Source of the DNA: Bolinopsis microptera
Lineage: Eukaryota > Ctenophora > Tentaculata > Lobata > Bolinopsidae
Reading direction: 5' to 3'
Assembly: GCF_026151205.1 (NCBI RefSeq)
Contig: NC_087074.1
Coordinates: 5,764,001 to 5,828,000, forward strand
DNA length: 64,000 nucleotides
The notes under the pieces were generated by a model that made no database searches, was not told the origin of the DNA, and saw nothing but the letters and a program-made list of their open reading frames with translations. A program made the position numbers and the translations under genes. Positions within the stretch are counted from its first letter, which is position 1; every line of letters begins with the position of its first letter. Shown piece by piece: positions 1-64,000 of the stretch.

Positions 1-559
1 GTGACGTATAAATATTATTATGCTGCGTTTAGTTAAGTATCGGTATCTATATTTCAGCACGACCATTCCGTAACTCGACCGGTTTTTAGGTTAAGAGTTT
101 TTATTACCTTTTTTCATTATCTTGTCAGTTATGACAGCATGGGTACAGAATATTTTTGTCAAAAAATGTCTTCCTTCGTCAAGTTACAGAACAGTTTGCT
201 TTTTAATTACGACATATCATTTCAAATAACACCCAAAACATCTGTTTAGAAAAATCAAGAATCTTTTGGGCAACACTATGTTTTGGGTGCTAATATTTCT
301 GAATTTTCATAGAAAATTGCAAATAAAAATCAAATATTCGGAGTTAATAACACTCTAAAATAGCTCTGGTATATAAAGCATCCCGGGGGAGGGATGACAT
401 CTGAACTGTTCAATATCGACAACATTCTGCTGCTGGACAAACAACCTGCACAGTGCACGTGCTAGCGGAGTCACGTGACCTGCACAGTGCACGTGCTAGC
501 GGAGTCACGTGACCTGCACAGTGCACGTGCTAGCAGAGTCACGTGACACACACTACAGT
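1..559. other. 3' flank of the T-box gene
   Basis: No gene seen here. The stretch lies downstream of the T-box stop codon on the minus strand and is probably its 3' UTR and flank. A minus-strand AATAAA (plus strand TTTATT, 100-105) could be a polyadenylation signal about 455 bases past the stop. The 34-bp repeat at 445-547 is listed separately. Confidence 0.4.
445..547. repeat. 34-bp tandem repeat x3 carrying GTCACGTGAC
   Basis: Three near-perfect 34-bp units. Each contains GCACGTGC and the palindrome GTCACGTGAC (470-479, 504-513, 538-547), so the array holds six CACGTG E-boxes. It ends 12 bases from the T-box stop codon. Such palindromes are sites for USF, MITF/TFE and Myc-type bHLH-zip factors; use here is inference. 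Confidence 0.85.
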
Positions 560-3500
560 TCAATGATTGGCTGTTGCCAGTCCCCAGTACGGGTGGTCAC
601 CTCGGTTGGTGAAGCGAGACCGGGGGTGCTCCTTGCTGTAGAGGCAGTTGTTAACGGGGGAGAAGTCTGAGTCTGAGGAGGTGGGGAGAGCAGGGGAGGA
701 GTGTGGAGGAGGGGTGGGGGCCGGGGAGCTGGAGCTGGAGACTGGGAGCAGGGGTTTGGAGTCACTGCCACCGTCTACACTGGAACTGCGGTCTGAAGCC
801 ATGCCGGGGTACGACCAGGCTCTGTGGAGGGAAGGGAGGTGTTAGTCTATTTTACTCACCATACGATCAATTGTTTTTGTTTACATATCAGATTGCACTT
901 GAACGGGAATTTTAACCAAAACAACCAGAGTTGGATCGTTTAATTGATGTGATAAGATAAATATCAAACAGGAAAGCCCTTAACTTTTACGTCTGCGAAA
1001 TTTAGAAATGCAAACATTAGCAATGACCAAGTGGAGACATCACTTAAAATAGAAATATACAAAGTTTGGAGAAGCAGTCTTAATCAAATATTAAAATAAT
1101 AAAATATTTAATCTTAATAAAACATTTGATGTAATCTCCTAGCCCAATATTGTTTACACTAAGTTCAATTAGTTAAACTAACCCAGTATCAGGATGATTC
1201 CCGTACATCAGTGGGATATAGCTTGAGTTGTAAAAGTTGGGTACTCTGATGTCAGGACCTCCTGGGTAATCAGACCCGCCTCCTCCAATTGGGGATGTCC
1301 TGTACGCGTCACGTGCGTACGGAGAGAAATCTGAGGACGGGGTGTTCGTTAATAGGGGGTTTATACCGGCATTTCAGTTGTAAAGCACACCGCTTCACTG
1401 GTGACGGGAAGATGACGAGATAAATTTAGCTTTAAAGTCATGACATCATCTGGAACTAATGTTCGATAATTCAGTCCCTTTGACACAACCTTAGCTTGAA
1501 ACAAAGGCCGTACGTTAAAATTTCAAGTAAAATAAAGCCAGGTTCTAGACAAAGACCACAACTAGACCAACTAAACCAACTTAACCGACTAAACCAACTT
1601 AACCGACTAAACCACAACTAGACCAACTAAACCACAACTAAACCACAACTAACCGAGAGCAGCACTGTAAGGGATCTGGGAAGCAGCGAGACCGTCACTC
1701 CAAGCGGAGGAGGTATAGGGATAGTCGATATCACAACACTTGCTGAGAGAACCTGGGGATCCGGCACCCAGCAACATGGGCAGCGGCACTGCACTGCTAC
1801 TCTGAAAATACTATTCTCAGGTAATGTTCCAGTTTCTTGGTAACACTTGGTAACACTTGGTAACACTTGGTAACACTCGTTACTTAGCAATACTGATCAT
1901 TACAAGACTGTTAACCGTATAACTGCTACAGTGTCAGTAGTAGTAACCAATTAGATTCACAGTTTATATTCTTACCTGAGGAGCTAGATCTTCAGGGTAA
2001 GGAGCTATTGCTAGTGGTACTCCGTTCTGGACAGGTGGGTTGATGTCGAACTGGGACTGCTGGTCTGAAAATATTTTATCCGTTAAATAAAGTTCACGAT
2101 GTATCAAATACAGCGTGTATTGAGCCTCGGCGAATCGTAGCATTCATTGATTACTTCGATTTTAACGAATTTCGATTCATCAAATTCGTTCTAAATCTAC
2201 ACTACATGCAGAGCCCATGTTTCATCATGATGACGAATGACGATAATTCAGCTCACTAAATTGAAGTGAATAAAAGTGCTCATATGCGCATTTATCGAAC
2301 ATATTCACGGTCGCGTTCCCAGCGATAGTGTATAAAGTGTGCATGTGAAACAGGTTGATAAGCATGACTCAGCTGGAAGAAACACGCCCAAACGCGAAGC
2401 ATGTTGGACTGTGTGTGCTTCAGCCCTCACCTCATACTTCAGCATACCACAGCTCATCATATACTGCAGGGCATGGGCTGAGAGTAGGGAGTGTTTTTAG
2501 TAGAATCATAGATCCACAAATTAGCAGATGTTGTTGGAGGAATTAGCTGAGAGTAGAGTAAGATTGACTGAGAGAGAGAGAGAGAGGCGGCGCGATATTA
2601 CCCCCAGCAACGGACACGACATATCACCATGACAACTAATAAAAACTAGCTGGTGGATCGACAGGACAACCAATAGAGCTCCTTTAAACCACCATATCAC
2701 TTTGAGAGCTGGCCAATCAGCAGCCTGGATCAGCGTCACGTGACACTGCTGAGCGGAGAAACAGGAGCAAGAGCAATATGATGATTAATGTAGAGCCGTG
2801 AGGGGAGACTGTAAAATAACATTAATCCAGTAGGGTGAGCAAGCCAATCAGAAGCTCGCCAGCTTGCCACGTGAGGGGAACCAACCGATCAGAAGCTGTC
2901 TAGCAGGCCACGTGGTAGGTTTGGGATGAGTTCAATCCAGGGGGTCGGTTGGCGGGACGGTTCCCGGTGATGACCCCATTAGAGGACCCCTTGAACGACT
3001 GGGGCTCACTTGTGATACGCCTTCCAGACACGTTCTTACAAAGGGACCCGTGCGTTCTGGTGTCTAAAAGGTTGAACGAAAAAACTACAAAAATCTGAAA
3101 ACTTGTCTCGATCCTCTCTCTAAATATCTAATACTCAATAGTAAAAGAAAGTTCGAACTTACAGTTTGACTTACAGTTAGACTTGGAACTGGATTGCTGG
3201 GTGTGTTGGATGGCTCCTCCAGCAGCCAGGAAGGGTGGGGCACCGTACGAGTCCAGGGCGATGATCACATGATTGATATCTTTAGACTCGTGGCGTTCCT
3301 CAGCTGCTTGGGTAGCAGTTCCTGGTTCCCGGAACCCTTTAGCGAACGGGTTGTGTTCGATCTTCAGCTGGGTTATCTGAAACAGATATCGATTAGAGAT
3401 GGATTATAGACATGTTTTTATCCACACTAAGAATTGGCATTGAAAATAGCCTCGGTTTATGAATTTTGATCCCATTTGGTACCAGATGACCGCTATTTCA

Positions 3501-6500
3501 AAATCGTGCCAAGTGATCTACTTCCCAATCAGTGAAACTGGAAGGGTAACCGGTAATGCGTTTCAGTGAATGCCTGGTTTCAATGTATTGAACAGCTCTT
3601 AATTTGTTTACCTTTCCAAAGCTCTTACAAAGGGTGTGTCCAAAGTGCTTCATTCCCATGGCAACAAAAACCACGTGACAGTTTCGCTAATTCTTACAGG
3701 TCAATCCCAGTCACGTGGGAGCTGGCTAACAACGACTAAAGCTCATTTGCGTTCCCACATTTCTTCCGGTGAGTGAAAATCCAGATTTCCAGGCCGCAAT
3801 ACCCCATTGAAACAAGGATGAGCGTCGTAACGTTTGATGTGGTTAACATTAAATGAGTAAATAGCTCGGCCACTCAGGTCTCGCTCCGTAAAGGGTGCTA
3901 CTTGGTTTTTGGAGCTGCTAATAAGAGTAATGATGTTATTACAGCGGGATACTGGGATCAGTGTTTTAGAGAGAGAGAGGAGTGTTTATTTAACTGAGTG
4001 GATACTTTAATCACACTGCAGATAAAGATACATTTCATTAGTTCGGGACTCATATTATTCCGGCCAATCGCAGACTTGTGATATCATAGTTCGGGGTTTT
4101 TTATACATTATGATTACAGAGGATCTGATATTTAGATATATATTGCTGTGCTGTAAAAATTGACTTTATTTATTTATTTATTTGTCTGTGTCAGGACTGC
4201 CAGGACAATCTGCCAATCATAGGAGCTGATACTTGAGCCTGAGCTCTGAAGGGGCTGTCCCACGGTAACTGCGAGGAGTTAAGTGGGAAATGTTCCAGAA
4301 GGAAGCTTGAGGGCCACCACGGCAGTAAACCTGGCACAGTTCCAAGTAGTTCCTGTCAGCTTGTTTATTATCTAAATATTCCCGGACATGGCAGATTGAA
4401 AACCTCCCCACGAACAATGCTAAATTTAAATCTGAGTTTTAACTATGGGAGACCAAGGTGTTACCTAGGCCTCGTTGCAAGAGCAAGAAATTATCAAAAT
4501 TTGTCAGTTCAGTAATTTTTCACTCTCCACTCATCACTTAATGTAGTGAAGTGTTGTGCGGAATTGAAATTTAGAGAAGAAACGCTCGTTTAAAAGTTTT
4601 AAAAGCTCATTCATGAAAAATGATCGCATCGGTCAAATCATTTCATGTAATGTAATGGTTAAATATAACGTCACTTTCCATTCTTATTTTCTTGAAAACC
4701 TAGAATAAAGACTTACGAAAAGCTTAAAATAAGCAAGAAATTAGGTTAAGAAATTCAGTTTTACTTTTCAAAAGAAAACAAAAAAAAGTAAGATATTTAC
4801 CTTCTCACTCTGATACGCAGTGACAGCAAAGAACTCGGTTTCCTGGAATATCATAGTCCTAAAGGCACACCACGGGATCTTGTAGATATCATCACACTGA
4901 ACGATGTGGACTCGGGGCTGGTAACGGTGCATGGAGTTCAGGATAGCCTGAAAAACACACCGTCAAAACACTAGAAACACTAGAAAAACACACCGTCAAA
5001 GCACTAGAAACACTAGAAAAACACACCGTCAAAACACTAGAAACACTAGAAAAACACACCGTCAAAACACTAGAAACACTAGAAAAACACACCGTCAAAA
5101 CACTAGAAACACTAGAAACACTAGAAACACTAGAAACACTAGAAACACACCGTCAAAACACTAGAAACACTAGAAACACTAGAAACACTAGAAACACTAG
5201 AAACACTAGAAACACTAGAAACACACCGTCAAAACACTAGAAACACAAGAAAAACACACCGTCAAAACACTAGAAACACTAGAAAAACTAGAAACACTAG
5301 AAACACTAGAAATACACACCGTCAAAACACTAGAAACACTAGAAATACACACCGTCAAAACACTAGAAACACTAGAAACACTAGAAACACTAGAAACACT
5401 AGAAATACACACCGTCAAAACACTAGAAACACTAGAAACACTAGAAACACTAGAAACACTAGAAATACACACCGTCAAAACACTAGAAACAAACTCACAA
5501 AACAACGATAAATTATCACGCTTGCTTCCGGACTATAGGTCTGTTAAAACTAAATCCTAAGACGTTCCTAACAGAACTGAACGAACCACCACTCAAGTCA
5601 CGACAAAAATCAAGATACTTAAGACGTTGGTAGCAGCAAAAAGAACTAAGAAGCAGAGCGTTATGTGGCATTGTAAGGCACTGAATACTCAGGCTGCTGG
5701 TCGAACATTAGCATGCTACCCAAAGCTTTGCTTGTTAAACACGCTTCATATTCACATGTACCGAGATGTGGAGAGGACCATACAGTCAGGCTGCTTTATT
5801 GCATGCTTGTTTATTATCTGTTGTCTATCTTGTTATGAGAGTTTTCATATCCCTGATATTGTGGATAATCTGCATGTGCCGTTGCCCGTTACCAGGGGAT
5901 TTCTATTCCCTGAATTCGTGTTCAGGCCATATTCTACCGACAAATTTGACCGTTCAATTTTGTCGATGGATCGCTAAGTCTCATGTACAGGGATAATATC
6001 TGGTCAGGCAGAGCGCGAACCTACAAGTCAGGAAAACCAGGCTGTTCTGTGCATTAAAGCTTTAAAGGAAGATAACTGGAAGATTTCTTCTAGAATCTTA
6101 AAACTCAAACTCACATATCCACTGGTGTCTGAAACATTGTTGGTCATCTTGAGTTTGTGGAAGCTGACGATCTTCTTCATCCAGTGTGCACCAGTGTTGG
6201 GAGACTCGGGGTGAACGTACATCCGTTTAGGAGGTTCCGGGTCTGCTTTTCCCGCGACTACCCACTCACAATTACTAAACTTGTACCTGGGGAGCGTGTA
6301 TGGTTAGGCTCGGTCTCTAGCTGTTTAAAACACTCTGTTGACGGACAGACTGACCAGCGCCAGTTTTATCTGGTGACTGGCTGGTCCAGTTTCCCGGCAT
6401 TCTGACTAAAATATGAACATAGCGTAGGAGAATATGTAACAAGGCGGACCAACATAACTGGACTAAAGGCTATGCCGTTGTTTTCTTAAGCTGGCTTAAG

Positions 6501-9500
6501 GCTTTATGTAAGAACAATTAATCCAATAACTACTTGAATTGTCATAAAACTAACTAAACTCTTACAATATCTTACTAAATTCTTACAATATCTTACTAAA
6601 ACTTACTAAATTCTAACTAAAACTAACAATATCTTACTAAAACTAACCTGCAGTCGTCAGCGGGTACCACGTCCACCAAGAAGGCGTACTTAGCATTGGG
6701 ATCCAGACCAGATACTTTGCATTTGAGAGCCGGAAACAACCTCCTGGTAGGAAAAGGTGATGATGGAAAAGGTGATGACAAAAGAAAATCGCGATTATTT
6801 TGCCCAAAGAATGGGAATAGTCGCGATCCCGTACATGCCGCGATTCCCTTTTGTCCCTGGATGGTAACAGTTTTAAACTACAGTTTTAAACTACAGTTTA
6901 TACTAATGGTGATCGTTTACCTATTACCTACATAAATATAACGCCGTATAATAGCAGAAGTAAATATGATTGACAGATGAGTTCTGCAGAGGTCTTGCAT
7001 GCATGTTCCAAGATATGTTTTGATAAAAAGTACAGGCGGGGATTTGTTTTGGTTCCACAGTACAGAGAGAGACAAGCAGTTTGATATAGCTACGTCACCC
7101 CTAACGATGACAAATTTGTTCCAACTCCCAGAAATGTCTGTAAGATCGAATTAGAGGGATAAAATAGACCGGTAATTCTGTAGGGAGGGGATTGGAAGAG
7201 ATTATTTGAGGACGAGTGATATCAGATCAGAGCCTGAAGTTGGCTCGGAGGGGATTGTAACAAAGCAGATTTTAGAGGGTGTGGACCGGACCAGTAATTA
7301 TCTGAACTACAAATCATTGCATCACACCCCTTCATCCCACACATTGATTCGTACACTGGGCAGTCAACTCGGGACTTAATCACATAATGGAATTCTCTGT
7401 TCTTAGGCGGGGAGAAGATCAATTCACTTAGTGGTTTTCGTCCCAAGTCTCTGAAATTCGGCGCCTGAAACAATTTAAGCAATCGCTGTTGATAGATTGA
7501 GGCCGATTCAGCGTCCCACCTCTGTCTGGAAAATTCCAGAATGCTGATCACGTGGTTGCATGCGGAGTGAGCTTTGATCCCGGCTACAAAGCGTCGGGGC
7601 GGGGCGTGGCTCACCTGCCACCACAGTACACTGATTCTAACTCTTAACATTCTTGCTGCGTGGTAATATTGTAGCAAAGAACCTCAACCTAAGGTGAAAT
7701 TTAATTCTGTTTATAGAATTAAATTATGGATAATGCCGTGGCAAGGAATGTGGCAAATTTTGGCACATTTAAAGATTTGAATAGGAAAAATGTGAACTGA
7801 TTTTTAAAATATCAGTGCGTGGTACAGGCCTGAGTTCTAATCAACAATTATGGTTTTTTAAATAACTTCTTCTTTCTTTAACGAGATTTTTTAAAACCAA
7901 CTCATTCAAGGGACCCAAATTCTAACGAAATACATTTCACAATTGCCCAGTTTACATCTTGAACTGCATATATCTTGGACTGTTCTTCTGAACCAACGAC
8001 CATTTACGCCATATCGTTAAAATATGGCGTAAATGTATACCCAACGAGAAAGCTTAGCCATTGATAGTAAACGGAGAGTTGAATAAACTCATGCTTGAGT
8101 ATAACTACGTGGGGTTGTGGTACTTGTTGGAGATTGTTCAAGAATAGAGCATGCAAAAGATCGACATCAAGTTTGGTATATGGTTATTTTTGTGACCTTT
8201 TAACAAGGAGAGAAAAAAACAAGAAAAAAGCATCAATCAGAAGCACTGCTTGTTATCCCTCGGGCCTCAAAATGACATTTAAGGTGGTTTTATCCCCATT
8301 TATTCTATAGTACACAATTTCATACCTTTATAGTTTATAGTCCATCCCCACCATAACCCTAGCCCAAAAGATTATCTAAAAAAGTAAAAAGGGTAATAAA
8401 AGTTAATAAAAGGTACTAATAAGAGGTAAACACTAACCTTCCGGCTTTGGTGATGACCATTTCAGTTCCATGTTTGCAGAAGCTCTGCCAGAGTTCCTTC
8501 TTCTCGAGCTCCAGAGTAACTTCACTCTCCTCATTCAGCGGAGGAGGAGCTGGAGCTGCCACCTGCTCTCTTTCTCCCGGGTCCGTGAACTGAGGGAGGA
8601 GGGGTTAGTTTGTGGGAGAGGGTTAGTTTCTGAGAGAGGGTAAGTTTCTGGGAGAGGGGTTAGTTTGTGGGAGAGGGGTTAGTTTGTGGGAGAGGGTTAG
8701 TTTCTGAGAGAGGGGTTAGTTTGTGGGAGAGGGGTTAGTTTGTGGGAGAGGGGTTAGTTTGTGGGAGAGGGTTAGTTTCTGAGAGAGGGGTTAGTTTGTG
8801 GGAGAGGGGTTAGTTTGTGGGAGAGGGGTTAGTTTATGGGAGAGGGGTTAGTTTGTGGGAGAGGGGTTAGTTTGTGGGAGAGGGGTTAGTTTGTGGGAGA
8901 GGGTTAGTTTCTGAGAGAGGGTTAGTTTCTGGGAGAGGGGTTAGTTTGTGGGAGAGGGGTTAGTTTGTGGGAGAGGGTTAGTTTCTGAGAGAGGGTTAGT
9001 TTCTGGGAGAGGGGTTAGTTTGTGGGAGAGGGGTTAGTTTGTGGGAGAGGGTTAGTTTCTGAGAGAGGGTTAGTTTCTGGGAGGGGTTAGTTTCTGGGAG
9101 GGGTTAGTTTTTGGGAGAGGGTTAGTTTCAGGGAGAGGGGTTAGTTTCTGGGAGAGGGGCTAGTTTCTGGGAGAGGGGTAAGTTTGTGGGAGAGGGGTTA
9201 GTTTCTGGGAGAGGGGTTCCGGTTAGTTTCTGGGAGAGGGGTTAGTTTCTGGGAGAGTGTTAGTTTGTGGGAGAGGGGTTAGTTTCTGGGAGAGGGGTTA
9301 GTTTGTGGGAGAGGGGTTAGTTTGTGGGAGAGGGGTTAGTTTGTGGGAGAGGGATTAGTTTCTGGGAGAGGGGTTAGTTTCTGGGAGAGGGGTTAGTTTC
9401 TGGGAGAGGGGTTAGTTTCTGGGAGAGGGGTTAGTTTCTGGGAGAGGGGTTAGTTTCTGGGAGAGGGTTAGTTTCTGAGAGAGGGTTAGTTTCTGGGAGA

Positions 9501-10749
9501 GGGGTTAGTTTCTGGGAGAGGGTTAGTTTCTGGGAGAGGGGTAAGTTTGTGGGAGAGGGGTTAGTTTGTGGAGAGGGGTTAGTTTCTGGGAGAGGGGTTA
9601 GTTTCTCGGAGAGGGGTTAGTTTCTCGGAGAGGGGTTAGTTTCTGGGAGAGGGGTTAGTTTCTGGGAGAGGGGTTAGTTACCTAGGGGAAGTGGGAACTA
9701 ACCAAATTTTATGTATAGTTTAATATACCGCGAAATTTAATTCGCGGTATCGCGATTTTTGGCCAAAATTACCGCGAAATCCTTTTGTCCCTGAGGGGAA
9801 CTAACCAGGGCGGGTGGTCAAATATTTACTTTTATTCTAACTTTAAGGGATCTAGAAAAGAGACTGGGAGTTATTATATAATTATCTGTAAGGAGCATCA
9901 TTTTTACACTATCCCATGGATCTATAAGGGCATACATTTGAGCTATCAGTTTTGTACGTAAAACAACGTCTTGATTTCTATTAGGCTTTGTGATAACAAA
10001 TTCTAAGAAAGTTATTTAATTAGATATACCAGCGCTGCTGCAACGATCAAAAGCAATTAAAAAAGTCTGCAATTCATGTCGATTAAAATAGAGGCGCAAG
10101 AGAAAACGTGATCATCAAAATTGGTCGTTTAATGAGACTTAAATTAATACAAGAAAGTTATTCAATCATACAATTTCATGAGCGTGTAAGAAGGAATGAT
10201 ACTCTCGTAAGAGTGGTAACATATTTTAATAACACCAGTGGGGTTGAATGAAGGACAGCTGACATAAAATACCTGTGAACTTGGAGACCCATAAGCTTCA
10301 GTCTTGATGGTCTGATATTCGGAGTTCTCAGCAAACTCGCTCTTTATCAACGAAACAGAATCTGAGATAAGGGAAACATCAAGCAGCTGTCTGCAACAAC
10401 AGAATATATCAAAGATCAAAATAACCGACTCAAACACAAGTTGCAAGGATCGATAAATAAAGGAGGAGTTTATGCATACTTTATGCTTATTTAGTAAAGT
10501 TTTAAAACTTCTCTCTACAAGGACAACTGGATATTTTGGTGTGCAAATTACAGCTCTTCTTGCTGGGTGGTAAGCAGGCAAGCAGATATATTCGGTAAGC
10601 ACACATTAGCTCTATTTACCAGCTGTCTGCTCCGTAAAGGTAAGTCCTGGGCTGGGGGAAGTGTTCTGATCTCCAACCAAGGAGTTAACGGCAAACCCAC
10701 GGGCACGAGTAGAAAGTATTGGGTCACTCATTCTTTCAAAATTTTGCAT
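560..10749 (-). CDS. Tbx2/3: T-box transcription factor, Tbx2/3-like (about 11 exons)
   Basis: Sequence-specific nuclear DNA-binding regulator of development. Coding exons read on the minus strand: 10749-10620 (tentative), 10391-10274, 8589-8438, 6743-6648, 6286-6115, 4947-4801, 3376-3175 (or 3163), 2064-1976, 1801-1654, 1330-1183, 821-560. All have AG/GT borders and phases agree from the second exon to the TGA. The T-box spans exons 3-7: [91 protein letters not shown], the PKRMY stretch and FHKLKMTNN point to Tbx2/3 rather than Brachyury or Tbx1. The N-terminal exon carries IKSE and IKTE (SUMO-type motifs). The C-terminus is Ser/Pro-rich. Exon 1 ([10 protein letters not shown]...) is open, but its GTAAAT donor is out of phase with the next exon, so the true first junction is unresolved. 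Confidence 0.85.
1555..1653. repeat. Donor-side minisatellite in T-box intron
   Basis: Degenerate 8-18-bp repeats of the type AACCACAACTAAACC start exactly at the 5' splice site of the 1801-1654 exon. On the minus strand the donor GTTAGTTGTGG is followed by repeated GGTTTAGTTG units, so the donor sequence itself is the seed of the repeat. Confidence 0.7.
1831..1880. repeat. 10-bp tandem repeat (TAACACTTGG) x4
   Basis: Four to five copies of TAACACTTGG, about 30 bases outside the 3' splice site of the T-box exon 1801-1654. Simple intronic minisatellite. Confidence 0.8.
3163..3174 (-). other. Tandem alternative 5' splice sites, 12 nt apart
   Basis: On the minus strand the exon after the T-box proper ends AACT|GTAAGTC, and 12 bases further AACT|GTAAGTT. 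Both donors match the consensus and leave the same phase, so using the second would add four residues (CKSN). Both join in frame to the exon at 2064. It arose as a 12-bp duplication of the junction. Confidence 0.6.
4948..5492. repeat. Acceptor-side minisatellite in T-box intron
   Basis: About 540 bp of 9-bp AAACACTAG units mixed with CACACCGTCAAA segments. The array starts at the 3' splice site of the T-box exon 4947-4801. Read on the minus strand, the true acceptor is GTGTGTTTTTCAG and the array repeats GTGTGTTTTTCTAG, so the units look like copied 3' splice sites. Confidence 0.85.
6540..6647. repeat. Donor-side repeat in T-box intron
   Basis: Degenerate repeats of about 20 bp (CTTACTAAA with AACTAAC) start at the 5' splice site of exon 6743-6648. 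On the minus strand the donor GTTAGTTTTAGTAAG is followed by repeated GTTAGTTTTAG and AGTAAGATATTG units, several of which contain a donor-like GTAAG. Confidence 0.65.
8590..9680. repeat. 19-bp minisatellite abutting a T-box 3' splice site
   Basis: About 1.09 kb of a 19-bp unit, GGGAGAGGGGTTAGTTTCT with a GTTTGT variant, in roughly 57 copies. It begins at the acceptor of exon 8589-8438. On the minus strand the units read CCCCTCTCCCAG or CCTCTCTCAG, a pyrimidine tract plus CAG closely like the real acceptor CCTCCTCCCTCAG. The purine/pyrimidine asymmetry is strong. Confidence 0.9.
9725..9750. repeat. Perfect palindrome in a dispersed repeat
   Basis: ATACCGCGAA and TTCGCGGTAT flank ATTTAA, a 10-bp perfect stem. 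The following CGCGAT-rich stretch ending in CCTTTTGTCCCTG also appears near 6840-6860, so this is probably a small dispersed repeat family. Confidence 0.6.
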
Positions 10750-10794
10750 CAACAAGCACAATAAAATGTATAAACTAAGACTAAAGTTGAAGAG

Positions 10795-10850
10795 ATGACG
10801 GCCCTCAACTAGAGATGCGCTATATAAGAGCTGCGCGCTGTGATTGGTTT
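10795..10850 (-). promoter_or_regulatory. Putative T-box core promoter
   Basis: On the minus strand CCAATCAC (about 10847-10840) is followed by CTTATATAGCG (about 10828-10818) and then by the candidate first coding exon from 10749. The TATA element also reads TATATAAG on the plus strand, so direction is inferred from the gene position. Confidence 0.45.
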
Positions 10851-10864
10851 CCCCTGCGTGAGAC

Positions 10865-10925
10865 CTAATCACGTGACGCGCCCACGTGGCATGCGTGTCA
10901 CGTGACACGCCTCTCAGCACGTGAC
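10865..10925. promoter_or_regulatory. CACGTG E-box cluster upstream of T-box promoter
   Basis: Four CACGTG motifs within 60 bp, one of them the full palindrome GTCACGTGAC (10897-10906). They lie just upstream of the putative TATA box and would suit bHLH-zip factors. Function is inferred only from the motif. Confidence 0.55.
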
Positions 10926-11826
10926 ACCAGCTTTAATACACGACATCCATGGATACGCTTCTTGCATAACGACCAGGTAAACATTGCGAGTACAGGCCCG
11001 CGAAATATGAGAGAGTACATGGATCACTTACTTAGTTACTCGGAACAAATCAAGTAGAATTGCTTTCAAAGTAGGAACATGAAAATAAGGTTTGAAGCCA
11101 GTTACTGTACTGCTATAACATTGAGAGATTGAACTTTAAAGTAAAATTAAAATGTTGATGATCTGATTTATTTGCGGCTAATTACGTAACGACTAATTCC
11201 AAACTGCACTACGAAAGAACGGTCATGATTGAATCATGGGACCGGCTAAATGGAAACAACGACCCGTACAAACGAGAAAATTAATAGATGTAACATCAAT
11301 CATTAGCTGAGAAATAAACTGATATCTTTGCTATCTGTTACATCCATTTTAAGATAAGCATGGCAGTTGAAATGATCCATTTTGTTTAAGACCACGAGTA
11401 TTCCTTACGCATTGGCATATTTTGTTATTATAAAGATAAAATCTCGATAAAGTAAGTATAAGATCTAAAATTGTGATAGAAGTTCAAACTTTGGTAGTCA
11501 ACTTTATGAAATGTCCTTTATATTCCTTATTCATTGAATACATTGCAATTTGGCTACTTACTGTCAAAGTGTAACAAGAAAAACTGCATTCGTAGGCTTA
11601 AAATTGGGTTCGGACATTTGATCACCATTCGACATTTCAACCACTTCTTTTTTAAACGAGTTACCCTATGTTTGGGTTTGAGCTAGTTTGGAATAGACCT
11701 CGGGTACCAGTATGATTAGATGTCGGTGTAACGCCACTATAAAAGCTTAGTACGATATAAGAATGTCAGGAGATAAAACGAATGAGAATCACATTTTTAC
11801 AGAACCACGTGTTTTACAACTACAAG

Positions 11827-11924
11827 AGGGATAATCCACGTTGTTAGGGATGATCCACGTTGTTAGGGATGATCCACGTTGTTAGGGATGATCCACGTTG
11901 TTAGGGATGATCCACGTTGTTAGG
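11827..11924. repeat. 19-bp tandem repeat x5 (GATCCACGTT)
   Basis: Five nearly identical units of GTTAGGGATGATCCACGTT about 1 kb upstream of the T-box promoter. It could be a clustered binding site or a simple minisatellite. Confidence 0.85.
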
Positions 11925-13740
11925 CGTCAGACTTCTCAGGGCTTTAATTTAGGCAACATAGCTGCGAGGGACTCGTAATGATAAATGTTGACTTGTCAAA
12001 TCTTGTTCAGTCATGAATTCAATCGACCCAGCCTTATAAACTTAGTTGGATTTCTTTTTAAAAATTATACATTATTCGCTGCACTGCAAATTCATACTGA
12101 TAAAATGACAGAAATCATGAGGTGGTTCAAACAGCATTTTTGCATGGACTTGTCAAGGAGACTGGATACCTGTATAGTCATGCTAGGGAAAGAGTAATTC
12201 CAACAATAACTATATTTCAAACAGCAGTGTGCCCCCTACCACTGAGTTTCACATGTTACTCAGCATGAACCCAACGTGTCTCCTCCTGACTTCCTGACAG
12301 AGATCGTGCATCCTGCGTGCATCCTGCCTGCAGGCGGATATCAAGCAGGCCCACAGAGTAAGCAGGCACGCAGGAGCTGACTACGTCGGCAAGTACACGG
12401 CACAAGATGGCAAGGTAGCTACAGCTGATATAAACAGTTGAGAGCTGCTTGTCCATATAACAAGTATATCTTCCTCCCGCCTTACTTGCTCCATGTAGTC
12501 TCACTTTTATCCATGTCTTTTCTTTTGCTTCTCTATGTTTGTTTCGCGTGGAATGTGTTTTCTTCCGAATGAGGCTAGCTTATTCTGCAGTTTCTCGCAT
12601 CTTCGTTCCGTTTTTGGTTTTCTTACCGCGGCACAGAGAATATTCAGCTGTTTGTTTTAATCTTTGGCTTTTTAGTATGGTCTGGCTTTTCAATTTATGC
12701 AACGGCTGCTTCAAATTTCTGCAGAAGATCTTAATGCCTTAACTTTGGACTGTAAAAATTTAAATACATAGAATTTTAAAACCTGCGAATGATCAATGAT
12801 AGAAACAAGAAGTATGGCAACAATAACCACACCAGCCCATATTTTTCCGGACCCAAGGTTTCGGTCGCGGTTTCGGTCTTGCAAATAAGACAAAAGAATA
12901 AAAAGAATGGATGAACTTGAACCTGACGCCAGGAAACTGGTTAAAAGTTTGGTTATTACTTCCTGAAAAGTGCTTTTGTCCGAAAACCTTTGGCTGACAT
13001 GTTTGATTTTAGGAGGATAGATTTATCATCTTCAATAATAATTATTTACCCGTGGTACTAATCCCACTGATATTTTTCTAAAAGATATAATATTGAAATA
13101 AATATTCTTTACATGAAGGGTCCGCTAGTTTTTACTCAACATTTTTTGCAAACCTATTGACATCATCAATATCTCGCACGATTTTATTTATCAGACTGTT
13201 TATTTCCATCGAATAAGAATGACAGACTATCTCGCCTTAAATTCGTTAATCTGTAATGTTTACTTCTATTTCAGAATTGCATGTCTCTGTTGGACAGTTT
13301 GGTCTCCCCTTAACCTCAATGTAAAGATCGATAATGTAAAGCAGGTTGGAGTAATGATAAGATCCTGATTGCATGCTGATGACCGTTGATAAGCGGTAAG
13401 GTTGGGTAAAAAGAGCTATAAAATAATCCTGATTGCCCAATCTCCATTAGCCGTCTAATTGGTGGAAATTAGTCCCCTAATGAGTTCGTACGTTTCAACT
13501 TCAGCAGGTCTGTTCACGTCTGGACTTGGCCTACTCAAGATATTTTTGCAAAGGGGGAAGTAGATCTGAAACAGAGCTCGGTTTAAGGGTGGAGCAGGGG
13601 TTCAGCCAATGAAAATAAGTTAGTTCTGCCGAGTGTGGGAGGATCGTGCGAGGCCGTTAGTCATGTCGGATCTCATACGTTTAGACCTGGAGCCCAACTC
13701 TCAGTCGGCTGGCTTCCGGCGTTGTGGAGCCTGGCGGTGT

Positions 13741-13827
13741 TAAAATATGTAGAATTCAGGGGTTAAAATATGTAGAATTCAGGGTTTCTGGGGAAGTGTG
13801 ATATACTCCATTACTCATGGAGTATAT
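13741..13827. repeat. 22-bp direct duplication followed by a hairpin
   Basis: TTAAAATATGTAGAATTCAG is present twice in tandem. Just after it, ATATACTCCAT and ATGGAGTATAT form an 11-bp perfect stem with a 5-base loop (13801-13827). No further assignment is possible. Confidence 0.6.
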
Positions 13828-15326
13828 TTAGATAGCTACCTCAGTTGAACTACCTATAAACTGCACGTACGATCATCACCACAAATCCTGCTCCTTTCTG
13901 TCTACAGATTTAAAAGCAGTTTTTAAAGACCCCGCCCAGAAATACTCGTTCTAGACAGTGGAACTGTCTCCTATAGTAAACTGTTGCAGTACTCTATCAC
14001 AGCTTTTTATACACGAAGTAAAACTAAAAGGTTGCCACTGACTATACGTCTATAAGCTGCTATATATAATTATAAAGGCTTCCCTTTCTTCTTCCAAAAG
14101 AGTTGAGAGGCTAGGCTCTGGAAACTTGTAACGACAGGTTGTTTGTTTCACAAGAGACCTTGATAGCTTCAGAGATCACATAATTCACCGCTGGGAGAGT
14201 ATTGGTGTGGCGTCCGCAATATTATTCAGTCGCCTTTGAAAATCTACTACTACAGATTTTCTTTCTGTACTATCATACTATACAGGGAGAGTGAACGAGC
14301 GAGGATTGCTTGCGGAGAGTGAACAAGCAGCTTTATTCAGCACTTTCTTTCTTCTTTTGTAAGCGAGGTTACAGTATCTTATAGGCTTATGTCTTATAGG
14401 CCAACCTATTGTACACTGCTAAAGCATTTTACTGCCCAAAAACATGTTCTAGCTGAGATAAAACATTTTCCAATAGGCGAGTGCTTCAGGGGCTTTTGCA
14501 TCGTTCAGAACGGTTAATGCAGTAAATCTTCCCGCAGTTTTGATTATTATAAGTTCGGGCGTGAAACAAAAGAAAAATCTGTCACCATTACAACAGTTGA
14601 TCAGAAATGATCAGTCTCACAGAGAATGACAGTGTTTTGCAGATAAAACAATCAATTTACATTATCTATTAACATACTCTTTATAATGGGCTATGACGAG
14701 ATGACAATGTTGGACTTGGATAATACTTGTAAACACATAGCCGACGCTCACTAATGTTTTAAGTATGTATCGTTTTATTTTTTTAACTGATTGAGCTGAG
14801 ATCATTCTTATTACTGGAATGACTGATGATAGCGGTAACGCGGTTTATCATTTTCTTCTCGGTTCTAGTATCAGGGATAGACACGTTTTCATTGTTCTAG
14901 ATCTGAACTAGATCACCCAAGTTGGCAATGTGTCCACAATAACTTTATAACTTGACGGTAATGACTATGGCCTGATAAAGTTTGATCCGTCATTCTGAAC
15001 TCGCAACCACGCCATTGGCCATGGGAATATATAAATATCTGAAGGTCCGGCTTTAAATGAAGATAATTTTGAAGAATCTAGTGCATGCTGCGAGCTAATC
15101 CCAGAACAGAGAAGTTGGATGAGTCCCACGACAAAAGAGAGAAACAGTCACGTGACATATTGGTCACGTGACCCGAACAAAGTGCGTTTGTAGCATGCAC
15201 GGCCACGAGCTTGTCATGCAACGGTCACTCTGCCAAGACTCCTCGCGGTCAGGAGTCACTCTGTGAGCTCTACAGAGTTTTAAATTCGAATACAATTTAA
15301 TAAAACCAGTTAGCTTGGATGTAGAG

Positions 15327-15332
15327 TTTATT
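15327..15332 (-). terminator. Polyadenylation signal AATAAA for the secreted-protein gene
   Basis: AATAAA on the minus strand, about 180 bases after the stop codon at 15512. Position and sequence fit a polyadenylation signal. Confidence 0.5.
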
Positions 15333-15511
15333 GAAGTGTTTAAAAGTGTATGATTAAAATCATTACATTGGGTGATCAATTAATAATGAACATAAAACAG
15401 CAAAAGAAACAACATAGAGATAATTACAAATTATAATTAATAACATACTATAAATTGGAAAAAATACAAATTAAAACAGTTGACTCTCTCAGTATGAAAT
15501 ATTAATCCTCT

Positions 15512-18500
15512 TTAACAAAATTCCTGTCTGAGGCACCACCAAAATCCCAGGACGTTGACCCATGATGACCCGACATTCCAAAGAGCAAACGAACGTCCGT
15601 GTTCTGCGCATTTTATCTCATACCCGAAATCAAGTTCAAATGATTGGGTTGAAGACTCAGAATCCAGTTCAGATGTAATCTGAAAATACAATTTCCACTT
15701 AGATTTGTATAACAACAGTTTATTGCAGCAAGTGTTCCATTTTGTTTTAATTACCTGCGCGATCGAAAAGTCAGGTAATTTGAATCTAGAAATTAAGTAA
15801 AACATAAAAGACATAACGCACCTGTGGGGGAGAAGAACGTTTGGAACGTTTATCGCTATCCTCCAGTTTCAGAGCTAGAGTCAGTGTGTATTTTCCAGTC
15901 GGTGAGGTTGCGAACACTTCAGAGACTAACATAAGCGAACAAATACCAGTTGAGGAGCAGCTGAATCTGAAGATGATGAAATAAAGAATTAGCGGTATTG
16001 AACCAGGGCAGGAATAGGGGCTAATTATATTTATAGACCCTGACTAAAAATACGCCCCCAAACGAAGAGTTTAAGTTAGAAATGAGTGAGTGTAATTTTT
16101 CTTATCTGAACATACTGGCCGAATGAGTCCAGCTGTCTGTCTTGATACCCGGCTAAATTGGGAGGTGCCTCACTCTCGTAGGATGAGTTCATATAGATTA
16201 GGTAGGAATAACTGTACTCATTGTTGGATAGGAGGGTCAGGGTCAGATACATCAGATGGATATCCCTGTTCTTTAATACCTACAGATAAGTCAAATAAAT
16301 AATCTAGCAAGCACCTAGGTCCTAGTTATACTTGATATTTATTATTAATCTTTCAATAACGAGATCTTTTTTTCTATACTTCTCAAATAACTCCAAATCT
16401 TTTACTCTATAAATATATCCAAAATGTGTCCAGAGACTACCCCTCCCCGGCTACCTATTCAAACTGTAATCCTACTTGAGCGGATAACGCATGTCAAGGT
16501 TTTGATACTCTGTATCCCTAACGGTTACTTTAGGAATGTACCGACATTCCTGAGCAAAAGCCAAGCGGAGTTCAGTTTAACCGTTCCACTTTGGTAAACG
16601 ATCACGTGCGATCCTCCCGGGAGTTTTATACATCGATCAGTATAACAGTTCAAATTGGTGCATGCTTGTTGGAGGAGGGGTGTGACCGTTGTTGGGAGAG
16701 GGTGGTGAGGAGGTGATGCAGCAGAGTCTTGCTTGAGAAAATAGAGGAACAAACCACTTCACCAGACTTCTTGACACAAGAGAGGGGGAGAAAGTTGGAG
16801 GATTGTACTTTAAGAATTGATTGTATACTTATGTGTAGCTTGAACAGATTATGCTGAGACTTGCATGTTTTACTTGCATGCTAAAGCAGCATTGTTGATA
16901 ATAAAGAGCAGTACCATATCCTAATATGGTTTACCAAAAATCGAATCTGTTAGATTCAGAAGTTTTCACTTTCCACTTACGTATTTGGGATAGATAGAGA
17001 AGTCAACAAACAGAGATTCACTCGAGTAGAGTGGACGATTTAAGGTCTCGTTGAGCTGTGAGCCGATGTTATCTCCATTACCTGCCGACACGGAAAGTAG
17101 TCTTATTGACCAGCTGACCTCAGTTTCTGCAGTATAGTACCTGAGGAAGGGTAACAAATGGTCAGTTTAAAGACAAAGTAAGCAGTGGAAACTTGAAATA
17201 TGGAAGTTAGAGAGTTAATGTGGCCGAGTAAAAGTTACAGGAAGGACTTAAGTGGGAGATGGGCGAATATGGGGGTGAGAAAAGGGTTTGATAAGTTTGA
17301 GAAAGAGATAGTTGCGAAGAATGGGACAATAGTTACAGATGGATAGGAGTAAAAGGAGCGACAAATTATGCGGCGATTTAAAATAGAATGAGTGGTAAAA
17401 TAAGTGTAGCATGAACAAAGAGATTACCTTAAGTTTGCTGCAGAATACTTAAAACGTTTAACTTGCTTAAGTTTAACTATTATATATTAAATTTGAAATT
17501 TGAAATTAGCATATCTCTACCGAATGCAACGATAAAATTTGGATAAATATAACTCAACGATCACAGTCGTACTATCTGTTTTTCTAAGACTTACGCTTGA
17601 GTTTCAGACTCTACTTCAATCACAACTCCAGTAGAAATAGTGGTTAGAGTGTGACCAAACCTACACATTTGGTCTGTAACCCCGTCTACCTCAGAGTTAC
17701 AGGTAATGAAACCAAATTCTTGTTTCACAGACACCTTCTCTCGGGTCTTGTTCCAGCCTGTAATTTATAAGTTTATTAAAAAAAAACTTTTTTTCTCTAT
17801 TCTGTGTTAAAACTCAAAATAAAGATATTATTGAAATGAATTGCGCCGAGCTTTAACAAAAGGAATTTCGGAGAAACTTACCGTTTACAAATTTAAACTG
17901 AAAGCTAATAGTATCGGACAGCCCCCTGGGTAGAAGAGAAATGGGGAATTTAGTTCCAGCAAGGTATTTGGTGTAAATCTCCGAGGTAATATCTGAGAGG
18001 AGACAGACATAAGATATCCGTCATAAATTACGTAATACCCGGCATAAAGTACGTAATATACGGATCCCGTGAAAAATACAGGACAGAGCCTCATCTACTG
18101 AATGAAATAGGTGAAAATTCTTATATAATATAAATTGTTTGTCAAGATTTCCCACAATTATACACTAATTGAATTTATTCAGAATTGAACCAGTATTTCA
18201 CAAATTCTGGTTTGGATATATTTCTTGCAGGATGAAATCTTGCAATCACGGAATACTAATATTGGCTATTTACAAGCGTACGTATCTCAATACGCATCTT
18301 TTTACGTTTAAAAGTATGTTACTTACGATTGTCTCCTTTAATTTCAATATCAACATTTTGTTTGACAGTAACGAACTGGAGTGGTTCAGTGAGGTTTATG
18401 TTTGTGATGTCTAGCAGCACCCATTCGTCAAGACCATCTGAATCCAGAAAGTATGGCCCTGAAAAGAAATAGTCCCAAATTATGAACACTGATTATTTTC

Positions 18501-21169
18501 CGTTGTTTCATGATGAAAACAATATCGTTTCAGTATTTACAATTTAAACCATATCGATCAAAACTATGATTTTGAACTACTGTATTCATCATGGTCATCA
18601 CGGTGATGTCATCGCCGTACCTGTTATCCTGAAAGACTGCGGTATGTAAAAGTAGTATTCATCCTCCGCAACGCTGAATGTCAGATTCAAGCTTACTTCT
18701 CCCTCAACCACTTCTGTGCCCTGTAATAGCACGTGTTGTGCACGTGTTGTGCACGTGTTGTGATACACTGTCTAGTTCATGAAAATGTGGAACTGGATAT
18801 CGGAGGTTCAGAACCACATCAGTCACGATCTAAAGTTTAACAATAAGGCATTCATTTGATCAAGTCCATTATGTTTGCTCAGAATTGACAGAAGTGAAAT
18901 CAATGCCGACTTAAAATTCACTTCACAATTCTCCCACTAAAATCCAGGCTAGTAGTGTAAAATATATCGGTTATAACAGCAACAATGAGCTTATAAACCT
19001 GCGCGAAGGAGTACTGGAAGCAGCTTATAACCCTGAGTGGATGAGTACTGGAAGTAGCTTATAAACCTGAGCGGAGGAGTACTGGAAGTAGCTTATAAAC
19101 CTGAGCGGAAGAGTACTGGAAGTAGCTTATAAACCTGAGCGGAGGAGTACTGGAAGTAGCTTATAAACCTGAGCGGAGGAGTACTGGAAGTAGCTTATAA
19201 ACCTGGGCGGAGGAGTACTGGAAGTAGCTTATAAACCTGGGCGGAGGAGTACTGGAAGTAGCTTATAAACCTGAGCGGAGGAGTACTGGAAGTAGCTTAT
19301 AAACCTGAGCGGAGGAGTACTTGAAGTAGCTTATAAACCTGAGCGGAGGAGTACTGGAAGTAGCTTATAAACCTGGGCGGAGGAGTACTGGAAGTAGCTT
19401 ATAAACCTGAGCGGAGGAGTACTGGAAGTAGCTTATAAACCTGAGCGGAGGAGTACTTGAAGTAGCTTATGAACCTGAGCGGAGGATTACTGGAAGTAGC
19501 TTATAAACCTGAGCGGAGGAGTACTGGAAGTAGCTTATAAACCTGAGCGGAGGAGTACTGGAAGTAGCTTATAAACCTGGGCGGAGGAGTACTGGAAGTA
19601 GCTCATGTCGTAACCCCCGGCCGTGACATGGTGAGATTCAGTGACCCACTCGTGAGCTGTAGTGGCGATGCTGCTGTCCACCAGAATGTGGGTGGTCAGT
19701 TTCCAGACTAGCAGAGTGGAACGCTCCAATATTTCGATACACTGGGTCGCGTCAAACCTGGGTACGTTCACACAGTCCTCCTGTGGATATCAGGTATTTT
19801 AGGAGATAGTATTTCGGGAAGATGGTTGTGTTTTTTCGAACAGTGGTCGTGGCGCCTTTTCGTGCAATATTCATATCCAAAACAAATTTATTGTTGACTT
19901 CTTTCTCTTCTTAGAGTTAGACTACAAAATGATCATGCCTGAGATATTAGTTAAACTAAAAATTGAAATTCAATAAAATGAGCTCAAATATATTAGAGTT
20001 TTACATGTCGAAAAGAGCCTTGATTAAAATTATACCTTGATTCTAATGTAAGTGTGAAATAGGTTCTTCTTGTATACAACCGCTCCATCCTTATACTCAC
20101 TGGACATGTTCATACAGTTCATCAGGGTTCTTAGTGTAGCTGTTAATAATTTGTTCATGTTTGGAGAACAAAAAAGAATCTTAGTTTATTCGATTTGACA
20201 AGGGAAACAAAACGTTTTTATTTTAAGTCGTTGAACTTGAACCTCTGATAAGTCAACAGTTAGTTTTACCAAAAGCCAAAACAATACCTGACATAGCTTT
20301 GAGTGCGGATTTGTCATATTCGTTTCCACCAACAGCAATTATAGGGTTATATGGAGGTCGAGATCTCCAGTCAAAGATTGAAAGAGGTTCTCCAGAGTTG
20401 TCTTCTTTGTAAAGAGAATCTGAATAAAATCACCTAAAATAATTTGTCTCGTTCTCAATAATTCTCTCTATCTACTTTACTGGGCGGTGAGTGCTCAGCC
20501 TGTCATTCCGCCGCAGCTTAAATCTACGTAATAGTCTGGGGTAGCCAGGTAATATTTACTCTTTTAGCTCGCAGCAGAATGAAAAGGAAATATTTCTACT
20601 TAATATCTGTAATTCATTTAGCTGGAACTTACCGTTTTCTAATATATCTGATATAGTGTAGTTGTAGAAATAAGGCAAACTGGAGCAGTAACCATTCCTA
20701 TATTCATCTTTCAACATTTTCATTTGTCCCAAGTTCGATATCATAGCGTAAACATCCTGTACAGGTCTTGACACGAACCCAACGATCCAAAAACCCTGCT
20801 CGTCTACTGGAACGAAGGATTCCACTCCTAGAATAGCCGAAGAGGAGTGCAGGAAGACGTCCCAGTCCGTGACCTAATCAGGGAAATTACATATGTTTAT
20901 AAGTTCGAATTCCGCTATAAATGATAAATGTGGCGTTTGATAATGATAATCAATAATACGATCAATATGCTGGCTTATAAAGTTACTACGATGCAAATAA
21001 TAAACAGGATTCCAACCTTTGAGTAAGCAGTTGTCTGTTGGAAACTTGACTGAATCGGAGAATCTTTCTCTTTAAAAATAAACTGATCGTCTTCGAATGA
21101 GGATGCAAACAAAGCCAAATGAATTGTGACGGTTTTAAGTAAGCAAATGCACCGATAATTAATAGACAT
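15512..21169 (-). CDS. Secreted glycoprotein of unknown family (13 exons, 658 aa)
   Basis: Not recognised. Exons on the minus strand: 21169-21017, 20873-20633, 20419-20288, 20139-20036, 19780-19577, 18720-18621, 18458-18327, 17992-17882, 17757-17595, 17140-16981, 16279-16116, 15966-15822, 15679-15512. All borders are AG/GT and the summed length (1977 nt) is an exact multiple of three, so the model is complete. The start has basic residues then a hydrophobic run (MSINYRCICLLKTVTIHLAL), a likely signal peptide. N-glycosylation sequons recur (NYT, NMS, NLT, NKT, NET, NSS). No membrane anchor is visible near the end. A furin-type site RSKR|S lies about 60 residues before the C-terminus, so a short C-terminal peptide or domain could be released. 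Beta-strand-like alternation suggests extracellular folds. The 34-bp minisatellite follows exon 5. Confidence 0.75.
18730..18765. repeat. 12-bp repeat x3 (GCACGTGTTGTG) at a 3' splice site
   Basis: Three perfect 12-bp units begin 9 bases outside the acceptor of exon 18720-18621. Each adds a CACGTG. Confidence 0.8.
18989..19576. repeat. 34-bp minisatellite copied from an exon-intron junction
   Basis: About 17 copies of a 34-bp unit. On the minus strand a unit is TACTTCCAGTACTCCTCCGC then (T/C)CAG|GTTTATAAGC. The first 25 bases equal the 3' end of exon 19780-19577 and the last 9 equal the start of its intron. The array is therefore an amplified 5' splice site. The true junction is the copy at 19577. 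Confidence 0.92.
20476..20530. repeat. Dispersed repeat fragment (CTCAGCCTGTCATTCCGCC)
   Basis: TACTGGGC...GCTCAGCCTGTCATTCCGCC in an intron of the secreted-protein gene. Related copies lie near 31515-31570, 31725-31790 and 31985-32050, so it belongs to a short interspersed family that I cannot classify. Confidence 0.55.
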
Positions 21170-21750
21170 AATTAATAGACGATTATAAGCAAAGGTAGGA
21201 TTAGTTGAAATAATGTTCAGCTAGCTAATGAACTGAAGGTAAGACCACATTGCCCGTCACATGAGTTATTAAAATCGGAGTTATCTCCTCTTATCAATAT
21301 TTAATCAGTGGTTTTAGTTGAGGCGTGTTTGCTACACTATACACTTTTACATTTAAATGATCGTAAGTGGTAAGGCAAAATTTAGAATTTCTCAAAAATG
21401 GATTATTGCTTTCAAATTCAATTCAAAATTAAATTATTATGTGTAGAATTAGTAGAGATCTCAAGGCTCAAACATGTACAATATTTTTTATAAAATACAC
21501 ATCCTCGGTGACCCGGTAATTTTATGCCAATGACCTACATCGCGTGGAAAAGAATTAAAGAATTAACAGTTTTTTTGCCATGAAATTAGAATCAATAATA
21601 AAGGAATAAATCAAAATAAAAGAGTAAAAATATTGTTCCTAACCGAAGTTATCGTCTGTCAAAGGTCATCGCTTATGAGTAATTGTATTGTGTGAGCGAT
21701 TTTCAATTGCACGCCCTAAAAATCAAACTTCAAAATCTATCTTCTCCTAA
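21170..21750. other. Upstream flank of the secreted-protein gene
   Basis: AT-rich with no convincing gene. It should contain the promoter of the minus-strand gene starting at 21169. I see no clear TATA box. The transposon nest starts at 21751. Confidence 0.4.
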
Positions 21751-23523
21751 TCACAATGCTGGCAAGCATAACCGTTGCCCTTATATTCACAACACTATTT
21801 ACCCCCTATACTATTATATCCCCTTTATTGTTTTCCAGGCATTAAGATTCATCGAAAGTAATTCAGCAGGTATATTTAAGTTCAAAACATTCTAATTCAA
21901 TGTTAAAGATGACAGGAATAAGAAATAGTTATGTGGAGGTTTTTAAGAAATTTGCGCAAAATACGCGCCAGCATGTTATACGAAATTAGGTAAAAAACCC
22001 AAAATCGCCATATTCAGGTGCCTTAAAAACCATGTTAAAATTGAGTTAGAGATCTGAATCTTTGCAGAGCGTCTAGACCTTGTCCAAATCGACTGTAAAA
22101 AAAATTTCATGTTTCAGGAGTATCGGGAAGTGGGTTTTCTGGAACCCCTGTTTTACAACAGATTGTCGTGAAGATATATAATAATATGTATAGACGCTTT
22201 TTGCAGTCAATTGTAGCCTACATTTAAGTGTCCGTAGATTCAAAAGTATAAAAGATACAGTCATTTCGAACCACAGGTTTTAAAGATAATCGTTTATACT
22301 TTACTTTACTTTATATTGAAAAATAATTTATCATCATCATCATCACTTGATGACGTCATCAATTTAAGTGTTTTTAAAACTTGATTTTTGACAAAACAAC
22401 AACTTTTCAAATCGATTTTACACCATTAAAGAGTAATTTTATTCAAAATCTGAGGACATTTTCACCTTAGATAATTGTTCAAGTATTCTAAAAATCTACC
22501 GGAAAAGTTTCCTACCTTACTCCTTCATAAAGATATTTGCTATTGAAGTTAGTGCTTTTTTGAAGAATAATTTTATAAAAACACAAAAGTTGTGAATTAG
22601 TATTCTCTGGTGTTGGGCTATCCCTTGGGTTGTGGAGCTCAATTTTGCTTCTTAAAGGTGTAAATTGTGTTATAGGCTAGTTTTAAAGTTAAAAATCGAA
22701 AAGTTGCACACGTGGGGACACGCCCAAATTGATTTAAAATAGCTAAAATCACTAAAAATTTTGATTTTCACGATTTTTATCAACTTTGGAGTCCCGTTGT
22801 GATCCAAGTTCTTTTTGAAATCTTCTGAAACTTTGCATGCTTATCAAACTATATATTAAATACCACAATGCAAAAATTTACGGTGATTCAATATTGTATG
22901 CGCACGCAACGTCCGCTCAAAGTTTGCACGTGCGAAAGGTGAGAATTTTGCTCATTCGTGATTTCGAATATATTCTGCTTTCCACGATATTTAAATGGCA
23001 TTATATATGAATTTAATGCCAACTTGAATGAGTAAAAAGTGCCATATTCAGTCGGTTATCGACAGATATACCTAACTAAACACAAGGAAACGTTTTCAAA
23101 GGCAGAATTTCGAAATCGTCGAAATTACCTCCTTGTTAATGAAGTTTCGACTAGCTGTGTAAATTATCCTGACATTATAATCAAAAAGAGATGATATTTG
23201 ACCAAAACCCATAATCATGGGTAGAGTGTACCGCTGCCAGTGTCTCTCTTTTCCAAACAAAAGGAAATGATATTAATTTGAGGAACAGTCCGCTAATGCA
23301 AATTGATACCGAGAATGAAATCGGTCGCTCGCTTTTCCCATTCATTAACGGCTTACGTATTGTAATAAAGCTTATTGAATGGGAAAAGCGAGCGACCGAT
23401 TTCATTCTCGGTATCAATTTGCATTTGCGGACGGTTCCTTAAATTAATATCATTTTCTTTTGTTTGGAAAAGAGAGACACTGGCAGCGGTTCACTCTACC
23501 CATGATTATGGGTTTTGGTCAAA
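21751..23523 (+). mobile_element. 1.77-kb non-autonomous element, copy A (Helitron-like ends)
   Basis: Starts TCACAATGCTGGCAAGC, preceded by A, and ends GGTTTTGGTCAAA, followed by T. A short hairpin CCCATGATTATGGG sits about 11 bases before the end. The last 0.33 kb (23197-23523) is a foldback, with arms of roughly 145 bp that carry AGCGAGCGACCGATTTCATT and CACTGGCAGCGG. The middle has no credible ORF but contains the palindrome TTGATGACGTCATCAA (22347-22362). A 5' TC, a 3' hairpin, A^T insertion and no target duplication resemble Helitron-type elements, though a CTRR end is missing. Confidence 0.75.
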
Positions 23524-23525
23524 TA

Positions 23526-23998
23526 TCACAGTGCTGGCAAGCACGACCGTTGCATTTATTGTGGGTATACTATGTACCCCCTTTACTATCATACCCCCTT
23601 TACTATTATACCCCCTTTGGTACACGTTACACGCCTCCGGCAGGAGTTTTTCAGGCATTAAGACTCATCGGAAGTCGTTCAGCAGATTTATTTTTAGTTG
23701 AAAACATTCTAATTTAATGTCAAAGATGACAGGAATAAAAAATAGTTATGTTGAGATTTTTAAGAAATTTGCATAAAATACTCGCCAGCACTGTTATATA
23801 TACGAAATTCGGTAAAAACCCAAAATCGCCATATTCAGGTGCCTTAAAAACCATGTTTAAATTGAGTTAAAGATCTGAAATTTTTCAGGGCGTCTAGACG
23901 TTGACCAAATCGACTGCAAAAAAAGTTTCAGGTTTCAGGAGCATCGGGAAATGGGTTTTCTAGAACCCCTGTTTTACGACAGATTGTCGTGATACATA
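23526..23998 (+). mobile_element. Truncated 5' fragment of the same element, copy B
   Basis: Starts TCACAGTGCTGGCAAGC directly after copy A and matches its first 0.4-0.47 kb, then stops at CGTGATACATA, where copy C begins. It lacks the foldback end. Head-to-tail packing with A and C suggests insertion of one element at the end of another. Confidence 0.75.
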
Positions 23999-25781
23999 TC
24001 ACAATGCTGGCAAGCATTACCGTCGCCCTTATATTCACAATACTATTTACCCCCTATACTATTATATCCCCTTTATTGTTTTCCAGGCATTAAGACTCAT
24101 CGAAAGTAGTTCAGCAGGTATATTTAAGTTCAAAACATTCTAATTCAATGTTAAAGATGACAGGAATAAGAAATAGTTATATGGAGGTTTTTAAGAAATT
24201 TGCGCAAAATACGCGCCAGCATGTTATACGAAATTAGGTAAAAAACCCAAAATCGCCATATTCAGGTGCCTTAAAAACCGTGTTAAAATTGAGTTAGAGA
24301 TCTGAAACTTTGCAGGGCGTCTAGACCTTGCCCAAATCGACTGTAAACAAAATTTCATGTTTCAGCAGTATCGGCAAGTGGGTTTTCTGGAACCCCTGTT
24401 TTACAACAGATTGTCGTGAAGCATATATATATATATATATATGATGTATAGACGCTTTGGCAGTCAATTGTAGCCTACATTTAAGTGTCCGTAGATCCAA
24501 AAGTATAAACGATACAGTCATCTCGAACCACAGGTTTTAAAGATAATCGTTTAAACTTCAGTTTACATTGTATTGAAAAATAATTTAACGTCATCATCAT
24601 CACTTGATGACGTCATCAAATTAAGTGTTTTTAAAACTTGATTTTTGACAAAGTAAGAAATTTTCAAATCGATTTTACACCATTAAGGAGTAATTATATT
24701 CAAAATCTGAGGACATTTTCACCTTAGATAATTGTTCAAGCATTCCGAAAATCTACCGGAAAAGTTTCCTACCTTGCTCCTTCATAAAGATATTTGCTAT
24801 TGAAGTTAGTGCTTTTTTAAAGAATAATTTTATAAAAACACAAAAGTTGTGAATTAGTATTCTCTGGTGTTGGGCCATCCCTTGGGTTGTGGAGCTCAAT
24901 TTTGCTTCTTAAAGGTGTAAATTGTGTTATAGGCTAGTTTTAAAGTTAAAAATCGAAAAGTTGCACACGTGGGGACACGCCCAAATTGATTTAAAATAGC
25001 TAAAATCACTAAAAATTTTGATTTTCACGATTTTTATCAACTTTGGAGTCCCCTTGTGATCCAAGTTCTTTTTGAAATCTTCTGAAACTTTTCATGCTTA
25101 TCAAACTATATATTAAATACCACTATGCAAAAATTTACGGTGATTCAATATTGTATGCGCATGCAACGTCCGCTCAAAGATTGCACGTGCGAAAGGTGAG
25201 AATTTTGCTCATTCGTGATTTCGAATATATTCTGCTTTCCACGATATTTAAATGGCATTATATATGAATTTAATGCCAACTTGAATGAGTAAAAAGTGCC
25301 ATATTCAGTCGGTTATCGACAGATATACCTACCTAAACACAAGGAAACGTTTTCAAAGGCAGAATTTCGAAATCGTTGAAATTACCTCCTTATTAATGAA
25401 GTTTCGACTGTGTAAATTATCCTGACATTATAATCAAAAAGAGATGATATTTGACCAAAACCCATAATCATGGGTAGAGTGTACCGCTGCCAGTGTCTCT
25501 CTTTTCCAAACAAAAGGAAATGATATTAATTTGAGGAACCGTCCGCTAATGCAAATTGAAACCGAGAATGAAATCGGTCGCTCGCTTTTCCGATCCCATT
25601 TAATAAGCTTTATTACAATTCGTAAGCCGTGAATGAATGGGAAAAGCGAGCGACCGATTTCATTCTCGGTTTCAATTTGCATTAGCGGACGGTTCCTCGA
25701 ATTAATATCATTTCCTTTTGTTTGGAAAAGAGAGACACTGGCAGCGGTACACTCTACCCATGATTATGGGTTTTGGTCAAA
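23999..25781 (+). mobile_element. 1.78-kb non-autonomous element, copy C
   Basis: Full-length copy closely matching copy A, with TC start, TTGATGACGTCATCAA (24604-24619) and foldback end 25450-25781. It contains a (TA)n tract near 24424-24441. The loop of its foldback is inverted relative to copy A. Confidence 0.8.
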
Positions 25782-25797
25782 TATATATATACATATT

Positions 25798-27497
25798 CAG
25801 GGATAGACGCTTTGACAGTCAAATGTAGTCAATTGTATCACGATTACACGATTTTTTACACGATTAGAAAATGTATTTGTTATACTGGAATAATAACAAT
25901 TTTATAATATAAAATAAATCACTTCCCTCTGAAGTAGAACAGATGATGGGAGAGCTTCAAACATGGCGATGGAGGGAAGCGGTGTCTCACCGCTGGGAGG
26001 TAAATTAATACCCGTATCGCGATGGTATCCTAAATTTAAGTTTCCATAGATTCAAAAGTATAAAAGATACAGCCATTTCCGACCACAGATCTTGAAAATA
26101 ATTGTTTACATTTTAGATTATATTGTATAAAAAAATTATTTGACGTCATAAACACCCCTTGATGACGTCATCAAGTTAACCGTTTTTAAAACTTGATTTT
26201 CGACAAAGTAATAACTTTAAAAATTGATTTTACACCATTTAAAAGTAATTTTTTTCAACATCTGAGGAAATTTTTATCTTAGATAATTGTTCAAGCATTC
26301 TGAAAATCTACCGGAAAGTTTTCTTATCTTACTCCTTCATAAAGATATTTGCCTTTGAAGTTAGTGCTTTTTTGAAAAATTATTTTATAAAAACGTCAAT
26401 TTTGCGATTTAGTATTCTCTGGTGTTGGGCTATCCCTTGGGTTGTGGAGCTCAGTTCTGCTTCCTATAGGTATAAATTGTGCATTAGGCTAGTTTTAAAG
26501 TTAAAAATCGAAAAGTTGCACACGTGGGGACACGCCGAAATTGATAGAAAATTGCTAAAATCACTGAAAATTTGTGTTTTCACGATTTTTATCAACTTTG
26601 GAGTCCCGTTGTGATCCAAGTTCTATTTGAAATCTTTTGAAACTTTGCACGCTTATCAAACTATATATAAAATACCGCTATGCAAAAATTTACGGCGATT
26701 CAGTATTGGATGCGCACGCAACAACCGCTCAAAGTTTGCACGTGCGAACGGTGAGAATTTTGCTCATTCGTGGTTTCGAACAAATTCTGCTTTACCACGA
26801 CAGTTCAATGTCATTATATATGAATTTAATGGCAACTTGAATGATTATAATGTTTTATGTTCAGTCAGTGATAGACCGATATGCTTACCTAAACACAAGG
26901 AAATGTTTTTAAAGGAAAAATTTCGAAATCGTTAAAACTTCCTCCTTATTAATGAAGACATCAGTTTATATTTCGACTTTATAAAGTACCCTGACATTAT
27001 AATCAAAAAGAGATGATATTTGACCAAAACCCATAATCATGGGTAGAGTGGACCGCTGCCAGTGTCTCTCTTTCCCAAACAAAAGGAAATGATATTAATT
27101 TGATTGACCGTTCTCAAATGCAAGATGATACCGAGAATGAAATCGGTCGCTCGCTTTTCCCATTAATTTACAATTGTAATAGATTAAGAAGAACTACCCG
27201 AAGGCAGCTGTACTCAGCAATAAAGAATCAATAAACTTCAGCTAATTCACTAACTACCAGTACCACCCTTATCCCGAAATACTAGGTATATCGACCCGAA
27301 CGCAACCCAAAGAGATTTTTACAGCATGTGATTGATTGTAAGCCGTGAATGAATGGGAAAAGCGAGCGACCGATTTCATTCTCGGTATCATCTTGCATTT
27401 GAGAACGGTCAATCAAATTAATATCATTTCCTTTTGTTTGGGAAAGAGAGACACTGGCAGCGGTCCACTCTACCCATGATTATGGGTTTTGGTCAAA
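25798..27497 (+). mobile_element. 5'-truncated, diverged element, copy D
   Basis: Lacks the TC start and begins within the GACGCTTTG...CAGTCAA region. A segment of about 190 bp (about 25838-26030) not found in the other copies replaces homologous sequence. From 26040 on it matches copies A and C with more differences. The foldback end (27019-27497) has a 180-bp unique loop and the variant GTGGACCGC. TTGATGACGTCATCAA is at 26159-26174. Confidence 0.7.
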
Positions 27498-29210
27498 TTG
27501 AATATAAAGTTTTTGAGCAATCACCCTGAAATTTTCGAAATATATTCTAGAGATCATTTGAAAAAGATTACCAAAACAAAATATTGTGATAGGCCTTTTA
27601 AACATTTTAATTCGATTTTAAAATTGACAGCCCTCTAAAAATCAAGCAATACAATATGCAATATAATATGCAATGTAATATGCAATATAATATACAATAT
27701 GATGATGATGAAAATCTTAATAAATAACTGGCAACGCAATTAGCATTTTATTCATTATTAACAATAAATAGTAGAGATCAAAGACTTTAAATTCCAACAG
27801 ACTAATTCTGAATTCTAAACACCCACATAACAATTGTATCACGTGGTGACCCCCACTGTCGCTTCACTATAGACCCCCTGAAGAGTTTTTACGATACAGG
27901 GGGAGCTGCGCACCCGTGCGCGGCGGGTCATACAACGTATGAAAACTTTTGACCAAAACCCATAATCATGGGTAGAGTGTACCGCTGCCAGTGTCTCTCT
28001 TTTCCAAACAAAAGGAAATGATATTAATTTGAATAACCGTCCGCAAATGCAAATTGATACCGAGAATGAAATCGGTCGCTCGCTTTTTCCATTCGATCAC
28101 GGCTTACGAATTGTAATTGGTAATAAAGCTTATTGATTAGAAAAAGCGAGCGACCGATTTCATTCTCGGTATCAATTTGCATTTGCGGACGGTTATTCAA
28201 ATTAATATCATTTCCTTTTGTTTGGAAAAGAGAGACACTGGCAGCGGTACACTCTACCCATGATTATGGGTTTTGGTCAAAAGTTTTCATACGTTGTATG
28301 ACCCGCCGCGCACGGGTGCGCAGCTCCCCCTGTATCGTAAAAACTCTTCAGGGGGTCTATAGTGAAGCGACAGTGGGGGTCACCACGTGATACAATTGTT
28401 ATGTGGGTGTTTAGAATTCAGAATTAGTCTGTTGGAATTTAAAGTCTTTGATCTCTACTATTTATTGTTAATAATGAATAAAATGCTAATTGCGTTGCCA
28501 GTTATTTATTAAGATTTTCATCATCATCATATTGTATATTATATTGCATATTACATTGCATATTATATTGCATATTGTATTGCTTGATTTTTAGAGGGCT
28601 GAAAATTTTAAAATCGAATTAAAATGTTTAAAAGGCCTATCACAATATTTTGTTTTGGTAATCTTTTTCAAATGATCTCTAGAATATATTTCGAAAATTT
28701 CAGGGTGATTGCTCAAAAACTTTATATTCAATTTGACCAAAACCCATAATCATGGGTAGAGTGGACCGCTGCCAGTGTCTCTCTTTCCCAAACAAAAGGA
28801 AATGATATTAATTTGATTGACCGTTCTCAAATGCAAGATGATACCGAGAATGAAATCGGTCGCTCGCTTTTCCCATTCATTCACGGCTTACAATCAATCA
28901 CATGCTGTAAAAATCTCTTTGGGTTGCGTTCGGGTCGATATACCTAGTATTTCGGGATAAGGGTGGTACTGGTAGTTAGTGAATTAGCTGAAGTTTATTG
29001 ATTCTTTATTGCTGAGTACAGCTGCCTTCGGGTAGTTCTTCTTAATCTATTACAATTGTAAATTAATGGGAAAAGCGAGCGACCGATTTCATTCTCGGTA
29101 TCATCTTGCATTTGAGAACGGTCAATCAAATTAATATCATTTCCTTTTGTTTGGGAAAGAGAGACACTGGCAGCGGTCCACTCTACCCATGATTATGGGT
29201 TTTGGTCAAA
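27019..29210. repeat. Long palindrome 1 (2192 bp)
   Basis: Order: foldback P (27019-27497), spacer F, foldback R (27948-28281), inverted F, inverted P (28732-29210). The two halves are nearly identical reverse complements about 28114; the clearest difference is ATTGACAG against ATTTTCAG in F. F holds ATATGCAATATAATATGCAA repeats and a GC-rich block CCGTGCGCGGCGGGTC. Confidence 0.9.
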
Positions 29211-29994
29211 TTGAATATAAAGTTTTTGAGCAATCACCCTGAAATTTTCGAAATATATTCTAGAGATCATTTGAAAAAGATTACCAAAACAAAATATTGT
29301 GATAGGCCTTTTAAACATTTTAATTCGATTTTAAAATTTTCAGCCCTCTAAAAATCAAGCAATACAATATGCAATATAATATGCAATGTAATATGCAATA
29401 TAATATACAATATGATGATGATGAAAATCTTAATAAATAACTGGCAACGCAATTAGCATTTTATTCATTATTAACAATAAATAGTAGAGATCAAAGACTT
29501 TAAATTCCAACAGACTAATTCTGAATTCTAAACACCCACATAACAATTGTATCACGTGGTGACCCCCACTGTCGCTTCACTATAGACCCCCTGAAGAGTT
29601 TTTACGATACAGGGGGAGCTGCGCACCCGTGCGCGGCGGGTCATACAACGTATGAAAACTTTTGACCAAAACCCATAATCATGGGTAGAGTGTACCGCTG
29701 CCAGTGTCTCTCTTTTCCAAACAAAAGGAAATGATATTAATTTGAATAACCGTCCGCAAATGCAAATTGATACCGAGAATGAAATCGGTCGCTCGCTTTT
29801 TCTAATCAATAAGCTTTATTACCAATTACAATTCGTAAGCCGTGATCGAATGGAAAAAGCGAGCGACCGATTTCATTCTCGGTATCAATTTGCATTTGCG
29901 GACGGTTATTCAAATTAATATCATTTCCTTTTGTTTGGAAAAGAGAGACACTGGCAGCGGTACACTCTACCCATGATTATGGGTTTTGGTCAAA
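27948..29994. repeat. Long palindrome 2 (2047 bp), overlapping palindrome 1
   Basis: R, inverted F, P, F, inverted R: a second inverted repeat centred near 28971 that shares its left part with palindrome 1. Each R and P block is itself a foldback, so the segment is palindromic at three scales. Confidence 0.88.
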
Positions 29995-31400
29995 TATCAT
30001 CTCTTTTTGATTATAATGTCAGGATAATTTACAAAGCCGAAATGTAAACTCATAACTTCATTAATATTTATATTAATAATTAGGAGGTAATTTCATCGAT
30101 TTCGAAATTTTACCTGACTGAATATGGCACTTTTTACTCATTCAAGTTGGCATTAAATTCATAAATAATTCCATTTAAATATCGCGGGAAAGCAGAATTT
30201 ATTCGAAATCACGAATGAGCAAAATTCTCACCTTTCGCACGTGCAAACTTTGAGCGGACGTTGCGTGCGCATACAATATTGAATCACCGTAAATCTTTGC
30301 ATAGCAGTATTTTATATATAATTTAATAAGCATGCAAAGTTTCAGAAGATTTCATATAGAACTTGGATCACAACGGTACTCCAAAGTTGATTAAAATGGT
30401 GAAAACAGCAATTTTCAGTAATTTTAGCAATTTTCTATCAATTTGGGCGTGTCCCCACGTGTGCAACTTTTCGATTTTCAACTTTAAAACTAGCCTATAA
30501 CACAATTTAGACCTTTAGGAAGCACAGTCGAGCTCCACAACCCAAAGGATGGCCCAACACCAGAGAATACTAATTCACAACTTTTGTATTTTTATAAAAT
30601 TATTCATCAAAAAAGCACTAACTTCAATAGCGAATATCTTTATGAAGGAGCAAGGTAAGAAAATTTTCCGGTAGATTTTCAGAATGCTTGAACAATTATC
30701 TAAGATGAAAATATCCTCAGATTTTGAATAAAATTACTCCTTAATGGTTTAAAATCGATTTGAAAAGTTGTTATTTTGTTAAAAACCAAGTTTTAAAAAC
30801 ACTTAACTTGATGACGTCATCAAGTGATTATGATGACGTTAAATTATTTTTCAATACAATGTAAACTGAAGTTTAAACGATTATCTTTAAAACCTGTGGT
30901 TCGAGATGACTGTATCGTTTATACTTTTGGATCTACGGACACTTAAATGTAGGCTACAATTGACTGCCAAAGCGTCTATACATCATATATATTATATATA
31001 TATGCTTCACGACAATCTGTTGTAAAACAGGGGTTCCAGAAAACCCACTTGCCGGCAAGGTCTAGACGCTCTGCAAAGTTTCAGATCTCTAACTCAATTT
31101 TAACACGGTTTTTAAGGCACCTGAATATGGCGATTTTGGGTTTTTTACCTAATTTCGTATAACATGCTGGCGCGTATTTTGCGCAAATTTCTTAAAAACC
31201 TCCACATAACTATTTTTTATTCCTGTCATCTTTAACATTGAATTAGAATGTTTTGAACTTAAATATACCTGCTGAATTACTTTCGATGAATCTTAATGCC
31301 TGGAAAACAATAAAGGGGATATAATAGTATAGGGGGTAAATACTCAAATAGTATTGTGAATATAATATAAGGGCGACGGTAATGCTTGCCAGCATTGTGA
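29661..31400 (-). mobile_element. 1.74-kb non-autonomous element, copy E (inverted)
   Basis: Reverse-oriented full-length copy: the foldback end comes first (29661-29994) and the TCACAATGCTGG start lies at 31400. The flanking base upstream of the TC on the minus strand is A, as in the other copies. TTGATGACGTCATCAA is at 30808-30823. Confidence 0.8.
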
Positions 31401-32136
31401 TAACAAATTATACCCGTAATATAATAATTGACGATGTCAATCTACTGAGCTATCGTTGCTTTTCGTAAGCGCGGCGAAGCAGAGCTAGCAACGATCTTGA
31501 ATATTATATACGCGAAGCAAAAATCAGCCTGTCATGTTCATTCCGCCGAATCTCTGTTTGTGAACATAATATGTGAAAGCGCACCATAGGTAAAATAATA
31601 ATTCGCGTGGTGTGTCCAGTGTCGAATGTCGGTGTGGTGACGTCCGCGTCCTCCCAAAAAACTTTATTGGCCAGGGCTGGGGCTAACTACAAAATTAAAA
31701 GACATAGTGAGCTTCCGGTTTATTTTACTGGGCCGCGCTCAGCCTGTCATTCCACCTGATCTCTATTCTTTTATGTTTATGAACATGATAGCCTGAGGTC
31801 CCCAGGTAAGGTTTTTTGCGGAATGTTCGCCGCGCCTTTAAAAAATATAAACGTTTCCCTTTTAAGAAAACGTAAAGAGTAACTTATTTTATTATGAGTT
31901 ATTTTAAAATTTCCAGAATAGTGATTTTTGGCCCGATCAAAAATTTGAAACTCTAACTTGGCAGATTTCTGCACTGAGCACTTTGATTGGTTACTGGGCC
32001 ACGCTCAGCCTATGTCATTTCGGTTAATTGCATAATCTTTATTCGTTAATGAACATGATACACTTTAACTTTGCAAATTTCTGCACTCTGATTGGCTGCA
32101 TTGTGTCACGTGCTAGCTGCCGCTCCTACTACAAAC

Positions 32137-32169
<33 letters not shown>

Positions 32170-32335
32170 AAACTAGACCTGCATAAGCCAGGGGAACGGC
32201 CCGTACAATATCGCTCGCCCAAATTTTAGGAAAATTCAAGTGAAATGGTCCTGAATGTTTAAGTAGAATGTCATTTATCTGCAGCATGATTTTTAATGGC
32301 AGAGTAAATATTTTCCACTTTTTCGTTGACAAACT
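31401..32335. other. Intergenic repeat debris upstream of the zinc-finger cluster
   Basis: No gene seen. It contains three copies of the CTCAGCCTGTCATT family (about 31515, 31725, 31985), a weak ATCGTTGCT/AGCAACGAT stem (about 31450-31495) and a (TA)n(TG)n microsatellite (about 32137-32170). A lone ATCGCTCGCCCAAATTTT near 32207 matches the terminal repeat of the element at 32473. Confidence 0.5.
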
Positions 32336-32472
32336 CTTTCATTTAGTTTTGTACTACTAATATGGAAAGTTGGGATTTTATTTGACAATGACGACAAGGT
32401 TGAATTTTGAGACGCAAGCCTAAATTGAATATTTTTATCAGATTTTGAAAATCTGATTATCTTCTGCCACTG

Positions 32473-32831
32473 GCTCTTACTAAATCGCTCGCCCAAAAAT
32501 TTCACGTGACTTTAGTTTTTTGGTTTTGCAACCGTACAAAACGGTTTTACATAAACCCTAACCCTAACCATAACCCCGAAGCTATCCATAATCTTAACCA
32601 CAACCCTAACCCTAACCTGAGCCCTAAATAATCGAATTCACGTTTTACTAGCCTGTCACGTGACCAAAACGGTTTTTCCCATAGCTATCCAGGGAAGCAT
32701 TTTAACCCTACGTCATGGGGGGTGATTCGGAATCAGCGTCCAAAAATAAACCGATCTAGATCACTTTCATGCCCAAAGAGCCTTTTCACAATAATTTTCT
32801 TAAAATTTGGGCGAGCGATTTAGTAGGAGCG
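32473..32831. mobile_element. 359-bp inverted-repeat element (MITE) with 10-bp target duplication
   Basis: Terminal inverted repeats of about 26 bp (GCTCYTACTAAATCGCTCGC then CCAAA). TCTGCCACTG is duplicated at 32463-32472 and 32832-32841. The same TCTGCCACTG occurs once, uninterrupted, in the paralogous upstream blocks of the other zinc-finger genes, which shows the empty site. A target duplication of 9-10 bp suits Mutator-like or related DNA transposons. No ORF. Confidence 0.85.
32549..32615. repeat. Telomere-like CCCTAA repeats inside the MITE
   Basis: Runs of CCCTAACCCTAACC and degenerate ACCATAACC units lie between the MITE ends. They match the animal TTAGGG telomere repeat on the other strand. 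Confidence 0.7.
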
Positions 32832-32841
32832 TCTGCCACTG

Positions 32842-33330
32842 CTATCAATTAAAATATGAATTGATGACCCAAGTACGAATTCGTAAATAAATCGAGGTTT
32901 GACTTTGGCCCTAAATTAACTCATAATTTTTTTCACATGGAATGATACCTTTTATTGACTTAGTTATTAACTTAGTCGACCTAATTTAGACAATGTTATA
33001 AAATCTTGCAACCAATGAATTATATGAAAAAGGAAAAAAATTCTTATTTAAATCAGTGCAAGCAGTTTTATTTCATTTTATCGCTGATAATTTCAATTAT
33101 TGTCGATAACATTCAAAATTTTGTTGGTTATCACAAAAAAATATTTGACCGATATTGCAAACTTAAGAGTGTACTTTGTTTTTGGTTACTTGCTAAATCA
33201 AATTTGATTATATAATTTATTTGGTATTTTTCATGATTGAGTCGTTACAAATTGTAGTAAATAATCTTGTTATATTTAATTCTGTTCGCTTAAGACATAA
33301 ATAATATTTATACAACAATTTTTATCAGGA
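32842..33330. other. Duplicated upstream block of zinc-finger gene 1
   Basis: Non-coding sequence shared with the regions before all the zinc-finger paralogs. Common landmarks are CCCAAGTACGAATTCGTAAA, GACTTAGTTATTAACTTAGT, ATTTGACCGATATTGCAAAC and CATGATTGAGTCGTTACAAA. The start codon follows TTTTTATCAGGA, which looks like a 3' splice site, so a 5' untranslated exon probably lies in this block. Confidence 0.55.
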
Positions 33331-34640
33331 ATGTCACTTCAAAAAACAGAAAGGTTTGATGAGATTGATATCAAAGAAGAGATGACAGACGACCAACAAG
33401 TTAACACTACTTCAACCTGGTCAGTATGCAATTGTAAATGCGAGGAAGATGACAGAAGTAACAATCTGAAAGCTGAAGCTGTGCTGTGTAATCAGCTTGA
33501 AGCTAGTTCACAACACTTCAACCAAGTAGGTGAAGCTGTAAAGATTGAGGATTTCAGGATTTCCCGTGATGTCCCGGCTAAAGATGAAAATTTGGACTAT
33601 AAAGAACTTCGGTGTGATAACTGTAACCTTGCGATAACAACATCGAATGTAATACCTGTGAAAAGAAAGTCTTCTTCTTTTCCTATACCTACTGAGTCTG
33701 ATTTTGGTATTCAGGCTGAAACTCTATCTATTGGAGAAACCTCTCCGTCTGGAAATAAACATAAGTTGAAAAAACAGAAACAAAAACACACCGGGGAGAA
33801 ACCTTATTCTTGCAGTTTATGTGATTACAAATCGAGTCAATCGAGCGATCTTGCTCGTCACAAACTGACACACACTAGAGAAAAACCTTATTTTGCAGTT
33901 TGTGTGATTACAAAGCGAGTCGATCATTCGATCTTGCTCGTCACAAATCGACACACACCGGGGAGAAACCTTATTCTTGTAGTTTGTGTGATTACAAAGC
34001 GAGTCGATCGAGCACTCTTGCTAATCACAAACGGAAACACACAGGGGAGAAACCCTATTCTTGCAGTTTGTGTGATTATAAATCGAATCATTCTGGGGAT
34101 CTTGCTCGTCACAAACGATCACACACAGAGGAGAAACCCTATTCTTGCAGTTTGTGTGATTATAAATCATATCACTTTGGCAATCTTGCTTCTCACAAAC
34201 GGACACACATCGGGGAGAAACCCTATTCTTGCAGTTTGTGTGATTATAAATCAAATCGATTGGACAAACTTGCTTCTCACGAACGGACACACACCGGGGA
34301 GAAACCTTATTCTTGCAGTTTGTGTGATTATAAATCGAATTATTCGGGGGATCTTGCTCGTCACAAACGGACACACACGGGAGAGAATTCTTATTCTTGC
34401 AGTTTGTGTGATTATAAATCGTATCGATCGAGCGATCTTGCTCGTCACAAACGGACACACACTGGAGAAAAACAGTATTCTTGCAGTCTGTGTGATTATA
34501 AATCGAATCAATTGAGCTATCTTACTGCTCATAAACGGACACACACCGGGGAGAAACCTTATTCTTGCAGTTTGTGTGATTATAAATCGAATCTATCGAA
34601 CGATCTTGCTCGTCACAAACTGACACACACAGGAGAATAA
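33331..34640 (+). pseudogene. C2H2 zinc-finger gene 1 (frameshifted)
   Basis: Starts [17 protein letters not shown] like its paralogs. A one-base deletion near 33891 (CCTTATTTTGC instead of CCTTATTCTTGC) in finger 2 shifts the frame; the remaining fingers continue in another frame to TAA at 34640. The original product had about 10 fingers of the type [12 protein letters not shown]...[11 protein letters not shown]. It stops directly after TGE, where a two-base insertion makes a TAA, and lacks the C-terminal tail of genes 2, 4, 6 and 7. Read straight through, the product is 394 residues, one finger and then nonsense. A sequencing error cannot be excluded. Confidence 0.8.
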
Positions 34641-35443
34641 CCTTATTCTTGCAGTTTGTGTGAAATCTTGTAAACCTTTTTTGGTTCATTGCTAACTACA
34701 ATTTGTAGATTGATTATAATATATTTTATTTGATAATTTGATGATTGAATACTTACAAATTATAATACACTTGAAACCCGCTAATTGAAAGCTTTGTTCG
34801 AGGAATTGTTAAAATTCAGTTATGTTTAATTTCTTTTTATCATCTAGTTCTGTACTACTACTATAGAGGGTAGGGATTTTATTTGACAATGACGATAACG
34901 TTGAATTTTGAGATAAGCCTTTGAACATTTTTATTAGATTTTGAAAAATTCTGCCACTGTTATCAATTAAAATATGAATTGATGGCCCAAGTACAAATTT
35001 GTAAATAAATCGCGGTTTGACTTTGGCCCTAAATTAACTCATAATTGTTTTCCATGGAATAATACCTTTTATTGACTTAGGTATTAACTTAGTCGACCTA
35101 ATTTAGACAATGTTATAAAATCTTGCAACCAATGAATTGTATGAAAAAGGAAGAAAATTCTTATTTAAATCAGCACAAGCAGTTTAATTCATTTTATCGC
35201 CGATGATTTCAATTATTGTCGATAACTTCCAAAATCTTGTTGGTTATCAAAAACAAATATTTGACCGATATTGCAAACTTTAGAGTGTACTCTGTTTTGG
35301 TTAATTGCTAAATCAAATTCTATCATATGATTTATTTGGTATTTTTCATGATTGAGTCGTTACAAATTGTAGTAAATAATCGTGTTATATTTAATTCTGT
35401 TCGCTTATGACGTAAATAACATTTATACAACGTTTTTTCAGGA
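34641..35443. other. Intergenic block between zinc-finger genes 1 and 2
   Basis: Non-coding, AT-rich, a copy of the shared upstream block, including TCTGCCACTG (uninterrupted) and GACTTAGGTATTAACTTAG. No other gene. Confidence 0.6.
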
Positions 35444-37042
35444 ATGTCACTTCAAAAAACAGAAAGGTTTGATGGGATTGATATCAAAGAAGAGATGACA
35501 GACGACCAACAAGTTAACACTACTTCAACCTGGTCATCATCAGTGTGCAATTGTAAATGTGAGGAAGACGACGGAAGTAACAATCAGAAAGCAGAAGTCG
35601 TGCCTTGTGATCAGCTTGAAGCTAGTTCAGAACACTTTAACCAAGTAGGTGAAGTTGTAAAGATTGAAGATGTCAGAAGTTTCCGCGATATCCCGGTTAA
35701 AGATGAACTTTTGGACTATAAAGAACTTTGGTGTGATAACTGTAAACTTGCACTAACAACATGGAATGTAATACCTGCGAAAATAAATTCTTCTTCTTTT
35801 CCTATACCTACAGAGTCTGATTGTAATATTCAGGCTGAAACTCTATCTATTGGAGAAACCTCACTGTCTGGGACTAAACAGAAGTTCAAAAAACGGAAAC
35901 AAACACACACCGGAGAAAACCCTTATTCTTGCAGTTTCTGTGATTACAAAGCAAGTCAATCGAGCACTCTTGCTCGTCACAAACTGACACACATCGGGGA
36001 GAAACCTTATTCTTGCAGTTTGTGTGATTTTAAATCAAATCAATTGGGCCATCTTGCTTCTCACAAACGGACACACACCGGAGATAAACCTTATTCGTGC
36101 AGTTTGTGTGATTATAAATCAAATCAATCGGGCAATCTTGCTTGTCACGAACTGACACACACTGGAGAGAAACCTTATTCTTGCAGTTTGTGTGATTATA
36201 AATCAAATCAATTGAGCGATCTTGCTCGTCACAAATTGACACACACCGGGGAGAAACCTTATTCTTGCAGTTTGTGTGATTACAAATCAAATCAATCGGG
36301 CAATCTTGCTATTCACAAACTAAAACACTCTGGGGAGAAACCTTATTCCTGCAGTTTTTGTGATTATAAATCGTATCGATCGAGCGATCTTGCTCGTCAC
36401 CAACGGACACATACCGGGAAGAAACCTTATTCTTGCAGTTTGTGTGATTACAAAGCGAATCGATTGAGCACTCTTGCTAATCACGAACTGACACACACAG
36501 GAGAGAAACCCTATTCTTGCAGTTTGTGTGATTATAAATCCTATCGATTGAGTGATCTTGCTTGTCACATACGGACTCACACCGGGGAGAAACCTTATTC
36601 TTGCAGTTTGTGTGATTATAAATCCTATCGATTGAGTGATCTTGCTCGTCACAAACGGACATACACCGGGGAGAAACTTTATTCTTGCAGTTTGTGTGAT
36701 TACAAAGCGAGTCGATCAAGCACACTTGCTCGTCACAAACTAACACACACCGGGGCCGGGGAGAAACCTTATTCTTGCAGTTTTTGTGATTACAAAGCAA
36801 GTCAATTGAGCGATCTTGCTTCTCACAAACGTATACACACTGGGGAAAAACCTTATTCTTGCAGTTTGTGTGATTACAATGCGAGTCGATCGAGCAGTCT
36901 TGTTCGTCACAAACTGACACACACCAGGGAGAAACCTTATTCTTGCAGTTTGTGTGATTATAAATCAAATCAATCGGGCAATCTTGCTAAACACAAACTG
37001 ACACACAAGGAATTCAGGATTCAGGAGCAAGAATTTTGCTAG
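35444..37042 (+). CDS. C2H2 zinc-finger protein 2 (532 aa, 13 fingers)
   Basis: Predicted nuclear DNA-binding protein. Residues 1-145 form the family N-terminus: IDIKEE and VKIED with VKDE (three matches to the SUMO consensus), a CNCKCEED cysteine patch and WCDNC. About 13 consecutive C2H2 fingers follow (C-x2-C-x12-H-x3-H) with TGEKPY linkers, then the tail KEFRIQEQEFC. One linker carries a two-residue insertion (THTGAGEKPY). Helix residues vary between fingers (QSGNLA, RSSDLA, RLSTLA), while backbones are almost unchanged. The start ATG follows a splice-acceptor-like TTTTTTCAGGA. ATTAAA shortly after the stop may serve for polyadenylation. Targets are unknown. Confidence 0.88.
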   Translation: MSLQKTERFDGIDIKEEMTDDQQVNTTSTWSSSVCNCKCEEDDGSNNQKAEVVPCDQLEASSEHFNQVGEVVKIEDVRSFRDIPVKDELLDYKELWCDNCKLALTTWNVIPAKINSSSFPIPTESDCNIQAETLSIGETSLSGTKQKFKKRKQTHTGENPYSCSFCDYKASQSSTLARHKLTHIGEKPYSCSLCDFKSNQLGHLASHKRTHTGDKPYSCSLCDYKSNQSGNLACHELTHTGEKPYSCSLCDYKSNQLSDLARHKLTHTGEKPYSCSLCDYKSNQSGNLAIHKLKHSGEKPYSCSFCDYKSYRSSDLARHQRTHTGKKPYSCSLCDYKANRLSTLANHELTHTGEKPYSCSLCDYKSYRLSDLACHIRTHTGEKPYSCSLCDYKSYRLSDLARHKRTYTGEKLYSCSLCDYKASRSSTLARHKLTHTGAGEKPYSCSFCDYKASQLSDLASHKRIHTGEKPYSCSLCDYNASRSSSLVRHKLTHTREKPYSCSLCDYKSNQSGNLAKHKLTHKEFRIQEQEFC

Positions 37043-38204
37043 TTAATACATTAAAACATTATTTAATATAGTATGTTTGATAAATTAACTTGAACAGAAT
37101 TTAGACAACCAAAATCTTGTCGGTCATCCCAGAAAATATATTTGAATGATATTGCAAACTTTATATTGTACTCCGTTTTTTGGTTAATTTTGCTAACTAC
37201 AATTTGTGCTTGATTATAACATATAATTTAATTTAATAATTTGATGAATGAAATTAGTTACCAATTATAATACACTAGAAACTCACTAGTTGAAAGATTT
37301 GTTCAAGGAAATCTTAAAAATCAGTTATGTTTAATTTCTCTTTTAAATCATCTAGCTCTGTACTACTACTGTGGAAAGTAGGGATTTTATTTGACAATGA
37401 CGAAAGCGTTTAATTTTGAGATAAGCCTAAATTGAACATTTTTATTAGATTTTGAAAATCTTGGACCACTAAAAATTGTCAAAAACCGAGGTTTTCATTC
37501 TGCCACTGTTATTAACTAAAATATTAATTGATGGCCCAAGTACGAATTCATAAATAAATCGTCGTTTGACTTTGGCCCTAAATTAACTCATTAGTTTATT
37601 CACGTGGAATGATAACTTTTATTGACTTAGTTATTAACTTAGTCGACCTAACCTAGAGACAATGTTGTAAAATGAACCAATGAATTGTATGAAAAAGGAA
37701 GAATTTAAATTAGCACAAGCAGTTTCTTGTCGGTTATCACAAACAAATATTTGACCGATATTGCAAACTTTAGAGTGTTCTACTCTATTTTTGACAATGT
37801 TGTAAAGACGACTACTCAAACGTAACAGTTAAATAGGTGTGACATACTAGTATACTATTATTTTCTTATAATTAAATCATAGGATTTGATTGCACTGCTA
37901 ATAAATAAAATACTTTGTTTTACTAAAATCTTGCAACCAATAAGTCATATAGAAAAGGAAGCAAATCCTGATTTAAATCGCCAATAGTTTCATCTATTGT
38001 CGATAATTTCCAAAAATTTGACCGATATTGCAAACTTAAGATAATACTCTGTTTTGGTTACTTGCAAAATCAAATTTTATTATACAATTTATTTGGTATT
38101 TTTGATGATTGAGTCGTTACAAATTATAGTAAATAATCTTGTTATTTTTAATTCTGTTCGCTTAAGACATGAAGAACATTAATATACAAACATTTCTATC
38201 AGGA
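37043..38204. other. Intergenic block between zinc-finger genes 2 and 3
   Basis: Longest clean spacer, about 1.16 kb, with two partly repeated versions of the shared upstream block (TTGACCGATATTGCAAAC near 37752 and again near 38017). No gene seen. Confidence 0.6.
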
Positions 38205-39929
38205 ATGTCACTTCAAAAAACAGAAAGGTTTGAGGGGATTGATATCAAAGAAGAGATGACAGACGACCAACAAGTTAACACTACTTCAACCTGGTCAGTA
38301 TGCACTTGTAAATGTGAGGAAGACGACAGAAGTAACAATCTGAAAGCTGAAGCTGTGCTGTGTAATCAGTTTGAAGCTAGTTCAGAACACTTCAACCAAG
38401 TAGGTGAAGTTGTAAAGATTGAGGATGTCAGGATTTTCCGTGATGTACCGGCTAAAGATGAACTTTTGGACTATAAAGAAATTCGGTGTGATAACTGTAA
38501 TCTTGCGCTAACAACGTCGAATGTAATACCTGCACAAAGAAAGTCTTCTTCATCTCCTATACCTACTGAGTCAGATTGTGGTATTCAGGCTCTATCTACT
38601 GGAGAAACCTCACCGTCTGGGACTAAACAGAAGTTGAAAAAACAGAAACAAAAAAACACCGGAGAGAAAACTTATTCTTGCAGTTTGTGTGATTACAAAG
38701 CGATTCGATCGAGCACTCTTGCTATTCACAAACGGACACACACAGGAGAAAAACCTTATTCTTGCAGTTTGTGTGATTATAAATCGAATCATTCGGGGGA
38801 TCTTGCTCGTCACAAACGGACACACACCGGAGAGAAACCTTATTCTTGCAGTTTGTGTGATTATAAATCATATCAATCGGGCGATCTTGCTTCTCACAAA
38901 CGGACACACACCGGGGAGAAACCTTATTCTTGCAGTTTTTGTGATTTTAAATCGAATCGATCGAGCAGTCTTGTTTCTCACAAACGGACGCACACTGGGG
39001 AGAAACCTTATTCTTGCAGTTTGTGCGATTATAAATCAAATCAATCGGGCACTCTTGCTCGTCACAAACTGAAACACACCAGGGAGAAACCTTATTCTTG
39101 CAGTTTGTGTGATTATAAATCAAATCAATCGGGCAAACTTGCTTTTCACGAACTGACACACACCGGGGAGAAACGTTATTCTTGCAGTTTGTGTGATTAT
39201 AAATCATATAACTCTGGCCATCTTGCTTCTCACAAACGGACACACACCGGGGAGAAACCTTATTCTTGCAGTTTGTGTGATTATAAATCGAATCAATTGA
39301 GCAATCTTGCTTCTCACAAACGAACACACACCGGGGAGAAACCTTATTCTTGCAGTTTGTGTGATTATAAATCAAATCAGTCGGGGGATCTTGCTCGTCA
39401 CAAGCGGTCACACACAGAGGAGAAACCCTATTCTTGCAGTTTGTGTGATTATAAATCATATCACTCTGGCAATTTTGCTTCTCACAAACGGACACACACC
39501 GGGGAGAAACCCTATTCTTGCAGTTTGTGTGATTATAAATCAAATCAATTGGGCAAACTTGCTTCTCACGAACGGACACACACCGGGGAGAAACGTTATT
39601 CTTGCAGTTTGTGTGATTATAAATCAAATCGATTGAGCGATCTTGCTGCTCACAAAAGGACACACACCGGGAAGAAACCTTATTCTTGCAGTTTGTGTGA
39701 TTATAAATCAAATCAATCAAGCAATCTTGCTTCTCACAAACGGACACACACCGGGGAGAAACCTTATTCTTGCAGTTTGTGTGATTATAAATCAAATCAC
39801 TCTGGCAATCTTGCTCGTCACAAACTGACACACACAGGAGAGAAACGTTATTTTTGCAGTTTGTGTGATTATAAATCGAATCTATCGAACGATCTTGCTC
39901 GTCACGAACTGACTCACACAGGAGAATGA
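38205..39929 (+). CDS. C2H2 zinc-finger protein 3 (574 aa, 15 fingers)
   Basis: Largest member of the cluster. An ATG 36 bases upstream (38169) is in frame, but I chose 38205 because [17 protein letters not shown] is the conserved start of all paralogs and follows the acceptor-like TTTCTATCAGGA. The N-terminus keeps the SUMO-type motifs (IKEE, VKIE, AKDE here) and CTCKCEED. Fifteen fingers follow. The frame ends after THTGE, because a two-base insertion turns the next linker into a stop, as in gene 1. Linker variants such as EEKPY and GKKPY are present. Presumed sequence-specific nuclear regulator; targets unknown. Confidence 0.87.
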
Positions 39930-40785
39930 ACTTATTCTTGCAGTTTGTGTGAAAACTTGTAAACATTTTTTGGTTCATTGCTAACTAAAATTTGTGGCTT
40001 GATTATATATAATATATTTTATTTGACAATTTGATGATTGAGTAGTTACAAATTATAATACCCTGGCCCTAGAAACCCGCTAATTGAAAGCTTTGTTTGA
40101 GGAATTTTTAAAATTCAGTTATGTTTAATTTCTTTTTATCATCTAGCTCTGTAGTTACTACTATTATAGAGGGTAGGGATTTTATTTAACATTAACGACA
40201 ACCATTGAATTTTGAGATAAGCCTTTGGACATTTTTTATTAGATTTTGAAAATCTTGGACCACAAAAAATTGTCAAAAACCGAGGTTTTCGTTCTGCCAA
40301 TGTTATCAATTAAAATATGAATTGATGACCCAAGTACGAATTCGTAAATAAATCGCAGTTTGACTTTGACCCTAAATTAACTCATTATTTTATTCACATG
40401 GAATGATAACTTTTATCCCTTTTATTGACTTAGTCGACCTAACCTAGACAATGTTATAAAATATTACAACCAATGAATCGTATCAAAAAGGAAAAAAACT
40501 TATTTAAATCAGCACAAGCAGTTTTTCTTCATTTTATCGCTGATAATTTCAATTATTGCTGATAACTTCCAAAATCTTGTTGGTTATCACAAACAAATAT
40601 TTGACCGATATTGCAAACTTTAGAGTGTACTCTGTTTTGGTTAATTGCTAAATCAAATTTGATCATATTATGATTTATTTGGTATTTTTCATGATTGAGT
40701 CGTTACAAATTGTAGTAAATAATCTTGTTATATTTAATTCTGTGTTAACACGTAAATAACATTTATACAACAATTTTGTTCAGGA
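39930..40785. other. Intergenic block between zinc-finger genes 3 and 4
   Basis: Copy of the shared upstream block. It begins with remnants of a lost finger (ACTTATTCTTGCAGTTTGTG) after the gene 3 stop. No gene. Confidence 0.6.
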
Positions 40786-42039
40786 ATGTCACTTCAAAAA
40801 ACAGAAAGGTTTGATGGGATTGATATCAAAGAAGAGATGACAGACGACCAACAAGTTAACACTACTTATACTTCAACCTGGTCAGTATGCAATTGTAAAT
40901 GTGAGGAAGACGACAGAAGTAGCAATCTGAAAGCTGAAGCCGTGCTATGTAATCAGTTTAAAGCTAGTTCACAACACTTCAACCAAGTAGGTGAAGCTGA
41001 AAAGATTGAGGATTTCAGGATTTCCCGTGATGTTCCGGCTAAAGATGAACTTTTGGACTATAAAGAACTTTGGTGTGATAACTGTAATCTTGCGATAACA
41101 CCATCGAATGTAAGACCTGCAAAAAGAAAGTCTTCTTTTCCTATACCTACCGAGTCTGATTTTGGTATTCAGGCTGAAACTCTATCTATTGGAGAAACCT
41201 TTCCGTCTGGGAATAAACATAAGTTCAAAAAACAGAAACAAACACACACCGGAGAGAAACCTTATTCTTGCAGTTTGTGTGATTACAAAGCGAGTCAATC
41301 GAGCACTCTTGCTCGTCACAAACTGACACACACCGGGGAGAAACCTTATTCTTGCAGTTTGTGTGATTATAAATCAAATCGATTGAGCAATCTCGCTTCT
41401 CACAAACGGACACACACAGGAAAGAAACCTTATTCTTGTAGTTTATGTGATTATAAATCAAATCAATCGGGCAATCTTGCTATTCACAAACTAAAACACT
41501 CTGGGAAGAAACCATATTCCTGCAGTTTTTGTGATTATAAATCGTATCGATCGAGCGATCTTGCTCGTCACAAACGGACACACACCGGGGAGAAACCTTA
41601 TTCTTGCAGTTTGTGTGATTACAAATCGAGTCGATCGAGCACTCTTGCTAATCACGAACTGACACACACAGGAGAGAAACCCTATTCTTGCAGTTTGTGT
41701 GATTATAAATCCTATCGATTGAGCGATCTTGCTTCTCACAACCGGATACAAACCGGGGAAAAACCTTATTCTTGCAGTTTGTGTGATTACAATGCGAGTC
41801 GATCGAGCAATCTTGCTCGTCACAAACGGACACACACCGGGGAGAAACCTTATTCTTGCAGTTTGTGTGATTTTAAATCGAAGCAATCAAGTGATCTTGC
41901 TCGTCACGAACTGACACACACTGGAGAGAAACCTTATTCTTGCAGTTTGTGTCAATATAAATCAAATCAATCGGGCAATCTTGCTAAACACAAACTGACA
42001 CACAAGGAATTCAGGATTCAGGTGCAAGAATTTTGCTAG
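40786..42039 (+). CDS. C2H2 zinc-finger protein 4 (417 aa, 9 fingers)
   Basis: Family N-terminus [17 protein letters not shown] with a three-residue insertion (TYT) after NTT. The second SUMO-type motif is altered (EKIED rather than VKIED). Nine C2H2 fingers follow, the last beginning CSLCQYKS, then the tail KEFRIQVQEFC. One linker reads IQTGEK. Layout, start context and 3' ATTAAA are as in gene 2. Presumed nuclear DNA-binding protein. Confidence 0.87.
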   Translation: MSLQKTERFDGIDIKEEMTDDQQVNTTYTSTWSVCNCKCEEDDRSSNLKAEAVLCNQFKASSQHFNQVGEAEKIEDFRISRDVPAKDELLDYKELWCDNCNLAITPSNVRPAKRKSSFPIPTESDFGIQAETLSIGETFPSGNKHKFKKQKQTHTGEKPYSCSLCDYKASQSSTLARHKLTHTGEKPYSCSLCDYKSNRLSNLASHKRTHTGKKPYSCSLCDYKSNQSGNLAIHKLKHSGKKPYSCSFCDYKSYRSSDLARHKRTHTGEKPYSCSLCDYKSSRSSTLANHELTHTGEKPYSCSLCDYKSYRLSDLASHNRIQTGEKPYSCSLCDYNASRSSNLARHKRTHTGEKPYSCSLCDFKSKQSSDLARHELTHTGEKPYSCSLCQYKSNQSGNLAKHKLTHKEFRIQVQEFC

Positions 42040-42890
42040 TTAATACATTAAAACATTATATAATATAGTATATAATGAAAATATATTTGAATGATATTGC
42101 AAACTTTAGATTGTACTCCGTTTTTTGGTTAATTTTGCTAACTACAATTTGTGGCTTCATTATAACATATTTTATTTAATAATTTGATGATTAAAATTAG
42201 TTACCAATTATAATACACTAGAAACTCGCTAGTTGAAAGATTTGTTCAAGGAAATCTTAAAAATCAGTTATGTTTAGTTTCTCTTTATCATCTATCTCTG
42301 TACTACTACTATGGAAAGTAGGGATTTTATTTGGCAATGACAAAAACGTTGACTTTTGATAAAAGCCTAAATTGAACATTTTTTATCAGATTTTGAAAAT
42401 CTTGGACCACTAAAAATTGTCAAAAACTGAGGTTTTCATTCTGCCACTGTTATTAATGAAAAATATTAATTGATGACCCAAGTACGAATTCGTAAATAAA
42501 TCGCGGTTAGACTTTGGCCCTAAATTAATTCATTATTTTATTCGCGTAGAATGATAACTTTTATTGACTTAGTTATTAACTTAGTCAATCTAACCTAGAC
42601 AATGTTGTAAAATCTTGCAACCAATGAGTCATATGAAAAAGGAAGAAAATCCTGATTTGATTCGCCGATAGTTTCATCTATATTGTCTATAATTTCCAAA
42701 AATTTGACCGAAATTGCAAACTTTAGATAGTACTCTGTTTTGGTTACTTGCAAAATGGAATTTTATTATACAATTTGTTTGGTATTTTTGATGATTGAGT
42801 CGTTACAAATTATAGTAAATAATCTTGTTATTTTTAATTCTGTTCGCTTAAGACGTAAAGAACATTAATATACAAACATTTTTATCAGGA
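42040..42890. other. Intergenic block between zinc-finger genes 4 and 5
   Basis: Copy of the shared upstream block, non-coding. It has TTCTGCCACTGTTATTAATG and the conserved ATGATTGAGTCGTTACAAAT shortly before gene 5. Confidence 0.6.
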
Positions 42891-44284
42891 ATGTCACTTC
42901 AAAAAACAGAAAGGTTTGATGGGATTGATATCAAAGAAGAGATGACAGACGACCAACAAGTTAACACTACTTCAACCTGGTCATCATCAGTGTGAAATTG
43001 TAAATGTGAGGAAGACGACAGAAGTAACAATCTGAAAGCTGAAGCCGTGCTGTGTAATCAGTTTGAAGCTAGTTCAGAACACTTCAACCAAGTAGGTGAG
43101 GTTGTAAAGATTGAGGATGTCAGGAGTTTTTATGATGTCCCGGTTAAAGATGAACTTTTGGACTTAGATAAAGAACTTTGGTGTGATAACTGTAATCTTG
43201 CGATAACACCATCGAATGTAAGACCTGCAAAAATAAAGTCTTCTTCTTTTCCTATACCTACTGAGTCTGATTTTGGTATTCAGACTGAAACTCTATCTAT
43301 TGGAGAAACCTCACCGTCTGGGACTAAAGAAAAGTTGAAACCATCGAATGTAAGACCTGCGAAAAGAAAGCATTCTCTTGTTCCTATACCTACTGAGTCT
43401 GATTTTGGTATTCAGGCTGAAACTCTATCTATTGGAGAAACCTCTCCGTCTGGGACTAAACAGAATTTGAAAAAACAGAAGCGAACACACACCAGAGAGA
43501 AACCTTATTCTTGCAGTTTTTGTGATTTTAAATGCAATCGATCGGGCAATCTTGCTCGTCACAAACTGACACACACAGGAGAAAAACCTTGTTCTTGCAG
43601 TTTGTGTGATTATAAATCAAGTCAATCGGGCGATCTTGCTCGTCACAAACTAACACACACCGGGAAGAAACCTTATTCTTGCAGTTTGTGTGATTATAAA
43701 TCAAATAACTCTGGCAATGTTACTTCTCACAAACGGACACACACCGGGGAGAAACCCTATTCTTGCAGTTTGTGTGATTATAAATCGTATCGATCGAGCG
43801 ATCTTGCTAAGTTCACAAACGGACTCACACCGGGAAGAAACCTTATTCTTGCAGTTTGTGTGATTATAAATCGTATCGATCGAGCGATCTTGCTGCTCAC
43901 AAACGGACTCACACCGGGGAGAAACCTTTTTCTTGCAGTTTGTGTGATTATAAATCGAATCGATTGAGAAATCTTACTGCTCACAAACTGACACACACAG
44001 TAGAAAAACCTTATTCTTGCAGTTTGTGTGATTATAAATCGTATCGATCGAGCGATCTTGCTCGTCACAAACGGACACACACTGGAGAAAAACATTATTC
44101 TTGCAGTCTGTGTGATTATAAATCGAATCAATTGAGAGATCTTACTGCTCACAAACGGACACACACAGCATAGTAACCTTATTTTTGTAGTTTTTGTGAT
44201 TATAAATCAAATCAATCGGGCAATCTTGCTAATCACGAACTGACACACAAGAAATTCAGGATTCAGGAAGAAGAACTTCGCTAG
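42891..44284 (+). pseudogene. C2H2 zinc-finger gene 5 (nonsense and frameshift)
   Basis: Full-length relative with several lesions: TGC to TGA in the CNCKC patch (SSSV-stop-NCKCEED, near 42993), an extra base near 43810 in finger 4 (GCTAAGTTCACAAACGG for GCTCGTCACAAACGG), and a TAG after the eighth finger (44171-44173), before a last finger and a tail KKFRIQEEELR. The segment SNVRPAK...[11 protein letters not shown] is duplicated in tandem at about 43210-43470. The longest open piece (from 43047, 306 codons) starts inside the N-terminal domain. Probably not functional, though a truncated product from 43047 is conceivable. Confidence 0.85.
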
Positions 44285-44317
44285 TTAATACATTAAAACA
44301 TTATACAGTATACGGTA

Positions 44318-46080
44318 TTTGACCAAAACCCATAATCATGGGTAGAGTGAACCGCTGCCAGTGTCTCTCTTTTCCAAACAAAAGAAAATGATATTAATTT
44401 GAGGAACCGTCCGCAAATGCAAATTGATACCGAGAATGAAATCGGTCGCTCGCTTTTCCCATTCAATAAGCTTTATTACAATACGTAAGCCGTGAATGAA
44501 TGGGAAAAGCGAGCAACCGATTTCATTCTCGGTATCAATTTGCATTTGCGGACGGTTCCTCAAATTAATATCATTTTCTTTTGTTTGGAAAAGAGAGACA
44601 CTGGCAGCGGTTCACTCTACCCATGATTATGGGTTTTGGTCAAATATCATCTCTTTTTGATTATAATGTCAGGATAATTTACACAGTCGAATCTTAATAA
44701 GGAGGTAATTTCAACGATTTCGAAATTTTACCTTTGAAAACGTTTCCTTGTGTTTAGGTAGGCATATCTGTCAATAACAGACTGAATATAGCACTTTTTA
44801 CTCATTCAAGTTGGCATTAAATTCATATATAATGCCATTTTAATATCGTGGGAAAGCAGAATATATTCGAAATCACGAATGAGCAAAATTCTCACCTTTC
44901 GCACGTGCAAACTTTGAGCGGACGTTGCGTGCGCATAAAATATTGAATCACCATAAATTTTTGCATAGTGTTATTTAATATATAGTTTGATAAGCATGAA
45001 AAGTTTCAGAAGATTTCAAAAAGAACTTGGATCACAACGGGACTCCAAAGTTGGTAAAAATCGTGAAAATAACAATTTTTAGTGATTTTAGCTATTTTAA
45101 ATGAATTTGGGCGTGTCCCCACGTGTGCAACTTTTCGATTTTCAACTTTAAAACTAGCCTATAACACAATTTAGACCTTTAGGAAGCAAAATTGAGCTCC
45201 ACAACCCAAGGGATAGCCCAACACCAGAGAATACTAATTCACAACTTTTGTGTTTTTATAAAATTATTCTTCAAAAAAGCACAAACTTCAATAGCGAATA
45301 TCTTTATGAAGGAGCAAGGTAGGAAAACTTTCCGGTAGATTTTCAGAATGCTTAAACAATTATCTAAGATGAAAATGTCCTCAGATTTTGAATAAAATTA
45401 CTCCTTAATGCTTTAAAATCGATTTGAAAAGTTGTTATTTTGTCAAAAATCAAGTTTTAAAAACACTTAAATTGATGACGTCATCAAGTGATGATGATGA
45501 CGATAAATTATTTTTCGATATAATGTAAACTAAAGTATAAACAATTATCTTTAAAACCTGCGGTTCGAAATGACTGTATCTTTTATACTTTTGAATCTAC
45601 GGACACTTAAATGTAGGCTACAATTTACTGCAAAAGCGTCTATACATATATATATAGCTTCACGACAATCTGTTGTAAAACAGGGGTTCCAGAAAACCCA
45701 CTTCCCGATACTCCTGCAACATGAAATTTTTTTTACAGTCGATTTGGACAAGGTCTAGACGCCCTGCAAAGTTTCAGATCTCTAACTCAATTTTAACATG
45801 GTTTTTAAGGCACCTGAATATGGCGATTTTGGGTTTTTTACCTAATTTCGTATAACATGCTGGCGCGTATTTTGCGCAAATTTCTTAAAAACCTCCACAT
45901 AACTATTTCTTATTCCTGTCATCTTTAACATTGAATTAGAATGTTTTGAACTTAAATATACCTGCTGAACTACTTTCGATGAGTCTTAATGCCTGGAAAA
46001 CAATAAAGGGGACATAATAGTATAGGGGGTACATAGTGTTGTGAATATAAGGGCAACGGTTATGCTTGCCAGCATTGTGA
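44318..46080 (-). mobile_element. 1.76-kb non-autonomous element, copy F, inserted after zinc-finger gene 5
   Basis: Cleanest copy because it sits in otherwise paralogous sequence. On the minus strand it runs from TCACAATGCTGGCAAGC (46080) to GGTTTTGGTCAAA (44318). Foldback end 44318-44644; TTGATGACGTCATCAA 45472-45487. Comparison with the 3' flanks of genes 2, 6 and 7 puts the insertion in an AT-rich stretch between A and T with no clear target duplication. No credible ORF. Confidence 0.85.
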
Positions 46081-46985
46081 TTTATAATATGTTTGATCAA
46101 TTTACTTGGGACAGAATTTTTATAACTTCCAAAATCTTGTCGGTTATATCAAAAAATATATTTGAATGATATTGCAATCTTTTTTAGTTAATTGCTAACT
46201 ACAATTTGTGGCTTGATTATAATATATTTTATTATATAATTTGATGATTGAGTAGTTACAAATTATTATACACTAGAAACCCGCTAGTTGAAAGCTTTGT
46301 TCGAGGAACTTTTAAAAATCAGTTATGTTAATTTCTCTTTATCATCTAGCTCTGTACTACTACTATAGAATTTAGGGATTTTATTTGACAATGACGACAA
46401 CGTTAAATTTTTAAGATATGCCTCTTCAAAATTTGTATTAGATTTTGAAAATCTTGGACCACTGAAAATTGTCAAAAACTGAGGTTTTCATTCTGCCACT
46501 GTTATTAACTAAAATATTAATTGATGGCCCAAGTACGAATTCGTAAATAAATCGTCGTTTGACTTTGGCCCTAAATTAACTCATTATTTTATACACGTGG
46601 AATGATCACTTTTATTGACTTAGTTATTAACTTAGTCAACCTAACCTAGAGACAATGTTGTAAAATCTTACAACCAATGAATCGTATGAAAAAGAAAACA
46701 AATTATTTAAATCAGCACAAGCAGTTTTTCTTCATTTGATCGCTGATAATTTCAATTATTGTCGATAACTTCCAAAATTTTGTTGGTTATCACAAACAAA
46801 TATTTGACCGATATTGCAAACTTTAGAGTGTACTCTGTTTTGGTTAATTGCTAAATCAAATTTGATCATATGATTTATTTGGTATTTTTCATGATTGAGT
46901 CGTTGCAAATTGTAGTAAATAATCTTGTTATATTTAATTCTGTTTTAAGACGTAAATAACATTTATACAACAATTTTTTTCAGGA
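46081..46985. other. Intergenic block between copy F and zinc-finger gene 6
   Basis: Rest of the 3' flank of gene 5 and a copy of the shared upstream block. No gene. Confidence 0.6.
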
Positions 46986-48029
46986 ATGTCACTTCAAAAA
47001 ACAGAAAGGTTTGAGGGGATAGATATCAAAGAAGAGATGACAGACGACCAACAAGTTGACACTACTTCAACCTGGTCATCATCAGTGTGCAATTGTAAAT
47101 GTGAGGAAGACGACAGAAGTAACAATCTGAAAGCTGAAGCCGTTCTGTGTAATCAGTTTGAAGCTAGTTCAGAACACTTCAACCAAGTAGGTGAAGTTGT
47201 AAAGATTGAGGATGTCAGGAGTTTCTATGATGTCCCGGTTAAAGATGAACTTTTGGACTATAAAGAACTTTGGTGTGATAACTGTAATCTTGCTCTAACA
47301 CCATCGAATGTAAGACCTGCAAAAAGAAAGTCTTCTTTTCCTATACCTACTGAGTCTGATTTTGGTATTCAGGCTGAAACTCTATCTATTGGAGAAACCT
47401 CTCCGTCTGGGACTAAACAGAATTTGAAAAAACAGAAACAAAAACACACCAGAGAAAAGAGCCATCTTGCTTCTCACAAACGGACGCACACTGGGGAGAA
47501 ACCCTATTCTTGCAGTTTGTGCGATTATAAATCAAATCAATCGTGCACTCTTGCTCGTCACAAACTGACACACTCCGGGGAAAAACCTTATTCTTGCAGT
47601 TTGTGTGATTACAATGCGAGTCGATCGAGCACTCTCGCTCGTCACAAACTGACACACACCAGGGAGAAACCTTATTCTTGCAGTTTGTGTGATTATAAAT
47701 CATATAATTCTGGCCATCTTGCTTCTCACAAACGAACACACACCGGGGAGAAACCCTATTCTTGCAGTTTGTGTGATTATAAATCTAATCATTCGGGGGA
47801 TCTTGCTCGTCACAAGCGGTCACACACAGAGGAGAAACCCTATTCTTGCAGTTTGTGTGATTATAAATCATATCACTCTGGCAATCTTGCTTCTCACAAA
47901 CGGACACACACCGGGGAGAAACCGTATTCTTGCAGTTTGTGTGATTATAAATCAAATCAATCGGGCAATCTTGCTAAACACAAACTGACACACAAGGAAT
48001 TCAGGATTCAGGAGCAAGAATTTTGCTAG
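46986..48029 (+). CDS. C2H2 zinc-finger protein 6 (347 aa, 6 fingers)
   Basis: Shortest intact member. N-terminus as in the family (IKEE, VKIED, VKDE, CNCKCEED). Before the first whole finger, the remnant [19 protein letters not shown] has lost its cysteine pair, the scar of an in-frame deletion between fingers. Six complete fingers and the tail KEFRIQEQEFC follow. Presumed nuclear DNA-binding protein with the shortest recognition site of the cluster. Confidence 0.87.
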   Translation: MSLQKTERFEGIDIKEEMTDDQQVDTTSTWSSSVCNCKCEEDDRSNNLKAEAVLCNQFEASSEHFNQVGEVVKIEDVRSFYDVPVKDELLDYKELWCDNCNLALTPSNVRPAKRKSSFPIPTESDFGIQAETLSIGETSPSGTKQNLKKQKQKHTREKSHLASHKRTHTGEKPYSCSLCDYKSNQSCTLARHKLTHSGEKPYSCSLCDYNASRSSTLARHKLTHTREKPYSCSLCDYKSYNSGHLASHKRTHTGEKPYSCSLCDYKSNHSGDLARHKRSHTEEKPYSCSLCDYKSYHSGNLASHKRTHTGEKPYSCSLCDYKSNQSGNLAKHKLTHKEFRIQEQEFC

Positions 48030-48978
48030 TTAATACATTAAAACATTATATAATATAGTATGTTTGATAAATTAACTTGGACAGAATTTTGATGACCAAA
48101 ATCTTGTCGGTCAGCCCAGAAAATATATTTGAATGATATTGCAAACTTTAGATTGTACTCCGTTTTTTGGTTAATTTTGCTAACTACAATTTGTGGCTTC
48201 ATTATAACATATTTTATTTAATAATTTGATGAATGAAATTAGTTACCAATTATAATACACTAGAAACTCACTAGTTGAAAGATTTGTTCAAGGAAATATT
48301 AAAAATCAGTTATGTTTAATTTCTCTTTATCATCTATTTCTGTACTACTACTATGGAAAGTAGGGATTTTATTTGACAATGACGAAAGCGTTTAATTTTG
48401 AGATAAGCCTAAATTGAACATTTTTATTAGATTTTGAAAATCTTGGACCACTAAAAGTTGTCAAAAACTGAGGTTTTCATTCTGCCACTGTTATTAATTA
48501 AAATATTAATTGATGGCCCAAGTTCGAATTCGTAAATAAATCGCGGTTAGACTTTGGCCCTAAATTAACTCATTATTTTATTCTCGTGGAATGATAAATT
48601 TTATTGACTTAGTTATTAACTAAGTCAACCTAACCTAGACAATGTTGTAAAATCTTGCAACAAATGAATCATATGAAAAAGGAAGAAAATCCTTATTTAA
48701 ATCAGCACAAGCAGTTTTACTTCATTATATCGCCGATGATTTCAATTATTGTCGATATGTTCCAAAATCTTGTTTGTTATCACAAACAAATATTTGACCG
48801 ATATTGCAAACTTTAGAGTGTACTCTGTTTTGGTTAATTGCTAAATCAAATTTGATCATATGATTAATTTGGTATTTTTCATGATTGAGTCGTTACAAAT
48901 TGTAGTAAATAATCTTGTTATATTTAATTATGTTCGCTTAAGACGTAAATAGCATTTATACAACAATTTTTTTCAGGA
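48030..48978. other. Intergenic block between zinc-finger genes 6 and 7
   Basis: Copy of the shared upstream block with TTCTGCCACTGTTATTAATT and the same landmarks. No gene. Confidence 0.6.
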
Positions 48979-50229
48979 ATGCCACTTCAAAAAACAGAAA
49001 GGTTTGATGGGATTGATATCAAAGAAGAGATGACAGACGACCAACAAGTTAACACTACTTCAATTTGGTCAGTATGCACTTGTAAATGCGAGGAAGACGG
49101 CAGAAGTAACAATCTGAAAGCTGAAGCCGTGCTGTGTAATCAGTTTGAAGCTAGTTCAAAACATTTCAATCCAGTAGGTAAAGTTGTAAAGATTGAGGAT
49201 TTCAGAAGTTGCTATGATGTCCCGTTTAAAGATGAACTTTTGGATTATAAAGAACTTTGGTGTGATAATTGTAATCTTGCGCTAACACCATCGAATGTAA
49301 GACCTGCGAAAAGAAAGTCTTCTTCTTTTCCTATAGCTACCGAGTCTGATTGTGGTATTCAGGCTGAAACTCTATCTATTGGAGAAACCTCTGCGTCTGG
49401 GACTAAACAGAAGTTGAAAAAACAGAAACAAAAACACACTGGAGAGAAAACTTATTCTTGCAGTATTTGTGATTACAAAGCGAGTCGATCGAGCACTCTT
49501 GCTATTCACAAACGGACACATACCGGAGAGAAACCTTATTCTTGCAGTCTGTGTGATTTTAAATCGAATCATTCGGGGGATGTTGCTCGTCACAAACGGA
49601 CACACACCGGAGAGAAACCTTATTCTTGCAGTCTGTTTGATTTTAAATCGAATCGATCGAGCGATCTTGCTCGTCACGAACTGACACACACAGCAGAGAA
49701 ACCTTATTCTTGCAGTTTGTGTGATTATAAATCGTATCGATTGAGCGATCTTGTTTCTCATAAACGGACACACACCGGGGAGAAACCTTATTCTTGCAGT
49801 TTGTGTGATTTTAAATCGTATCGATCGGGCGATCTTGCTCGTCACAAACGGACACACACCGGGAAGAAACTTTATTCTTGCAGTTTGTGTGATTATAAAT
49901 CGTATCAATCGGGCGATCTTGCTCGTCACAAACTGACACACACCGGGGAGAAACCTTATTCTTGCAGTTTGTGTGATTATAAATCAAATCGATTGAGCAA
50001 TCTTGTTTCTCACAAACGGACACACACCGGGAAGAAACTTTATTCTTGCAGTTTGTGTGATTATAAATCGTATCAATCGAGCACTCTTGCTCGTCACAAA
50101 CGGACACACACCGGGGAGAAACCTTATTCTTGCAGTTTGTGTGATTATAAATCAAATCAATCGGGTAATCTTGCTAAACACAAACTGACACACAAGGAAT
50201 TCAGGATTCAGGAACAAGAACTTTGCTAG
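48979..50229 (+). CDS. C2H2 zinc-finger protein 7 (416 aa, 9 fingers, one broken)
   Basis: Last member of the array; the start reads MPLQKTERF (S2P). Nine finger units, but the third is CSLFDFKS: its second zinc-ligand cysteine is Phe, so it should not bind zinc normally. The second finger has DVARH for DLARH. The N-terminus keeps IKEE and VKIED, but VKDE has become FKDE. Tail KEFRIQEQELC. Presumed nuclear regulator, perhaps beginning to decay. Confidence 0.86.
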   Translation: MPLQKTERFDGIDIKEEMTDDQQVNTTSIWSVCTCKCEEDGRSNNLKAEAVLCNQFEASSKHFNPVGKVVKIEDFRSCYDVPFKDELLDYKELWCDNCNLALTPSNVRPAKRKSSSFPIATESDCGIQAETLSIGETSASGTKQKLKKQKQKHTGEKTYSCSICDYKASRSSTLAIHKRTHTGEKPYSCSLCDFKSNHSGDVARHKRTHTGEKPYSCSLFDFKSNRSSDLARHELTHTAEKPYSCSLCDYKSYRLSDLVSHKRTHTGEKPYSCSLCDFKSYRSGDLARHKRTHTGKKLYSCSLCDYKSYQSGDLARHKLTHTGEKPYSCSLCDYKSNRLSNLVSHKRTHTGKKLYSCSLCDYKSYQSSTLARHKRTHTGEKPYSCSLCDYKSNQSGNLAKHKLTHKEFRIQEQELC

Positions 50230-50546
50230 TTAATACATTAACACATTATATATATATATAATTATAATATATACGTATTATGTTTGATAAATTTACTGGA
50301 CAGAATTTTGATAACTTCCTAAATCTTGTCGGTTATCCCAGAAAATATATTTGAACGATATTGCAAACTTTAGATTGTACTCCGTTTTTTGGTTAATTGC
50401 TAACTAAAATTTGTGGCTAGATCGGCTAGATTATAATATATTTTATTTAATAATTTGATGATTGAGTTGTTACAAATTATAATGGGGGGGGGGGGGGGTG
50501 TCACGTCCGTCTATGTCCGCTTGTCTCATAGAATCCAAAAAGGACA

Positions 50547-50640
50547 GGACATAGGCGGACATAGGCGGACATAGACGGACATAGGCGGACATTGGCGGAC
50601 ATTGACGGACATAGGCGGACATAGGCGGACATTAATGGAC
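50547..50640. repeat. 10-bp minisatellite (GGACATAGGC) x9
   Basis: Nine units of GGACATAGGC with variants GGACATAGAC and GGACATTGGC. An inverted partial copy (GTCCGTCTATGTCCGC) lies at about 50506-50521, so a hairpin can form. Confidence 0.85.
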
Positions 50641-50787
50641 ACCTAAATTGCTAAATAAAATGTTCAATTTTTGCTGTTATAGGGGGATCATGTTTTTTGT
50701 CCGTTCGGTACCCTATATTTTCAAAACGGACAAAAAATAGAGCGGACAAAAATGGACAAAAAAGGGCAAAAATGGAAATAACATTTA

Positions 50788-51236
50788 GATGCTTCCTCCT
50801 CCTACTCTTCCTCCTCCTCCCCCTGGGTCTTCCTGATCTTCCTCAGTCCTCTTCCTCCTCCCCTCCTCAGTCCTCCTCCTACTCCTCCTCCTCGTCCTCA
50901 GTCCTCCTCATCAGTCCTCAACAGTCCTTCTCCTCCCCAGTCCTCCTCCTCCTCCTGAGTCCTCCTCCTGGGTCCTCCTCCTGGGTCCTCCTCCTCCTCT
51001 TCATCCTCCTCCTCTTCCTCCTCAGTCCTCAGTCCTCCTCCTCATCCTTCTCCTCAGTCCTCCATCCTCCTCCTCAGTCCTCCCCCAGTCCCCCTCCTCC
51101 TCCTCCTATTCAGTCCTCCTCCTCCTCCTCCTCCTTCTCAGTCCTCCTCACTCCTCAGTCCTCCTCCTCCTCCTGAGTCCTCCTCCTCCTCCTCCTCCTC
51201 TTCCCTCTCAGTCATCCTCCTCAGCCATCCTCCTCA
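50788..51236. repeat. Polypyrimidine tract (CCTCCT/CAGTCCTCC)n
   Basis: About 450 bp almost purely C and T on the plus strand, with interspersed CAGTCCTCC. It stays open for 160 codons, mainly Ser and Pro, which is a by-product of low complexity. Such tracts can form triplex DNA. Confidence 0.85.
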
Positions 51237-51373
51237 GTGCAATTTCTTGCTGTTGCCAGAGGGTCTTTTTTTTGTCGAATTTAGTGTTTTTTTTCTGTCC
51301 GTTTCCGGGGGGATTTCAAGTTTAAAATATAATATAGATATTATAACTGTATACCTACTGCAAACTAGGTTTT

Positions 51374-54300
51374 ATGTCATTTGAAGATGCATGCGAGTGG
51401 CTACATGCTGGAACAAAAACACAGCGCAAGGTATGTTCTAATTTTAGTTTTAAAACAACATTTATCTCATACCCAATTATAGTTTGAGTACTCCACCACC
51501 TTTTAGAACTGTTAATTTTTCCTTTACTTATGAGATGCAGTATAGCTCAAATAAGAAATATGGAAAACAATTAAATATTTCAGAAATGTAGTTGCCATCT
51601 AATTTGTATAAACATTAATCAATACACTTGATTTGGTACTACAATCCTAATGCCACTAACTCTCAGAAAGGTTTAGATGCGGTAACTAACCATGTAGCAG
51701 ATCCGGAAATACAGAGAAAGATTGACAGTAAAACTGATCAGAATAACAAAAAACTCAACTGGACGAAGCTACTTGATTGGGTCCATGAAGCTATTATCCA
51801 AAATGTTGGCAAGCTTGGTCCCAACGACCATGTCAATAAGGCTAAAGGTTTTAAATTACCAGCTGAATTGTTAGATTAAAACTATAAATTTCAAAATTAA
51901 TTAAAAGGGGATGATTTTAATCAGTTACATAAGTAAATCCTATTTAAAAGAATTTGGTTGACCAATCTAATCATCAATTATATATTAACGTCTTATTTTG
52001 CTATCTGTAGGTCTAACAAATGCATACTCCAACGTGTTACAATCTGCTGATGCTCGAGGTGAACGGATCAAGAGCAATCTAGTGATCTCATCCCATGTGA
52101 TGGATGTAGTTATCAATAACAACAACTGCAGATTCTTAGGGAAGGACTACATCCGGATCATGTGCAAGTATATCCTCTCCTCGCCTCACCACTGTGCTAA
52201 CATCGCCGCACCCAAATGGATGGGTATGTTTTTTCTTCTATGTAACACGTCAACTAACACTTTGTTCATTTGGGAGGAGGTAATTATTTATTCTTAATTG
52301 AATATAATATAACCTTATATAATAAGGTGTTTACCTCGTTACCTTCTGACCTCCAAGATAGATTAATGACGATTGAATGACAACTTAACCTATTAACTAA
52401 TTAACTAATGACCGCTTAACTAGTATTTAAAACTCCCATTGTTCAGCCCTGCTGATGAGATTGTTTGAGGTTTGGACTTCTCACAAAGACCTTGTCCCTG
52501 CCCCCATCCTCGTCACCTGTATTTACCGAGTTGCGGCCAGCACCTCTGTCAAACACCACTTTCCTAAACCTGAGGTGTTTCTCTACTTCTCCGACTTCAT
52601 AAGAATGGAATGGTAAGTGGGCCTACATATTATAATGAAAATGTTAAATTTCCTCCTAGTCCAACAAACATTTTTGTACCAAATACAAAAGTTTCTTCTG
52701 CCCTTAAAAATGTCAGGTCTTTTAAAAATTTCCTCTTTCTTTGGATAAACATTTCCTCCCAGTAAGAAGCTAGATTGTTCAATGGTCAAAATTACAGTCA
52801 AAACCGCCAAATTTCGGTCAAGGAGACAGCAGAAAAGCTTCTCTTACAAAATCTCACAAAATTTGTTCTTCTATTCTGATGATTTTCCGTTTATCCAAAG
52901 ATCCAAGCTTCCTTTCGGGATCCAACTTTCAGTACCACAATTGTGTCTTGTGCCATCCTCAGTGACCTTGCTAGATGGTCATCCAAGAAAAATTCAGTCA
53001 AAACAGCGAAGGAAACGGCAGAAAAGCCCTATTTCAATGATCTGCATTCCAATCAGAACTTAAGAGAAAATAATTTGATATGAGAGTCGAAAAAGCTGCT
53101 GAAATTAAGAAGCCGAATAAATGATGTGGTGTATTTAACTCTTCCGGACGATATTTGTAACTCTCATAACTCCCACAAACTCAGGGGCCGGCACCACGAG
53201 AAGAGCAGCAGTTTCACTACATCCTGTGTAAACTTCGCCTCTCTCTACAACACCCAAATAACCAGATCTGGTGGCTCACCTCACGATATCCTGGAGCTAG
53301 GAGCCCTCATTATTCCCCTTATCTTGAGACCAAATCATGCGCTGCTGTACAGGTATTTCTAGGATTTTCTTTTTGTGTTGTGTGCTACGGTACAGCGTTT
53401 CATTTTTTGGAATTTATAGTGGTATGTTCTATTATAGATATCAGGTATATTTATCTAATTTTAATGTAATATTCCCGTTATCTTGCGACCAAATCATGCG
53501 CTGCTGTATAGGTATATCTATGGTTTTCTTTTTCTGAGGACGCCTTACCAAGTTACCAGTAGTTTACCATCTAATTCTAATGTAATATTATCCACAAATC
53601 ATGCGCAGGGGGGTTAGAGGAGAGACTATGGAGTTTGTGAGTGGTGTTGTGGGTGTTTGGCAGAGTTTAGATCCCGAAGAGCGATCTGTTGATCTTCAAG
53701 AGGTATGTTTACTTGCTGATTTGTAGGAATAATTTATAGTTCAATTAGTTACAACTGGAAAATTCTCGCGGTAAACAAAAAGAGGTTCATATGATCCCAA
53801 TCTTGAGTATTTGTAGCTTCTCAAATAACATTTCAAGCGTTTCGTATACCTAAATGATAAACATAAAATATCAAGAAACTCGTACTTACAGTTTTAATTT
53901 TCGTTTCAGATGATCCGACTATTACAAGATAGCCTTTTGTCTGACCTAGAAAACTCGTCTGTCAATTTAGTTTCCTCGAATACAAGGTGAAGTAAAACAG
54001 TAAAAGTTTTTATTTATTTGTTTGTAAGGTTTATTTTACCAGGCAAAAAATCCAAATTTCTATTAAGCTACAGTTCATGAATTTGGTCTTCTCTGAGGTA
54101 TCATAGTATGCTTTTTAAAAGAAAACCCCGTATAGTGATGATAATAGGCAGTTACGATATTGTGATCTATTTTATACAGACCCTAATTATTAGTATTTAG
54201 TATGTGGTCGATTAATTATCTCGAATAAAACAGATTTCCCACCTCATTAACAACTAATTACTTCAGTTATTATATTAGTTTAAGTGAAAACAAATGTGGT

Positions 54301-57300
54301 GATTTAAACAAGTAAAGTGTTGCTGTCACGGTTACAAATACAATGCAAGAATAGAATGTTTAAATATTTAAATATTCAAATTTTAAATATTTTTATTTAT
54401 GAGACAATTCAACAACCTCCCAAGGTAACCCAAAAATTGAATTGCAATCCCTTTCCCAATTTTGGAGTTGACCGCACTCCAGGACCATCAGCCAGATCAG
54501 ATCCGCGGCAGTGGGACCCCCAGACACACATAGCTCAACTTGAGAGAATGTGTCTGTTCCAGAGAAACAGGTCGCTAACCAATCTCGACCTGCTTCTCCG
54601 GACATGACTAGAGTCATGGGGCTGGCACAAGGAGTCAACTACTCCCCCCACTGTGACCCCCCTTAAAGGGAGATCGTCTAAAATCGTCCTCAGTGGTGTA
54701 AAATCGTAGGGATGTGATAGTGACGCTCCTTAATATAAGGAATATCGTCTAAAATCATCATCTTTGGTTTAAAATCGTAGGGTCGCTGTAGTCCAATCTT
54801 CCTTAATATAAGGAACTGAACTACAGTCGACAGTGGTATAAAATCCTCATCCTTGGTGTAAATTGTGATGGTAGTCCACGATCCACTCAGCCACTGATGG
54901 GCAGTACAACGTCTCCAGAAAGAGCCGGTCGCACCATGAGAGGAGGCAAGCTGTTCTTCCTTTCCAGATCAGTCTGGCTTTCTTCGTCTTTTGTTAGGAG
55001 ACCAAGCTCCAAATCAGGTTGGTCAGTCTGTGACCAGTTGTGGAACCTTTTCTTGCTTCGGGTTTTCATAAACATGAACTTCATGCTACTATCCAGGTGG
55101 TGCTGGAATTCACCGAACGTCCTTTCGGTGGCATTATCCAGCTGCTGGATCATCATTGTGCAGGTTCTAAGCCTGGTAGTGGCAGTCCTACTGTCTGCCT
55201 TCGTGGCCACCAATAAGTGGACAAAGAGTCCGAGTAGGCAGGACGTCAATATCAGAGTGAATATTGCCGCCACTAACATGGAGTCTTTGTCCAGTACCAT
55301 ATTAGTGTGTGAGTTGGATGATCAAAGTTGAGATCAAATTGCGAATCGAAGCGAATTCAAAGAGAGTTCTAACAGATTGGCTGCTGTACAGACGTGTTGC
55401 TAGGTTTTATAGATAAAAACTGCACGTGCGACACTATTTTCATCTGTGCTTGCCAAAAAATCAAAGTCGTGCGTGCAATTACCAATTTTACAGCTTGTCG
55501 CCTAGCGACGGATCTTCAAGGTATCAGGACGATTTTCTAAACTGCTGGAAACTGAAATATTTATCAAACTATATTCAAATTTTAAGTTTAACGCTCAATT
55601 TCTCCGCAGCATTGAAGGTATTTATTACAAGCTCTGCTCACGTGTAATGATATGCTGTAAAAACTTGGGATGTGATGAAACGTTGGAACCGTCCAGAAGG
55701 CGCAGAAAAGTCACATCTCTTCTGGATTTATTTCGAAGACTTCATTCTTTGCCTGACATTATCAAAACTTCAATGTGAGTTGTGTTGTGTATGCGACAGT
55801 CAATGTTGCTATGAAACTTTTCTTGGCGGGAATAAGGACGGTCGCTCTTTTTAAACATATTTACTGTAGGACGCAAAAACAATTGTCTGGAGAATAGATC
55901 AAATCGTAAGCACTTTCGCGAAAGCGCGCGCCTACCTTTCGGCATGGCTAGGCTGTCTGGATATTTACAATTTCCTCGGCTAAACATGCATTTATGCATT
56001 GGTATAACAATTAATACACCACTTTTTGTCATGCAGGACGATAACTCAATTGACTTGCTCACTAGTCTCAACCAAAGATTGTGAGGACGCAAGGGAACCT
56101 CTGTCATAACATCGATTTTCCTTTAGGTGTAGAATCGGCACATTACTGAATCAAGAAGAGTATTTTGAGAAGAGTGATTTGAAAAGTATAGTGTCAAACC
56201 TGTTGACGGCACTCAAAGAAACGAAATCAGATGCTAGCTTTGTCGATGCTTTACTAACCTTCTTGTTGGATATTTTAGAAGGTTCCCATTACCTATTTAG
56301 CACATGACACATTTTCTTGAATATTAAACATTTTTGATTAATCCTCATTCATTAATTATTTGTTTGATTTCTCAATATTACCTCTATTACCAGTGATAGA
56401 TGTTCCTGATTTAAAGACTGAAGTGGTGTCCACGGTTCAGAGATCGTGTCTACTCTCGCACGAGTATCTCGCACTGAAGATACTGTATTCTATAACAACA
56501 CCTCCAGATATCCTTACCTTCAAGAAACCGTCTTGGTAAATTTAATTAATTGATAATTTATTTAGTCGATAATTAATCAATTGATAATTTAGTCTTTGAG
56601 AAATTTTTGGAGTTTTTAGCGGTTTCACGAAATTCTTAGCTGATTCATCCTTAATCTTTGCCACTCCTGACAATTACGACATTTCATGACTACAGGTCAA
56701 ATGTTGACTCCATTGGAGCTAATCTTGATACAGTGAGTGTCTCCGATAAGAAACTAGTGAATTGGTTGCTGAGAGGATACTGGACAGAAAGTACTTTCTA
56801 CGTCTTCAAGATCGCTCTTTCTGATTGGAAGTTAGTTTTCTTATACTTTTTACTAGGAGCTATCCAAGTTTTTCTATCTGTTAAAAAACAGTTGTAAGCA
56901 CTAAACTGTGTCCAAGATTTGACATATCTCAACTTCATTTTCTTAATACTTCTGCAGAGGGAGCACTCCAGCTAAAATAGGACATATTCTGGCTAATATC
57001 GTGACAAATCAAAAGAAAAGTCCTCGTAACGACCCGACCTTTCTTCTGGAGACTGGCTGTGAAGATAATCAAGTTTGCAACCATTACGGTGAAATGCAGT
57101 TCAAATCAGAGAATATCCCCGTCAAGGAATTGGCAAAAAATATAGGTTGCTATTTTAAAGATTTTAAAAGTATGTTTAGCAATTTAAACATTTTAAAGAT
57201 TTTTCCTTACACTACCGATATTTTTGTATTTCTTAATGCATGATAAGTAACGCTACACTACCAGAAGGAGCGACAGTATGCATTAGCAATTTACTATTTC

Positions 57301-59837
57301 AGGATCAACTCCCCGCAAACTAACCGTTAACCAGGATTTAATGGACGAAATTAAGAGTATCATCCTGGAAATATGTATGAAAGTATCGACTGAGAGTCAG
57401 AGCGATTTGTTACTGATGTACGCTACTGTCATACAATCTATGTTCACAAATCTGAAGAGAAGTGGATTGAGCGAAAATGTGATATCCTGCTTGCACCAAC
57501 AGTTCGATTTTATCATCGTGGTAAATACAAATCGTGTAGTTATGTTTATCAAACTTTTCTTTAGATTCAACTCTTTATTCTATATAGAAATCAGTGACCC
57601 AACAGGTCATTCTTATGAGTTAAAACACCAATTTTAAACATGATGTTGTCTGTTCCTTATGCAGCCAAACAATTTTCATCGACTTATTTTATCATAGTCA
57701 ACAAATAATAACAAACCTATTCTCCAACTCAATAGTTTTTTTTGCTAGATAAGAACCAGCAAGCCCACAACTAACTCTTATAGCTTTACTTATAGCTTTA
57801 CTTATGATATGACCACTTATTTCAGTACCTGAAGAATCTTCCGATGACGTCAGACCTACACCCATTGCTCCTTGAATTAGCCAAAGTAGCTTATATCGGC
57901 CTACCACTGTCTTGGATGAGATACCTTTTATCTGCTTTGGAAGGTTGGTAATTGAATGATGAGTATAAGTTTTATCATAAAAGTAGTGTTATTAAAATTG
58001 AATTTATTATCATCATATTGGGTTGATGATCTCTTTAGAATAGTAAATCATCATAATATTATCATATTATTATCTAACTACACTAACATCGATTTAAATA
58101 CCCGATGACTTTGACGGTCGATTTGAGTAAATAAAACAACCGCAGGAAGTGAACCAGTAAGCAGTGAGACAGATTCAGAGGAGCTGATAGTATCCAGTTC
58201 GTTGTGGGGCGGAAAAGAGAACACATTTACCTCTGGAAACATTTCCAGCACTTTCATGTCCACCACTGTACCCACCACTCAGGTAGAACTTCTTACCGTC
58301 TCTTTTTCTCAACAACTTATCCGAAATGGTTTTGACACTTTTAACCTTGTGTCTTGATAAATTAGAGTGCAGTTAGATAATTAAGAATCTGATGTTTGCT
58401 AGTTTATGGGAGCGGACGAAGGACAGTTTGCGGAGGGAAATCTAGTTGATGCTAGCACTGAGAGGAGAAAACAGATCGTGGATATTCTGGTCACGTGGCA
58501 CGAGTCTACCCCTGGAACGTCTCTTGAAATTCTCGAATCCCTCAAGGTACATGCTGGTATTATTATACATTATACATTATATATCATTATGTATAGTAAG
58601 AGGTTGATGAGTGTCAGCTTCTATTTTTAGACTTATTCTGTGATAAGAATTGTATGCTCCCTGCTATCTAGACTCTAGAGGCTACTCGAATAGCATTTAT
58701 ATCAGCTCTAAAAAATTATTAATGAATAATTTTCAGACGCTGTGTCAAGATCATCTGGAAGTCAGATCCTGGACTCCTTGTCTGCTGCATATCTTGAGAC
58801 AACTCTGCCATCTCTCTCCGATTCTCCCGCTCAGATTTGTGGAAATTATCCCTGAAATTGCAAGGTTAGTGCCTCGTGTCACTCTCATTCTCAGATAATA
58901 CTGTAAGAACTATTCTATACTTCTTTTATTGAGGACTGAATCTTTGCCATGGGTATTACTGTATTATTAGGTGCATTAAACACGGGTAAGATATGTAGTA
59001 TGAAATCATCCAATCGTATAAAAGTTTCTAATTTTGGGTTAACAGATGAACCAATCTGCAGGTTATTGCTAGTAGCGAACTTTAAAGACGAGACAAAGTG
59101 TTGCGAAGTGTTGCAGAGTGTCGCGGTGTTGTTACCACACGTCACCTCCGAGACTCATAGTATAGTTGTTAGGGACATTGTACAAAATATCGTCCTCAAT
59201 TTCTGGTGAGAACTCCGAATCTACTTTCCCTACTTTCGTCACACATCAATATCACATTTCTTTAATCCTCGTTACCCTTTCATTCGCTAAATCCTCTTTA
59301 CGCTCCACCTTGACTTGCTTAGACTCTAAGATATGATTTAAAGTTGGCGGTCGCTACAGTGTCGTTACACCTCTCCGTTTTCTAACCCGTTATCCCAGGC
59401 AGTTCTATGAACAGGGTAAGATGTCGCCCTTGTGTCGGATACCCTTCCTAAAGTGTATTAACCACCTCGCCTCCCCTCGTTTACTGGCTGCTGTGGGAGA
59501 GCATCTCAAACCTGGGGACATCCTCGTAGCTATGGCTCAAGACGAGGTACTCACTTAGTTCACGTTATCGATCATTTTGATTTTGAGCATTTAAATCGTC
59601 ATATTCTCCGGAATGTTATTGATCTTGAACTGTGTATTTCAGCCCAAACTAAAGTACAGGATGTTATAAAATGGTATTATAAACAGAACGTTAGACAAGT
59701 CAATCTGACTGTTTCAGGTGCCGGTGGTAAGACTACACGTGGTGAAGATAGTTGAAACCCTCCTCTCAACATCATCCCCGGATCGCCAGCTGGAGATGTT
59801 CAACATGTTCAGTGCTGTGTTCGATATGAAGTGTCAG
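51374..59837 (+). CDS. ATM: ATM serine/threonine kinase homologue, N-terminal 983 codons (partial)
   Basis: PIKK-family kinase acting in DNA double-strand-break signalling; only the N-terminal HEAT-repeat part is here. Exons: 51374-51430, 51667-51847, 52011-52223, 52447-52612, 53185-53352, 53609-53702, 53910-53986, 55494-55520, 55610-55774, 56127-56281, 56394-56535, 56696-56830, 56958-57169, 57303-57520, 57826-57943, 58146-58282, 58403-58546, 58737-58864, 59062-59205, 59399-59546, 59718-59837. All phases agree (2949 nt). Identification rests on the start region: TKTQRKKGLDAV (TAN-like), DPEIQRKID, KLNWTKLLDWVHEAIIQ, which align with the human ATM N-terminus (RKKEVEKF, DPETIKHLD, LNWDAVFRFLQKYI), then HEAT-like helices in the same order. 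The kinase domain must lie beyond the right edge. The 27-nt exon 8 and the weak GTTTTA and GTTCCC donors are the least certain parts. Confidence 0.85.
54660..54860. repeat. Degenerate tandem repeat in ATM intron 7
   Basis: Two to three imperfect units of about 85 bp with CGTCTAAAATCGTC, GGTGTAAAATCGTAGGG and CCTTAATATAAGGAA (a small palindrome). They lie just downstream of the antisense ORF. Confidence 0.6.
54887..55300 (-). CDS. Nested antisense ORF, small single-pass membrane protein (137 aa)
   Basis: Lies in the 1.5-kb seventh intron of ATM on the opposite strand. A hydrophobic helix at about residues 8-32 (MLVAAIFTLILTSCLLGLF) is followed by a basic/polar tail with an internal near-repeat (SQTDQPDLELGLL and SQTDLERKNSL). 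A TATA-like CTATAAAA sits about 105 bases upstream. I do not recognise the family. It could be a single-exon nested gene, a retrocopy or chance; composition is richer in GC than the surrounding intron, which favours a real gene. Confidence 0.5.
   Translation of the reverse strand: MVLDKDSMLVAAIFTLILTSCLLGLFVHLLVATKADSRTATTRLRTCTMMIQQLDNATERTFGEFQHHLDSSMKFMFMKTRSKKRFHNWSQTDQPDLELGLLTKDEESQTDLERKNSLPPLMVRPALSGDVVLPISG
55405..55412 (-). promoter_or_regulatory. TATA-like element for the nested antisense ORF
   Basis: CTATAAAA on the minus strand, preceded by GCACGTGC. The spacing to the ATG at 55300 suits a short 5' UTR. Confidence 0.35.
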
Positions 59838-62800
59838 GTGAGTGTTCAACATGTTCAGTGCTGTGTTCGATATGAAGTGTCAGGTGAGTGTTCAACATGT
59901 TCAGTGCTGTGTTCGATATGAAGTGTCAGGTGAGTGTTCAACATGTTCAGTGCTGTGTTCGATATGAAGTGTCAGGTGAGTGTTCAACATGTTCAGTGCT
60001 GTGTTCGATATGAAGTGTCAGGTGAGTGTTCAACATGTTCAGTGCTGTGTTCGATATGAAGTGTCAGGTGAGTGTTCAACATGTTCAGTGCTGTGTTCGA
60101 TATGAAGTGTCAGGTGAGTGTTCAACATGTTCAGTGCTTGTTGGATATGAAGTGTCAGGTGAGTGTTCAACATGTTCAGTGCTGTGTTCGATATGAAGTG
60201 TCAGGTGAGTGTTCAACATGTTCAGTGCTGTGTTCGATATGAAGTGTCAGGTGAGTGTTCAACATGTTCAGTGCTGTGTTCGATATGAAGTGTCAGGTGA
60301 GTGTTCAACATGTTCAGTGCTTGTTGGATATGAAGTGTCAGGTGAGTGTTCAACATGTTCAGTGCTGTGTTCGATATGAAGTGTCAGGTGAGTGTTCAAC
60401 ATGTTCAGTGCTGTGTTCGATATGAAGTGTCAGGTGAGTGTTCAACATGTTCAGTGCTGTGTTCGATATGAAGTGTCAGGTGAGTGTTCAACATGTTCAG
60501 TGCTGTGTTCGATATGAAGTGTCAGGTGAGTGTTCAACATGTTCAGTGCTGTGTTCGATATGAAGTGTCAGGTGAGTGTTCAACATGTTCAGTGCTGTGT
60601 TCGATATGAAGTGTCAGGTGAGTGTTCAACATGTTCAGTGCTGTGTTCGATATGAAGTGTTAGGTGAGTGTTCAACATGTTCAGTGCTTGTTGGATATGA
60701 AGTGTCAGGTGAGTGTTCAACATGTTCAGTGCTGTGTTGGATATGAAGTGTCAGGTGAGTGTTCAACATGTTCAGTGCTGTGTTCGATATGAAGTGTCAG
60801 GTGAGTGTTCAACATGTTCAGTGCTGTGTTCGATATGAAGTGTCAGGTGAGTGTTCAACATGTTCAGTGCTGTGTTCGATATGAAGTGTCAGGTGAGTGT
60901 TCAACATGTTCAGTGCTGTGTTTGATATGAAGTGTCAGGTGAGTGTTCAACATGTTCAGTGCTGTGTTCGATATGAAGTGTCAGGTGAGTGTTCAACATG
61001 TTCAGTGCTGTGTTCGATATGAAGTGTCAGGTGAGTGTTCAACATGTTCAGTGCTTGTTCGATATGAAGTGTCAGGTGAGTGTTCAACATGTTCAGTGCT
61101 GTGTTGGATATGAAGTGTCAGGTGAGTGTTCAACATGTTCAGTGCTGTGTTCGATATGAAGTGTCAGGTGAGTGTTCAACATGTTCAGTGCTGTGTTCGA
61201 TATGAAGTGTCAGGTGAGTGTTCAACATGTTCAGTGCTGTGTTCGATATGAAGTGTCAGGTGAGTGTTCAACATGTTCAGTGCTGTGTTCGATATGAAGT
61301 GTCAGGTGAGTGTTCAACATGTTCAGTGCTGTGTTTGATATGAAGTGTCAGGTGAGTGTTCAACATGTTCAGTGCTGTGTTCGATATGAAGTGTCAGGTG
61401 AGTGTTCAACATGTTCAGTGCTGTGTTCGATATGAAGTGTCAGGTGAGTGTTCAACATGTTCAGTGCTGTGTTCGATATGAAGTGTCAGGTGAGTGTTCA
61501 ACATGTTCAGTGCTGTGTTCGATATGAAGTGTCAGGTGAGTGTTCAACATGTTCAGTGCTGTGTTCGATATGAAGTGTCAGGTGAGTGTTCAACATGTTC
61601 AGTGCTGTGTTTGATATGAAGTGTCAGGTGAGTGTTCAACATGTTCAGTGCTGTGTTCGATATGAAGTGTCAGCTGGAGATGTTCAACATGTTCAGTGCC
61701 GTGTTCGATATGAAGTGTCAGGTGAGTGTTCAACATGTTCAGTGCTGTGTTCGATATGAAGTGTCAGGTGAGTGTTCAACATGTTCAGTGCTGTGTTTGA
61801 TATGAAGTGTCAGGTGAGTGTTCAACATGTTCAGTGCCGTGTTCGATATGAAGTGTCAGCTGGAGATGTTCAACATGTTCAGTGCTGTGTTAGATATGAA
61901 GTGTCAGGTGAGTGTTCAACATGTTCAGTGCTGTGTTCGATATGAAGTGTGAGGTGAGTGTTCAACATGTTCAGTGCTGTGTTCGATATGAAGTGTCAGG
62001 TGAGTGTTCAACATTTTCAGTGCTGTGTTCGATATGAAGTGTGAGGTGAGTGTTCAACATGTTCAGTGCTGTGTTCGATATGAAGTGTCAGGTGAGTGTT
62101 CAACATGTTCAGTGCTGTGTTAGATATGAAGTGTCAGGTGAGTGTTCAACATGTTCAGTGCTGTGTTCGATATGAAGTGTCAGGTGAGTGTTCAACATGT
62201 TCAGTGCTGTGTTCGATATGAAGTGTCAGGTGAGTGTTCAACATGTTCAGTGCTGTGTTCGATATGAAGTGTCAGGTGAGTGTTCAACATGTTCAGTGCT
62301 GTGTTCGATATGAAGTGTCAGGTGAGTGTTCAACATGTTCAGTGCTGTGTTCGATATGAAGTGTCAGGTGAGTGTTCAACATGTTCAGTGCTGTGTTCGA
62401 TATGAAGTGTCAGGTGAGTGTTCAACATGTTCAGTGCTGTGTTCGATATGAAGTGTCAGGTGAGTGTTCAACATGTTCAGTGCTGTGTTCGATATGAAGT
62501 GTCAGGTGAGTGTTCAACATGTTCAGTGCTGTGTTCGATATGAAGTGTCAGGTGAGTGTTCAACATGTTCAGTGCTGTGTTCGATATGAAGTGTCAGGTG
62601 AGTGTTCAACATGTTCAGTGCTGTGTTCGATATGAAGTGTCAGGTGAGTGTTCAACATGTTCAGTGCTTGTTCGATATGAAGTGTCAGGTGAGTGTTCAA
62701 CATGTTCAGTGCTGTGTTTCGATATGAAGTGTCAGGTGAGTGTTCAACATGTTCAGTGCTGTGTTCGATATGAAGTGTCAGGTGAGTGTTCAACATGTTC

Positions 62801-64000
62801 AGTGCTGTGTTCGATATGAAGTGTCAGGTGAGTGTTCAACATGTTCAGTGCTGTGTTCGATATGAAGTGTCAGGTGAGTGTTCAACATGTTCAGTGCTGT
62901 GTTCGATATGAAGTGTCAGGTGAGTGTTCAACATGTTCAGTGCTGTGTTCGATATGAAGTGTCAGGTGAGTGTTCAACATGTTCAGTGCTGTGTTCGATA
63001 TGAAGTGTCAGGTGAGTGTTCAACATGTTCAGTGCTGTGTTCGATATGAAGTGTCAGGTGAGTGTTCAACATGTTCAGTGCTGTGTTCGATATGAAGTGT
63101 CAGGTGAGTGTTCAACATGTTCAGTGCTGTGTTCGATATGAAGTGTCAGGTGAGTGTTCAACATGTTCAGTGCTGTGTTCGATATGAAGTGTCAGGTGAG
63201 TGTTCAACATGTTCAGTGCTTGTTGGATATGAAGTGTCAGGTGAGTGTTCAACATGTTCAGTGCTGTGTTTGATATGAAGTGTCAGGTGAGTGTTCAACA
63301 TGTTCAGTGCTGTGTTCGATATGAAGTGTCAGGTGAGTGTTCAACATGTTCAGTGCTGTGTTCGATATGAAGTGTTAGGTGAGTGTTCAACATGTTCAGT
63401 GCTTGTTGGATATGAAGTGTCAGGTGAGTGTTCAACATGTTCAGTGCTGTGTTCGATATGAAGTGTCAGGTGAGTGTTCAACATGTTCAGTGCTGTGTTT
63501 GATATGAAGTGTCAGCTGGAGATGTTCAACATGTTCAGTGCTGTGTTCGATATGAAGTGTCAGGTGAGTGTTCAACATGTTCAGTGCTGTGTTCGATATG
63601 AAGTGTCAGGTGAGTGTTCAACATGTTCAGTGCTGTGTTCGATATGAAGTGTCAGGTGAGTGTTCAACATGTTCAGTGCTGTGTTCGATATGAAGTGTCA
63701 GGTGAGTGTTCAACATGTTCAGTGCTGTGTTCGATATGAAGTGTTAGGTGAGTGTTCAACATGTTCAGTGCTGTGTTCGATATGAAGTGTCAGGTGAGTG
63801 TTCAACATGTTCAGTGCTGTGTTTGATATGAAGTGTCAGGTGAGTGTTCAACATGTTCAGTGCTGTGTTGGATATGAAGTGTCAGGTGAGTGTTCAACAT
63901 GTTCAGTGCTGTGTTCGATATGAAGTGTCAGGTGAGTGTTCAACATGTTCAGTGCTGTGTTCGATATGAAGTGTCAGGTGAGTGTTCAACATGTTCAGTG
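59838..64000. repeat. 46-bp minisatellite, about 90 copies, copied from the ATM exon 21 splice junction
   Basis: Runs off the window. Unit: GTGAGTG followed by 39 bp identical to the last 39 bases of exon 21 (TTCAACATGTTCAGTG...AAGTGTCAG). Each unit therefore ends in an exon end and begins with a consensus donor CAG|GTGAGT. Variants include shorter TGCTTGTTGGATATG units and three units in which GTGAGTG is replaced by exonic CTGGAGATG (61674, 61860, 63516). The next ATM exon lies beyond the window. Confidence 0.95.

Follow-up and report, generated by a model that had tools for sequence, protein, structure and literature searches.

An intron of what looks like the ATM/Tel1 gene of Bolinopsis microptera carries a tandem array of 102 units, which are built from the end of the preceding exon and the start of the intron itself. 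Judging from the sequence, the array probably arose as a minisatellite at a 5' splice junction and is one of a class of arrays of this design, and the splice site flush with the exon is probably the one used. Similar arrays are found at donor junctions, and at some acceptor junctions, elsewhere in the B. microptera genome. A 120-residue part of a glutamate receptor of this genome (L013) has its best match in ML032222a iGluR of the ctenophore Mnemiopsis (1.1e-33), ahead of the kainate-like receptor 4zdm (2.1e-23) and NMDA receptors (1.6e-16); for another receptor (L011) the best 60 matches are kainate and AMPA receptors.

The 46-bp array and its host gene

TRF analysis of the window (the whole 64,000-nt stretch of DNA analysed here) detected a 46-bp array with 98% matches that begins within an exon and continues to the window end (Table 1). 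When the flanking sequence was added, the final ~490 bp of the array were found outside the window. In the assembly the array has 102 units including the terminal unit, ~91 of them inside the window. There are 15 unit types (terminal unit included), and 68 of the 102 units are identical; the 101 units other than the terminal one span 45 to 48 bp, mostly 46 bp. With so many near-identical tandem units the array is not a chance match, and by unit size (~10–100 bp), copy number and identity it is a minisatellite. The sequence AGGTGAGT occurs 99 times in the array and CAGGTGAGT 94 times. AG/GTGAGT is present in 99 copies, one per ordinary unit border (the slash indicates the junction). In a comparison of window positions 59500–59850 with the whole genome (264.65 Mb in 232 contigs; very common words skipped), 101 of 101 matches fell at the array locus, reaching position 5828489 of contig C3.

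Unit borders were taken from the alignment match lines. The unit is composed of 40–41 bp of exon end and 5–6 bp of intron start (one T fits either side), and the exon one period upstream of the first GT agrees with the unit from unit base 6 onward. The final unit continues into GTGAGTTTTACC, unlike the other units, and this is presumably the original intron start. The next exon (aaacag/GAAGAT) begins 143 bp past the array end. This separate 143-bp intron tail, which has its own acceptor, suggests that an intron already present was enlarged. Three 48-bp units read CAG/CTGGAGATG in place of CAG/GTGAGTG (Table 1). The join is the exon's own reading after its upstream CAG, and a 48-bp unit that carries it stays in frame (LEMFNMFSAVFDMKCQ). 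These three units may be the record of an early in-frame duplication or of later template switches. Selection keeping the donors inside the array was also considered: GTGAGT is intact in 99 of 99 copies, but the variants are too few to be informative and the idea was dropped.

The first-pass annotation had described a 46-bp tandem unit of exon end plus intron start with CAG/GTGAGT in the donor context, and the TRF array with its 99 AG/GTGAGT copies bears this out. Its array of about 90 copies at 59718–64000 is close to the ~91 units inside the window and does run to the window end, but the total with the flank is 102, and 59718 is the exon start while the array itself begins at 59797. The division of the unit into 39 + 7 bp had the design right and the border slightly off (40–41 + 5–6 bp). 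The exon was numbered 21; it is the 19th found in our model, in which earlier exons may be missing. The suggested birth by junction duplication fits the first copy, which is flush with an open coding exon, and the different intron continuation after the last copy.

The host gene model has 22 exons, with AG/GT borders placed by eye, and is open over 1,122 residues. The TAN motif at the start of the model was matched with an E value of 3e-5 and 24.7 bits, which is below the curated Pfam cut-off of 27.1. Model residues 945–1050, encoded past the array, match Tel1 (E 2.4e-5); besides Tel1, the sole matches of this segment at 0.01 are two designed proteins. Kinase and FATC exons lie ~46–53 kb downstream of the array on the same strand. 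The best matches of one of the kinase exons are Tel1 (1.4e-11) and ATM (2.1e-11), and the FATC domain was matched at 1.6e-12. A search for the FAT domain in this downstream kinase/FATC region gave no match, and a third exon/open frame from the same region matched nothing. The gene had been named ATM in the first-pass annotation, an identity in line with the TAN (below cut-off), Tel1, kinase and FATC matches and weakened by the missing FAT match and the unmatched third exon; the host looks like an ATM/Tel1 gene. We infer that the array part and the kinase/FATC part form a single continuous gene across the 35 kb between them.

Table 1. Features of the 46-bp array and its host gene (window coordinates).
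Feature	Position	Strand	Basis
Modelled exons 1–18, upstream of array exon; TAN motif at residues 4–149	51374..59546	+	AG/GT borders, open throughout
Exon 19 of model, 120 bp, phase 0, ends ..AAGTGTCAG	59718..59837	+	after tttcag, before GTGAGT
First unit's exonic part, 41 bp	59797..59837	+	alignment to unit
First, exon-flush donor GTGAGT; sole frame-keeping donor among 99	59838..59843	+	joins to next exon in model
46-bp junction minisatellite, 102 units	59797..64000, on to ~64486 outside window (L005:1-986)	+	TRF, unit count
Exonic join CTGGAGATG after CAG, 48-bp unit, 1st of 3	61674..61682	+	
Exonic join CTGGAGATG, 2nd of 3	61860..61868	+	
Exonic join CTGGAGATG, 3rd of 3	63516..63524	+	

Donor choice and reading frame

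The array donor CAG/GTGAGT fits the consensus at 9 of 9 positions (A or G at +3); none of the remaining 21 donors of the model matches more than 7. Each of the 99 AG/GTGAGT donors was joined to the next exon, and donor 1 alone was open through the 22-exon model. All 98 later donors led to a premature stop, at residue 929 with donor 2 and at residue 939 with donors 3 to 6. A frame change from later donors had been expected from the unit length, and the outcome is stronger than that claim. It follows that donor 1 is used or that the intervening copies are removed by further splicing. The near context is common to all donor copies. Donor 1 is distinct in that it lies 120 bp from the exon's acceptor and is transcribed first. 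With equal strength and equal near context, position must decide, be it by exon definition, transcription order or repeated splicing. About 100 donors in a near-equal 46-bp context, the outermost alone keeping the frame, amount to a natural experiment on splice-site choice.

The array probably arose as follows. A stretch spanning the exon-intron border, with ~40 bp from the exon end and 6 bp from the intron start, would have been duplicated in tandem. The extra copy would have ended up in the intron, leaving the message unchanged while the exon-flush donor was used. Enlargement to 102 units may then have taken place by slippage or unequal exchange, as the unit variants suggest. The outermost flush site might be chosen via exon definition (pairing across the short exon) or via commitment to the first-transcribed donor. 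Tolerance of the arrays would rest on splicing at the exon-flush site, which leaves the copies inside the intron, and such arrays would be an example of an intron lengthening while the protein stays the same.

Repeated splicing could take the form of a ratchet, in which every CAG/GTGAGT is both an acceptor and a donor and splicing takes the array out step by step, in unit multiples, with the junction recreated each time. The AG at each AG/GT unit border is a potential acceptor too, and AG followed by GTGAGT stands at every ordinary unit border (99 sites). PMC10809524 documents AGGT sites with dual use, both in introns of human genes and in UBC. The pyrimidine share before the unit AG is 0.47, below the mean of 0.61 at the 21 modelled acceptors of the gene but above the lowest of them (0.29), and does not decide the matter. 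Stepwise removal is superfluous if donor 1 is used directly, and we consider it unlikely.

The premature stops themselves might have a role. If the later donors were often used, their stops would send the message to decay and lower ATM output, and the copy number would tune dosage. The 98 of 98 stops and the equality of all donors in strength and near context agree with such unproductive splicing, but its cost should select against arrays, and arrays are numerous (see below). We regard it as improbable and favour direct use of the exon-flush donor.

Donor and acceptor arrays elsewhere in the genome

A second array was encountered unsought in the flank. TRF reports a 43-bp unit in 17 copies, consisting of exon end + GTAAT and unrelated in sequence to the 46-bp unit. 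It begins 1,856 bp after the 46-bp array and lies several introns further on, putatively in the same ATM/Tel1-like gene; the exon at this array is an open frame with no domain match. Two other minisatellites in the window (8594–9679 and 18988–19603) were both read, and the junction design is absent from them.

Triples of strong donors were then counted in the whole genome, with the reversed patterns as control. There are 1,450 array starts versus 41 with reversed patterns, counted as units rather than loci, and 10,388 versus 8,308 single strong-donor 9-mers. By pattern, the triple starts number 319 versus 10 reversed for CAGGTGAGT, 78 of the 319 being supplied by the 46-bp array alone (single sites 1,910 versus 1,364), 447 versus 0 for CAGGTAAGT (single sites 2,463 versus 1,212) and 684 versus 31 for AAGGTRAGT (single sites 6,015 versus 5,732). 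Site abundance fails to explain the contrast in triples because the numbers of single sites are nearly equal. Because the search targeted strong-donor arrays, donors were in part bound to appear in the arrays found; that this bias is not the whole story is indicated by the reversed control and by the second array, which was encountered without being looked for.

The arrays read number 25, which are all among the matches listed (8, 10 and 7 per pattern, in contig order and not a random sample). The design of exon end + intron start was assigned to 13 of the 25 listed: the 46-bp array, the paralogous copies L007 and L025, L009, L017, L018, L022, L023, L024, L028, L031, L033 and L034. Three of the 25 (L010, L016 and L030) consist of intronic GT..AG units flush behind an open frame, and one (L020) is an acceptor array. 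The remaining eight listed (L008, L015, L019, L021, L026, L027, L035 and L036) have no clear exon. At least seven AAGGTRAGT arrays are located on contig C1. In L007, L018, L023 and L034 a donor-like hexamer (5–6 of 6 positions matching) is found in the exon one period upstream. It is present in 4 and absent in 8 of the 12 aligned junction arrays (L025 and L031 were left out of this alignment), a match that arises partly by construction and serves as a lead only.

Domain support from both sides of the array or from downstream was obtained for four arrays (homeodomain, MoCF, mL49 and sushi). When the L023 exons were joined across the array, a whole homeodomain was recovered (model positions 1–57, 4.4e-23), compared with positions 1–45 (2.7e-13) for the pre-array part alone. 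L009 joined across its array matches MoCF_biosynth at 1.9e-17, where the upstream contribution is TDIILTTG only and the frame is ambiguous before those residues. L031/L032 joined gave Img2 (mL49 family) at 1.1e-7 and 32.4 bits, below the cut-off of 34.4; the L031 peptide had no match among PDB sequences. L028/L029 matches Sushi (5e-9) in two stretches, the better one after the array. The L018 exon is WD40-like at 1.2e-5 at best, below the cut-offs. No supporting Pfam match was found for L007/L025, L017, L022, L024, L033 and L034, for which the basis is open frames and splice signals, and L033 had no supporting match among PDB sequences either. In the clearest cases use of the flush site would be implied by the reading frame or by domain continuity.

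A mirror arrangement is found on the acceptor side, where TTTTYNCAG triples number 93 versus 23 reversed in the whole genome, a weaker contrast than that of the donors. The acceptor scan, which is complete, comprises 20 places, and four were fetched by choice (L038 to L041). The L038 array, with its core word present 29 times, runs flush into a kinesin exon (1.2e-7). The L040 array ends flush with an open exon whose sole Pfam match is weak (Tau95_N, 0.012). In L039 and L041 the relation of array and exon was not clear on reading. The same holds for L020, an array that came out of the donor scan: it runs flush into a TAF2 exon (1.6e-13; TFIID subunit 2 match, 0.0016). In acceptor arrays the real site would have to be the last acceptor. 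Donor and acceptor arrays would agree in this respect: in both, the outermost, exon-flush site is predicted to be the used one.

These counts bear on two further explanations. The array might be an ordinary intronic minisatellite that includes a donor by chance; minisatellites are numerous in this genome, and eight donor arrays among the 25 listed lack a clear exon. The excess of triples over reversed triples despite nearly equal single sites, and the 13 of 25 listed arrays that begin within an apparent exon end, make this an unlikely explanation. Expansion of a few copies during assembly is very unlikely: the B. microptera assembly described in PMC10232365 was made with wtdbg from PacBio reads, but the irregular order of 15 unit types, the unit lengths of 45–48 bp and the three exonic joins are not what simple copying of one stretch would give, and the same design was found again in other genes.

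Birth at the splice junction remains the favoured reading of the 46-bp array. A wider proposal is put forward tentatively: in this genome, tandem amplification might have its hot spots at splice junctions, particularly at strong consensus donors, and give rise to donor and acceptor junction-born satellites genome-wide, with the spliceosome reliably picking the flush site and the rows of donors possibly acting as intronic U1 landing strips.

Comparison with known systems

Duplicated splice sites were reportedly tested by Kuhne in 1983 and by Reed and Maniatis in 1986 with two or few sites. The B. microptera arrays pose the duplicated-site question with up to a hundred sites, and the many arrays of unrelated units at donors and some acceptors would make it testable within one animal from existing long RNA reads; PMC10232365 mentions Iso-Seq libraries for B. 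microptera. A recursive splice site is an AG directly followed by GT and preceded by a pyrimidine tract. The 46-bp array has AG/GT in common with such sites and differs in having ~100 of them in succession; a pyrimidine tract before its AG is not clear-cut. Introner-like elements are similar copies that serve as introns in many genes, whereas the genome matches of the 46-bp array stay at its own locus (101 of 101) and the units of the other arrays are unrelated.

Among open-licence papers, considered at the level of title and abstract start, no minisatellite whose units combine the end of a host exon with its own donor was described. Minisatellites/VNTRs that affect splicing, such as those of ABCA7 and TERT, are likewise intronic tandem repeats of tens of bp; the titles and abstract openings of these reports do not mention a host exon end and donor in the units.

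Human UBC has nine coding units of 228 nt whose AGGT borders act as donors and as acceptors; in 77 introns of human genes the length is a multiple of the surrounding repeat unit, an 8.4-fold excess (excerpt of PMC10809524). UBC and the 46-bp array both carry regular AGGT at the unit borders. The UBC units are in frame, coding and kept in variable number, whereas the 46-bp units are out of frame (46 mod 3 = 1, with stops within two units) and apparently all removed.

The closest logic is that of intron gain by tandem duplication, in which a copied AGGT provides both sites of the new intron. The cases given in the excerpted text of PMC4974935 are ATP2A1, fission-yeast genes in which an intron spans several 24-bp copies (four in one gene), and a single copying of the intron-exon border in a potato gene. 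In these cases, as in the 46-bp array, additional GT and AG sites come from tandem duplication, and the 46-bp unit does carry AG/GT (99 AG/GTGAGT). The duplicated AG/GT of the array is an existing junction, and an existing intron was apparently enlarged. The array shares the logic of the known AGGT duplications and differs in the existing junction as its starting point, the broken frame and the 102 copies.

Junction arrays in the ATM-like gene and elsewhere

The 43-bp donor array lies in the flanking DNA beyond the end of the window, and its host gene is taken to be the same ATM/Tel1-like gene that carries the 46-bp array. Beyond its final copy the intron reads on as GTAATGATGGG. At three other loci, the last copy of an acceptor-junction array is flush with a coding exon.

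Second donor-junction array and acceptor-junction arrays
Feature	Location	Window-equivalent	Unit x copies	Donor	Exon flush with last copy
Exon-end-plus-intron-start array	L005:2842-3571 (flanking DNA)	66342-67071	43 bp x 17	CAG|GTAAT	
Acceptor-junction array	L038, C2:22512001-22516000				kinesin coding exon
Acceptor-junction array	L020, C8:7267301-7270500				TAF2 coding exon
Acceptor-junction array	L040, C3:19959901-19962300				unnamed coding exon

Strong donors and a paralogous pair

In genome-wide counts the arrays are rich in strong donor 9-mers. For two of the three patterns, single-site strong donor 9-mers barely outnumber their reversed forms, as would be expected if conservation at ordinary donors were loose.

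Two loci on contig C9 about 67 kb apart (L007 and L025) are paralogous copies of one exon, both with the same 34-bp donor array of about 13-14 units. This pair offers an opportunity to compare array evolution following gene duplication.

Other repeats and open frames

The 10-bp repeat GGACATAGGC (or its complement) is common to window 50547-50641 and to the DNA upstream of position 1439 in L021, a locus without a clear exon. It adjoins different loci and is perhaps part of a dispersed element. An 84-bp unit forms seven TRF arrays at window 33786-50198; its translation reads as C2H2 zinc fingers, and judging from sequence the region seems to hold zinc-finger genes clustered in tandem. An open frame of 144 residues including a hydrophobic stretch (window 54887-55321, minus strand) runs antisense to the ATM-like gene inside its modelled intron 7 and is possibly a nested gene.
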